Shown here: positions 1-64,000 of the stretch, in pieces
Layout of the letters: each line of letters opens with the position of its first letter
Numbering within the stretch: position 1 is the first letter of the stretch
Source: Pelobates cultripes
Taxonomy: Eukaryota > Chordata > Amphibia > Anura > Pelobatidae
Assembly: GCA_933207985.1 (NCBI GenBank)
Contig: OW240917.1
Coordinates: 103,028,898 to 103,092,897, forward strand
DNA: 64,000 nt
Direction: 5' to 3'
The notes under the pieces: model-generated
The model's input: only the letters and a program-made list of their open reading frames with translations
Told to the model about the DNA's origin: nothing
Database searches by the model: none
Translations under genes and position numbers: made by a program

Positions 1-271
1 GTGTGTGTGTCTCGCTCTCTGTGCCTGTGTGTGTGTCTCGCTCTCTGTGCCTGTGTGTGTGTCTCGCTCTCTGTGCCTGTGTGTGTGTCGCTCTCTGTGC
101 CTGTGTGTGTGTCTCTCTCTGTGCCTGTGTGTGTGTCTCTCTCTGTGCCTGTGTGTGTGTCTCTCTCTGTGCCTGTGTGTGTCTCTCTCTGTGCCTGTGT
201 GTGTGTCTCTCTCTGTGCCTGTGTGTGTGTCTCTCTCTCTCTCCCTGTGTGTGTGTCTCTCTCTCTCTCCC
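1..271. repeat. CT/GT-rich minisatellite at window edge
   Basis: Tandem array of a roughly 20-24 base unit made of a GTGCCTGTGTGTGTGT part and a CTCTCTCT part, with small length changes between units. It runs off the left edge of the window. All three forward frames stay open across it, which follows from the repeat and is not evidence of coding. Confidence 0.95.
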
Positions 272-282
272 TATTGCACACT

Positions 283-478
283 GTGCAGCACTGACACAGG
301 ACTCTCTAGTGGCATCTGAGTGACTGTCACTAAAGGTTTTACTAGGCAGCAATGTAAACACTGCCATTTTCTCTGAAAAGGCAGTGTTTACATTGAAAAG
401 GCTTCAGGGACAGACTACAGGCACCAGAACAACTACATTAAGCTGTAGTGGTTCTGATGTCTATAGTGCCCCTTTAAG
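283..478. repeat. TTAA-type miniature element, partial
   Basis: The right end reads CTATAGTGCCCCTTTAA, the terminal motif shared by many copies in this window. Inside is a short palindrome (about 350-398) built on AATGTAAACACTGCC and its complement. The left terminus is not recognisable, so this is a partial or diverged copy. Confidence 0.7.
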
Positions 479-1147
479 AATTGTATATTTCTCGTAAATT
501 AAACTTCACTAGTTTTTTTTTGTTTGTTTTTTTTTAAACTGGCTCCTAACATTTTTAGCTGGCTCCTAGATTTCGAGCAAATTTGTCAAGTCCTGTTCTA
601 AGATTTGCCTTGTCATTGAAAAGCCACGAAAGATTACCATGTATTTTTTTTTTTTTTTGATAAATGCTTATAGCCAAATTGAATTGCCTGCCTTAGGTGA
701 AACACGGTATTCTGGGAAGCTACATCCACAGAGTATCAGTTGGCAAGAGAGGGTTTATTAGCAACAGAACAAATTGGTTTATGCTCTAAATACTATCCAA
801 TGCATAATACACTGAAATTAAACAAGCATTGAGTTTGTTAAATTGGGTTACTCATTTTAACTAAACATTTTGGTTGGTGGATATTTCATTTGTCTCTATA
901 TTTTAATGATCACATAGATAAGAACACTGAATTGAAAAATATCAGTTAACTTTTTGCTTGCTAATTATTACTATTAGAGTATAAGTAAGTCAGCTGCAGC
1001 ATGAGCCTGATCACCTGTTTTATACACAAGTCTACTTTTAGAACATATTTTGGTCTATTCATCAAGAGCAAAATGTACAATATTGTTCTTGTGTACATTT
1101 TTCCCAAACAAATTGCTCTCTAGGTCTCAATGTAATTATGTTCATAA
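479..1147. other. AT-rich spacer, nothing recognised
   Basis: Contains short poly-T runs (near 515-535 and 643-658). I see no open frame with a recognisable domain, no terminal repeats and no RNA gene. Confidence 0.6.
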
Positions 1148-1510
1148 GGGCCCCAGAAAGTGACAGTGTTGCTTTAATGCTGTGGTTCTGGTATCTATAG
1201 CATGTCCCTGCAGTCTTAGCACTGTAAACAATGCCTTTACAGAGAAACGGAAGTGTTTACATTGCCGGCTAGTAACACCTCTGACAGTCACTAAGACCTC
1301 CACTAGAGGTGCTTACTAGTCCATTGGTGCAGCAGAGTGTTTTGTCGTGGATGCATAATAGCCTCCAAGTGCTCTCCTATGGGATGTGGCAAGCGCAGCC
1401 TTGGAGAAAATGTAAGCTTTATAAACCTTTAATTTTCATGGAGAGGAGGACCAGAAGACTATTTGATTCCAGCACTATAGTGTCAGGAATACATGTTTAT
1501 GTTCACATTT
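1148..1510. repeat. TTAA-type miniature element, diverged copy
   Basis: Shares interior blocks with the complete copy at 4286-4860: an AAACAATGCC...GTGTTTACATTG palindrome near 1226-1265, a CTCCTATGGG segment near 1373, and a right-hand block CACTATAGTGTCAGGAATAC near 1472. Termini are degraded. Confidence 0.6.
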
Positions 1511-2173
1511 ATAAGTGGTTGTGGATTGGTGTATTTTGGATTTTTCTGAAATTATAATCTGATAATGTATGGAGAGTCTTATCAAGGCACATTATGTGCT
1601 ACTTTCAGTTAAAAGTGCTAAATGCAGAGAAACTTTCTATGGTGATTGGACTTTTAGTACTTTGCCCCGTAGAGTGCCTTTTTTTGACTGGATAAATCTC
1701 CCCAAATACTTTATGCACACCAAGTGATCTGTAATTTGATTTGGTGTCCGCAAAATGAACATTTCATAAAGCTAGAATCCTTATGGAATACTCATAATTA
1801 CTTTATTGTAATGTCATTGAAATTCTAACACAGTCAAAAAATATACTGAGACATAGTTGGGACTACTTTGCCTCAGTATTTTTCCACTATGCACTTCTTG
1901 ACACTGGACAGGGCTACAGTCGTCAAAAAGTGCCACCAGTGACTGCTGCAGGAATTGGCTATATCTATGGAGGATGCCGTAGGTCTTGCAAGATGCTCAG
2001 TAAACCTCAATGCTATACTCTCTCGCATGTGTGCGAGTATAGCAGTGATGTCGGCTTCTGGTGCTGAAGCATCAGGAGCAGAAGAGCACTAGCCAGAAGA
2101 GGATGGCGGTGTCTGCAAGGTCATTTATATAGGAGGCACATTTATGTTTGTCTTTGTCTCAAAGATATCTGAT
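1511..2173. other. spacer, nothing recognised
   Basis: No domain-bearing open frame, terminal repeat or tandem repeat is apparent here. Confidence 0.5.
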
Positions 2174-2818
2174 TTAAAGGGATCCTATAGTGCCAGGAAA
2201 ACAAACCCGTTTTCCTAACAATTTAGGCTCCTGGAGTGCCCCCCTCCTGTGGGGCTGATGGAGTTAAAACCCCTTAAGCAACTTACCTGAATCCAGCAAC
2301 GATGTCCATCGGCGCTGGGTCAGGCTCCGCGCGTTAGATTTCTCCATTGGAAAGCATTATGCAATGCTTTCCTATGGGGAAAATCTGACGCTGTAGGTCC
2401 GTGACGACCTCCAGCATCAGATAACGGACCAAAAGCTTGTTTGGATTCCGGAAGCCCTCTAGTAGCTGTCTGTTAGACAGCCACAGAGGGCTGACTTAGA
2501 GCTGCAATGTATACTGCAGATTTAAATTACTTTAAAAGTTTTTATTTCCTGCTCTGTAAATTGAACTTTAATTAAATGCAAGAGTATGTATTAAACGGTA
2601 TTTTTAATACAGGAAGTGTAAACATTAGATGACTCTTTGCAGGACCTGTTGAAAGGCTGTGTAAGTCACATGCAGGGAGGTGTGACTTGGGCTGCATAAA
2701 CAAAGTGATTTAACTCCTTAATGACAGAATTGAGAAGTAAGATTACAGCGGCATGATCTACACACCAAAACTGCTTCATTAAGCTAAAGTTGTTTTGGTG
2801 ACTATAGTGTCCCTTTAA
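2174..2818. mobile_element. TTAA-type non-autonomous DNA element, complete
   Basis: Bounded by TTAA at both ends with inverted termini: the left reads TTAAAGGGATCCTATAGTG and the right reads CTATAGTGTCCCTTTAA. About 645 bp, with no transposase frame. The TTAA target and termini suggest mobilisation by a piggyBac-like or other TTAA-specific transposase, which is inference. The right third (about 2600-2818) is the same sequence as the fragment at 7980-8150. Confidence 0.8.
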
Positions 2819-3589
2819 GAACTAAATTACTACTTTTATATCTCTGGCCTCCTTTCATACAGAAATATCACCTGAAGGATATAGCCTTTTCATTTCTTAT
2901 TTTTTCTGTTAGCAAACAACAAAAAGTGAATAGGGATATTTTAAACATAGTAAGTATTCTAGTGTTTGAGGCATCACAACACCAGATGTATGGTGGTGAT
3001 TTGGGTGAACATCAAGCTGTAATTAAAGCAGATATATAAACACATTTTCAGAATCAGAAAACCACTAATAAGAAGTTCTAAAATCAGGTGGTAATGAAAT
3101 CTGCATAAACCGTAAGTTATGCATTAAACTGAAAGGGGAAACTTGCTCACAAAGTCTGTATAGCAAGTTGGATAAAAAAAAAATGTAGAAAATATATTTA
3201 TAAATTACATGCAATCAGGGGAAATATCATGCACTATTAGTCTGAGAATCTCATGCATGAAACAAGTTAGAAAAGCCCACACCATGAGCCTAAACATTTA
3301 TGGAACTAAAAAATAGAATAGAATGCAAAATGTATTCACATTAATTTACTGCACATTATTTTCCAATCTAAAATTTAAAAAAGCAAAAAATACCAGCTAT
3401 GTTGTTGGTATATGCCAGTTTAATTTCTTAGCTGCACCAAATCAGTTCCTTTTTTTAAATGAAGTGGGAACCTGTCTATCTACCTACCTGTAATCCAGTT
3501 TTTAGCTCCAGTGAAACGATTTACATATCGAAGCTATATTAGACTATTACAAATGTGCGGCAAACACATGACTGGTCTGAGGGCTTACT
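2819..3589. other. AT-rich spacer, nothing recognised
   Basis: AT-rich sequence with no recognisable gene, RNA or repeat structure. Confidence 0.5.
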
Positions 3590-3785
3590 ATAGGACTCTG
3601 CTAGAGCATTCACTGTGCTTGCAGTGTCCTAATGCTGTTTTCAACATCTTCATGCAGAGCGTGAAGACACCAAAGATCAGTTCTGAACTGCGGAAGGACC
3701 TCTAGAGGCATACTAAGTGACGGCATCCAGAGGTGTTACTAGGGAACAATGTAAACGCTGCCTTTTCTCAGAACGCGTCCAGAAC
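3590..3785. repeat. interior fragment of TTAA-type element
   Basis: Contains the GACCTCTAGAGGCATACT block and the AACAATGTAAACGCTGCC block shared with the copies near 1148 and 283. Both termini are missing. Confidence 0.5.
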
Positions 3786-4211
3786 TTCTCTAATCTTTCT
3801 CTAGGGTCGGCTTCTTTGTTGGTCTCTCCCCTGTATAGCAGCTGCGGGTGGTTCCATGCTCAGGTTTTGGACTTTTTATACTTTTACTCACAACTTGTTT
3901 CACTTCCACATGCTTGGACCAATATAGCATACATGAGGACTGCTATTCTATTATCTTGCCATATCCATTTACTTTTTTGACTACAATAAATGGGCATTCT
4001 TTTTCTACGATTTTATCCTGATGTATTTCTGTGATTCCCTATAAGTGCTGATTAACAAACTTGTCCTGTGTGGACTCTATGGATAGTATGTAGACACCAG
4101 AACCACTGGACTATAGCTTTGCTTTATGTTATTGTCCTATTCTATGTTGTAAATTAAATTCTTTGTTCCTTAGTCCTTTTATATCTCAAACTAGTATTGA
4201 GCTTTGAGCAT

Positions 4212-4289
4212 TTAACCCCTTAAGGACACATGACGTGTGACATGTCATGATTCCCTTTTATTCCAGAAGTTTGGTCCTTAAGTGGTTAA
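4212..4289. mobile_element. 78-bp TTAA-flanked miniature element
   Basis: Very short palindromic element with termini TTAACCCCTTAAGGAC and GTCCTTAAGTGGTTAA, flanked by TTAA. The same termini close the much larger elements ending near 28582 and 47461. Its right TTAA is shared with the next element, so two TTAA elements abut. Confidence 0.8.
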
Positions 4290-4860
4290 AGGGACACTAT
4301 AGTCATCAGAACTACAGCTTATTGAATTTGTTCTGGTGAGCAGAATCCTTACCTTCAGGCTTTTTGCTATAAACACTGTCTTTTCAGAGAAAATGCAGTG
4401 TTTACCTTACAGCCTAGTGATAACTTCACTGGCCACTCTTTAGATGGTTGTTAGAGATCCTTCCTGGGTCATGGCTGCCTAAAATGCATCCCAACATTCA
4501 GTGTCTCCTCCCTCTGCATGCAGACACTGAACTTTCCTCATAGAGATGCATTGATTCAATTCATCTCTATGAGGAGATGCTGATTGGCCAGGGCTGTGTT
4601 TGAATTGTGCTGGCTCTGCCCCTGATCTGCCTCCTTGTCAGTCTCAGCCAATCCTATGGGGAAGCATTGTGATCGGATCAGGCTACCATTTCTGCTGATG
4701 GCAGTGGGCAGGTGTAATGGAAACAGGGACAAAAGCCAGCACAAGTAAGATTTTACTATATTTAGGGAGGCATGAGGGGGCCAGGGTGGCTAGATGGGGG
4801 TTTTAACCCTATAGGGTCAGGAATACATGTTTGTGTTCCTGACCCTATAGTGCCCCTTTG
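4286..4860. mobile_element. TTAA-type non-autonomous DNA element, near complete
   Basis: Left terminus TTAAAGGGACACTATAGTC, right terminus ACCCTATAGTGCCCCTTTG. The interior includes the AAACACTGTC...CAGTGTTTACC palindrome and an ATCTCTATGAGGAGATG hairpin. The 62-codon frame on the minus strand at 4556-4744 lies wholly inside the element and has no recognisable domain. Confidence 0.8.
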
Positions 4861-5370
4861 AGTGCTTAATGGTAAGAGGTGTTTGATGCAGTGCCTAATT
4901 TTAAAGGGATTGGGTTTACCTTAATTGAATCAATTTTTAAAAAATGATGTTTTTATAAATAAAAATAGAATTTTTTCCCCAGCTTTTTGGATTGACGTTT
5001 AATTGCATTGTCTAGTATAGTGAATTTTTTATTTTTATTTTTGCAGTGCAAAGATATATAACAGCATGCGTGTGGTGCCCCAACAGCAATCCCCACGCTG
5101 AGTTTCAACACTTATAACATTGGGGTGTTCGGGAGTATGTGCACATTTTTTAATTAAGAGCAAGAAAGGAAAAGAAAGAATTAAGCTTGTTGAAATCACA
5201 CAGATTGCTCTCTATGGAAAACAGGCATATCTAGGCAGAGGTGTCGTCTAAGCAGGTGGAGTAAGTAAGTTTAACGGTGCCTGATTGACCAAGCTAGGGT
5301 AACTGTGATATGTGAACATGTTATACAGTATTTATATATATATATATTTTTTAAAGTAGGCAGGATGTGA
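4861..5370. other. AT-rich spacer
   Basis: Includes a short (TA)n near 5333-5346. Nothing else recognised. Confidence 0.5.
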
Positions 5371-6760
5371 GACATGTCGTTTTCTAGGCATTAAATAAGC
5401 TTAGTACAGGCTAGCTCAGCTTGTCTGTTATAGTAACTCACAGTAAGATCGTAGGGCTGGAGATAGACAAATATTGGTGCCGACAGTGCCAATATCAATT
5501 AAACATTGTCTATCTAGTCGAGAGCAGGCTTAATAAGTTATGTCATAAGGTTAACATCATGCAGTATGAATTTCAGTATGTTATATTTACTGACATGAAG
5601 CGGATCATGGTTAACATGCTAAGTTAGGCTGACCATGTTCATGTGACTTCGTTTTTTCTGCTTGAGCTTATGGTATGATATGTAGATTACATGCTTAGAA
5701 ATAGTAAAAGTAAATATATAACAGTTGTCTAACAGATAACTTTACAGCTTGAAAGTCTCTTGTCCGGGGCTGCGTGTGTTTTTGCCCTCTGCTCTCCATG
5801 GATGTCAGTCCTGGTCATGCAGTATGTCAGATTAAGCTGATGGATGGTGGGCCCGGCGCTGACCTTCTGGAGGCTTTGTATAGTGAGTCTCTATCATCCG
5901 ATGCCGTCTCTTTGAAAGCAGCTAGCATTTGGTGGTGAGGTATTGGAGGCCGCTGGAGCAGTAGACAGTATGGTGGCATCCCTCCAGCCCCAGGCTGTTG
6001 CATGGGCCTGCATCTCTGTGCCACGAACTCTGCAGATTCTGGAGCCAGAGTTTCCTCCCCTTTCGGGGGTAGTGGAGGGCCTGATGGACTTTGGCCGTTT
6101 GCAGTGCTGGAGCCTCCGTGGGTGTGGGCGATGCATCCGGGTCTTCACCCTTTTGGCCTCCAGCCCGGGTAGGCTCTGTGGTTTGGGGTTCTGTGGGTCG
6201 TCCGTCGCTACGCCCAAGGGTATGCCCCCATGTCCCCGCTGCCAGCTATCTCGCTTACCCGCTGTTTGTGCAGGTCCCTGCGCGGTCTGTGTTGTTTTCA
6301 GGCGGTTTCTTAATTTTGCCCAGAAGCGTCTGAATATTTCGTTCAGGCGCTGTGTGGTGTCGTGGTAGATTGTTGCTTGCGGGAGCAGGTTCAGCGTGAA
6401 CGATTCGCTACCAGCCACCATCTTATGAGTGCCTCGTGGGGGATCTCACTGCCTTGTCGTCGTGCTGAGATCAGCGTGGCACACACTGTGCGGACCGGGA
6501 TAACCCCTGCCGGTCCGGGGGGGTAGGAGGTGAGTAATTTGGAGGTTCCCACTGCGGTGTCGTCCGCGAGGAGAGCGGCCGCCTCTCCTCGGCAGGGTCT
6601 CGAGTAGGCCTCTTGGTACGGGTGCCGGTTCCCGGTTAATGTCTGGTTAACGATTGGTACCTGTCGATGCGCCCGGGTGTCCCCGGCTGTGCTATCACCC
6701 TCCAGGTGCTGTACGTGCACGTTTTTCGGGGTAAATGTCATGCTTCCCCATCAGGAAAAT
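5371..6760 (-). repeat. unclassified GC-rich interspersed repeat with a minus-strand frame
   Basis: From about 5760 to 6740 the sequence is strikingly GC-rich against AT-rich flanks, as expected of an inserted element. The minus strand carries a 175-codon frame at 5894-6421, rich in Arg, Pro and Ser and beginning MVAGSESFT, and a second 116-codon frame at 6391-6741 that overlaps it. I recognise no domain in either. It may be the 5' region or first reading frame of a retroelement. The boundary at 5371 is a guess, based on a change of texture and not on terminal repeats. Confidence 0.4.
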
Positions 6761-7979
6761 GTGGCGCTGCTCAACCAGTTTTTCAAATGGTGCATAGATC
6801 AAATGAAGTATCTTGGTATCAGTGGATTTCTCCAAACTTGCATGATATTTAAAATGATTTGCGTAATACAAATAGAACTACCCTATTAGGATGTATGCAT
6901 CAATGGTTGATTTCCCTTTATCAAGGAATAGCAGTTGCGCACCCACGTGTATTCTTCTCTTCCCTTTTTGATGATGCAATAGCCTATGTGTAGAAGGTCT
7001 CCCTTCCCAGATTGATTTTTTTTATTTTTATTTTTTTTTGGGAATCTGCAGCAATGCCTTCTATTCAACTTTGAATCTGCAGGGTTAAAGAAATTAAATA
7101 CTCTGAGACTATACTGGCTTTGTTGCACAATCTGGTGGAAAATCTTAATTACTTGTAGTATCCCTGGCTAAATATCCCAAAGCTGTGGGGGAATAGCCTT
7201 TCAGACAAGCCAGTACCACAATCTCTAGGTGATTTTATCTTAATTTCATTTACCCACTCATTTGATACACCTGTAGGTGAGGATTAGCGATACAGATGTG
7301 CATAGTGAACAAGAAGTTATTTTTACTGGAGTGATTGAATCTTGTGAGTTCGAGGGCAAATGTAATATGAGGTAAAATCCAAAAAAGGTATATCATGGTA
7401 TATTTCAGTAAATCCCCAAAGTGCAGGAAGCCTTCAGTTTAGTTGCTGTTACACTTCTACATAATCAGTTTTGTTGATGCATTGCACTGACTGACTTTTA
7501 GTGTGTTGAATTGTTAGCCCAGTGCTATCCGCTTATAAATGCTGTCCATATTGGACAGTATTGATAATGACATTACAAAAGTGCAAATTGTGCATTATCA
7601 ACGTGTCCAATGAGGGGTGCTTCTTCTTGTGCCAGGGAGACTTTTTTTTTTTTTTTTTAACTGCTCAAAACTTTAGCATAATGAAGCAGCTTTAGTGTCT
7701 AGATCATGCTTTTGTAGTCTGCTCAATTTTCTTCAATTTAGGAGTTTAAACCACTTTGGTCTCTGTTTATTCAGCCCTAGCCACACCTTCTCTGGCCGTG
7801 ACTCTCCGCTTTCATTAAAAAATAATTTCAATTCCAATCAGATGTTAACGTGCTTTAGAAGTTTTAATCTCCTCCTCTGTGAGACCACACACACAAGAGG
7901 CTCCTGCAGGTTCTCCAAGCCTATTAACAGAGCAGGATATATTTTCCAAATGAAATAGATGTTTAATAAAGTAAGCTTA
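6761..7979. other. AT-rich spacer, nothing recognised
   Basis: Poly-T runs near 7018-7040 and 7645-7660. No supportable gene or element. Confidence 0.5.
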
Positions 7980-8150
7980 AATATTAGATTTCTCTTTACA
8001 GGAAGTGTTTAGGAAGGCTTTGTGAGTCACAGGCAGGGAAAGTGTGGCTAATGATGCATAAACAAAGTGATTTAACTTCTGGGGTATGATCTATACACCT
8101 AAACCACTCCATTAAGCTCACTTTTGTGGTGCCTGTAGTGTTCCTTTAAT
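7980..8150. repeat. right-end fragment of TTAA-type element
   Basis: Matches the right third of 2174-2818 (blocks AGGAAGTGTTTAGGAAGG, GCATAAACAAAGTGATTTAA, ATGATCTATACACC) and ends TAGTGTTCCTTTAA. A solo LTR follows within a few bases. Confidence 0.7.
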
Positions 8151-8152
8151 AC

Positions 8153-8710
8153 TGTCACGTATACATCCTCTCCATATCCTATGCACAACATAAATCACTT
8201 TTCCAGGAGAAGGGCTGCTCGGTGGTCCTATGCCATAAGGCCGGGCTTTTGCAAAATGCCGGTGGATGCCGGTCGCTGCGGATCCACACTGTTATGTAGC
8301 CCTACGTCTGTCCACGGTGGTGTCGACATGCGGTTATGTCATGCAGAGGTTGTGCGCGCATGTTTTGGGGTCAAAGGCCATGTACGACCAATCGGATTCA
8401 CAAGAGGGATATTTAAACTTACTCGTTTCTTCTACTTATTACCCTGTCGTGGTTTACCTTTGCTGGTTATCTGAGTGTGTTCCTGATCGTGTTTCTTTGG
8501 TTATTGACTTTGGCTTTGTTCTGACTTCCCTGAATTCTGGTTTGCCTGACTACTGGCTATTCCTTGCAACTATGTTTCGTTCTGTGTTCCTGACCTCGGT
8601 TAGTATTCTCTGGTATGTTAAGTCCAGCCATTCTAAGGTCCGGTTAGACATTATCCTTATTCCTAAGTGTGCTACTAATACGGCGTGTTGGATAAATTGT
8701 AATCCTTACA
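8153..8710 (+). mobile_element. 558-bp solo LTR with 5-bp target duplication
   Basis: Begins TGTCACGT and ends AATCCTTACA, so it has TG...CA ends. It is flanked by the perfect 5-bp duplication AATAC (8148-8152 and 8711-8715). No internal retroviral or gypsy sequence lies beside it, so recombination between LTRs has removed the body. A TATTTAAAC box lies near 8408. The CT-rich half ending in TGTTCCTGA-like repeats resembles gypsy-type LTRs of amphibians, which is an inference. The 171-codon frame at 8266-8781 overruns the LTR and has no recognisable domain. Confidence 0.8.
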
Positions 8711-8715
8711 AATAC

Positions 8716-9671
8716 TCGTTGGTTATCACTGCCAAACTAGATTCTAACCGGGTTATTCACGATAGTGAGAATTCAAAGTAAATTCCAAATTTAAGGTCAA
8801 AATAGCCAAATGGAAATATTCATTGTCCGATATGCTTCCAGTTTAGTTATTTTGGCCTAAATCTTTAAACTCACTCTGAATTCACTTTGAATACCCACTT
8901 TAGTAAATAACTCTGTAAGAGTTTTAGGAATTATGGTTACGGTTTATGAGCAAAGGAGTCTGGCAAAAAAAAGTCTTAACATTCCATATACATGCCAATC
9001 AGATACTCTACCTGCTTCAAATACATAGGTTAATTAAAGGGAAAGTGTTAAACCTGAAATATTTATGCAACGGAGTTAAGGGTGGTCTTTGCATACCAGA
9101 AAGAGCCCTATTTTGTTTTTGTTGAAGGCATTCATCCATAAGTTATAGTTGATGGGGAAAAAAGTATACGTTATGTATAAAATGTTTTGCACTATGTCAA
9201 GAATTTCCAGCAAAGGGGACTGCACTCCCAATGGGATACAATTCTTCAAAGCAAATACAGGAACTCGGCAAAGTTAATTTAACAACTTTTTAATGAAAAA
9301 TTACACAGGGTCCTGTAATGCTTCATTAAAAAGCTGTTAAGTTCACTTCGCGTAGTGTTTGTACCATTTTTCATTTGCTGGACTACTATATTCAAGGACT
9401 TTATAATCTTAAGTAAATATATTCCGTAATGCACACATGTGATTTGCAGCAGTTTCCCACAATTTCTGTTCAGGTGTTGCTTTCTCAGAATTGCAACACA
9501 TTGTCATAGTTATTTATGGAACATATCTAGGTACCCAAAACAGTATGGTGTGTGTGGAATAATTGTTTCTTACTGCAGTTTGGATATTCATTATTTATTA
9601 AATTGCAAGCTGAAAGGTGGCCCAGTGGTTTCATTTTTATTAAAGTACCTAGTGTCATGTATGGTCATTGT
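8716..9671. other. spacer with a short hairpin repeat
   Basis: Mostly AT-rich and unrecognised. At 9272-9346 there is an inverted repeat: GTTAATTTAACAACTTTTTA pairs with TAAAAAGCTGTTAAGTTC across a loop holding ACAGGGTCCTGTAATG. It is probably a remnant of a retroelement or miniature element. Confidence 0.4.
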
Positions 9672-9676
9672 CCTAT

Positions 9677-10688
9677 TGTAGCGGAGAGGCAGTATAAACC
9701 ACGATATCTCTGCTGGGTAACAGGAACAACAAAGGATAATCCAGGGAATCAGCATACAATAATCCAAACAGCACTGCAGTAACCCTTCCTTCCCAAGAAC
9801 TAGACGACACGTAGGCTGGGAGTCAACTGAGGTCTTTTAATTCAGCTCCACAATTTATACAAGTCCCCATGCAAGGGGTTTCCTGAGTCCCCTCCCAGGG
9901 GCATTCCCAGAGGGGACTACATGGGGGACTTACAATACAGGGCATTTCTCCCATCAGGCACTGCTGCACGAGAGGGATCCTCCCACAGGAATGTACCGTT
10001 AAGTGGATTATCCCTCCGTGCAGCAGAACTTACAATTCGCATTAAATTCCATAACTTCATGAATATCTGGTTCATTTAAACGAATGGACGTTCGGTAGAT
10101 AGCTGGGGTCTGAGCGCATCATTCGTGAGATTACCGCTCAGATCCCAGCTAAAACAACCGAACGCCGTACGAAAAACACATTCACCAAAACATAGTTTTA
10201 AAATACTGATTGTATATAAGGGAACAAAATACCGAATGTCCCGGACCTCCCGAACGGCCTGGAAGCTCAGCGGTGTTCGTGCCGTCGAGTAGCCGTTTTA
10301 GTACCATGCGCTCGACGACCAAACACCGCTGAGGGAACAAAGGATCCAAGATGGCCGACCGCCGCATGGTCGGTAGTCGAACGACGGCCACCTTGGAGAG
10401 CCTCTAATTACCGATTGCAACATTGTTGCAATCGGTTAATAGGCGCCACACGCCTCTAAGTGTGTGGGCTATTAACTGGTGTTTTGTTCGGTTCCCGAAC
10501 GGCCCGCAAAGGTGCCGTTCGTGAAACGAAAGGGAATCCGCTATCTGCGTTCGGCAGATAGCCCAGGTAAGAAATACAGCATTAACATTACATTGCATTA
10601 CACACAGGAACACATAACATGAACCCCATACCGGCAACCCTTAAAGAGACAGTACAGAAATAATGTCCAAGTGGCTAGGTTTGCCACA
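9677..10688 (-). mobile_element. 1,012-bp solo LTR, antisense to NAF1
   Basis: Starts TGTAGCGGAGA and ends TTGCCACA, flanked by a perfect 5-bp duplication CCTAT (9672-9676 and 10689-10693). Read on the minus strand it has a TGTATAAATTG TATA-like box, then an ATTAAA signal and an R/U5-like tail, in the same order as the + strand LTR at 44772-45808. The GC-rich interior has several CCGAACG/CGTTCGG inverted motifs. No internal coding region remains. Confidence 0.85.
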
Positions 10689-10693
10689 CCTAT

Positions 10694-11679
10694 GTAAACC
10701 TAGTTGTTTTTTGTATCCTGAAGAGGAACACAACCTCTACTGGTTCTGAAGGCTCCAAGAGGCCTGAGTTACACAGAATACAGGTGCAAATGTGTTGTGC
10801 TTTTTTTATTTTTTACTTTTTTATTTTATTTTAGAAAACAGATTTGAGTGTGAGCTATACAAATACATACATATAGGGTTTCTGCTGATGTCATGTAGTT
10901 TTTTGGCAAACAGAAATATCTCTTCCAATAACAGTAGTATTGTTTCAAATCTGTTTTGAAGGCCTTGCTATTTCTGCTTTCCATATATCTTGTTGCTTTA
11001 GGCATAGTATTGATGATCTGAAGGACAGAATGGGTGACCTTGGCAAATAGGATCAAATTTGCGCTCCAGAGTCAGACTGGAAAGATAACACACATATTCA
11101 TACCCTCTTAATACACCAATACACCAATGAGTTACTTAAAAGTGTTTTTTTTGTTTTCTGTTAATGGTTAATACTATATCTGCTGCAAGGTTGAACTGTA
11201 CAAAAATTTTGAGCTACAGAATGGTTATAAATGACACTTCTTTGCACCATTGATCTTTTATTCTATTATGTAGCCACTTCAGGATGTATGACAGACTATT
11301 TCCATCATGTATGTCCTTCTCTTAAGACTTACAACCTTTTAAATGGGCATTTAGATTCCTCATAGCTTCAATGTTTATTTGTTTTGGCGAAAAGAGGAAA
11401 ACAATTGCTCTCATGCTGCAATTGTAAAGTGCAGAGCGTTTTGAGTGTTCTGCGCTGTAATTGCACAGAATTGACCATAGCCATCCCTGATCTCTAGTGG
11501 AGTTACACAACTGCCATCAGAGGGGTCAATATCCAGGACCATAAGTGCACATTTAGTCTCCAGGCACCATGACCACTTCAGATCACTGATCTTTAATTTA
11601 AATGCTGTATCCTGAAGAAGTTACATTGTATAATGTGTCTAAAACATGCCAATTTAACCAGATCAGAAATTCAGCAGAT
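10694..11679. other. spacer, nothing recognised
   Basis: AT-rich. The 76-codon minus frame at 10826-11056 has no recognisable domain and I do not support it as a gene. Confidence 0.5.
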
Positions 11680-11687
11680 ATCCTCTA

Positions 11688-12764
11688 TAGGGATCGACCG
11701 ATATTGATTTTTTTTTTTTTTTTAGAGCAGATACCGATAATCTGTAAACTTTCAGGCCAATAGCTTACCGATATTCTGTACATTTACCGTTTATTTATTT
11801 TTTTATTAAGTGGTAAATGCACAAAATATACATGCCAGTCAGATTTTTTTTTTTAATGTTTTCAAGAATATTTATGTGTGTGTGTAGTGGATGAAATGAG
11901 AGTATTTGATTAGTAAATGCAGTGTGTGTGTGTGTGTGTGTGTGTTTGCGTAGTGGATGCAATGTGTCTGTGTGTAATTATTTGTGGTAGAAACTCCTTC
12001 CCCTCCCCCCCATTCCGCTTAATGTTCCTCTCCCTTATCTTTTTGTGTACCCCCACCCACCCCAGTGTTCCTTTTCCCTTCCCTGTACCTTAGTACCATC
12101 CCTTAATGTTCCTCTCTCTCCCCCTAGTGTTCTTTTCCCCCCTCCCCTGTCCCATAGTGTACTTTACTTTACTTTCCCCTATCCTATAGCGTTCTTTCCT
12201 CCCCCTCCCCCCCGTCCCATAGCGATTTTTCTCTCCCTCCCCTCCCGTAGTGTTCTTTCCTACCCTCTCTCTCCCCTGTCCCATAGTGTTCTTTCCTCCA
12301 CCCCCCCCAATAGTGTTCTTTCATTCCCTCCTTTGTCCCATAGTGTTTTTTTTCCTCCTACTTACCCTCCCCTCTCCCAAAGTGTAACTTCCCCTTGTCT
12401 TGTCTCCTGCGGTACAGGAGATTCAGTCTCCTGTACCTGGCCGGATTGACTGGAAGTGCTCTGTCAGCAAGCACATCCTTTCAGTCCCGCCGGTTACAGG
12501 AAACTTAAGTTCCTGTACCGCGGAGCACACTGCTCCACTCTGTCACGCCAAACAGAGTGACTGGCAGGAGGGAGCACTGTGCGCCCACCTCCTGTCAGTC
12601 ACTCCAATCTAGCGCCCTCCAGGCCCGTGCGCTCAAATGCGGCCACTTGTACCGCCTTATGGACGTGCCCGTCCACCTCATCTGTATTACTGGTGATTAT
12701 CGGCGGATACCGATACTTACAAAAAATCTAAATATCGGCAAAACCAATAATCGTTCGATCCCTA
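11688..12764. mobile_element. hAT-like non-autonomous DNA transposon (about 1.08 kb)
   Basis: Imperfect terminal inverted repeats TAGGGATCGACCGATATTG on the left and CAATAATCGTTCGATCCCTA on the right. A perfect 8-bp target duplication ATCCTCTA flanks it (11680-11687 and 12765-12772). Eight-base duplications are the hallmark of the hAT superfamily. No transposase is present. The interior holds a (TG)n stretch near 11922-11946 and a pyrimidine-rich tandem region (about 12000-12390) repeating CCCATAGTGTTCTTTCCTCC with variation. Confidence 0.85.
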
Positions 12765-12772
12765 ATCCTCTA

Positions 12773-13332
12773 ATCTTTCAGAGAAGTAGTATAGTCCCTG
12801 TGGCATACTTGAAAACAAGAGAACTCTCTGTGGATCTTTGCTGATAAAATATTTTGTACACAGATTGATATGAAACTGGACGTAAAAACTACATCTCCAT
12901 AGTAACTTTTAGAAATGGCCTGCTGTATAAAGATATGTCCATAATTAATTTGCAGGAGGAGTGTTTGAGGTTGCATGCTGTCTGTGTACTTACATGCTAT
13001 TTCTTCAAAATGAACAGAAGCTTCAGCAAAATATTGAAATAGCAAATATTCTTAAGTGGTACTTATCGTGGTTTATTCAGTGTTGTGTTCTTTTTCAAGA
13101 CCAGCTTGAAGGAATGGAAAGTTGACAAGAGCAGATAAAGTAATCCTTTGCTGTTTTGACATGTTCCATGCATTATATTTATATTTCTATTTTTAGGCTT
13201 TTTTTTTGTTGTTTTGTTTTACTGGTTCATATTTGCTCATTCAGGGAGAAACCATACTGCTACCAATATTTACTGATGTTTAATAATGCATCTTGTAAAA
13301 TAATGATTTTGTTTTCTCATTTGTTTTCATAG
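12773..13332 (+). other. presumed NAF1 intron sequence (3' part)
   Basis: Leads into the splice acceptor at 13331-13332 (TTTTCATAG). Nothing else recognised; I found no earlier NAF1 exon here. Confidence 0.5.
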
Positions 13333-13384
13333 TGATAAAGGTTCTGATGCTTCCTGGACTAATGATCAAGAACCACCAAAAGAA
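13333..13384 (+). CDS. NAF1: NAF1, internal coding exon (third from last)
   Basis: NAF1 is the nuclear assembly factor for H/ACA ribonucleoproteins. It binds the pseudouridine synthase core, is needed to assemble snoRNPs, scaRNPs and telomerase RNP, and is later exchanged for GAR1. This 52-base exon lies between acceptor TTTTCATAG and donor GTAAGA. It contributes one base of a split codon and then 17 codons reading DKGSDASWTNDQEPPKE. The KGSDASW...NDQEPP block matches the segment just after the Gar1/Naf1 core domain of vertebrate NAF1. The exon ends on a codon boundary. Identification is by recall of the vertebrate protein, not a search. Confidence 0.88.
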
Positions 13385-14159
13385 GTAAGATAATTTATTA
13401 TTACCTTTATGTGGTTAAGTACCCTCTTCACGATTTTAAGTTAGAAAAGATGAGTTTTACAATTACTCCTGATCCATGCCCACCTCACGTGTCATGTCTT
13501 TAGTTCACTGGTATAATTTTCTTGTAGACATTTATTCTGCTTGCTGATAGACACTCTATTATTGGCTATAGGTGATCCTGTCTGCTCTACAGTGTGTTAG
13601 AATAAAATGGTCCTTGGGTACCATTCTAAAAGGTGAAGTAAGATGGTTTACTGTCACCCATAGGTTAGAAAGCATCCGTCAGGATCTTCAATAAGCTCTT
13701 GTATCATATGATAGTTTGTTTCTTAGTTGTTTAAAGTAGGCCTAAACGATCCAACTGCCCCAAAATGAGACAGACTCAAGTCCATCTAAGAAAAGTCACA
13801 CTTAAAGTTTGAAAAAAAAAAATCATGTCTCTTATATTGCACTGTAACTGCACAGGATATTGTCTAGATTTACTCAGGAAAAATGCAACACGTATGTTCC
13901 AAAATGCAAAAACTATGGTCTGTACCACAAACTTTGATATAAATGTTATTGCCAAAACTGTGAAAAATGGTTTTGTTTTTAATTTTTATTTATTTATAAT
14001 AATTCATTTATAAATAAATAGGAGGAACCAATCTTATTGTGAAAAGTTACCACCTGCAGATTTAGAAAAAAACAACAACTTACCAATAGATTGTAGAAAA
14101 AGAAACTGCAAGTTAAAATGTTTTTCCTTATTAATATACTGGTTTGTTTGTTTCATTAG
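13385..14159 (+). other. NAF1 intron (775 bp)
   Basis: Phase 0 intron with donor GTAAGA and acceptor TTTCATTAG after a pyrimidine-rich tract. AT-rich, no inserted element recognised. Confidence 0.85.
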
Positions 14160-14262
14160 GCACTGGATTACAGTGATGATGAAAAGGAGAGAGAAGCCAA
14201 GCAGAAGAAAAAGTCTCAGAATCCAGGAAAAAGGAAACAGAAGTTTGAACAGAATCCGACAT
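14160..14262 (+). CDS. NAF1: NAF1, penultimate coding exon
   Basis: A 103-base exon giving 34 codons plus one base. It opens with ALDYSDDEKEREAKQ, the acidic-then-basic block of vertebrate NAF1, and continues into a Lys/Arg-rich run (KKKSQNPGKRKQK) that looks like a nuclear localisation and RNA-binding patch. The donor is GTAAGTTT, a strong consensus. It joins in frame to the upstream 52-base exon (phase 0) and to the last exon (phase 1), which supports all three as one transcript. Confidence 0.9.
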
Positions 14263-14738
14263 GTAAGTTTTTGCTTAGAATGTGTGCATGTCTTTAAAAA
14301 TTAGTTATGTCAATCATCAACATACCAATTAAACGTTGTCTAATTAGAATCAAGAAGGGTAGTTACAAGCACAATTTATGTTCTGTTTTGTTAAACGTCT
14401 GTGTGTTGGTTACACTCAAATGCAGTTTGTTAGTATAGAATGTTACAAGTGCTAAAAGAATGCCAAATTAATATTTGTATTTATATTTGAGACTGTGAAT
14501 ATAAGCAGGTTTATCAAATAACATTTTCTACAGCAGATTTATTTGTAATAAAATTAATTAGATAATTTTATCTGTCTTTCAATATGTCAATAAGAATTGG
14601 ATAAAGAATCAGCAAATTGACATTGGGCATTAACCGAATCTGTAACTTGGATATTGGGCTTATAAAGGTACTCCTTGACACAGTACACTTGTGCAGGGAC
14701 TTTGGTAATATTTATAATCTAAGTATTGGTTTCCTCTG

Positions 14739-15783
14739 TGTGGTGGAACAGACCTCGCCACGTGTTCTTGGAGGGGGGCTGCTTGCCTGCCTCCTACCTT
14801 CTGACTATGGCCCTGGGATATATGGTATTTGAAAACCCTATTTGTGCCCTGTGACAAAACTGGAGATTGTGCACAAATATGACTATTGTCCTTATTTTTT
14901 ATGATTCCCTTCGTTTGTTGCACTGTTCCCCATGTGTTTCATCTGTTGGTTCGGCTGGATAGACTACCAGACAAACTGTGGAGTTACTGGGTGGCCACCA
15001 TTACATGTATCAGAGGCACATGGTGAGAACAATGGATGAAGCACATGGTGAGAACAATGGATGGCGGACATTTTAACTCAGACACTCTTTGAACTTTTCT
15101 CAACGGTATTTGGTGCACAAAGACATCATTCAGTAGTTCTAAACTACAGAACAGGGGACACATTTAACTAATTATTTTTCATATAGCCTGTATATGTTCT
15201 GCGGAATCTGCATTAAACCGTATCTTCCAAACTACTGAACAGATCTGGGTGAATTTTGGATATGTGGTTCACCCAGATCCCCCGGTTCCGATGATATATT
15301 TATGGGGTTATTGCATGTTTTGGGGTCCCTGTGATATGTTTTAGAATACTGTATTTTCCTGCCTGTGATAATTAAGTTAGTCTGTTGTGTTGAGATAATT
15401 GTATCACAGGCAGAGGGGAGGATTTCTGATGTATTGAATGGGAGTGTTAGCTGTGTTGTAATGTGTTGATTGGTTATTCTTAAAAACCCTGTGGTCAGTA
15501 CTATGTTTGTAGACTGTGAATAAAAGAGGCTGTATATGCCAGTACAGCTAGTTCTACTTCACCCTCAATTTGGAGTGCCGTCTCTTATTGGGGGAATCTG
15601 CTACAAGGGATTGCTATGCTTGTCATACTCCCTTGCTAAATCACTACTAAGCTCTTGTAAGAACTTGTTCCTGCCTTGCTCTCTGGAGGAGTCTACGGTG
15701 GTTATGGTGTCTGCTGCAGTGCTTGGAGTCCTCAGGAAGCGCTAGTGGCATCCTTCAACAGAGGTGCCCGTTGATCCGTTACA
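14739..15783 (+). mobile_element. 1,045-bp solo LTR in NAF1 intron, sense orientation
   Basis: Begins TGTGGTGGAAC, ends GATCCGTTACA, and is flanked by a perfect 5-bp duplication CTCTG (14734-14738 and 15784-15788). It shares a hairpin block (GATCTGGGTGAATTTTGGAT, then TTCACCCAGATC) with the LTR at 44772-45808. It has an AATAAA signal at 15519-15524 in the same relative place, so it belongs to the same broad LTR group. Because it is in sense within the intron, its polyadenylation signal faces the NAF1 transcript. Confidence 0.85.
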
Positions 15784-16199
15784 CTCTGCATTATACTTTA
15801 TAGACTGTATGGGGAGAACAATGTTTTTTGAGTGCCACCTGGGCCGTTTATTACGACTAAGGACGACCTGTTAAATTAACCATCATCCCTCTAGATAGGT
15901 CAGCAATAGGCAGAACCTGATACTCCAACCTTGTTATTAACCTCTGGTTCAATGCACCTAAGTAATGCATAAACATGTACACCAGCAGCAGAGAATGAAC
16001 AAAGGTAGATGGGTATCTGGCTGTGAGCATGCAGTTTTTTTTCATGCACTCTTTTTATCATGCATAAGGCCTAATTTGTGCAATTATTATGCAAGGTTAA
16101 TATGCATGTGTTCAGAAGCTGTATCACTATTTTTGTGCAGCCATCATTTTGGTGGTTCATATAAAGGTATGCCTTTATAATTAATTGATTTTATTTCCA

Positions 16200-16560
16200 A
16201 GTAAAAGATTGCCACTTGGAAGGGAATGTGAGTGAAGCAGCCAGGAATGTATTCTTGGCGCTTAACTCAAATGAGGATTATTAATCGATAATGATCCCGA
16301 TGGGCCATCTTTTTGGATGATTAACAGGAAACACGTGTGACCTATTATGGGCATCATTGGTGGGGTTTATAAGGCTGCTTTACCTTAACAAAGTCTCACT
16401 GAAGAAACAGGTCGGTATACAAGCGTTTCCAGTGGCATCCTGCAGCCTGGATTTACTTCAATTGGAGGAGAACCAACATCCTGCTTCTTTAGCTTGCATC
16501 TCTTTCTAGAATTTTTTTGAGAAAATGGTCCTCCCTGGCTTCATTATATTTGTTCATTAG
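16200..16560 (+). repeat. retroelement relic related to the palindrome at 48.6-51.6 kb
   Basis: Contains GGTTTATAAGGCTGC, a TATA-like box, then CTGAAGAAACAGGTCGG at 16399-16415. This block aligns with the hammerhead core at 50221-50247 (20 of 27 bases by eye over the full stretch), but the GAAA box is destroyed. Limits are approximate. Confidence 0.4.
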
Positions 16561-18808
16561 CTTGCCTATGCCTGTGCTTAGTTTGTGAAAATGGAACCGT
16601 AGTCATCATTTTAGCTAGAACATCGCTAATAACAGTTTTGTATCTTGGTGTCTGTGACTTAAATTGTATCCAATTTGCAAGTGTCTTAGATTTGTAAATT
16701 GTGTATGTTATGGTAGGTATTGGTGTGGTCTTAACAAGTTAGAAAAAATAGGATGTTTAAATGCAGTTTTTTGTTTTTTTTAATGTTCCATCCATATTTG
16801 GTTCAGATCCCCAGCCTTTCCCACACCATTTTGTGGTTGTGTGTGTGACATTATACATATGTCCGTGTTGTTGATGTCCCTGCATAGACATATGAGCATG
16901 GACAGAAAAGTTTCCAATGCAGAATCACTTTGTAAATAGAACAGTCTCAAAATGTATATATTTTTTCAACTTAAGTTATATTTTTTATTTTATTTTTTGC
17001 CACGTAAGCAATTTAACTGTAAAGTATTGCTAAGCTGCTAAAGTATTTTATTAACAAAATAAGACACAATGAATGTTATGTATAATAAACAAGGACAAAC
17101 TTCTTATAGGGGAGCAGTCCCCATGGAAACCAACGAAATATTCCTGGTATTTGCTTCACTGTACCAGAACTGCTTTTTTATGTTTGATCCTCTTTTTATT
17201 ATTGTGGTAGTCAAACATTTGATTTTAAAAGCATTTCTGCAGCTGACATTCCATTACATTTTTATTTATGTACAGATTTATGGCCCATAATTGTTTTCCA
17301 TGTAGAAAGCACTGCACTTCATGATTAGTACAATTTGTCTCCTTTCACATAAATGATCAGAATTTAATATAAAGACAGACAAATGTACTCTGAATTGTTG
17401 CAAGTTTTCACAATGGTGAATAAAATGTTGCTGTTCTTTGAAGCTGTTTTTATGATTTTTGTTATTTTATATGTATTCTTTCTTTGCACAAATATCTTGT
17501 AGCTTTTTTATTTATCCCCTTGCTTCGATCCTCATTATCTCTTCGCTTCCCATTTCTTAATATTTTTACAAACTCTTTATTCTACCTTTATGTAGAATGC
17601 TCTCAGCATATTCCTCTTTAATAGTATTTTACACACAGTACTATTTAACTATAGTAAATGTGTTTGGATAGCTGTCTTTCATTTACACGTGTGGCTATCA
17701 GTAGTTCCCGAGGTAAAATAATTGTTCAGAAATAAACATCCACCCTGGAGTCAATCTATAATGTAAATTTAAACAGTGGCTTCTGTTATGGGGTTTATTG
17801 ACACTTCATTTAAATTCTTCTTTTTTATTTTCCTTTGCACGTCATATTACCTGTGAAATGTTCCTCCTTTCTGTTTAATTGATCGTACCAAATCATTTTT
17901 TCACTCCAAGCACCAAAACTACTAAAGCTCGCTTGACTGTGGTAGATCTACCTTTTGTCATCTCTAGGATAGTCTTTACGTTGTCTATTGACATCTTCAA
18001 ATGTGCTGGAATTTCAGTGAAATTCCAACAGTCTTTATGAGTGTTTCAAATCAAAGATTTAAGGTTGACAGAGCAGATTTAGGAAGTAGGATGCAATAAG
18101 TCATCATTAAGATAATATGTTCTTTTGTGTCAATAGATTGTTTTTTGTTTTGTTTATTAAAACCATTCTAGTTGAAATGTGACCAGTTTGTGTTGTTTGA
18201 CAGGTATATTTTCTGTAGCCTGTATTAGTTAGAGTACCTGCAAACCTCTTACAATTTTTGCTTAATTTGAAGGGCATACTATTTCATCTATCTAGTTTTG
18301 CCAGCAGTTGTATGGCTTGGAAGAAAATCCTGTAAATTAATAGGTCTTTCTTCTATTGAGATCCTTCTCTCCATAGAAGAGCAACCACAGTGCATGTGCT
18401 GCAGTTACTAAGGAAAAAAAAAACCTAGCCAACGCTGCTAGCACTGGTTAGGGAGTATAGTAGCAGTGACTGACATTACAAAGAAAAACAACAATTTAAG
18501 CATCAAACAGTAAGCTGCTTCTGCTTGGGGAACTGTTCCCACGCTGGGCAAATAAAATAATGGAACAGTTGGACCGGGTGTTACATGAAGAGTAACACTC
18601 ATAAAGACAAGGAAATGGTGGTGCTGGAATGGAGGTGTGATGACTGAGATCTCCACATTTTATATTCAGTATATCATATATGTTTGAATTGTATAGTGAT
18701 GTATTCAATGTATTTAGGGGTATTAAGTAAGGTAAAAAAAAATGGCACTAATGCACATTAACATTGCAATTGCCGCTAATAATTAAATTTTTTCCTTCTT
18801 TCTTAAAG

Positions 18809-19251
18809 CAAATAATTCTCAAGAAAAGAGCAGACCAACAAACTCTTCAGCATCCTTTTCAAGAAGTGAATCTAAACCAAGCTTTTCACGTGACAGTGCT
18901 TCTCGTCCATATGAAAATACATTTGTGCAGCAACACGGACCATATTTCTCAGGACATCCGTTAATGCAGCAGCCTTATGGTTTCCACAATTCAGGGTCTC
19001 AAGAATTTCATTATCCTTTACCAAATGACAATTTTGGTCCCCGAAGTTCATATGGATCTCACTATGTAAATCCACACAACTTTTATCCACCACCACCCTC
19101 AAACTTTGCTTGGCCTGATCCAAACGCACATGCACATTATATGCAGAATGCATCATTTGGATTTGGCCCTCCTCCGCCTCCTCCTCCTCCCCCTCCTCCT
19201 CCGCCACCTCCAGGAAACCCCAGTTCTTCCCACTTTGGTTCTCCTTTTTAA
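18809..19251 (+). CDS. NAF1: NAF1, terminal coding exon
   Basis: Completes a split serine codon and encodes 146 further residues to the TAA at 19249-19251. In order: a Ser/Arg/Lys-rich linker (NNSQEKSRPTNSSASFSRSE), an aromatic Gly/His/Pro/Asn-rich stretch (PYFSGHPLMQQPYG), then a proline tract of 15 consecutive residues encoded by a CCTCCN microsatellite, ending SSSHFGSPF. Vertebrate NAF1 also ends in a low-complexity Pro-rich tail followed by a short SHFG-type terminus, so the end looks complete. The proline tract is likely length-polymorphic. A 111-codon frame on the opposite strand (18872-19207) is a by-product of the CCT/AGG repeat. Confidence 0.92.
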
Positions 19252-19930
19252 GAAAGCAGACAAAATGAATATCAATTTAAACATTGCTCTAAAAATAATG
19301 CATGTTTTGATTTAAGATTTTTGTTTTCTTTTATTGTCCTAAATAGATTACAAGTAACACAACATTTCTGTTTTGTTTAGAGCATAGAAATACGTATGAT
19401 ACGAGTTGAGATATATTTAAACTATTTTGAATCATTTCTATTGAAGGTTCAAAAAAGTTACTTTTTTGTAAGGTGTAAATCAGAACTTTTCTAGTTTAAA
19501 TATGTGGGGTTTTTTTTTATCCACAAAGCTGTACAGAAGACTATTTTTTATAATTTCATTTTCGTTACATTATATAAAATGAGAATTGAATATAAAGTAT
19601 AATATTTGAATATTCTAGACAAGTGAATACAAAAAGGAAGGAGTTGAGAGGGTGTTTTTTCCTCTCTCTACATATAAATGAACTGTATTCTGTTAGTTGG
19701 TGTACAATTCAAAGTTTGTAGAGCATACATAATCGTCTTATCAGTGAAAGTGAAAAAATGTGTTTTTAAAAAGGAGGAATCCATTTATTGCAAGCTCAGA
19801 AAAAATGTGAAGTCTGAACAAAAGTTGACAATACAAACTTTATTAAAAAAGATTAAATCAGAATAAATTACACTGCTGATCATTTTCTACAATTGTAGGT
19901 AGATACAATAAAGTTTGATGCCCACATTGC
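19252..19930 (+). other. NAF1 3' untranslated region
   Basis: AT-rich sequence after the stop. AATAAA at 19907-19912, followed by a T/GT-rich stretch, is the best polyadenylation signal. A second AATAAA at 20206-20211 could give a longer transcript. The exact cleavage site cannot be read from sequence alone. Confidence 0.7.
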
Positions 19931-20253
19931 TTATTTATTTTCGTGATCTTTATAGTTACACTTTTTAATGTTTTTGGTTTGTTTATTGATTTTCACGGAG
20001 TAAAATGCTACAAAAGATGTAGAAGGAACTATATAGAGCATTATGATAAGTATGATACATCACAGCCATGTACATACTGAATTATGTCCAATCGTAATAA
20101 TTTAAACAATTCATATATAATGCCATGTCTGATAAGTAATAATTGTCAAAACGCAAAAATACCACGATTTAGTGGACATTAAATGGCCATTATCCACTGT
20201 GTTTTAATAAAAGTGCCTGTCTGACACCAAATATCCTTCAGTCATCTACATCT

Positions 20254-20653
20254 TTAAATGGACACTATTGTCACCAGACAACTACAGCTTAATGTTCCAA
20301 TCTACAGGGTGGAAGGATGGAAGTTACAGTGGAGGGGAAATAGCTAACGGTCAAACTTATTTCGTGTTCTCCCTTCTATGGCATTGGACAGGCACTAGAT
20401 GCATTACAAATATATCCTTTTACTTTTTCAAGTCCCATTGTGTTATCGAGAGGATTTTCTTTCTATCATTGCTTATAGCTGGAGACGTGTGGCTTAATAT
20501 TTGGGGAAAAAGTGTAACAGCTTTAGCCCAATTAAGTACTTTCAGTGTATAGGTCATGCCCTGCCATGTCACTTCTTCATTCTGCCATTTAAGTGTAAAT
20601 GATTTTGTTTATACAGCCACAAAGTGCTTTATGTGTGTAGTGTGGTCCTTTAA
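20254..20653. mobile_element. TTAA-type non-autonomous element, complete
   Basis: TTAAATGGACACTATTGTC on the left and AGTGTGGTCCTTTAA on the right, with TTAA at both ends. The right interior has the ATTTTGTTTATACAGCCAC block in the opposite sense to that in 2174-2818. Confidence 0.75.
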
Positions 20654-20857
20654 GCCAAAGTTGTTTTGCTGCAAACCGTTTGTTTGTGCTCTATACAGAC
20701 CAGTTGAAGGCCTTTAGCTGGAAACTTATTTTGACTCCTTCGCTTCATGTGGCATTACCATTTATTGCATGAAAAAGGATATAAAACCAAAATGCACTCA
20801 CAATCGTTCAGTTAAAAGCATTTACCTATTTGCACCACTGTTGAGAAGTTCCTCTGC

Positions 20858-20990
20858 TACACCGAGTGACTCCTTCCAGTAGTCTCCAGCAAATGCACTG
20901 TCATCTAATGGTTAATTCCTTGGGACTTTATGTATATACACCAAAACTGCAACATTAAACTAAAGATGTTTTGGTACTGGTATGTTGACA
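20858..20990. repeat. TTAA-type element fragment
   Basis: Contains ATACACCAAAACTGCAACAT, TAAACTAAAGATGTTTTGGT and GACAGT at the right, matching the right half of 2174-2818 without the TTAA terminus. Confidence 0.55.
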
Positions 20991-21301
20991 GTTACTTAAC
21001 TTGTGCCTGCTGCACATATATAAAGAACCCTGTATAGTTTCTTCAACAACTGGAAATGTTACCTGAAGCATTTCAATCTCCCTTTCGCATATATTTATGA
21101 TTCAGTGCCAGTAGATATGGGTTCTATTTTTTTTTATTTATTTTTTTTTATTACTGAAAAGAAGATATGTAAAACATTTATATGTAATTTACTTATGTTG
21201 TGTATGTTATAGTTAAAACAATGGGTAATAGGTAATACAGGCTAATTGCTCTTTATAAGCAGGGCAGGACTTCCCATTAGTCAGAGTAAGTACCTGCCTC
21301 C
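20991..21301. other. AT-rich spacer, nothing recognised
   Basis: Contains a poly-T/A-rich run near 21126-21152. No gene or element seen. Confidence 0.5.
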
Positions 21302-23020
21302 AGTGTTTAGTTATTTATTTTTATTTTCTAATAATTTTTATTAAGGTTATAATGTATTTCACAACAAATAATAACGAATAGTTAAACATACTATTCGGGG
21401 AAGGGAAACTTGGAAATAGGAAAGGGGATCCATCCATAGCAATAAACATATGGAATATTGTACAAAAGATTAGTTATACATCTTTGAACTTAACAAAATA
21501 TTCTATAAGCAGTAAGTTTTCTTTTATTTTTTTTCTAATTTATTTTTTATTATATCTTCTTGCCATTTATCCCAAATATGTGGAAGGTTTGCATATAAAT
21601 GAGTATTATTTCTATAAGACAACTAGTTTGCTTTACTATCTAAAACCATGGTCAAAATTTATTTACGTGTAGGTACATTTTTAAACTTCCAGTATTGAGG
21701 TAGACATGAAGTAGTTGCGATTTAGGATGTGGCCTATTATTTTGTCAATTTTCACAACAGACTCTGGGAATTTCTTAAAAAGTGCTAGTTCTGATGTCAA
21801 CATACTTATATCTTTGTCCATTTTAATTATCAAATCATGAATCATCTTCCAATATCTGGCTAATTTTGGACAAAACCACCATACGTGCACCATGTTTCCT
21901 GTACCTCGACAATCCCTCCAACACCGGCCTGAGTACGCATTATTCATGTTGTGTAGTCTAGACGGAGCCAGGTACCAACGGTATAAAATCTTATAATGGT
22001 TTTCAAAATGGTCTGTACAGTGTGAAATGCTCTTAAGAGCAGTAAAAAAAAATTCTTTCAAACTGTATTGTGTATCCAATTCCGTCTACCACAACAACAT
22101 ATGTCTCAGTTTGTCTTAAGGTTTAATGTTCTAAACATAACATAGAGAAATTAGGCCTTTTCTTCCTGGCTCATGCAGGAAAATCTTTTCTAGAGCTGAA
22201 ATTTCGAGTGTCTTATAGTTTTATCTGTTTCTGGAATGTTGAAGAACTCTTTTAGCTTGTTTACAATCACTGAACACTTAAATTTAGATTTGTCTGGTAA
22301 ACCGTACTTGAATTTTAATTTATCAAAAGACAGTATGGCATTGCCTTGAAAAAAATTATTAAATAAGCTATGGAATAAGGGCCAGAAATCTATGTCTAAA
22401 GATGGCACATATTCCTTCAACAATGTCAGTGGCATTGCTCTATATAAACCTCTGACTTGATTTTTAGTTCTAAAAATAAGATCCAAGCTTTAAACTTTGT
22501 TTTGGATGAAAAAAATATCTCCGTAGTTCTAGGTCTCTTTGTCGGGCCTACCCAAAGAGCCTCTTTAAGTATAAATGGAAAAGCCTTAACCTCTTCCATG
22601 TCTAGCCATGTCGGTTTATTAATATTATTAAAACTAACTGCAACTGTGGCATAGGTAGCGAAATAATATTTAAATATTTACGAATATCCGGTACGCCAAT
22701 AACCCCATTGGATTTATTATGTTGCAAAGTAGTTTGATTCTGCTTGGCTTCCAAATAAACTTTAAAATTGCTGAGTTAATTTTTTAAAAGAATAACGGAA
22801 TAGACAGAGGTATGGATTTTTTATTTTATTTTTTTTCTGTTGGCTTTTTTTTTTTTTGGCATTGGAGAGTTCCGTGCCTAATGGTGCTTGTGATGTAAAT
22901 CTAGCCCTGTTTTTTGTGCACCTCCTAGGTTTGATTTTTACCATGTTAAGACAATTGCACCATTTACAATTCAAGGGCTTGAAACCACCCCATAGGTGAG
23001 GTTCCGGCATTTGTATATGA
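21302..23020 (-). mobile_element. Tx1-type L1 LINE, 3' fragment (minus strand)
   Basis: The minus strand carries the end of an L1/Tx1 reverse transcriptase polypeptide. The frame at 22190-22486 (begins MDLIFRTKNQVRGLYRAM) and that at 21681-22079 contain the MVHVWWFCPKLARYWKMIHD block, a typical C-terminal zinc-knuckle region of this LINE group. Frames are interrupted by stops between them. The 3' end is at the low coordinate, marked by the T/A-rich run at 21304-21340 (a poly-A tail on the minus strand). The 5' limit is approximate. Confidence 0.75.
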
Positions 23021-23553
23021 TTTGAAGAGAAATCTTAGAACATAAGCTTTCTTGATTGTTTGATTTTTGTCTGGATAAGATGTGCTTTCGACTAAAGAGG
23101 ATGGCCACACCTATAGAACAAGGCTAAGATATACTTTGGAATGAGTTATATGTATGCAAAACCACATGGTACTCATAGAGGTTATAATGCATGTAATTTT
23201 TTTTTTTTAAATAAATTAAATTTTAATAAAAAATTGTATTTCTCTGTTAATTACCATGACTTTCAATTATTAGTCAAACTGTGAATCAGTTTATCTGAAG
23301 CAGATGCAAATGTTAGTTTTCTCCTAAGTTCCAGTTCAAGTGGCTTCCAGTTAGTGTATTATTTTTCGCTACTATCTAAATTTTACATGACTCTGCAGAT
23401 GTCATAATTTTTAACTTCATATTTTTATGGGGAAATGTTATTGGAAATTACCTTGATAATTGTCCATTAGCTCATTACCTGTTACCTAGTATGAGCCTAC
23501 TCTTGGAGATAAAAAAAAACAAGATTTGTTGCTCTTTGTCCTTTCTCTTTTCA
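23021..23553. other. AT-rich spacer, nothing recognised
   Basis: Poly-T/A-rich near 23199-23230. No gene or element seen. Confidence 0.5.
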
Positions 23554-23640
23554 TTAAAGGACCACTCCACACACCTAAAGCGCTTGTAATAGCCTTCGGG
23601 ATATACAGCGACTTCATTTGCTCGGTATATCCCCACAGAA
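23554..23640. repeat. TTAA-type element, left end only
   Basis: TTAAAGGACCACTCCACACACC is the left terminus of a TTAA-type element. It is cut after about 85 bases, where the Ngaro-type element begins. Confidence 0.6.
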
Positions 23641-23741
23641 GAGCGGAACTAGACCTCTATCTGCATAAAGTGGTGGATTTGGGCATCATAAATCAGTATC
23701 AGCGAAGGCGGTGACCCATCTGAAGCAGTTTAACATGTCAG

Positions 23742-24284
23742 ATGTATACTGAATTAATCTGTCGTCACTTTGCTGGTCTGAGGCCCCTGTCTTGTGCCTT
23801 ATGTAATTCCACACCCCGTACGGCTGATTTGTGGCCCTCTGAAGCTGATCCATCCACCTCCACTCCCACCCCTCAAACCACTTTCACCCCTCACATTAAA
23901 CAAGCGGGTGGTCAACGGGATAAACTGGGTAGACCCATCTCCTTCCTAGGCAAAGCGCAGGTGTGTAACAATTTTAAAGCCGGGTCCTGCAGCTTCAGCG
24001 CCTGTAGGTTGTTGCACATCTGCTCTCTCTGCTTCAGGGCCCACACAAAGACCATGTGCCCGGCCAGGTTGTCCCCTAACAAATCACTAACCGACATTAA
24101 TATCGACAACCTGGTTTTTTATTTGAGACCTCATCCAAGCAGGCATTTGGTGGAGTATTTGACCACGAGTTCACACATGGGTTTTCTCACGGGTCTCGTA
24201 GCCATCCCCCCAGGCACGCTTGAGTGTCTCAACCTCTTGTCAGCCTGCCAAGACCCAGTATCCACAGACACTCCTTTCCTCTGA
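23742..24284 (+). CDS. gag-like protein of the Ngaro-type element
   Basis: A 180-codon open frame. It has a Ser/Thr/Pro-rich stretch (residues about 28-50), then a Cys/His cluster at about residues 72-104 (CNNFKAGSC, CRLLHIC, LCFRAHTKTMC). This resembles the Cys/His cluster seen in gag-like proteins of frog DIRS/Ngaro elements. The frame probably began upstream, because the element is 5'-truncated and frame-compatible text (ELDLYLHKVVDLGIINQY at about 23647-23700) precedes it. Role by family: nucleic-acid-binding structural protein. Its stop comes before the RT region. Confidence 0.6.
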   Translation: MYTELICRHFAGLRPLSCALCNSTPRTADLWPSEADPSTSTPTPQTTFTPHIKQAGGQRDKLGRPISFLGKAQVCNNFKAGSCSFSACRLLHICSLCFRAHTKTMCPARLSPNKSLTDINIDNLVFYLRPHPSRHLVEYLTTSSHMGFLTGLVAIPPGTLECLNLLSACQDPVSTDTPFL

Positions 24285-24405
24285 AATCTCACACGGTTTC
24301 ATGATCGACCCCTTCACCTCCTCACCTTTTTCCTCCTAATGGCACTAATCCCATTGGTATAGCTGTGTACAAATACTCTAATAAAAAACATCTAATTATC
24401 GATTT

Positions 24406-26600
24406 ATGGCACCGCACGCCTCTTTTGTTCCCAGCATTAACTCACTCATACCCGCAGAAGAATTTTCATTACAGTACGTTAAAATTGACGATGCAATACA
24501 ATCCATCATTTCAACTGGTAGAAACGATTGGCTAAGAAAAACAGACATTACAAACGCATTCAAATTACTACCCATGCACCCATCACTCTGGCATCTGCAT
24601 GGTGTTAAATGGCGAGACAGATACTATTTCTCCACACGCCTCACTTTCGGGTCTAGAAGCAGCCCCAAACTGTTTGATATATTCACAGAAACACTATGCT
24701 GGCTGCTTCTTTTTTTTTTTTATAAATTCTTTATTTTTCATTCAATAAACAAAACAGGTGTACATTCACTTTTGGGCTTACCCAGAAGCCAACTGAAATA
24801 CAAGTCTTGGTAACAGAATGCAGTTCAACATATGCGATACATGCCCATTCCTTAAAAAACCATTGGCACCCGCTGTCTACTGAGGAATTTTATTTTAAAC
24901 AAGGACAGGCAGTTAGGCGATACAAGTAGCCCATTCTATTCAATAACCATTCTTGTTCATGTGTTACATTATTCCACCGACCGTATGATCATGCCTGGGG
25001 AACAAAACAACAACAAAAAAAAGCCTTGTTCCCGGGTAAAAACAGGGGAAGGGCCAAAAAAGAAAGAAATAAGATCAAAAACAGATGAGACTGAAAAGAA
25101 GTGAAATTCTAAGAAGAGGAAATAGAAAGAAGATATGTAATCAAGAAAGAGTAAGGAGGAAAGAATAGAGGTGGGGGGGTTAGGGGGAGGGATGAGTCTC
25201 CACAGCCACTGCGTGACAATTATGTCGCCTCTGGATGGGGTCTTTCTATTTCGGGTCTTACCCTCGAAGACAGGGCCTTGTCAGTCTTTGTTCGAGCCCA
25301 CTATACTATTGTCCCATGGTATTTTGAAATGCCGCCAATGTCCCTCTTACCCTCGCTGTTAAGTCATCCATAATTCTACATTCTCTGATCCTGGAAATAA
25401 CCCCCGAGAATTCTGGGCCCTCTAGTGAGAGCCAAGTGGTCGCTATTGCACGGCGTGCGCACAGAGTTATCTTATGTACTAATTTCTGTTCCCTTCTGGT
25501 CCATCCGTCCAGAGATCTATTTAACAGGTATATCGACGGGTCCATACCCAGGTGCCTGTCGAACGTCTGCTTTAAAAGATCCTCTACGGACCTCCAGAAG
25601 CTACGTAACTTCGGGCATTCCCACCACATGCGGATGCATGTTCCTCGGGCTCCACAACCCCTCCGGCAATCGTCGGTCTCCAATTTGTATGCTGGCTGCT
25701 TCTAAACGTTCTCAGGTGTCACTCAGTCATTCACTATTTGGACGACTTCCTACTGTTTGAACCAGGCACACGTACACCCACTAATATCCTCAGCACCTTA
25801 GCACTTTTTTCCAAACTCGGGGTACCCTTATCACCCTCCAAAACCATCGACCCTACTAATAAACTTACCTTCTTGGGGATCGAGCTGGACTCTGGTACCT
25901 TCCAAACCAGCCTTCCCCCGACAAATTGGTCCGCTTGAGAGGGGAGATAGACATGTTCCTGCGGAGTGATGCATGCACCAGAAAGGAACTTCAGTCCCTA
26001 TTGGGGTCCCTGAATTTTGTGATGCGCATCATTCCGCAGGGTATCCAGGCTTCTCAGTCTGCTTCACGGGGTACCAGACTCCTGCCCAATTTCTTTGGAT
26101 CAGCAAGCCATGGCTGACTTACTCATGTGGGGGAAGTTTTGGCTGAGTGGAATGGTATCTCCATGTTTATCCCCTCTCTCTCCGACTCCTCACCCATCAT
26201 TCACACAGACGCTGCAGCCAACATGGGTTTCGCAGCTATCTTCGGTAATCACTGGTTCACTGGGGTTACTGGCCTGCTGAGACGGATACCTTGCCAGGAT
26301 TCTGGGAGACTTCAGCCCTATTTGAAATTTACCCCATAGTGGCGGCCACACACACTTTGGGTCATCTCTGGTCCGGCAAGGCAGTAAAATGCTTTTCCGA
26401 CAACTCTGCAGCTTGTGATATCATAAACAAGGGGCACTCTTCCTCCCTTACCATCATGCGGCTGATTCGCAAGCTGACCTAGCTGGCAGCAACCATCCAG
26501 TTCCACTTAGTCTGTTTTCACATCCCGGGTATCCACAACACGGCCGCTGACGCTCTCTCATTCTCAATTCCAGGTATTCTTCCAGGCACTCCCTACGGCC
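24406..26600 (+). pseudogene. reverse transcriptase-RNase H of the Ngaro-type element, disrupted
   Basis: RT part 1 (24406-24710) contains FSLQYVKIDDAIQSI, WLRKTDITNAFKLLPMHP (motif A aspartate) and LTFGSRSSPKLFD. After the 977-bp Tx1 insertion, RT resumes with HYLDDFLLFEPGTRTPTN, the YLDD catalytic box, at about 25730-25780, and LTFLGIELD. RNase H shows HTDAAANMGFAAIFGN (about 26199-26250), the CFSDNSAACDIINKG segment (about 26391-26435) and IHNTAADALS (about 26531-26560). Frameshifts near 25925 and 26270 and a stop near 26480 break the frame, so the product is dead. Strand transfer and cDNA synthesis would be its normal roles. Confidence 0.85.
24711..25687 (-). mobile_element. Tx1-type L1 insertion with 16-bp target duplication
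   Basis: Inserted into the RT gene of the Ngaro-type element. The target site TATGCTGGCTGCTTCT is duplicated exactly at 24695-24710 and 25688-25703, and a T-run (poly-A of the minus strand) follows the left copy. The minus-strand frame 25306-25683 has the GTCIRMWWECPKLRSFWRSV block, the same C-terminal RT region seen at 21681-22079. About 977 bp, 5'-truncated, as is typical for target-primed reverse transcription. Confidence 0.92.
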
Positions 26601-26647
26601 CACCGTCAGCCATCCAAGACACCGCGGTTTCACGAACTAGTCATGGA

Positions 26648-27582
26648 TTGAACGCACTAATGCACCACGCTAGGTCTCTCACACACCAAGCACTATCACC
26701 TAACACAGCTGTCACCTACAGTAGAGCACTTACCATTTTTAATAAATTCACAGCAGATTTCGGATTACAAAGTGATTTTTCTACTCAAACCATGGTGGCT
26801 TTTGCCTCCTTCTGCCACTTACATTTAAAACTTTCTCACAATACCATTAAACTATACCTCACGGGGGTTCAGGACCACAGTCTCACTAATTTCCTTAACA
26901 ACACCCCCTTCTTGTCATCATACCCCATCAAGAAAGTCTTAAAGGGTATCCACTTACCACCACCAGACTACCAATAGATGGGCCTATCTTTAGATTACTC
27001 AGCAATCTACTTGATGAATCCCCATTCGATCCTAACACAAACTTGGTGATCAAGTCTGCAATTTATCTAGCTTTTTATGGTTTCCTTAGACCCAGAGAAT
27101 TCACCGTTGTTTGTCTAGGGGATATCTCACACAGTCTAAAAACTTCACACCTCACTAAGGTGGAAGATCACTACGTACTCACGCTCCCATCTACCAAAAT
27201 TAATCACTCACTACACCCCACTATTATTCCCCTCTTTCCCACTGATAATGCTTGGTGTCCGGTTAAGGCACTAGACCATCTACGGTCAACTCATCATACT
27301 CACTTACCAGGCTCTCCGCTCTTATTGCTACAAGGGCACCCACTCACCACTGCTAAATTCACAACGCACGTCAGAACCTTACTGGCAAAACTGGGTTACA
27401 ACCCGGCTTTGTTCTCTGGTCACTCCTTCCGCATAGGAGCCGCTTCATCAGCCTCTAGTACAAACACCCCGGTTCACATCATCAAGAGAATAGGTCGATG
27501 GAAATCCTCCATATACCATACGTACATACCACAACCAGAAAGAGAGCTTCGCCAAGCCTTCAGGAATTTGGTTATGCACTAA
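26648..27582 (+). pseudogene. tyrosine recombinase of the Ngaro-type element
   Basis: The N-terminal SAM-like part (26648-26977) includes NTAVTYSRALTIFNKF. One frameshift near 26967 separates it from an open 179-codon catalytic part (27043-27582). The catalytic signatures are visible in order: GFLRPREFT (first Arg), GHSFRIGAA (His-X-X-Arg), RIGRWKSS (Trp/His position) and HTYI (nucleophilic Tyr). By family, this enzyme integrates a circular DNA intermediate without making a target duplication. The catalytic half looks undamaged. Confidence 0.85.
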
Positions 27583-27604
27583 ATGCAATAAAGTGTGTTT
27601 TTCC

Positions 27605-27699
27605 TTATTTACAGGCCCACTCGTACGTTGGTTTTCGGCACACCACAAACCAACTTTCATCTCAGACACTATCCATTACGTATTAAATTCCGAGCACAA
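27605..27699 (+). repeat. split direct repeat, copy B1
   Basis: 95-bp repeat running from TTATTTACAGGCCCACTC to ATTCCGAGCACAA, immediately after the recombinase stop. It is nearly identical to 27846-27940. Confidence 0.9.
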
Positions 27700-27845
27700 G
27701 TAGAAAGACCATCAGGCCTGAATTTTTGGGAGGAGTAAGTCCCCTACTTAAACTCCCAGCCCCTACTCACCTCTGTCGGTAAAGTTGATTGTCCCCACCC
27801 AGCTACACCCTTATAGCATTACAGCTCTCCTTGGTGGGCCCTCTT

Positions 27846-27936
27846 TTATTTACAAGCCCACTCGTACGTTGGTTTTCGGCACACCAGATACCAACTTTCA
27901 TCTCAGACACTATCCATTACGTATTAAATTCCGAGC

Positions 27937-27940
<4 letters not shown>
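27846..27940 (+). repeat. split direct repeat, copy B2 (3' end of Ngaro-type element)
   Basis: Second 95-bp copy with only a few differences from B1 (for example ACAAGCCC against ACAGGCCC). It ends at the (AT)n run, which I take as the element boundary. Confidence 0.9.

Positions 27941-27972
<32 letters not shown>
27941..27972. repeat. (AT)n microsatellite
   Basis: Simple alternating AT run directly after the Ngaro-type element. Confidence 0.95.
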
Positions 27973-27974
<2 letters not shown>

Positions 27975-28582
27975 AAAATATCAAGATGCGCTTCTGACAT
28001 TACTTTAAAAAAAAACAACAAAATTTACGTATATTTTTTAATATATGTATAATATATTATAAGTTAATTAAAACATCTGATTAGCATATTATACATATAT
28101 AATACTATATAATATAATACTAAGTGTATTTTGGTATTAATATATAGATTAATACCAACATACAGTAAGAATTAAATGATACATGTATTATACATGCATA
28201 ATATGCTAATCAGGTGATTTAATTAACTTATAATACATGTAGAATATATTATAGTAATGTGTGATTTTAACTTTTTTATTTTTAGGCACTAGGGGGACTG
28301 TCTGAACACTCAGGCAGTCCTCCTGCAGGCAGTCTCATAGACTGCTTTCCGGCCATGTGTTTGGGACGTCCGTCGCGATCACATGGCCCTGGAGGGACAC
28401 AATGGAAGCAGGGGGACTGCCTGTCTCGAGAGGCAGTCCCCTCGAATTGGGATCGCCGGTCCAGGTAAGTCAGCAGGGACAGGGGAGCTAACGATCGTTA
28501 GGGCCTACCATGCCGCTCTAGCGGCGTTTAGGCTCATTAAATGCTGGGAGGCATTGTACACCCTAACGGCGTTAAGGGGTTA
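27973..28582. mobile_element. right part of a long TTAA-type palindromic element
   Basis: Ends GCGTTAAGGGGTTAA, the same terminus as the 78-bp element at 4212. It shares its GC-rich right section with the larger element at 46500-47461 (GGGGGACTGCCTGTCTC, CACATGGCCCTGGAGGG, AGGTAAGTCA). The AT-rich part folds on itself: CATCTGATTAGCATATTATA pairs with ATAATATGCTAATCAGGTG, and ATTTTGGTATTAATATA with TATTAATACCAACAT. The left end is not visible. Confidence 0.65.
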
Positions 28583-29874
28583 ATATAATTGGATATAAGG
28601 ACTCTGTAAATATTGGAAACATTCTTGTTGTAAATATTAATCCTTGTGGTCCTTCCTTCTTTGAATTTGCAGTGCCTTTAGGCTACTACAACACATTAAA
28701 AGAATGATAAAGACGGATTTTCAGCATCGTTTTCAGCAAGTCTATTTCAAACAGCTAATACTTTATATGATCTTTGAAATGCTCATAGATGACATCATCT
28801 TACAATTTAATTGGAATTCCCTAACACAAAACATCAAACGGATGATGCAGGTTCACTTGCAATCAAACCCATTGGGTCACAATTAGCGTCTATCGCACCA
28901 AGCACAATATTAAGTAAAGACTATCCTGTAGATAATTAGATGTTTTTTTTCTACTAGTTTAATGTAGTTTACTTATTCTAATAAAGTGCTTATACATTTC
29001 AAAGTCATTTCACATTAGTACTTTTATAAATTCTGTAAAGCTTCCATCTTCATGTTCACAAATTAAATTTTTAACTAATTATCCCACAATAACAATTTTG
29101 GGTTATTGCCTACTAGAATATCTATCTGAAATTTTAATTTATAACTTTATAACTATAGCTGAATTCCGTGTTTACTTTTAATTTATCTGTACCCATTTAG
29201 TCAGACGTCAATAAATTAATATGTATAAATGTAATTTAAAGGTGAGGTACAATAGTGTGTTCTATTACCTAGCCTTGTAGTGTCAGGCAGGTGTACATTT
29301 TAGGAAATAATAGAATACCCTCTTTGTTTTGTTACTATATGTCATGACATCATTCATCCCAAATGTGGTAAATCTCACATACAAAGAAAAAAATGTATCA
29401 GTCTGCGGGATTCTCTAAAATATACTTGTGCATAAGCTGACAGGCCAATTTATGCCTTGAATTAATAAAGATTTATAAGCTTTTCCAATAATTTAAGATT
29501 TTTAGATAAACTTTTAGAATTATATAAAAAAATATTAAAATAGCAAAAATATTTCGTACATAAAAGGATATATCAATATATCCAAAAATATCAAACTATT
29601 TTAAAGTATTTTAATAATATTAAATAATTGTAAAAAATTATCTAAAATATATCATTTGAAACGCTTATCCAAAAATATTAAATTGGAGCCTTAGTTGGGT
29701 TTCAGAGTTCTTAAAGCTTAGAAGAGCTAATCGGTTTGTAAACCTAGTTTAAGGTTTGTAGGATAAAGGGACTGGGAGGGGAGTGATATAGAAGTATTTA
29801 TGTGCAGCTACTATAGTCCACATCATTCCAAGCTATAAGAGAGAATAATGGTTCCTGGAAGATTGTTACGTTAC
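28583..29874. other. AT-rich spacer, nothing recognised
   Basis: Very AT-rich, especially 29460-29690. No domain-bearing frame, RNA gene or terminal repeats recognised. Confidence 0.5.
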
Positions 29875-30242
29875 TTAAAGAGTTACTCCAAGCACCATAA
29901 CTAGACTACCTAATTGATTTGAAATGGTCATGGTGCCTTGAGTCTGTATGTGCAGCCTCTTTCCGTGAAACACTAGATTCTGAGCTGGCTAATGTCAATT
30001 CTGTGCACCTTTCATTGCACAGAAAGACAGTCATTGACTGAGAGCCATGGCTTGTGATTTCTGCAGCTCTGCAGAAGTTGGAATTGCGTCACTGTACCAC
30101 CATGGAGCATCGGAGCCCAGCAGGGACCTAGATAAGGGGGCAAACCATTGCTACATGCTTTGATTCATTATCAGAGAAGTGGGTCAGGGTACTCCTGGCT
30201 TTACAACTCGCTGTAGTGGTTGAGACTTGGAGTAATCCTTAA
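29875..30242. mobile_element. TTAA-flanked element, 'TTACTCCAAG' subtype
   Basis: Termini TTAAAGAGTTACTCCAAGCACC and CTTGGAGTAATCCTTAA form an inverted pair with TTAA at both ends. The terminal sequence differs from the ACTATAG type, so this is a separate subfamily. Confidence 0.8.
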
Positions 30243-30703
30243 AGGCACTGTTCTTTGATTTATGACTATTTAGTTGCCTTGAGTTAAGGAAACAGCAAAA
30301 GGTGATACAGATTATATGGAAGGTGGTTTGGTCTTGACAGGCTTTTCATTCTTATACTACATTAGTAAAGGTTTGAGCTTAAAAAATTAAGTGGAGTGCA
30401 TATTTTAACAAAAATATAAGTTATATGTCTTCAAGAACAAATGTTTTTGTGTCAACGTGTCATGTACTGATAAGTAAAAAAAACAACAGCAGCATAAACT
30501 TAATATGTTTGGTACAAGTTAATGGATAATTTCAGTGATAAATGCGAACTCAATAACCATAGCCTCAAATTAGGCTTTGGCTGTATAGGTCTTAAGAACC
30601 TGTAAAGGTTAAACTCAGAATACTCATTTAGTTATTTAAAGAGAAGGGATAAAAGAGGACAAAAAATAGTGTTATAATGTAATGGTTATTTGTGTTATAT
30701 ACT

Positions 30704-31126
30704 TTAAAGGAACACTATAGACACCCAGATCACTTCAGCTCATTGAAGTGTTCTGGGTACAGATTCCCAGGTCCCTTAACCCTGCAAAGGTAATTATTAC
30801 AGGTTTTAAGAAACTACAATAATGACCTTTCAGGGTTAACAGGGTTAAGTCCCACTAGAGGGACTTCCGGGCTGTTAGGTGACTTTTGATCACCTGACAC
30901 TGGACATCCTCACACTATGCATGGGGACGCCCAGCGTCACCCAAAACCCCATAGGAATGCATTCTATAATGCGAGTGTGGCCATTGATGCACATGCTCAT
31001 CAGGTTTCCCACGCCGGCATAAGGAGCAAAAATGGACCCAAGCCAGCACCAAGAGACATTGGCGCTGGATGCAGGTAAGTTATAGAAGAGATTTTAACCT
31101 CCTCTGCAACGCCGTTTACCCTTTAA
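30704..31126. mobile_element. TTAA-type non-autonomous element, complete
   Basis: Left terminus TTAAAGGAACACTATAGAC followed by a hairpin (CACTTCAGCTCATTGAAGTG). The right end ACCCTTTAA is shorter than usual, so the right terminus is eroded. The left 80 bases match the element at 52086-52570. Confidence 0.75.
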
Positions 31127-31145
31127 TATATAATTTATATTTTTA

Positions 31146-31350
31146 CACTGATCAGCGACAACAGTGTATCCACCTGCTTAATATCATGTAGATGCCACTT
31201 GTGCTGCCAAAACTGCTCTGATGCATCGAGACATGGACTCCACAAGACTTCTGAACATCCTGTGATATCTGGCGTCAAGACATTAACAGCAGATCTTTTA
31301 AGTCCTGCAAGTTGCGAGATGAGGTCTCCATGGATCAGATTTGTTGTAAC
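31146..31350 (-). repeat. Tc1-like element, one end (split by provirus)
   Basis: CACTGATCAGCGACAACAG after a TA dinucleotide is the terminus of a Tc1/mariner-like element. The block CGAGACATGGACTCCACAAG lies inside its minus-strand transposase. The element breaks at the provirus and resumes at 39316. Confidence 0.7.
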
Positions 31351-31778
31351 TGTGATGGGATTTCAACATGGTTCAAAATTTAGTAGGCCTGAAATCTCCA
31401 GGTGGCATATACAAGTACAGGTGTTTGTTGTATCTGTTAGTTAGTTACATGTAGCTAAGATACTGTCATCAATGTACTGAGCATGTGCATCAACTGTAGT
31501 CACATTACTTTGTCCTTAAAAGGAGTCATACGGTCTGCCCATATGAGGTGATCATGAATATCTTGTTCACTGATTGGTCTAAGGGTATGTGTGGGTGAAG
31601 CTAGGAATAGGAGGAGTTATTGTTAATTAAAAGCATTTGCAAACTATGCTCTGGGCTCATTTGCAAACTATGCTATGTTCATCTGAGACCCAGTCGGTAA
31701 CAATAAAGACCTTTTTCTTCCTGAACAAACCTGCTTCCATCTCTCTATGTGTGGCTTCTGATGTGTTTTCCGGTAACA
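31351..31778 (+). repeat. 5' LTR of the provirus
   Basis: 428 bp, TGTGATGGG to GGTAACA. A polyadenylation signal AATAAA lies at 31702-31707. Compared with the 3' LTR it has a small extra duplication of TTTGCAAACTATGCT near 31660 and an extra TATGTGTG near 31588. Confidence 0.9.
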
Positions 31779-33489
31779 TAACTGGTGCATTGATAGCTGG
31801 AAATCTCATCGCACGGAAGCCTGCGCAGAGATTTGAGACAGTAAACTTTTATCAAATCTTCCACGGCTGCACCCCTGGACTTCTACTGTGAGGACCTCCT
31901 TTCGTCTCGGCACCACTGGCCTCTTGTCCAGGAGATCATCGGCTTCTACGCAGTGAGTACCGGGTGTCCCATCAATGAGTGTGAACTTAGGTCCAGGAAC
32001 TTAAAGGTAAGACTGTAAGACTGTGAACCCACTAGGGGTAGAAATCTGTATCCAGTAATCTGACTGCCCATTTCCTACAAAGGGAAGATACGAAGGCGCA
32101 CCGTATATCTGAAGTTAAACGCTCTGTAGCTAGCCCGTTTAACACAGGGACTGTAGTCAGGCTGAATTCTGTGTATATATGTTCAGCCAGACACCGGTAT
32201 CCTGGCTTGACTAAGTGTAATCCTGTTGTAAATTCGGTCACTAGATCAGGGGATACCGGCAAGACTAAGCGAGATTCTGTTGTATATTCCATCTGCTAGC
32301 TCTCACATTATCTTGACTAAGTGTGTTTTGTTGTACATTCAGCCACTAAATCATAGATAGAATATATAGTCTCAGTGGATTTTGGTGTACATTCCGTCCA
32401 CCAGTTCGTGGTGCCTAGGCAGCGTAGGCTAGTTGAATTCTGGTGTACATTCCGTTCACTAGTCCTCAAGGTACTGGCTAGTTAGAATAGTTGGGTTTGC
32501 TGTAAAAGTTGTAAAATACGTTGTAATTGGTGAAATGTATGTCCTGCTAGAAAGCTTGAGCTCTGCCGTTTAGCAGACTTGTAAAAAAGTGTGTATAGTA
32601 TAAAATAGCGCACAGTACCATAACCACTGACTTGTACCATAACCACTAACATTACGTGAACAATACTAAAATTACTGTTTAACATTGTATGTGTAACACA
32701 TTAACTATTACTAATTGAGATTGTAACTCTAAAACCATAATTGTCTAACTGTACAATAGTTACTAACCATACCATAACCACTGACTGTAGTGACGAAATT
32801 GCTAAAATGTTATGTGATCAGTTAGTCTAAGTTGATTAATAGTGTAGATAATTGTATGGTTTGCTTAATAGTTACATTGATAAGTGTATAGTTCTTGGTG
32901 GGTTTTTTGATTTTATTTTGTGTGTGTGTGCGACGTTGTGATATTGTTGAGTGTGTGAGGATCCTGTGCGTGTGTGTTTAGGCCTAGTAACCATGCAGCG
33001 TGGTGCTGTTGCTAAGTTGACTGGTGTGACTGTTGAAACTGTTTGTATATTTGTTCTGCTTTGAATCAGATGCTCTGTTGAAATCATGGGTGCTTCTGAT
33101 TCACAAACTGTTGGTCCTTTATCTTGTATGTTTTAAAAAAAAAAAACTTTGCTAAGAGAGATGCTGTTTGTGATTATGGTGTAACACTGTCCCCCAAAAA
33201 GATTAAAATACTTTGTGTAGCAGAGAATAACCTGTTCTGGTAACTAGTGGCCCTCCAGATTTAATACAGCAGGTTTACATTGTTATAAATAATATGCTGG
33301 GGCTAGATGAATAGTTTCTGTATACAGATTGTTGAAACACTGCTAAATGGATCAAGCTGTGCCAAAAGGAACAATGGAGTCACATGGTAGCCAGAACTTG
33401 TTTGTACACTAAGGCCTAAATTCCCACCTAGTTTGCACTCTCCCTGCTAAAAGTTAGAGGGATTTGCAGGGATTTCCATATCACAGCTA
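31779..33489 (+). other. proviral leader region
   Basis: TGGTGCATTGATAGCTGG at 31783-31800 is the likely tRNA primer-binding site, four bases after the LTR. From about 32170 to 32480 there are five or six degenerate tandem units of about 55-65 bases, each containing a TGTACATTC(C/A)G-like core and a CACTAGTC-like block. No matrix or capsid coding sequence is recognisable, so most of gag is deleted or replaced. Confidence 0.6.
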
Positions 33490-33917
33490 ATGGAGGTTGC
33501 AAATAAGGTACATATGAATAGGGAAACTGAGCGTGAGGAGGAACGTAAAATGAGGAAGAAAGCAGACATGTTAGCGGTAGGTGTAGCGAGACAGGGAGGG
33601 GAGATGGATAGAGGAGTTGAGGCTAGGATGAGCAGGGTACACTAGGGGGAAATCAATGTGCTTATTGTAAAGAGGAAGGACATTGGAAGAGTGACTGCCC
33701 ACAGAAGGGATATATTGTAGGTGGTAGACCAGATGAGAGAAGGGGGCGAGGTGGTTATGGTGGTAGCTTTAGAGGAAGAGGAAGTTTTGGAGGAAGTAAT
33801 GGAAATGGCAGAGGGGGTGTTCAGGAAGGAAGATATTATCCCCCTACTCATAGACTTAGGGATAGGGAAGATAGAGATTTTGTGGGTCTGGCAGACACTG
33901 TTATGGAAGACTATTGA
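33490..33917 (+). pseudogene. gag remnant with nucleocapsid zinc knuckle and RGG-like tail
   Basis: A frame running into pol encodes one CCHC knuckle (CAYCKEEGHWKSDC, about 33657-33698). A Gly/Arg-rich stretch follows (GRGGYGGSFRGRGSFGG, about 33744-33795), and the frame ends with TGA at 33915-33917. Upstream is a charged region (ETEREEERKMRKKADML) broken by a stop near 33640. Nucleocapsid normally binds and packages genomic RNA. The TGA is in the same frame as protease, the layout expected for stop-codon readthrough in gamma-type viruses. Confidence 0.75.
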
Positions 33918-36558
33918 TACCGACTGGGCTCCATCCCCCTTGGCCGAGCGGAGCCTATGGTTGATGTAACAATAGGGGGAAAGAGAAGTCCTTTCATGAT
34001 TGATATGGGTGCTGAACATTCTGTGGTGACTAAGTTGGTAGCTCCTCCTTCTGGAAAGACTGTAACTGTAATAGGAGCTACTGGGAGAAGCGCTGCTAGA
34101 CCGGTTTTCAGGAGTCGCACTTGCATTTTAGGAGGCCATTTTGTGAAGCACCAGTTCCTCTATATGCTAGAGTGTCCAATTCAACTTCTAGGACGAGATC
34201 TATTATCAAAGCTTCAAGCTCAGATAACTTTTCTACCTAATGGATCAACGTCTGTGAAGTTTAATAAATCACCAGGCATGATAGCAGTATTGGTACCAAA
34301 AGAAGAAGAATGGCGCTTCTACTCTGTAATAACAAATGCAAACCCTAAGAGTGATGGATCTTTATTTGACATTCCAGGAGTATGGGCAGAGAATAATCCT
34401 CCAGGACATGCTCGTAATATCCCACCGATACATATTGAACTAAAGCTTGGGGCCTACCCTGTGAGCCTGCGCCGGTTTTACATACCTCAGAAGGCCAAGA
34501 AGAACATACAGATCTACTTGGATAAGTTCATGAAGTATGGCATCCTAAAATTCTGTACCTCCCCTTGGAACACTCCATTAGTACCTGTTCAGAAGCCAGG
34601 ATCAGATGAGTATCATCCTGTACAAGATTTAAGAGCAGTTAACGATGCAGTAGTTAATATACACCCAGTGGTACCCAACCCCTATAATCTGCTTGCCATA
34701 ATTCCTGGTGGGGCACCTCCCTTTACAGTCCTAGATCTTAAAGATGCTTTCTTCTGCCTTCGACTTGCTGTTGAAAGTCAGTGCATCTTTGCTTTTCAAT
34801 GGGGAGATGCTGTTACGGGATCAAAGCATCAGATGACTTGGACCAGGTTGCCTCAAGGATTCAAGAATTCACCTAACCTATTTGGATCTGCACTGAATCA
34901 AGATTTATAAGACTTCAAATCCATCCCAGGAGAATGTGTATTGCTTCAGTACGTGGATGATCTCTTGATAGCCGCAGTTACTAAAGAGATGTGCCAAAAA
35001 GCAACCCATGTTCTACTCCATATTCTTTGGAGGGCAGGTTACAAGGTATCAAGGAAGAAGGCTCATTTGTGTTAGCCAACTGTCAAGTATTTAGGATTCC
35101 ATATCTCTGAAGGCCAAAAAACAATGGGACCTGAAAGAAAATAAGCAATGTGTCGAATACCTGTACCCATGAACAGAAGACAAGTGCGAGAATTCTTGAG
35201 AGCAGCAGAGATACTTTAGTTATTGGAGGCAGTATGGAAACCAAAGGAAGTCGGTATCATACATTGCAGAGCACATCTGAAAGGTGATAGTGATGTGATG
35301 AGAGGAAATCGCATGGCAGACAATGCTGCAAAATGTGCTGCTGAATCAAGACAAGAAGATCACGTGAACCATGTTACTGCTCTTGTACTTGCACCCTTGT
35401 CTCAATGGACTCCATTGTATACAACCCAAGAGAAGAAGTGGTTGGAAACTGAATCTGGAAAATACTTGAAGAATAATTGGTATCAGCTAGAAAATGGAAG
35501 AATAGTGATTCCGGCATCTCTGGCCATAGAGATTGTTCAGAACCATAGTGGTACCCATTCAGGAAGAGATAGTATGGAAGAATCTCTCAGCAAACATTTC
35601 TACATTCCAAGACTATCCAACCTTTCCCAAGCTATTGTCTGAATATGTGTTCAGTGCGCTCGCAACAACACAAGACAAGGCACTGTCAAACCGCCTGGAG
35701 TTCAATATATGGGAGGACTTCCCATGTCAGATTTACAAATAGATTACACGGTGATGCCTAAATCTGGAGGGTATCGTTACCTGCTGGTAGCGGTGTGTAC
35801 CTACTCTGGTTGGGTAGAGGCATGTCCTACTCGTACAGAAAAAGCAGAAGATGTACGGTTTCTGTTACGGGAAGTTATACCCAGATATGGACTTCCATGT
35901 TCTATAGGATCTGATAATGGTCCAGCTTTTGTCCATCAATGTTTACAACAACTGACTCATGTACTTGGCATCAAGTGGAAACTGCATACTACTTATAGGC
36001 CTCAGAGTTCTGGAAAGGTAGAAAGGATGAACAGAACGATAAAGACTCGATTGGCTAAAATGTGTCAAGAAACTCAGCTCAAGTGGAATGTACTTTTGCC
36101 AATAGCTCTGGTGTGAATACATAGTACTCCTACTAGAAGAATGGTTCTGTCTCCCTTTGAAATGATGTATGGGCGTCCATCTCCCATACTCAGTAATCTA
36201 AGGGGGGACTTATGTCAGTTAGGTGATGGAATTACTCGGCAGCAGGTTGTGGAGTTGGGTAAAAGTATGGAGGAGGTACAGAAATGGGTGCAAGATAGGT
36301 TACCTGTGAACATATATCCACCTGTTCACGCATACCATGCGGGTGACAAAGTATGGATAAAAGAATGGAATACTGTCCCATTGGGTCCAAAGGTCCTTAT
36401 GTTGTTCTTTTATCTACCCCAACAGCTGTAAAGGTGAAAGAGGTGACTCCTTGGATTTATCACTCTAGGGTTAAACCAGCAGCAGATTCATGGCAAGCTA
36501 CTCCAGATCCTGAGAATCCTTGCAAGATCCGGTTTAAGCGAATAACCCAGTCAGATTG
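33918..36558 (+). pseudogene. pol: protease, RT, RNase H remnant, integrase (decayed)
   Basis: One reading frame holds nearly all of pol. Protease: FMIDMGAEHSVV, where the catalytic Asp-Thr-Gly is Asp-Met-Gly, a change expected to inactivate it. RT: PVQDLRAVNDAV, TVLDLKDAFF, then an in-frame TAA at 34908-34910 just before the YVDD box (about 34960). More stops lie near 35074, 35142 and 35219. RT connection and most of RNase H are deleted in frame; only the tail (RGNRMADNAA) remains. Integrase: an HHCC zinc region broken by TGA at 35640, and the DDE core with LQIDYT, GSDNGPAF and GKVERMN. A stop lies at 36114 and a frameshift near 36395. Non-functional. Confidence 0.9.
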
Positions 36559-36748
36559 AACGTGACGTGAGGAAAAATACGAGGGGATATCGGGATATCG
36601 TGGTTAAAAGCCTGACCACCTCACTACTTGTCATAGCCAGATGTCTCAAAGGGACCTCTGTGAAAGTAAGTGAGGATCAGAAGGACAACAATCCTTGCAG
36701 CCCTCACGAGCGGGAAGCTGAGGTGCCGTTGCACGGTCGAAGAGTAGG

Positions 36749-38769
36749 ATGAAGACCACAAGAATGATGTGTTTAGTTATATGTTTCAGTATTTTTATAA
36801 TTTTTCAGGAAGGTAAATGTGAGGATATTACAAGCTCACACCCTAATTTGGCACTCACAATATGAATGTAAAGAATCTGTGTCTAGGTGTAGGTACTTAG
36901 ATACTGATTATAGTGTGTGTCAACCAATATCAGGTGAGGCTAAGTGTTTTTGATCCCCAATTCCAGCCCCGTACAATTTGGTTGGTAATTCAAAATAGTA
37001 ACTCTCAGGGAACATTGATAAATAGGACTTTGATAAGCACCATACATTCTACGGGTATTCTATTATTTGATGCATGTAAGACGATTTCGGGTAGTAGAAA
37101 ACCTTGGAATGTATGTGGTAATCTTAAATGGGAACAAACTTATGGGTTCAACAATAAATATTTATGCCCTAGTAAAAGATCTACTGATCCTGACTGCCCA
37201 AATAGAGACTTCAACTTCTACCCATATTGGTCATGTGTAGGTTGGGCGACTTGGGGAAAGACATTAGATCAAGATATGATTATCCAAAGGTTGCCCACTA
37301 CACTGTATTGTAAAACCATGGAGTGTAATCCTGTACATATGACCATTTCCAATCCGCAGCAATTTATTGATATGTTTGGGAGTCTTTTTGGGTTTCAGAT
37401 ACATGGTACAGGAACAGATCCTGGAGCCATATTATATGTAGGTGTTGAAACAGAGAGAACAGCTGCTCAGACTCATCAGGTTTTCCATTCCTTTTATGAG
37501 GAGATGAGTTTTGAGGATAAAGTTCCCCATAATGTTAAGAATCTGTTTATTGATTTAGCGGAGAGTATAGCAGGTAGTCTTAATATAACTAACTGCTTTG
37601 TATGTGGAGGTACTAATATGGGAGACCAATGGCCCTGGGAAGTAAGAGAAGTATGGTACCCTGGTTCTGAGACAAATGAACAACAGATGCCTTCCCAAAC
37701 TGGCCATCAAGTAAGTGTAAGAGAAAAATTGGAGTGGCGTTTAAAGACATCTATTATAGGCCATGTATGTTTAGCTAGAAGAGGGCCAATGTATAATACA
37801 CCTGTTGGCGATTTAACATGTTTGGGACAGAACGCCTATAATGCCGATACTAAAGATACTACTTGGTGGTCAGCTTCAAATGTCTCGGAACCTACTAATC
37901 CATTTGCCAATTACACCAATTTGAAAGAGATATGGTTTGATCTATCTGCTACATCTTATTGGAAAGCCCCAGCAAACTTATATTGGATCTGTGGTAAGAA
38001 AGCATACTCGGAATTATCACAAGATTGGGAAGGTGCATGTGTGCTAGGTATGCTCAAACCATCCTTCTTGTTGCCAATTGAAACAGGAGAGACCTTGGTA
38101 GTTAAGGTTTATGATGTAAATCATAAAAAGAAGCGAGCATCATTGAACGTAGGTAAATAGGAAGATGATGAGTGGCCTCCCAACGTTTTATTAATTACTA
38201 TGGACCTTCTACCAGGGCTGAAGATGGCACATATGGTTATAGAACCCCCATATATATGCTCAACCGCATTATAAGATTACAGGCGGTGGTTGAGATCATA
38301 TCCAATAAGACAGCTAAGGCCCTTAACCTTTTGGCGAAGCAAAATACCTGCATGAGATCAGCCATTTACCAAAATAGGCTGGCTCTTGATTATTTGCTGG
38401 CAGTAGAAGGAGGTGTGTGTGGAAAGTTTAACCTTAGTAATTGTTGTTTGCATATAGCTGATGAGGGGCAGGCAGTGATTGACATTACCAGCAATATGGT
38501 TAAACTGGCACACGTACCCACTCAGACTTGGAACGGGTATAATCCAAATAGTTGGTTTGGGAGTTGGTATGAGCAGCTTGGTGGGAGTGGTATTTGTTAT
38601 TTTTTTATGCCTCTTCCTGCCCTGTCTGATTCCATTAGTAGGTAGGTCTATACGTAGTGTTATTGAGAGCACTATAAAGAGGAAGAGAGCTGCCTATGTA
38701 ATGGCCGTTTGGAAATATGAACCCCTAGCCCAGAGAGAGACTATTAATGATCAGGTCAATGAGTGTTGA
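36749..38769 (+). pseudogene. env: gamma-type surface and transmembrane glycoprotein (decayed)
   Basis: Starts at ATG 36749 with a hydrophobic signal-like stretch (MCLVICFSIFIIF), but a TGA and a frameshift follow near 36860. The surface part is otherwise open from 36913 to a TAG at 38158-38160. It has a CFVC (CXXC) motif near 37599 and a basic cleavage-like KKKRA near 38128. The transmembrane part (38172-38645) has a heptad region and a [10 protein letters not shown] motif (CX6CC). CXXC and CX6CC together mark gamma-type Env with a disulphide between subunits. The membrane anchor ([18 protein letters not shown]) has shifted to another frame. Not functional as it stands. Confidence 0.85.
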
Positions 38770-38896
38770 GAGGTAATAGAGTTGTTAGAATGCTTACAGG
38801 GTCTGTCCCGGCTCATGGTTACTTGAAAGGTGTTAGCAAATTATGATTAGTGATGCAGCTGGAATAACTTTGTATCAGAAGCATCAAAAGGGGGAA

Positions 38897-39315
38897 TGTA
38901 ATGGGATTTCAACATGGTTAAAAATTTAGTAGGCCTGAAATCTCCAGGTGGCATATACAAGTACAGGTGTTTGTTGTATCTGTTAGTTGGTTACATGTAG
39001 CTAAGATACTGTCATCAATGTACTGAGCATGTGCATCAACTGTAGTCACATTCCTTTGTCCTTAAAAGGAGTCATACGGTCTGCTCATATGAGGTGATCT
39101 TGAATATCTTGTTCACTGATTGGTCTAAGGGTGAAGCTATGAATAGGAGGAGTTATTGGTAATAAAAAGCATTTGCAAACTATGCTCTGGGCTCAGACAT
39201 TTTTGGAACAGGAGTTCATCTGAGACCCGATCGGTGACAATAAAGACCTTTTTCTTCCTGAACAAACCTGCTTCCATCTCTCTATTTGTGGCTTCTGCTG
39301 TGTTTTCCGGTAACA
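38897..39315 (+). repeat. 3' LTR of the provirus
   Basis: 419 bp, TGTAATGGG to GGTAACA, preceded by the polypurine tract. AATAAA at 39239-39244. Nearly identical to the 5' LTR apart from small indels and scattered substitutions, which indicates a fairly recent insertion. Confidence 0.9.
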
Positions 39316-39702
39316 TTACAACACATGCCGTAGATGCTCAGCAGCCACTTCTACAGCAAACTGTCATGTGCCGTGTGTTCTCACAGCTTTCTAACATGGC
39401 CAGCCATATGTTTTTCAGTAATTTGATGTACAGTAGCTCTTCTGTATGATCGGAACAGATGGGCTAGCCGTCGATTTCCATTTGCATAAATGACCTTGGG
39501 CGCCAATGACCCTGATGCTATTTCACGGTTGCCCTTTCTTGCACCACTTTTGGTAGGTACTAACTACTGTATACTGGGAACACCCCACAAGACTTGCTGT
39601 TTTGAAAATGCTCTGACCCAATTATCTAACCATCACTTTTTAGACCTTATCAAAGTCACCCAGATCTTTTTGCTTGCCCATTTTTTCCTGCTTCCAAAAC
39701 AT
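39316..39702 (-). repeat. Tc1-like element, second part (split by provirus)
   Basis: Continues the transposon of 31146-31350. The minus strand encodes the N-terminal DNA-binding region of a Tc1-like transposase (the complement of ACCCCACAAGACTTGCTGTT and TTGCTTGCCCATTTTTTCC). Most of the central catalytic region between the two parts is missing, so the copy was already internally deleted or lost it with the provirus insertion. Confidence 0.65.
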
Positions 39703-39900
39703 GAAATTTCTAGTAATGGTCATCCAATTCTCAGTAGTTGAATATATGGGAGAAGCAGAGAAGAAAAAAAGAACCAATGGCACAGTATTTTGTAAATAAT
39801 ACATATATTTACAAAATACTGTGCCATTGGTTCTTTTTTCTTATTTGCTTCTCCCATATCTTCAACTACTGAGAATTGGATGACCAATACTAGAAATTTC
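39703..39900. repeat. 198-bp near-perfect hairpin
   Basis: GAAATTTCTAGTAATGGTC... at 39703 is mirrored by ...GACCAATACTAGAAATTTC ending at 39900. The arms are about 95 bases each with a short AT loop near 39798-39803. No TTAA or TA duplication at the ends is obvious. It could be a small fold-back element or a miniature inverted-repeat element. Confidence 0.85.
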
Positions 39901-40471
39901 TACATATCCTGAGATGGGGATTGTACCATCCACGTGCTAAACAGCAGAGCTCTTAGCAGCTCAAGAAAGTGTGAGTTAGCATTTTATTGGGATAAAAATT
40001 ATTTTAATATTTACCTGACATACTGTACTATCACCTTTTCCTTTCTGATTTTTTTGAGGCCGTCATAATACCATACATCAGTGGACCTCATATAGTGTAT
40101 GTATTTGCATGAATTTCTTTAATACACTTTTCCCTTTTGGTGCGGTTTACCTTCCTCTTTCTTACACTCACTAACTTATGATTATAATGCCTACATGTCC
40201 CTTTTAATGATTATACTCCTCCATTCTGCCTTTTTTATATTTATCTTTTTTTCCTTTTGTTCGATATCATTATCTGAGCATGACCATTTGGCTCTCCTTT
40301 GTCCATGAAGTATGCAGTTTGCAGTATTCTGTGGAATTCTCTTGACTAATTGATTCTGGGTAAATTACTATGGAAACTGGAAATCTTGTTTAAGCTTCTC
40401 ACCTTGCCTGACATCATGCTCTACATACACACCCATGCTTTGTCATATATATATATATATATATATATATA
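39901..40471. other. spacer with (AT)n
   Basis: Nothing recognised except the (AT)n microsatellite at about 40445-40470. Confidence 0.5.
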
Positions 40472-41417
40472 AATCCTAATAGGTTATGGTGGGGAAAAAT
40501 TGTGATTGAAAACATAGAAACATAGAAACATAGAAACATAGAATGTGACGGCAGATAAGAACCATTCGGCCCATCTAGTCTGCCCAATTTTCTAAAAACT
40601 TTCATTAGTCCTAGCCTTATCTTATAGTTAGGATAGCCTTATGCCTATCCCATGCATGCTTAAACTCCTTTACTGTGTTAACCTCTACCACTTCAGCTGG
40701 AAGGCTATTCCATGCATCCACTACCCTCTCAGTAAAGTAATACTTCCTGATATTATTTTAAACCTTTGTCCCTCTAATTTAAGACTATGTCCTCTTGTTG
40801 TGGTAGTTTTTCTTCTTTTAAATATAGTCTCCTCCTTTTACTGTGTTGATTCCCTTTATGTATTTAAATGTTTCTATCATATCCCCCCTGTCTCGTCTTT
40901 CCTCCAAGCTATACATGTTAAGATCCTTTAACCTTTCCTGGTAAGTTTTATCCTGCAATCCATTAACCAGTTTAGTAGCCCTTCTCTGAACTCTCTCTAA
41001 AGTATCAATATCCTTTTGAAGATATGGTCTCCAGTACTGCGTACAATACTCCAAGTGAGGTCTTACCAGTGTTCTGTACAATGGCATGAGCACTTCCCTC
41101 TTTCTACTGCTAATACCTCTCCCTATACAACCAAGCATTCTGCTAGCATTTCCTGCTGCTCTATTACATTGTCTGCCTACCTTTAAGTCATCAGAAATAA
41201 TCACCCTAAATCCCTTTCTTCATATGTTGAGGTTAGGACTCTATCAAATATTCCGTACTCTGCCCTTGGGTTTTTACATCCAAGATGCATTATCTTGCAC
41301 TTATCCACATTAAATGTCAGTTGCCACAATTCTGACCATTTTTCTAGTTTACCTAAATCATTTGTCATTTGGCTTATCCCTCCTGGAACATCAACCCTGT
41401 TACATATCTTAGTATCA

Positions 41418-41981
41418 TCAGCAAAAGACATACCTTACCATCAAGACCTTCTGCAATATCACTAATAAAAATATTAAGAGAATGGGTCCAAGTACAGATC
41501 CCTGAGGTACCCCACTGGTGACAAGTCCAAGCTTCGAATATATTCCATTGACTACAACCCTCTGTTGCCTGTCACTCAGCCACTGCCTTACCCATTCAAC
41601 AATATTGGAATCCAAACTTAAAGATTGCAGTTTATTGATAAACCTTCTATGTGCAACAGTGTCAAAAGCCTTACTGAAATCTAGGTAAGCAATGTCTACT
41701 GCACCACCCTGATCTATTATTTTAGTTACCCAATCAAAATAATCAATAAGATTAGTTTGGCATGATCTCCCTAAAGTAAACCCATGTTGTCTCTGATCTT
41801 GAAATCCATGTGTTTTTAGATGTTCAACAATCCTATCCTTTAACATGGTTTCCATCACTTTCCCTAATACTGAAGTAAGGCTTACTGGCCTATAGTTGCC
41901 CGACTCCTTCCTATTACCTTTCTTGTAAATGGGCACAACATTCACTAACTTCCAATCTTCTGGCACTACTCCTGTTAACAA
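41418..41981 (-). pseudogene. CR1-like LINE reverse transcriptase fragment
   Basis: 187-codon open part of RT containing the motif 2 region (NYRPVSLTSVLGKV), the catalytic aspartate motif (AYLDFSKAFDTVAHR) and the SGVPQGSVLGP motif. The frame shifts just before FADD, which is in another frame (41201-41431). It would copy LINE RNA at the nicked target if intact. Confidence 0.85.
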
Positions 41982-43022
41982 TGATTGGTTAAATAAATCT
42001 GTTAATGGTTTTGCTAGTACACCACTAAGCTCTTTTAATAGCTTTGGGTGTATTCCATCAGGTCATATTGACTTATTTGTCTTTACTTTTGACAGTTGAA
42101 ATAGAACCTCTTCCTCTGTAAACTCACGTGTAATAAATGGCTCATTTATCCTTTTTCTCAACTGAGGTCCCTTTCCTTCATTTTCTTCTGTAAATACAGA
42201 ACAAAAATATTCATTGAGGCAGTCAGCCTGACCTTTATCCTCTTCTACATACCTTCCTTCTTTTGTTTTTAATCTAACTAATCCTTGTTTTACTTTTCTT
42301 TTCTCATTTATGTATCTAAAAAATGTTTTATCCCCTTTTTTACTGACTGTGCTATTTTCTCTTCTGTGTGTGATTTGGAAGCTCTTATAACTTGCTTAGC
42401 CTCTTTCTACCTAATCTTATAGATCATTTTGTCTTCCTCACTCTGGTTTTTTTTATAATTCCTAAATGCTAACTTTTTGTTTTTAACTATTTTGGCCACA
42501 TCTGCGGAGTACCACAGTGGTTTCTTGAATTTTTGCTTTTACTGACAAGCCTAATGCAATTTTCTGTTGCCTTCAATAGTGCAACTTTTAAATAATCACA
42601 TTTCTCTTGGACTCCATTTAAATTGCTCCAGTCTGATAATGACTCCTCTACCCATATTCTAATTTTAGAAAAGTCTGTTTTTCTAAAGTCTAAAACTTTT
42701 GTTTTTGTGTGGTGTGACTCAGTCACTGTTCTTATATTAAACCACACTGACTGACTGATCACTGGATCCTAAACTTTCACCTACAGTAACATCTGATACC
42801 AAATCTCCATTTGTTTACACTAAATCTAGTATGGCCTCTTTACAAGTTGGCTCCTCAACAACTTGTTTTAGAGACAATCCCAGTAGGGAGTTTAGAATAT
42901 GTGTGCTCCTGGCACAAGTAGCTAATTTTGTTTTCCAATTTACATCAGGAAGATTAAAGTCACCCATGATGATAACTTCCCCTTCATTGTCATTTTAGCT
43001 ATTTCCTCAACTAGTAGATTAT

Positions 43023-43445
43023 CTAACTCTTCAATTTGTCCTGGGGCCTATAAATCACACCTACACGAGTTACTGTGTGATTACCAAATTCTAACATAGC
43101 CCAAACGGACTCTATGTTTGCCTCACTAACTTTTATTAGGCTAGATTTTATGCTATCCTTCACATACAAGGCCACCCCTCCCCCTTTCTTGCCTTCCCTA
43201 TCTTTCCTATATAAAGAGTACCCTGGTATTGCTATGTCCCAGTCATTTTTCTCATTGTACCATGTCTCAGTAACAGCGACTAAATCTACACTATCAGTTG
43301 CCATTATTGCCACAAGTTCATGGATCTTATTCCCTAAACTGCGAGCATTTGTAGACATGACTCTAAGCTTATCATTTTTTAACACACTTGCTACAGGCAC
43401 CTTCTGTCCTTGTTTTGGGGGACAATTGGATTGATGTTTTATCAC
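43023..43445 (-). pseudogene. CR1-like LINE endonuclease fragment
   Basis: 140-codon frame with APE-type endonuclease features: an Asn in STNARSL, the Glu of VTETW and YRKDREGKKGGGVALY. The later GDFN motif is in a different frame around 42960. It would nick the target DNA if intact. Confidence 0.75.
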
Positions 43446-43980
43446 CCTTTTGCCCCCCCCTCCTAGTACATCCTAGCAAAACCTCTGAACTGCTCACTGA
43501 GAACATTTGTTCCCTTTTGAGAAAGATGCAAACCATCTTTTTTGTACAGCTTATCTCCATTCCAAACAGAGCTACCATGAGAAATAAAGCCAAATTATTG
43601 GAAATAAAGCCAAAAACCCCTTCCACCTGAAGTCTGTTGATAGTTAATACAATGTTAAACAAAAATCTGCACACCAGTCAAGCCATAAGACTTGCTTTTC
43701 CCACAGAAATCCCAAATCAGCAGTGATGTTACAATTGCAAAGGATTCTGGGTGGGCATATGCAATTTATTTAACAAAGAATCACATTTTTGCCTCATTCC
43801 ATTTTAAACATGGATTCCTTTTAATCTGTGTTTGCAGTATACAACTGCTTGGAACACAATTTAGGAAAAGATGCAAAACCAGTGAACCACTCATGGACAG
43901 CTGTTTCGTTGTTAATGCAACTCTTCAGCATGAGGTTGGTTACTGGTTTGCTTATTGAGGCTTGATAGTGCTTGGGAAGC

Positions 43981-44167
43981 AAAATCCAAATAGGTTATGG
44001 TGGGGAAAAATTGTGATTGAAAACCCCTTCCAATTGAAGTCTGTGGGTAGTTAATACAATGTTAAACAAAAATCTGCACACCAGTCAAGCCATAAGACTT
44101 GCTTTTCTCACAGAAATCCCAAATCTGCAGTGATGTTACAATTGCAAAGGATTCTGGGTGGGCATAT
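43981..44167. repeat. uninterrupted second copy of a 190-bp direct repeat
   Basis: Matches 40472-40504 joined to 43617-43760 (blocks AGTTAATACAATGTTAAACA, CACACCAGTCAAGCCATAAG, AAAGGATTCTGGGTGGGCAT). The two copies are separated by about 220 bp, so the original tandem period was about 400 bp. Confidence 0.85.
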
Positions 44168-44771
44168 ATAACAAATAATAAAACAAATGAAGGCTATAGA
44201 GGGAAAGGATTTTATTTCAAAGTGCAAAGTGCTGCTTTAAAGGGATACTGTAAGTACCAAAACAAATTTAGCTTAACCTCTTAAGGACTGGACTGTTTTT
44301 GCGATGTTGTACATTTGCGACCAGGCCTCTTTTTTACACTTTTGTGGTGTTTGTGTTTAGCTGTAATTTTCCACTCTCTCATTTACTGTTCCCATACAAA
44401 TTATATATTTTTTTTCAGGACAAAAGAGGCTTTCTTTACATACCATTATTTATATAATCTCATGTAATTTAATTTAAAAAAAATAAAAAAATATGATGAA
44501 AAATTGAAAAAATATGTTTTTTGACTTATACTTGAAAAATCTTTTACTCATCTACAAAAGCGAATGAAAAAAACTGCTAAATAGATTCAAAATTTTGTCC
44601 TGAGTTTAAAAATACCCAGTGTTTACGTACTTTTTTGCTTTTTTTTGCAAGTTATAGGGCTATTGGTACAAGTAGAATATTGCGGTTTCAAAACATACAT
44701 TTTTAAAATTTATCAATAGTGACATTATAACACTATTATCTGTCATAAATCTCTGAATTACACCCCACATG

Positions 44772-45808
44772 TGTAGCCGATGGCACTGGGCTGCCCTAAA
44801 AATTACATGTGTTTAACTGCATTCATGTAAACTGCTGGTTTTGAATGTGTTAAAATAAAGTGTATTTGTCTGATTGTTCGGTAGAATCATTTGAATAAAC
44901 TAAGGGAATGAAACTACCGAACATTCAGACCTCCTCTGTGTGAAGTGTGCCTTCAATTACCCATTGCAACAATGTTGCAAACGGGTAATTAACAAGCTAT
45001 GCAGTAGGTCCTTTGTTCGCGGGGTGGCCGGCATTCGGGAAACGAACACGTGGTGGCGTCAATTTTAATGTTTTGTCGTCGAGTGTCTGGAACTCAAATT
45101 GGACACTCGACTAGGCGAACCCCGCTGAGACCTCCACAAGCCCAGTCCGTTCGGTTCCAAACAACCGAACGTCCTCTCGTTCAGTAGACAGAAACAACCG
45201 AACGAGGGGATTCATACGAACCCTACCTGATCTCTGTAGCCTTAGCCTTTCGTGTAATTTATTCCCTTATACTGGGACCGACCGCAGGGCCCCATCGCAT
45301 GGAACCCAATTCGGCTGTTCTCTCCAGCGCGGTCGGTCTTTTTAGTACTTCCATAAATTTCCCGAACCCCTGGTCTGATCCGGGTGATTTTTGGATATGT
45401 TGCTCACCCAGATCAGGGCTACCAGGGGATGTGCCATTTAAAGGGGTACCCCTAGGTTTAGGGGTACATCCAGAAACTGGGGGAATTTGTGTACAGTATA
45501 AGGGGATTATGAGTCAGGCTGAGGGGAGGAGATAGGTGGGAGGTTACTATTGTCGGATTGGGTACTGTACTAATTGATGAAAATCCCTCCCTTGCATGGG
45601 AGCATGCTATATAAGGCCACTGTGGAATAAAGGTTTTCAGTTCTGCTCCTGATGCTGTGTGTCGTCCAGTTATTGGGATTGCTGTTGGGATACTGTTGGA
45701 TTATTTTGCCTGCTGGAAACCTTGCCTGTGGATTTATAATTACTTGTTCCTGAGCCTCACTGGGATCTTAAGCGGAGATAATCTGTGGAATATTGTATCT
45801 CCGCTACA
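44772..45808 (+). mobile_element. 1,037-bp solo LTR
   Basis: Begins TGTAGCCGATGG and ends ATCTCCGCTACA, flanked by ACATG (44767-44771) and ACGTG (45809-45813), a 5-bp duplication with one mismatch. It has a TATATAAGG box near 45609, AATAAAGG near 45627, and a CGTCCAGTT segment also found in the complement of the LTR at 9677. Removing it restores a continuous ACATGTACATATTT sequence in the host element, which fixes the boundaries. Confidence 0.85.
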
Positions 45809-45834
45809 ACGTGTACATATTTTTTTTAAAGTAG

Positions 45835-46050
45835 ACAACCCAGAGTATTCAATATGGGGTATGTCCAGTCTTTTTTAATAGCCACTTAGTCAAAAGCACT
45901 GGCCAAAGTTAGCATTCATATTTGTTTGTGTGTGAAAAAAGTAAAAAACTAAATTGAACGCTAATTTTGGCCAGTGTTTGTGACTAAATGCCTACTAAAA
46001 AAGACTGGACATACCCCATTTGCAATACTTTGGGTTGTCTTCTTTTGCAA
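45835..46050. repeat. long hairpin 1 of the nested TTAA element
   Basis: GGGGTATGTCCAGTCTTTTT and AAAAAGACTGGACATACCCC are exact complements within a larger inverted repeat, with AAGTAGACAACCCAGAGTAT on the outer left matching ATACTTTGGGTTGTCTTCTT on the right. Confidence 0.85.
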
Positions 46051-46189
46051 ATAGTATGCCATCATGGGGCTAATTCTCATTCCTGGGCTACCATACGCTC
46101 TCAAAGGCAACATAATCAATCTGGCCTTTTTCAATGTAAAAATATTTGACCCATATATTTGACCCTGTAACTTTCAAAAACGCTATAAA

Positions 46190-46440
46190 ACCTGTACATG
46201 GGGGGTACTGTTATACTTGGGAGACTTTGCTGAACACAAATATTAGTGTTTCAAAACAGGAAAACATATCACAACAATTATATCATCAGTAAAAGTGCTG
46301 TTTGTGTGTGAAAAATGCAAAACAAGTCATTTTCACTGACAATATCATCGCTGTGATATGTTTTACTGTTTTGAATCACTAATATTTGTGTTCAGCGAAG
46401 ACTCCTGAGTAAAACAGTACCCCCCATGTACAGGTTTTAG
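46190..46440. repeat. long hairpin 2 of the nested TTAA element
   Basis: CCTGTACATGGGGGGTACTG pairs with CAGTACCCCCCATGTACAGG. The inner arms ACACAAATATTAGTGTTTCA / TGAATCACTAATATTTGTGT also pair. Confidence 0.85.
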
Positions 46441-47034
46441 GGTGTCATAGAAAATTACAGGGTAAAATATAGTGTTAGCAAATTATATTCTCTGGATTTT
46501 CGGCCTGGGTTGGCAGGCTGGTCCCTCAAATTGCAATCAATAAAATTACTTAATTATGTAAAAATATTACATAAATACGCACATAGAATTTAAATATATA
46601 TGCATATTTATATATTTGAAGTCTACATGTATATTTATATAATTATTTATGTAATTTTGTATATGGACATATGTATATTTCGTATTATTTTTATTTATTT
46701 ATATATACATAGATTTATATATATACAATTTCTTTCTAAGTGTATTTTGATATAAATATATATATATTATTATCAAAATACAGTTAGAATAAAATTTCAT
46801 ATAGCTATATATATTTTCTAAATTTTTTATTATTTTTACATGTTTTTATTTAATTTAAAATACTTTTTTGTATTTTATAATAATATTTATATACAATATA
46901 TATAGTTATTATATATATTATATATATACGTGTGTAATTTAATTACAAGTGTATTTTTATATTAATATATGTACATATTAATATAAAAATACACTTAGTA
47001 TGACATTATATATATGATATATAGACATATATTA

Positions 47035-47062
47035 TATATATATATATATAATATGTCTATAT

Positions 47063-47100
<38 letters not shown>
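47035..47100. repeat. (TA)n microsatellites
   Basis: Two alternating TA runs separated by the palindrome ATGTCTATATATCATAT. They form part of the AT-rich section of the nested element. Confidence 0.9.
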
Positions 47101-47102
<2 letters not shown>

Positions 47103-47862
47103 TAATTTATTTTTATTTTTATTAACATTAACTTTTATTATTTTTATGATTTTACACTAGTAGGGAGACTGCCTGTCAGCACAGGCAGTCATCCTGCAAG
47201 CAGACACATGGACACCTATTGTGACCATGTGATCGCTCTGTTGAGCAATCACATGGCCCCAGGGTTCCTAATCCGTCGCGGGGAGACTGTCTGGGCTGCA
47301 GGCAGTCTCTCCAAACTGGGAGCAACGCCGATCGCCGCCGGGGGAATGACGGCGATCGGGTAAGTACATTGCACCGTTAGGACAGTTCAGGACCGTCACC
47401 GGTCGGCAATGCAAAAATGCCGATGACGGTCCTGAAGTGTCCTCGGTCCTGAAGGGGATAATGAAGCAGTCTGCAGTCTCATTGCTCAGGTATCTGGCAT
47501 TTAGTAGTTGCATCACTTTGTTTATATAGCCCTATCCAAATACAACTTCCATGAAAAAAAGTTAAATTTTTGAAGTGTGTTTAATTTAGAAGCTCTTATC
47601 TCTTGCTCTGTTCATTGAACTCTACTTATATACATGAGGTGGTTGTAGGCTTTAGCAGGCAATTAACAGAGCTGGAGATAAGAACTTCTAAATTAAACTG
47701 ACTTTGCAATAGGGATAGTTCGAAAGATTGACCTCTTTATTTCAGAAAGTGTGTAGGGAGATTGTGTGAATCACATTCCAAGATCTGTGGCTACGATGGC
47801 ATAAACAAAGTGATCTAACCCACAAATGGCAGTGAACTGAGCAGTTAGTGTTCCTTTTGGCA

Positions 47863-48618
47863 ATTGGTACCAGGATATTAAAATCTAATATGATTTTTTC
47901 ATTGAGCATTATGGTTTCAATCACATTTTTATGTTCCTGTTTCTGCCTACTCTCACAATGATACCTTTCACTTTTTTTTAAATTAAGTTCTCATATTACC
48001 TTGCAAGACATTGTGATCCTCACTCTACATTTACTGTACTTTGACAATTCTTCACTTAGATGCTTCACTTTCACTCGAAACACTGATCTTCAACCTTTAC
48101 TTTTACCTCCTGTTATATTAAAATACATGACACACTCCTACAGGTTCAAATCTTAAACACTATTTCTTTCCTGCTGTCAGAGATAATTCATGACATGTTA
48201 TTTCCCTTATCCCTTCTTGTTATTATGACTGCTTAACTTTTATTCTTGCTTAAAACAAGTATAAACTTATTTTTCCATCTCCAGAAAGCTTTTAAGTATT
48301 CAGAGCTCTCTAGAAATTATAGTTTATTTTTGTATGCTTGAAATGCAACTGATTGTCACATTTGAAATAGTCATAAATTAAATAACCATATATTAATGTG
48401 ACACAAAAGTTTTTTTTAAGATTAAGTGAATTAATTTGTAATACACCTCTTACTTAAATCCTTACTATTTGCATACCTTTTGATATTCATTATGCGTGTG
48501 CTTGTTCTAAATAGGGCTACTTTCCTTTGACATCAAACTATTTATATGAAAACGGAGGGAAAAAGACAGTTAATGGTACACAAGTATAAGGGGGATAACC
48601 TCAGGTGTAATCTGTATA
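47863..48618. other. AT-rich spacer, nothing recognised
   Basis: No supportable gene, RNA or terminal repeat. Confidence 0.5.
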
Positions 48619-49987
48619 AGGAGAGAGAAGTAGTGTACCAATTAGGGGAGCTGGGATGAATGGCAAATATACAAGTACAAATAATCAATACAGTAAAGAG
48701 AAATCTCCAATATCTAATGTAGAAGCAAGAAAATAATAAATACTTTATTTATACGAAAATGTAAAAAGTTGCCTAAAGGCAATTACCCAAAGTGCTGTAT
48801 ACAAACAAAATGTGTGACAACCCAAAATGGAAAATAGAAGAAAGAATATTAAAACATATTGCTACAAAATATCGATGTCTAATAAATTGATATACTATGA
48901 AAAATATGCTAAGTATATAAGAATAAGCACACGTCTGTGCTAAATATACTAGTCAAAATATGTGACTGGGAATAGCAACTGCTAATCAGGATCGGTATAG
49001 AATTGCTGTTATAAAAAATAGATGCTGCAGGACACATATTGTGCCTTAAGTGATACGTGCTGCCTGTAAGGATTATACTCGTATAGGATGGCGTAGTAGC
49101 GATTGCAAGGGGTAAACTGCAGTATCAGCTAAATCCCATAGTAGACTCCAACTCCCATACATGGTAGGCATAGGTAAACAGAAGAACCTTTCTGAACTGT
49201 GTAAAAACCCCTGGGACTGGATGGTTCCGAAAGCAGAGTGAGGGTAACCAAGGTTGTTAAATCATAGCTAAGCCTTGCATTTGTGTCAGTATTTAAGACA
49301 TATAGTAATGCTGAACTTAGACTAACACTCCTATTGCTAACAGGCAAGACTATGTATGGCTGTGAATTGCTACCTATATAGCAGTGCCTGGGACTCGATT
49401 GTGCTGGGAGCAGAGTGGGGGAAATAGCACTTAGAATAGAAAACTCTTATTAGCTAATAAAGCTTGCGTGCAAGTAGTGGACTTTAATCACTGGTCTGAT
49501 GATTAGAGAGGTCTCTACAAGGGTAATGCTATATTTAACAAATAGCATTGCTACACTCCCCCCAGTGCCTTTGAGGGCACCTTAAGCTATTCCCATGTTG
49601 GCTATATATACACGATCCTTAGTACTGTTCATAAACTGGAGATGTGTACAATATATGGCTGTGGATTGCTACCTATAGAGCAGTGCCTGGGGCTTTATAG
49701 GTGCCAGGAGCAGAGAGAGGGAAATGACACTAAGAAAACAAACGCTTAGTAGCTAATAAATCTAGATCACTTGTCTTGTAAAGCTAATGCTACATTGACA
49801 CATAGCCATGCTACACTGTTCCTCCGTTCCTTCAAGGGCACTTCAAGCTATTCCCATGGCAGCTATATACACAAAATCATTTGTAAAGTTCGTTAGTTAG
49901 AGATGTGTTAGAGCCAGATTGCTAATAACAAAACATAGTGTAAAGTCCTAATACTGTCAAGAATAATCAGAGACAGCATCAAGTGGA

Positions 49988-50030
49988 CCCCTGATTCGCG
50001 CGTTTCGCCCGGCCTGGCTCGTCAGTGGGG
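49988..50030 (-). ncRNA. hammerhead ribozyme, degenerate copy (left arm)
   Basis: On the minus strand: stem I CCCC, core CTGACGA (complement at 50019-50025), stem II GCC...GGC, GAAA (complement at 50003-50006), then CGCGCGAATC and AGGGG. Stem II has changed on both sides relative to the right arm (GAC...GTC), keeping the pairing. Stem III no longer pairs well, and the first stem I pair is A-A. The site triplet is AUC. Probably weak or inactive. Confidence 0.65.
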
Positions 50031-50215
50031 AACCGGCTGTTATACCGCACAAGGTTCTTGATTTATAACTTCCTGCGATTTGAACCTTGGCATTAAGGAG
50101 GAGCCTCCACGGTACATGTGGACATGTTGAAGTCTAACCAATAAGAAGTACTTACCTTGAACCAATCAGAATCTTTCTCCTCCTTTTTAAACCTTGCGCG
50201 GTATACTGGCTGGTT

Positions 50216-50258
50216 CCCCTCTGACGAGACAGGTCGGTCGAAACGTGTGCGTCAGGGG
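50216..50258 (+). ncRNA. type I hammerhead ribozyme, intact core
   Basis: A self-cleaving RNA. Stem I: CCCCT (50216-50220) pairs with AGGGG (50254-50258). Core CTGACGA (50221-50227) fits CUGANGA. Stem II: GAC (50228-50230) pairs with GTC (50237-50239) around loop AGGTCG, with the conserved closing G-C. Then GAAA (50240-50243). Stem III: A-U plus C-G and G-C around a UGUG loop. GTC at 50251-50253 is the cleavage site, so cleavage is predicted between 50253 and 50254. The very short stem III is typical of hammerheads in retroelements, which may act as dimers. Confidence 0.88.
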
Positions 50259-51605
50259 TCCACTTGATGCTGTCTCCGATCATTCTTGACAGCATTAGCA
50301 CTTTACATTATGTTTTGTTATTAGCGAACTGGCTCTAACACATCCCTAACTAACAAACTTTACAAATGATTTTGTGTATATAGCTGCCATGGGAATAGCT
50401 TGAGGTGCCCTCGAAGGCACGGGGGGGTGGGGGGGGAGAGTGTAGCATGGTTATTTGTCAATGTAGCATTACCTTTATAAGCGTTTGTTTTCTAAGTGTC
50501 ATTTCCCTCTCTCTGCTCCCGGCACCTATCAAGACCCAGGCACTGCTCTATAGGTAGCAATCCACAGCCATATATTGTACACATCTCCAGTTTATGAACA
50601 GTACTAAGGATCGTGTATATATAGCCAACATGGGAATAGCTTAAGGTGCCCTCAAAGGCACTGGGGGGAGTGTAGCAATGCTATTTGTTAAATATAGCAT
50701 TACCCTTGTAGAGACCTCTCTAATCATCAGACCAGTGATTAAGGTCCACTACTTGCACGCAAGCTTTATTAGCTAATAAGAGTTTACTTTTCTACGTGCT
50801 ATTTCCCCCACTCTGCTCCCGGCACAATCGAGTCCCAGGCACTGCTATATAGGTAGCAATTCACAGCCATACATAGTCTTGCCTGTTAGCAATAAGAGTG
50901 GTAGTCCCAGTTCAGCATTACTATACATCTTAAATACTGACACAAATGCAAGGCTTAGCTATGATTTAACAAACTTGGTTACCCTCACTCTGCTTTCGGC
51001 ACAATCCAGTCCCAGGCGCTTTTACACGGTTCAGGAAGGTTCTTCTGTTTACCTATGCCTACCATGTATGGGAGTTGGAGTCCTCTATAGGACTTAGCCG
51101 ATACTGCAGTTTGCCCCATGCAATCCCTACTACCTCTCCATCCTACACGAGTATAATCATTACAGGCAGAACGTATCATTTAAGGCTGTGTCCTGCAGCG
51201 TCTATTTTTTATAACAGCGCTTCTATTCCGATCCTGATTAGCAGTTGCTATTCCCAGTCACATATTTTTGACAGACGTGTGCTTATTCTTATATATTTAT
51301 ATTCTTATATACTTAGCATATTTTTCATAGTAAATCGATTTATTAGGCATCAATTTTTGTAGCAATATTTTAATATTCTTTCTTCTCTTTTCCATTTTGG
51401 GTTGTCACACATTTTGTTTGTGTACAGCACTTTTGGTAATTGCCTTTAGGAAATTTTTTACATTTTCGTATAAATAAAGTATTTATTATTTACTTGCTTC
51501 TACGGTAGATATTTGAGATTTTTCTTTATCTGCATTATTATTTGTACTTGTACATTTGCCATTCATTCCAGCTCCCCTAATTGGTACACTACTTCTCTCT
51601 CCATA

Positions 51606-51942
51606 TTCAAACTATTCATAAAACTATTAAATAAACATTTCAGTTATTTTTCCTTTTTTTTTTATTTCTTGCCATGTCTTTTACCTCTACATTATACATT
51701 GATTTTCTTTCATCCTTTCTTCGTTATCTTCCAAGAAATCACCTCCTTTTAGAATGTTGCTGTCTTTCTGACCCTCTAAAGACAGCAATCCAAAGCAAAT
51801 AAACATTGTGAGCTATTCATCAATACATTCATCTTATACTGGTGTGGTATGACAAGCAGGCTTGTTTCACACAAGTCAAAATCAATGACTGCTAAAGTAT
51901 GTTGTGAAGAGCACTTTATCTTCTATATCTTATATGGAGAAT
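51606..51942. other. AT-rich spacer, nothing recognised
   Basis: Pyrimidine-rich (51640-51740). No supportable feature. Confidence 0.5.
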
Positions 51943-52950
51943 GTTACAAATGCAGTCTCAGTGTGAAGGGGAAAACCAAGTAAACAAATTGTTCACGTGT
52001 GGTCATATTTTTACAGTTACCAAGAGAGGTGCTTGTCTGGATCTTGTCCCAACGAATAATGTTGACTTATTTTCAATCATTTAAGTTAAAGGACCACTCT
52101 AGGCACCCAGACCACTTCAGCTTAATGAAGTGGTCTGGGTGCCAGGTCCTTCTAGGCTTAACCCATTTTTTCATAATTATGTAGCAGTTTCAGAGAAACT
52201 GCTATAATTATGAATGGGTTAAGCCTTTCCTTATTTCAGTGGTACTGACATACTAGAGGCGCTTGCGCGTTTTCACCGTGATTTTCACAGTGAGAGCACG
52301 CAAGCGTCTAGCAGGAAAGCATTGTAAATGCTTTCCTAGTGACGGGTTGAATGCCAAGCAGCTTGCCGCGCGGCGCATTCACGGGCGGGGCGGATCGGAG
52401 GCGAGAGGAGGAGGAGAGCTCCCCGCCCAGCGCTGGAAAAAGGTAAGTTTTTAACCCTTTCCCCCTTCCAGAGCCGGGCGGGAGGGGGTCCCTGAGGGTG
52501 GGGGCACCCTCAGGGCACTATAGTGCCAGGAAAACGAGTATGTTTTCCTGGCACTATATTGGTCCTTTAAGAGCAGTTGGGAAATAGAGACTATAATATG
52601 GTATTATTTAAGATTAAGTAAAAATAAATAAATAAATTCTATGGGCTGTACAAAACACACTTTTTAAAAAGGCTAAATTCAATCACTGGCAAAACCACAG
52701 AGGATAATTGGAAGGTATTTAAACAAATTCTTCAAACGTGCATTTTCATTACATGCCATTAGACACAAATATAAAAGAAGCAAATTAAAACCAATGTGGC
52801 TTAGTACAATAGACAGTCAAATGATAAAAGATAAGAAAAGGGAATTCAAAACATTTAAAACAGAGAGGTTGATTGCAACCTATTACAGATGCAGTTTCTG
52901 TATGAGAGAAAATAAACAAATTATTCATGCGTGGTCATATGGTTACAGTT
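51943..52950 (+). mobile_element. CR1-like LINE remnant interrupted by a TTAA element
   Basis: The + strand at about 52020-52085 encodes KRGACLDLVPTNNVDLFS, a block typical of the region between endonuclease and RT in CR1-like LINEs. After the TTAA element, 52660-52880 holds decayed text (KAKFNHWQNHRG; TFKQILQT) from the next section. About 75 bp at 51943-52020 and 52883-52950 are diverged direct repeats flanking the remnant (ATAAACAAATTATTCATGCG against GTAAACAAATTGTTCACGTG). Confidence 0.55.
52086..52570. mobile_element. TTAA-type non-autonomous element, complete
   Basis: TTAAAGGACCACTCTAGGCACC to ATTGGTCCTTTAA with TTAA at both ends. Near the left end there is a strong hairpin (CCAGACCACTTCAGCTTAAT / GAAGTGGTCTGG). 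The interior is GC-rich. It interrupts a LINE remnant. Confidence 0.85.
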
Positions 52951-54019
52951 ACATTTTATTATAAACTATCCCAAAGGATGTTAGTGGCATATTGACGGTG
53001 TCCTATTCAGCTTATTGGTTCCCAAGCAAGTCATTTTATAGAAGTAATTCATGGAGCGTGTATCTTTTCGTTTAGATGTTATTGCACTTTCTGCTGATGC
53101 ATGGTGAGAATTTTAAGCCAAGAAGAAACTTATGTATATCAGTCTGTGCTGTCGTAATGATTAAAATGTTGCAGTTTGGCATAGAAAAATATACGGTACT
53201 TTAACAGCACATAAAGTCTAATTGAATTATCAAATGTGTCTATTCCTTCTGTAAACAATGCAGGAAATCAGATAGAATTTTAAATTTGTGACCTGCTATA
53301 GTTTAATATACATTATATTTTAATATAATAAAGCAAAGCAATTCTCGCATTGATTTAAATTGACAGATGTTCATTTTATATTTCTGTGTTAAAAAAAACA
53401 ACAAAAAAAACACAACAACTTGTAGCCGACTGATTTTTCTGTTTGCATGTGTACACTCCATTAATATTGATGAAAATCAAAACAAATCCCGTAGAACAGC
53501 TTCATTATAAGTGACTGTGGGGCTGAAACTCCAGTTTAATTAGATGCTGTAATACATACAGGTCTATAAAGCAGGCACCGACAAAAGTCAATTCAACAAC
53601 TGTCCAAAATAAAAGAATAATCTAAAATATAAGAGTTTAATAATAATAGTTCTATTTTACTATTCACTAAAAATATTAATATATAACATATTAAGGGTGT
53701 TATAATAGGCTTCAAGAATATCTTCTTAATTTCTTCACCTCTTAATATATGTCATGTATTTTGTCAGTTTTAAAGACTATGTAGTAATAATATTGTACTA
53801 TTAAATGTGTTTTTATAAAGTGGCACTAACAGAGTAAACAAAAAAGGCACATTGTGAGACCTAATTATCACTGTTTCAAGCACAAATTTAGTCCACAGAG
53901 CACTTTGTAAACGTGAATTTTTTTTATCATGACTGCCTCTGTGGTTAAAATTCTGACCTTTTCCTTCAGAATTCAAAGCAAAGCAGAGAACATTTATTGT
54001 GGACGCTAAAGCCTATTTC
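52951..54019. other. AT-rich spacer, nothing recognised
   Basis: No domain-bearing frame or element recognised. Confidence 0.5.
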
Positions 54020-54200
54020 AACCAACCTAATACTTTACAAGAGGGTAGTGGATTTCTGAAATAGCCTTCTAGTTGGAGTGGTAGACGTTAACACAGTGAA
54101 GGATGTGTGGGCTATCCTAGATATAAGAGACAAAATTGGTCAGACTAGATGGGCTGAATGGTTCTGATCTGCTGTCACATTCTACTTTTCTCTGGTTCTA
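54020..54200 (+). repeat. 3' end of the CR1-like LINE, + strand copy
   Basis: ACTAGATGGGCTGAATGGTT and TGCTGTCACATTCTACTTT match the complement of the 3' end of the minus-strand LINE at 40530-40590. A 5'-truncated copy in the other orientation. Confidence 0.8.
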
Positions 54201-54429
54201 ATGCTGCCTCTCCCACATGAAGGTGAATGATACAATTGCAAAAAAGGGAAGATAACATCTTAGCAGAGTGAAACAATGTATGTTACACCAGGAAACAATA
54301 ATCTGTCCCAACAGAACCTATTCTTTAAATTTAAATGACAAGAGACAAATATCCAAATAATCTGAGAAATAAAAGGACATTTGTACAAGGCCAGGGAAGA
54401 TTGTTTTTAGGCTTTTTAAAGGTCAGCCT

Positions 54430-56652
54430 TGGGGGCAGAGCTTGCATACAGAGCTGAATGGGGGCCATATCCATTCACTCCCAAGAAAGCTGCCAAAGAT
54501 CCACGATTATCTCCATACCATCGAACCATCCAGTCCTAAAACTCTTAGATCCGGAATCGGGACTCTCCCCTGCATCGTTAGATGCCTTTCTTCCAGAGCC
54601 CGAAGACTGGGAGACTGAAACGCTAGTCTTGGGCCTATTTACCATTGGCCTACTGCAACCTGGATTTCCTCCCCGGCAGGATTCCTGAGCAGAGCTGCCC
54701 TGACATTACGAGGAGACCTACCTCTCCTGGCGACAAGGCTCCGGTAAATATGGGGCAGCGCATTCAAACACCGCCACCAGGCCCCTCAGCTGAGCATCCA
54801 GACATGGGAGCCCTGCTCCAGCAGCAGGCACAACCAAAGATGGCCGCCGTGGAGGCCCAGGCCACATTACCATCACCCCACCCAGTGGCCCGTCCTCCCA
54901 CTCAGCCCAGACCAGACCAGACCCTCTGCAGGTCCAATTGCCATCACTGGTGACTCCGAATGACAACTCACTAGCAACCAAAAGGGACTTACAAAACTGG
55001 GTGCAAGACATACAGAAAATGCTCTCTGCAGACATAGGGATCTTCAAGGCTGATGTGCAAAAAATGCAAACTACGTCAGGGCGACAGAGGAGGATATAAT
55101 TGACATCCACAACAGTATGTCCAATGTGAAGGACCATATGCAACAATTATACACAGCACAACGAGCACTCACGCTGCAGATGTCCACCCATGAAGATCAC
55201 GCATGGCGCAACCACATTAAAATTTGTGGTATACCAGGCGACATAACGGCGGACGAACTGCCACACTATATATAGAAGACTCCTGGCTACTATTGTGCCC
55301 CTGGTTGGGGCCCGGAATATCACCCTGGATGGGATATATCGTCTCCCGACTACACCTAACGTACCCGCCGAGGATACAAGAGATGTAATCCTCCGCTGCA
55401 CCACCTCTCACGATAAGACTCAAATCATGTCGGCGCTTCGAGGTTAAACACCTCTCACATTTGAGAACTCACACCTACTCTTCTTACAATCCAGTGGCGC
55501 AAGTCTCTGAGCCACCTTACCAACCAGCTACGCGCCACAGGGATACCATATCGATTCCTCACAGTGACCCACGCCAGAAAAGTCCACAAGATCTCTGCTG
55601 GGGCAGAAGTACCTGCTCTAATGATCAAACTGGGATTCACACCTACATCCACAGAGATACCGCAGCAGACCACCTCCTGGAACCCAAACACCTCAGTGCC
55701 CTCTGTTCCCTGGGGAACAGCATCTCTAGGCCCAGCTTTATGACTGGACTCAAAGTCGACCAAACCTATGACAGCAACGAGAGCTGTTGCGCAGTTTATA
55801 CATGCCCATGTTATGTGTTATTTTCTTTCTTTCAATCACTCGTCTCATGTTCACACTAAGGGAGACGAGGATAGATACCAGGCCCTCAGATGTAGCAATA
55901 CTGATTATCCCGGGTAGACCTCGCCCAACTCATGGAGCCAAACTTGTATGCACACCAAGCAGTGAACACATAAATAAATAAGTAAACCGCAGATAGATAC
56001 TTCAACACCCCCCCCCCCCCTGCTACCTCCTTGGTCAGGGGTAACTAAAACCCACACAAGTGTCCTAGATACCACACAAAAAGTGCCAATAATCTTGGGA
56101 ACACCTAAACAGGTACATTTGGGTCCAATCACATAAGAGAGACCACACAAAACACCTAGATCCCCATATAGAACTTCAGGGACACGCAACAAACAGCTCC
56201 TGGACACAAACAGCCAAAGGGATCCACCTCACACCCTGATCACAAGCATCACACACCACAACACCTAAGGCACCCACCCTGAAAGACACAGCAATTTACT
56301 ACCATAAGGGGATACAACAGTGCCTACATATAAGATGGGTCCCTCCCAACAATAGGTGTCTCTTCTTAAGTTGTTAATTTACCTTGTTCACTTATTGTTT
56401 AACATGCAATGGCGTAATGTGGAATATATCTCATGACTGTCTAACTCTACATCTAAATAACCATACCACATACGCACATGATCTTGTAGCTCACTCTCAT
56501 AAAAAAGAGGCTAGAGCGCATATGTATGAAAGTATGTCCGATATTACACTGTTACCACTGTATAAGTCTCATGTACCATACGTATCTAAGATCATTCTGT
56601 TAATTCTTATGCCTCAAAAATAAAAAGAGAAGAAAAAAAAGAAAAAAAAAGA
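54430..56652 (+). mobile_element. Tx1-type L1, ORF1-bearing copy lacking ORF2
   Basis: Starts near 54430 and ends in an A-rich tail (about 56617-56652). Text from several frames at 54960-55720 fits a Tx1-type L1 ORF1 protein: DNSLATKRDLQNWVQDIQKM, RNITLDGIYRLPTTPNVPAE, RDVILRCTTSHDKTQIMSAL and later VHKISAGAEVPALMIKLGF. Stops and shifts break it. No endonuclease or RT follows before the tail, so this is either an internal deletion or an ORF1-only derivative. Confidence 0.65.
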
Positions 56653-58741
56653 AATGTTACACATAAAATTATATTGTCCTTACCACATAAATAGTCATAT
56701 TTGCATGTAAAAATAAAATAAAAAAAATCAGCCTTTAACCGCAATATAAGGGAGACAAAACAGACTAACAGCTTTCAGGCTGCAATTCAAAAGTCATTTG
56801 GAGGAAACAGGAGACAATCTGGGTTGGCAATAAGGTACCGAATCAGCAGACATACAGAACATCCAAGGACAAGCAAGGACAGCAACAAAGTAAAGTGTCT
56901 AACAAGCACTAGAAAGGTGAAGTAAGCTTGAATATTGTGACTACAGTATCCAAATATTAGTTTCTAGGTCTAGCTGCCTTCTTCTGGCCTTCAAGGTCCC
57001 ATTGAAATGTTAATCTTGGGAGGGAGAGGGGGGGAGGAGTGCAGAGGGTTGTGGTTAAAGTGAATTAGTTAACTCGTCATACATTTCTAACCTATTATTG
57101 GAGTATAGTGCTTCATTGTAATTACTTTATGTGACAGAAAATCCAGGAATCTGGAATTAGGACGCACAAAATACTTACGACAGATTGTTCCCCTGTGTTT
57201 TGCAAGGAATATAAATACATTTTTATACTTGAGTAGGTTTTATGTCTCAATCTGTCACCTAGATGGAGATGGTGACTACAGACTAACAATTCTGAGGAGG
57301 GTATGTTATAATGCTCCTTATAGCTGTGTTTATTGAAAGATATTTGATCACTCCAATAGCTTTGATTCTAAGAATCTAATTATTACTAACAAAAAGGTAT
57401 AGGGGCTTGAAAATATAATTTTCCCAGTTAGAGAAATTGTAATAAATATGTATATGTTAAAGGTGATTTAAATGGTCTTTTCATGTATATATCTCTTGTA
57501 TTAATGGCTAACCATAATATACTTCTATATATCACCCTAAAATATTAATACGCAATCTGAAGTTCTTTATAAAAATCTATACATGTATTCTACTCCCTAT
57601 GCAAACAGCAATACCTACATAAAAACTTAACAGATGGTACAGCTTAACTAATGTTACAGAGAGAGATCTTTGATGGAGAGTAATTGTCTTTGCCCAGAAA
57701 GTCAGGGGAAATAGTAAAGAGTAGCCCGTGGTCCTTTGTCTACTGTTCTTTTATAGACATGATGTCAGAACTTTTAGCCTTAAGCCATCCATACCTAATA
57801 TAAATTTAAATAGGAACATAGAATATGTAATATTCTACTGAGACCTTCACTATAGTAAATCTCCATAAATAGGTAAAGAAAGTGAGAAAATGTTAAACTA
57901 AGAAGAACAAAGGAATTTTTTTTTACTGAATTGTGCATGGGGCAATCCAGACTTCTTATTGGCCAAATAAAAGAGGGCATTTACAAGTGTTGAGGTCTTT
58001 CTATATTGTTTTTTTATATTTTCTTTTATATTCAACACTATAAGAAAACATTGCAACGTTTGGGCCAGAGTGCATGAGATTAAAGGATTTATCAATAATA
58101 TAATTAATCTTAAATCTGGGAAGAATGCAGTACCTATTAAGTAACGCTGATTGTTTGGGACAAAAGAAGAAAGTTCAAGCTACTACAGAACAAACTGACA
58201 TAAGTAAAGCTCCATGTTAAAAAAACAGGACTATAATTTGAGTGAAGAAGATGTTTTATTCTTGGTTTCAAGATTACTGCAATGTTGGCCTTGTAGAGAT
58301 TAGTGGGGAGGGAGTTATCATCCAAAAGAAAAGTGCATAAAATGTTTTGCCAGGAAACCAAGTACTTTTATTTTTTACTTCCACAGTCATTTTATTAATA
58401 AAAACCTAAATTACTGTCTAAAAAAGTTAAGCAGGTTGTAGATCCTGAAAAAATGATATCATGTAGTTTCTGAGACATCATCTTGTTTTATTGTGAGATC
58501 ATTATATATGGCAATAGCATTGGGCTAATGATGTGGACATAACCAAGGGGTTGTGGGATATTGAGCTCAAAGCAGGCTTAAGGGGGTGGATATTTCTTTC
58601 CCTAATGGTAACACAAGGCAATAATAAACTTAAAAACTATGCTTTCTAGGGATGTAAGTGGAGGAGATAAGTTAAAAATGTGATGGGGAAAGAGAAGCAA
58701 AAAAGGACAATATCTGCAACAATAACAACTACTTGACATAT
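56653..58741. other. AT-rich spacer, nothing recognised
   Basis: About 2 kb without a supportable gene, RNA or terminal-repeat element. Confidence 0.5.
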
Positions 58742-58743
58742 TA

Positions 58744-60305
58744 CAGGGAGTGCAGAATTATTAGGCAAGTTGTATTTTTGAGGATTAATTTTATTATTGA
58801 ACAACAACCATGTTCTCAATGAACCCAAAAAACTCATTAATATCAAAGCTGAATATTTTTGGAAGTAGTTTTTAGTTTGTTTTTAGTTTTAGCTATGTTA
58901 GGGGGATATCTGTGTGTGCAGGTGACTATTACTGTGCATAATTATTAGGCAACTTAACAAAAAACAAATATATACCCATTTCAATTATTTATTATTACCA
59001 GTGAAACCAATATAACATCTCAACATTCACAAATATACATTTCTGACATTCAAAAACAAAACAAAAACAAATCAGTGACCAATATAGCCACCTTTCTTTG
59101 CAAGGACACTCAAAAGCCTGCCATCCATGGATTCTGTCAGTGTTTTGATCTGTTCACCATCAACATTGCGTGCAGCAGCAACCACAGCCTCCCAGACACT
59201 GTTCAGAGAGGTGTACTGTTTTCCCTCCTTGTAAATCTCACATTTGATGATGGACCACAGGTTCTCAATGGGGTTCAGATCAGGTGAACAAGGAGGCCAT
59301 GTCATTAGATTTTCTTCTTTTATACCCTTTCTTGCCAGCCACGCTGTGGAGTACTTGGACGCGTGTGATGGAGCATTGTCCTGCATGAAAATCATGTTTT
59401 TCTTGAAGGATGCAGACTTCTTCCTGTACCACTGCTTGAAGAAGGTGTCTTCCAGGAACTGGCAGTAGGACTGGGAGTTGAGCTTGACTCCATCCTCAAC
59501 CCGAAAAGGCCCCACAAGCTCATCTTTGATGATACCAGCCCAAACCAGTACTCCACCTCCACCTTGCTGGCGTCTGAGTCGGACTGGAGCTCTCTGCCCT
59601 TTACCAATCCAGCCACGGGCCCATCCATCTGGCCCATCAAGACTCACTCTCATTTCATCAGTCCATAAAACTTAGAAAAATCAGTCTTGAGATATTTCTT
59701 GGCCCAGTCTTGATGTTTCAGCTTGTGTGTCTTGTTCAGTTGTGGTCGTCTTTCAGCCTTTCTTACCTTGGCCATGTCTCTGAGTATTGCACACCTTGTG
59801 CTTTTGGGCACTCCAGTGATGTTGCAGCTCTGAAATATGGCCAAACTGGTGGCAAGTGGCATCGTGGCAGCTGCACGCTTGACTTTTCTCAGTTCATGGG
59901 CAGTTATTTTGCGCCTTGGTTTTTCCACACGCTTCTTGCGACCCTGTTGACTATTTTGAATGAAACGCTTGATTGTTCGATGATCACGCTTCAGAAGCTT
60001 TGCAATTTTAAGAGTGCTGCATCCCTCTGCAAGATATCTCACTATTTTTGACTTTTCTGAGCCTGTCAAGTCCTTCTTTTGACCCATTTTGCCAAAGGAA
60101 AGGAAGTTGCCTAATAATTATGCACACCTGATATAGGGTGTTGATGTCATTAGACCACACCCCTTCTTATTACAGAGATGCACATCACCTAATATGCTTA
60201 ATTGGTAGTAGGCTTTCGAGCCTATACAGCTTGGAGTAAGACAACATGCATAAAGAGGATGATGTGGTCAAAATACTCATTTGCCTAATAATTCTGCACT
60301 CCCTG
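58744..60305 (-). mobile_element. Tc1/mariner-type DNA transposon (DD37E), nearly intact
   Basis: 1,562 bp between TA dinucleotides. The termini CAGGGAGTGCAGAATTATTA are identical in inverted orientation for about 25 bp. A second inverted pair lies about 190 bp inward on each side (GTGCATAATTATTAGGCAAC at 58934-58955 and its complement at 60104-60125), an inner/outer repeat layout as in IR/DR transposons. The transposase is on the minus strand with one frameshift. Confidence 0.93.
59072..60087 (-). pseudogene. Tc1-type transposase (DD37E), one frameshift
   Basis: About 338 codons in two frames, 59650-60087 and 59072-59653, usual length for the family. The N-terminal paired-like DNA-binding part (SEKSKIVRYLAEGCSTLKIA; RDHRTIKRFIQNS) is intact. 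A one-base deletion near 59668, just at the first catalytic aspartate region, breaks the frame. Downstream are FMQDNAPSHAS (second Asp) and SPDLNPIENLW (Glu), with 37 residues between the Asp and Glu. It would cut and paste the element at TA sites. Confidence 0.9.
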
Positions 60306-60479
60306 TATACCTGCACTCAAACCCTCTGGCCTTTACAATGTCGCTTCAAACATACAAAAAGAAGATTGAACAGGGGCTGGACACTTCTGAAACTGACACA
60401 CAGTATAAGAACATGAGTGTATCAAATATTAAAGTTGCCTATGATGAAACATAGTAGACATGTTCAATTCAGTTTGGTC

Positions 60480-60720
60480 TGAATGAAAATTTGGATGAAT
60501 TTCAGACATTCGGACATTTGGATGCTTCCAGTGCTGAATTGCTGAATTTCGGAAGTGCCGAAGTGCTGAATTTCAGAAGTGCCAAACCGAACAGAATGGC
60601 AGAAGTGCTGAATTTCCAAAGTGTCGAAGTGCCGAATTTCCAAAGTGCTGAATCGAACCGAACCGAACCGTAATTTGGAAGTGCCGAATTTTGGAAGTGC
60701 CGAAGTGCTTTGTGATTGGA
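60480..60720. repeat. 'GTGCCGAAGTGCTGAATTTC' minisatellite
   Basis: Degenerate tandem units of about 20-24 bp around GAAGTGCCGAAGTGCTGAAT with a CGAACCGAACCG patch near 60654. It forms part of an unclassified repeat running to about 61000. Confidence 0.75.
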
Positions 60721-60724
60721 GATG

Positions 60725-60862
60725 GGTTGGGTTAGGAGTAGGGTTAGGGGTAGGGTTAGGAGTAGGGTTACGGTTGGGCTAGGAGTAGGGTTAGAGCTAA
60801 GGTAGGATTAGGAGTACGGTTACGGGTAAGGTTGGTTGGGTAAGGAGTAGGGTTAGGGTAAC
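60725..60862. repeat. telomere-like GGGTTAGG minisatellite
   Basis: Degenerate array of TAGGGTTAGGAG-type units. It contains GGGTTAGGGGTAGGGTTAGG but not a clean (TTAGGG)n run. Confidence 0.85.
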
Positions 60863-61154
60863 ACTTGTTGCGGTATTAATATTTATTAAGTTGTTTATAT
60901 TTTTGGGGGGTTTATTTGGGAGTGGCCCTTGATACCTGCACCACCTTGTGGAGAGTGCCAGCACATTAGAATCTATTGGTATTATGATGAAACATATATT
61001 ATAAAAAAAAAAAAAAAAAACATTAAACACACATGCTCCTATACAATGAGGTGCTAGGTAAAAGCTTTATTTGGAGCAGAGTGTAAGACTTTATTTGAAA
61101 ACAATACTCTGGGTTGGGGGGGAAATAGTTAAGTACCCAAGCAAGGTATAATTG
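60863..61154. other. spacer, A-rich run
   Basis: A poly-A run at about 61002-61020. Otherwise unrecognised. Confidence 0.5.
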
Positions 61155-61156
61155 TA

Positions 61157-62736
61157 CACCCTGTTCCAAATTATTATGCAAATTATATTTTTCTCATTTA
61201 CCTAAATAATTGATGTAAATAACAGTCAGCATTATTCTCATGTTATCAACTATTAAGAGTACAATTCAAATTTTATTGAACAAACTTCCTAATGATAACA
61301 GTATTTTTTTTAAACATAAAAAACTTAGAATGCACTGTTCTGAATTATTACGCACAGTAAGTTTCAAAACACTTTATAGGTTGTAAAGAACTGAAAATTG
61401 TCATTTGTTGTGTTTGCAGCATATTTACTGAAATCAAAAGCTATTTCAATCAAACTTATAATAACATTTAACTTTTTAAACATTTTAACAGGTCACGTTA
61501 CATTTTAACATAGGACCCCTTATTTGATAGCAGCTTCACAAATCTTGCATCCATTGAACTTGTGAGTTTTTGGACAGTTTCTGCTTGAATTTGTTTGCAT
61601 GATGTCAGAATAGCCTCCCAGAGCTGCTGTTTGGATGTAAACAGCCTCCCACCCTCATAGATCTTTTGCTTGAGGATGGTCCAAAGGTTCTCAATAGGAT
61701 TGAGGTCAGGGGATGATGGAGGCCACACCATGACTTTCTCTCCTTTTATCCCCATAGCAGCCATTGTTGCAGATGTATTCTTTGCCGCATGAGATGGTGC
61801 ATTGTCATGCATGAAGATGATTTTATTACGGAAAGCATAGTTCTTCTGTACCAGTGATGAAAGTAGTCAGTCAGAAACTCCACATACTTTGCAGAGGTCA
61901 TCTTCTTTACACCTTCGGGGACCCTAAAGGGGCCGACCAGCTCTCTTTCCATGATTCCGGCCCAAAACATGACTCCACCACTGCCTTGCTGACGTCGCAG
62001 TCTTGTTGGAACAGGGTGGCCGTCCACCAACCATCCACTACTCCATCCATTGGAACCATCCAGGGTTGCATGGCACTCATCAGTGAACAGGACTGTTTGA
62101 AAATTTGTCTTCATGTATTTTTCTGCCCAATGCAGTGTTTCTGCTTGTGAGCATTGGTTAGTGGTTGCCGAATAGAAGGCTTATGCACAGTTGCAAGACT
62201 CTAGATGACTCTACACCTTGATGTCCGTGGGACTCCAGAGGCACCAGCAGCTTCAAATATCTGTTTGCTGCTATGTAATGGTATTTTAGCAGCTGCTCTC
62301 TTGATCCGATGCATGGATCTGGCAGAAATCTTCCTCAATGTGCCTTTATCTGCACAAACCCATCTGTGCTCTGAATCAGCCACAAATCTCTTAATAGTGC
62401 TATGATCACGCTTAAGTTTTCGTGAAATATCTAGTGTTTTCATACCTCATCCAAGGCATTGAACTATTTCACTTTTTTCGGCAGAAGAGAAATCCTTTTT
62501 CTTCCCCATATTGCATGAAAATGGTGCTCTGCTTAATAATGTGGAACACCCTCCGTTAGTAGTTTTTCTTTATATTGGGCTCACCTGGCAATCCAATTAT
62601 TACAGTTGTCCGAGATTGTTTTCAGTGATCAAAAGAGCCCTGAGACACAATGCCATCCATGAGTTAAACTGAAAAACTAAATATTTAATCTTTGTGACAC
62701 TGAAATAGAAATTGCATAATAATTTAGAACAGGGTG
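61157..62736 (-). mobile_element. second Tc1/mariner-type DNA transposon (DD37E), decayed
   Basis: 1,580 bp between TA dinucleotides, inverted termini CACCCTGTTCCAAATTATTA and its diverged complement (ATAATTTAGAACAGGGTG). Inner repeat copies are suggested at 61333-61356 (CACTGTTCTGAATTATTACG) and 62535-62550 (ATAATGTGGAACACC). Transposase on the minus strand. Confidence 0.9.
61498..62509 (-). pseudogene. Tc1-type transposase (DD37E), multiple breaks
   Basis: Read from ATG at 62507-62509 on the minus strand (MGKKKDFSSAEKSEIVQ). A TGA soon follows; the frame then reads ISRKLKRDHSTIKRFV and IHRIKRAAAKIPLHSS-like helix-turn-helix text (62201-62443). The middle is at 61746-62114 (SGGVMFWAGIMERELVGPF) and the end at 61498-61812 (HDNAPSHAAKNT, SPDLNPIENLW). 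The Asp-Glu spacing is 37. At least one stop and two frameshifts make it a pseudogene. Confidence 0.88.
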
Positions 62737-62738
62737 TA

Positions 62739-63819
62739 GAAGCATTTACATCAAAATTAACATCTATGTTTCATGATGTGTGTGTTGCACATTGTGTTTA
62801 GGACACATACATAAATAATAAAAACAATAGAATTTTTGTGATATTTTATAAATGATTTTAGCTAAAATATAGATGTACTCACTATTATTGTCGTGAATTT
62901 GTGCTTATGTAACCATTACCATGGTAACTAAAATTCTAACCTGTATCTGCTCTGCATGCATAATGTAAATGTAACATTGCCTTTAAATTATTTAATGAGT
63001 CATCTTGTGAAATTTATCTGTGAACTACTTTTGCTATTAACAGCAATCTGCATTTTGGCAAAAACTGTTTTTTTTCCCTTTTTCTTTTTATGGTAATGTA
63101 AATGTATAGCCATTAGATCATACTAATATGCACAGCATGAGATTTACCTAGTTACTGAGCCACCCTTCAATAATCTATATTAAGAGAAAAGCTTATAAAA
63201 GATATTACTAGGTCATATGAATAAATGATCTATCAAGCGACAATAATAATTTGAAGGATTCACTGGAAATGAAATGCTTCATTTAAAAATGTGTTAATCT
63301 TTTATTGAGTGTTGAATATTACTTTTGTAGATATGGTATTGCAGAATATGTCCAGATGCAGATACTTTGTAATCATAACCATTTCCTATCTATTTCAGTT
63401 CATAAAGACGTCAGCGATTGATTTGTTCACTTTCTTGTGATTAGTTTTATTAGTGCATGGCCAAAGCCAGAATGCATAATGCCTAGATGTAACAGCATGT
63501 ATCCTGGATTCAAAACACATTGATATTAATGTGTGGAGCATTTTGTAATTTATGAATATTAGAAAGGCAATCCAGATATGATATTTATTATTTTGATACA
63601 TTTATACAATACTGTAATTCAGTAAGTACTGTAAAATAACTTGCGTGCTAAGAAGTGAGAAAAAAATTATCTTCTTAGTCCATCCCCTTACATACATGGG
63701 CATCCACAGGATTTCCTCCAGGGATGGCATAATTGTAATGATATTCATGCTTGGCCCCTTTTTGACAGTGTTATGAAGGGGAGGGGCATATTAATTATCA
63801 CATAAAGCCAGGGTGACCA
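62739..63819. other. AT-rich spacer, nothing recognised
   Basis: No supportable gene, RNA or element. Confidence 0.5.
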
Positions 63820-63933
63820 GAATTTGGAAATAAAAACCCATTCGTGGGGGCAAGGGGGAGGCAGGATACGTAAATAGCATTTTCACAACTATGGTCTCAG
63901 GAATATATATTCTCAGGAATAGTGTTCCTTTAA
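63820..63933. repeat. TTAA-type element, right end
   Basis: Ends CAGGAATAGTGTTCCTTTAA, with a tandem CTCAGGAATATATATT just before. The left part is not recognisable. Confidence 0.5.
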
Positions 63934-63938
63934 GCAAA

Positions 63939-64000
63939 TTAAAGGAAAATTCTAGTTACCATAAAAACTTAATCTAAATGAAAATGCTATGAAGCCCCTG
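63939..64000. repeat. TTAA-type element, left end cut by window edge
   Basis: TTAAAGGAAAATTCTAGTTACC followed by a TTAATCTAAATGAAAATG block, the left-terminal arrangement of the TTAA family. It continues past the window. Confidence 0.6.

Follow-up and report, generated by a model that had tools for sequence, protein, structure and literature searches.

The question raised by this locus is whether a short stretch of frog DNA that reads like a self-cleaving ribozyme owes its likeness to descent, and whether it is still at work. The stretch lies at 50216-50258 of the 64,000 nucleotides of Pelobates cultripes DNA analysed here (the window), and the sequence-only reading had claimed for it a type I hammerhead with intact core, three stems and a GUC triplet, placed in a repeat whose RNA cleaves itself. 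The letters, the core, the stems and the triplet agree with the sequence letter for letter, and the predicted cut falls where that reading had put it (Table 1). The layout is that of RF00163, with the core CUGANGA, the GAAA, an NUH triplet, three stems and an open stem I. The stem III that the earlier reading gave as 2 bp belongs to a longer stretch of 8 nt, which is self-complementary once G.U pairs are counted.

Table 1. Positions in the window of the hammerhead motif and its parts, of the element around it, and of the second hammerhead with its surroundings
Feature	Position	Strand	Remarks
Type I hammerhead motif, right arm	50216-50258	+	Direct reading, descriptor, Rfam model alignment
Stem I, 5' strand CCCCT and 3' strand AGGGG	50216-50220; 50254-50258	+	
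Core CTGACGA	50221-50227	+	
Stem II and loop GACAGGTCGGTC	50228-50239	+	Pair GAC/GTC, loop 6 nt
GAAA	50240-50243	+	
Stem III stretch CGTGTGCG	50244-50251	+	8 nt, self-complementary with G.U
TC	50252-50253	+	GTC triplet; predicted cut 50253/50254
Right arm, Penelope pLTR without ORF	50190-51614	+	Inverted-repeat alignment and collinearity with L052
Spacer between arms, 133 nt	50057-50189	.	
Left arm, head-to-head copy of the same pLTR	48608-50056	-	About 89% identical to right arm
Sister motif, left arm	49988-50030	-	Core letters intact; 13.2 bits with Hammerhead_1
Second type I hammerhead	43890-43934	-	35.3 bits, above the Rfam cut-off of 34
Parts of the second hammerhead		-	Stem I CTCATG/CATGAG, stem II GTTG/CAAC, palindromic stem III CAGCTG
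Tandem retrozyme with second hammerhead	43613-44167	-	Unit 407 bp (43613-44019)
LINE inserted in the retrozyme	~40514-43612	-	RT and endonuclease domains; 3' end with AAACATAG repeats
Remainder of second retrozyme unit	40471-40513	-	Separated by the LINE insertion

A chance resemblance was considered and is ruled out by a shuffle test together with genome counts of the core pattern. A descriptor (core CTGANGA...GAAA...UH, with at least 4 pairs in stem I, 3 in stem II and 2 in stem III) finds two loci in the window, versus two in total in 400 dinucleotide-preserving shuffles of it, where no locus has a stem I of 5 pairs or more. Throughout the genome, the pattern CTGACGAN{4,20}CGAAACG has 2418 matches (1237 + 1181), versus 268 (135 + 133) for the reversed control. 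The Rfam model Hammerhead_1 aligns to the motif end to end at 26.0 bits, with an E-value of 2.6e-4 for 361 bases and 4227 families, or about 1e-5 rescaled to one family and 64 kb. Both this score and the 13.2 bits of the left-arm motif lie under the 34-bit gathering score of RF00163, so that by Rfam's rule the right-arm motif is not a member of Hammerhead_1; it is likewise absent from the default Rfam scan, from a permissive scan of 43000-51700 and from a permissive scan of the whole window at E<=0.05.

The placement in a repeat was correct, since the motif stands in one arm of an inverted repeat that spans about 3 kb (arms of about 1.4 kb each) and has many genomic copies. Each strand of this element carries a single hammerhead motif. 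The sister in the left arm has GCC/GGC as its stem II, the same as the family majority, and is broken at stem III (CGCGCGAA) and at the first pair of stem I (A.A). Pieces of the window arm at 50129-50426 and 51366-51613 match one Penelope-like element (PLE) copy, L052, at 2889-3194 and 4263-4512, in the same order, and five protein queries gave no PLE protein match in the 64-kb window at E 1e-6. For these reasons we regard the element as a pair of Penelope-type pseudo-long terminal repeats (pLTRs) without ORF; by collinear nucleotide homology, the window copy is placed in the Penelope family as a non-autonomous remnant. No Pfam match was obtained in three arm ORFs at E<=1. Over about 208 bases (50535-50742 and the left counterpart) the arms show no difference at all, while other windows of 100 columns differ by 1-21%, and arm-to-arm conversion is the likely origin of the difference-free stretch. 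By eye only, TATA-like letters can be seen 25-37 nt upstream of each motif, at 50184-50191 (+, at the spacer edge) and at 50062-50067 (-).

The wider family is large. The 251 bp around the motif have at least 44 genome matches, a lower bound, of which four are the window element itself and 40 lie elsewhere (a few sharing one place), and these are 68-88% identical, with the exception of one 29-base piece. With Rfam, at least five genome matches were obtained, a figure not usable as a count (74 of 316097 candidates scored). Three patterns gave no match to relatives in viral contigs. Around listed places on contig 1 we sampled 48 loci, which represent 45 distinct places; because they were chosen by a pattern that fixed the core and the adjoining bases, they are uninformative on core conservation. 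With the same five protein queries at E 1e-6, a Penelope-like protein match lies at 19 of these 45 places on the same strand, upstream of a motif; at one it lies on the other strand only, and at 25 there is none, five of the latter having been covered with only 1.5 kb on either side. One of these loci, L046, carries an ORF of 798 aa with 357 protein matches, the best named among the 120 listed being from Leptobrachium, Dendrobates, Hyla, Pelobates and others. Residues 123-796 of its 798 align over 677 columns, at 31% identity, with an Anolis protein in which Pfam finds both RVT_1 and GIY-YIG above cut-off. Of these two domains, Pfam sees only RVT_1 in the frog ORFs, and that below cut-off; no solved structure matched, and NCBIfam gave nothing above cut-off for three Penelope frames. 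It is through the protein matches and the Anolis homology that the ORF with reverse transcriptase and GIY-YIG endonuclease, which defines this family, is recognized in the relatives. The kind proposed at the outset, a hammerhead with a short stem III as known from Penelope-like elements, is borne out by this.

The check that had been proposed was for many genomic copies with covarying stems, and many copies were found in which stems I and II indeed covary. From 60 motifs, one without UH was dropped and 12 duplicates were removed, leaving 47 distinct ones. In these, bases pair with their own partners at 0.888 in stem I and 0.920 in stem II, versus 0.687 (maximum 0.771) and 0.682 (maximum 0.787) when partners are exchanged, with 0 of 5000 exchanges reaching the observed value for either stem; collapsing the set to 27 motifs left this outcome unchanged. 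Among the ten motifs of the window type, changes on both sides occur in 4 pairs, versus a shuffled mean of 1.1 (2/500), and none occur when the partners are slid by 1-3 columns. Compensatory stems of the kind that RF00163 calls for are present, though the exchange test is weak in the ten window-type motifs alone (stem I 287/5000, stem II 217/5000).

For the conservation of the core, a set was drawn with a pattern anchored on the flanks of stem I that left the core free. Of its 139 matches, 100 were listed, of which 79 are family-like (60 of them distinct) and 21 were rejected, namely 20 other or chance sequences and one true family member with a one-base insertion. The 60 distinct motifs show core deviations in 27 of 720 cells, a count slightly favoured by the rejection of sequences with more than 4 of 10 core mismatches, and have many stem II sequences, whose first pair is G-C in 44, G.U in 8, A-U in 6 and unpaired in 2. 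In 31 of the 47 distinct Penelope hammerheads (L031-L078), stem II starts with an A that fits only unpaired after CTGACGA, unlike the Rfam consensus. Stem III is 4, 6 or 8 bases long among the relatives (7 in one copy) and wholly self-complementary, G.U allowed, in 38 of the 47 distinct motifs and in 32 of the 60 from the core-free set. Such self-complementarity is described, in the available extracts of PMC3088659 and PMC7229834, as a mark of hammerheads able to act as dimers. The column majority of the relatives' stem III is CGCGCGCG, found exactly in 4 of the 8 members of one relative set and in 2 of the 12 of another.

A core changing at the neutral rate had been named as the observation that would speak against the hammerhead. 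We compared 14 sequences, both arms and the first 12 by E-value of 24 outside matches that cover the motif fully (8 further outside matches lack one motif base). Differences from the majority amount to 8/168 in the core, 43/434 in the rest of the motif (p 0.049) and 58/238 in the flanks. Outside CpG sites, the core is slower than the rest of the motif (2/140 versus 17/266, p 0.025), whereas at CpG sites it is not (6/28 versus 26/168). The core is thus slower overall and outside CpG sites, and it is the latter result that answers the question in favour of past function. From the covarying stems and the core-free set, we conclude that the motif is a hammerhead by descent.

The orientation of the copies bears on what kind of element carries it. 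Among the 100 places listed, motif neighbours less than 10 kb apart point outward in ten cases, in the same direction in two and inward in none. Inverted arms enclose Penelope protein matches at L039, L042-L046 and L048. At L041, positions 352-2151 form a palindrome of 1800 bases, 99.5% identical and without PLE match, that carries two outward hammerheads 358 bases apart; this is a young version of the window element, which is therefore not alone. For bdelloid Penelope elements, the available text of PMC3846280 describes inverted pLTRs with palindromic inverted junctions, the head-to-head form being the most frequent, and promoter motifs that point both ways. As far as that text goes, the arrangement seen here, two Penelope pLTRs head to head without an ORF, is one already described.

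Two other explanations for the motif and its surroundings can be weighed against this. These letters (CTGACG...CGTCAG) have a 9-bp hairpin as their best monomer fold, and the motif could be nothing more than a conserved hairpin or DNA palindrome with the looks of a hammerhead. Such a hairpin, however, predicts nothing about a covarying stem II or a persistent GAAA, and the hammerhead layout is retained in three CTGATGA copies whose best fold (-12.6 to -14.7) is weaker than that of four of five window-type CTGACGA copies (-17.8 to -21.0; the fifth, L053, folds at -13.4); we give this explanation next to no credence. Our initial reading was that of a DNA transposon whose terminal repeats contain hammerheads, and the long inverted arms with internal partial repeats, as well as the numerous outward-facing inverted pairs, would suit a foldback transposon that acquired a hammerhead in its terminal inverted repeats. 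This reading was abandoned once Penelope frames were found between such arms, at the seven loci given above, and the same arrangement is reported for Penelope in the available text of PMC3846280; for these two reasons we do not use the name foldback DNA transposon. Nor was a target duplication found at the element ends, in a test of little power: no repeat of 6 or more stands directly at the ends and one 6-mer is offset, given that 79% of random pairs would share a 6-mer by chance, and Penelope insertions lacking a target-site duplication are also reported in that source. A foldback transposon thus appears extremely improbable here, though marginally less so than the bare hairpin. In titles and abstract openings, with few subscription papers covered, no description of this element came up among hammerheads in foldback, TIR, palindromic and frog elements.

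Taken together, the motif is very probably a Penelope-like pLTR hammerhead, of the type with reverse transcriptase and GIY-YIG endonuclease, that sits in an old ORF-less head-to-head pLTR pair, with a dimer as the likely working form and the window copy as a relic of it. Each pLTR of the window carries the motif on its outward strand. In Penelope RNA, the pLTR hammerhead would pair with a second pLTR copy through its palindromic stem III, and the paired RNA would be cut after GUC, a mechanism modelled on the ribozymes published for Penelope and newt; the working form would likely be a double hammerhead to which a pair of pLTR RNAs contribute, whether tandem or in trans. In the window the palindrome is weakened and no same-strand partner is left, and what stands there is only a remnant of the machinery. 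It is this weakening of the palindrome and loss of the partner that most likely makes the copy a relic. One may also imagine that the spacer acts as a bidirectional promoter for two outward RNAs with hammerheads at their starts and an identical palindromic stem III, which would form a double hammerhead in trans that trims both 5' ends, making the element a non-autonomous, ribozyme-processed foldback Penelope derivative. This we consider very unlikely; the left stem III of the window is broken, and the idea would suit a younger pair, L041 for instance, better.

The proposed self-cleavage of the repeat's RNA at 50253/50254, perhaps as a dimer, did not find support, given the poor predicted fold, the lack of a same-strand partner, the pairing with the left arm and the state of the nearest relatives. 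For the window copy, the hammerhead fold is less stable than the best fold by 12.5 kcal/mol in the monomer and by 24 in the dimer, and with flanks of 0-200 bases (five lengths) its mean stem probability is 0.002-0.14, versus 0.77-0.79 for the second hammerhead in the window. Exact and one-mismatch scans of the window revealed no same-strand partner, and thus no dimer in cis would form. In a read-through transcript of both arms, 39 of the 43 motif bases are predicted to pair with the left arm. None of the 12 nearest relatives passes the intactness rule, and the core is broken in 7 of them, while intact copies are present further down the match list (e.g., C3:299054228).

The right arm differs from the family majority at four sites, every one of which preserves pairing: in stem II, C-G has become A-U, and in stem III two C-to-T changes of the CpG type have turned CGCGCGCG into CGTGTGCG. 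The A-U version of stem II was found beside an intact core at one other genomic place, with a different loop, in a search to which copies with a damaged core are invisible. The double change looks private to the window copy, which gives no sign of a propagated variant, and for the same reason the compensatory change between the arms, for which both conditions together come to 0.002-0.003, is a weak sign only.

Could the window copy nonetheless be catalytically active today, as monomer or dimer, and process the RNA of the repeat? It has kept all core letters and pairs, G.U allowed, despite four differences from the majority, which four simulated random substitutions would do with a probability of 0.014 (uniform) to 0.077 (CpG-weighted), and the core and the stems are conserved across the family. 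Against this stand the energies and stem probabilities given above and the missing same-strand partner. In fold controls from viral contigs, moreover, the gap is 1.3-2.9 in 24 of 29 hammerhead-like motifs, 4.4 in one and 12.4-21.1 in four, the last four probably having been given a wrong stem III by the selection rule; the comparison is hard on the window motif, as its stem III is shorter than that of most of these controls. By our estimate, chance would produce about one intact copy among 14, and the letters of the window copy have probably survived by chance. Poor folding as a proof of inactivity was also considered and is no such proof, because it is partly a family trait: the abundant subfamily of L057, with a stem II counted 13 times in the 79 family-like rows, folds equally badly (gaps of 15.0 and 16.8). 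On balance, present activity is unlikely, and fold predictions suggest that the copy is most likely a relic with weak self-cleavage or none. According to the available text of PMC11167929, a Penelope hammerhead from Anolis cleaved only when its protein was there, and insertion in vitro did not depend on it, and the same authors mention that self-cleavage of Penelope had been seen earlier at 3-25 mM Mg2+.

Penelope-like hammerheads are known from earlier work (Cervera and de la Pena 2014; Lunse et al. 2017, as cited in the available parts of PMC7761336 and PMC6155905). As presented there, they have in common with the frog motif the type I topology, a very short or palindromic stem III, the location in pLTRs, thousands of copies and a likely cleavage as dimers. 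Unlike these, the window copy stands in an ORF-less inverted pLTR pair, with a weakened palindrome and no tandem partner. Published Penelope hammerheads are said in both sources to lack the tertiary contact between the loops of stems I and II. The Poseidon element PAc of Anolis carolinensis, in the accessible part of PMC11167929, likewise has a hammerhead at its pLTR and the same kind of RT-endonuclease protein; the Anolis protein that is 31% identical to the L046 ORF is of the PAc kind, which does not imply identity with PAc itself. The PAc motif overlaps the start of the ORF, whereas in the frog copies about 0.4-2.3 kb separate the end of the protein match from the motif that follows it. With the inverted-pLTR Penelope of Adineta vaga (PMC3846280, available text), the window element shares head-to-head pLTRs around an ORF or other sequence, and palindromic junctions, but the pLTRs there measure about 200 bp versus about 1.4 kb for the window arms; the word 'Hammerhead' has no occurrence in the main text of that paper.

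The metazoan non-LTR retrozymes, e.g., those of axolotl, as described in the available extracts of PMC7229834, do not fit the motif at 50216-50258, which has no tandem hammerhead units of 150-450 bp, but they fit the second hammerhead of the window, with its 407-bp tandem units, each with a hammerhead, 38% GC and palindromic stem III. The two 148-bp repeats of this element, at 43613-43760 and 44020-44167, are 96% identical. Its genome matches, full or partial units, number at least 146, many of them 97-98% identical, and arrays reach seven to eight units (e.g., C6:231249558-231252568). The element is thus a retrozyme in the sense of PMC7229834, as far as the definition in those extracts goes. 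For many of its copies the match begins at query position 358 (358-407 in 17 rows) and ends near 32-50, so that they comprise about 1.2 units. Neither end falls at the hammerhead cut, query position 124, as would suit copying of a circular or multimeric RNA from a fixed starting point.

The window holds further repeats. A degenerate endogenous retrovirus at 31351-39316 (+) has flanking repeats that are 91.5% identical and domains for protease, RT, RNase H and integrase, with an envelope-like match below cut-off. Two transposase remnants on the minus strand (59072-60117 and 61498-62180) both contain DDE_3, the first also HTH_38, and presumably belong to the Tc1/mariner-like superfamily. An AT-rich long hairpin at 45844-46027 matches several microRNA precursor models below their cut-offs and is probably a MITE-like inverted repeat.

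Taken by itself, the single motif in the window is ordinary for its kind. What gives it meaning is the company that it keeps: the hammerhead, noticed in the bare letters of frog DNA, belongs to a large Penelope family whose stems covary within a single genome and which includes inverted copies with and without ORF. This genome thereby holds a natural series of intact and decayed hammerheads, with varied stem II and a stem III of 4, 6 or 8 nt, and such a series could serve to test what the Penelope ribozyme is for.
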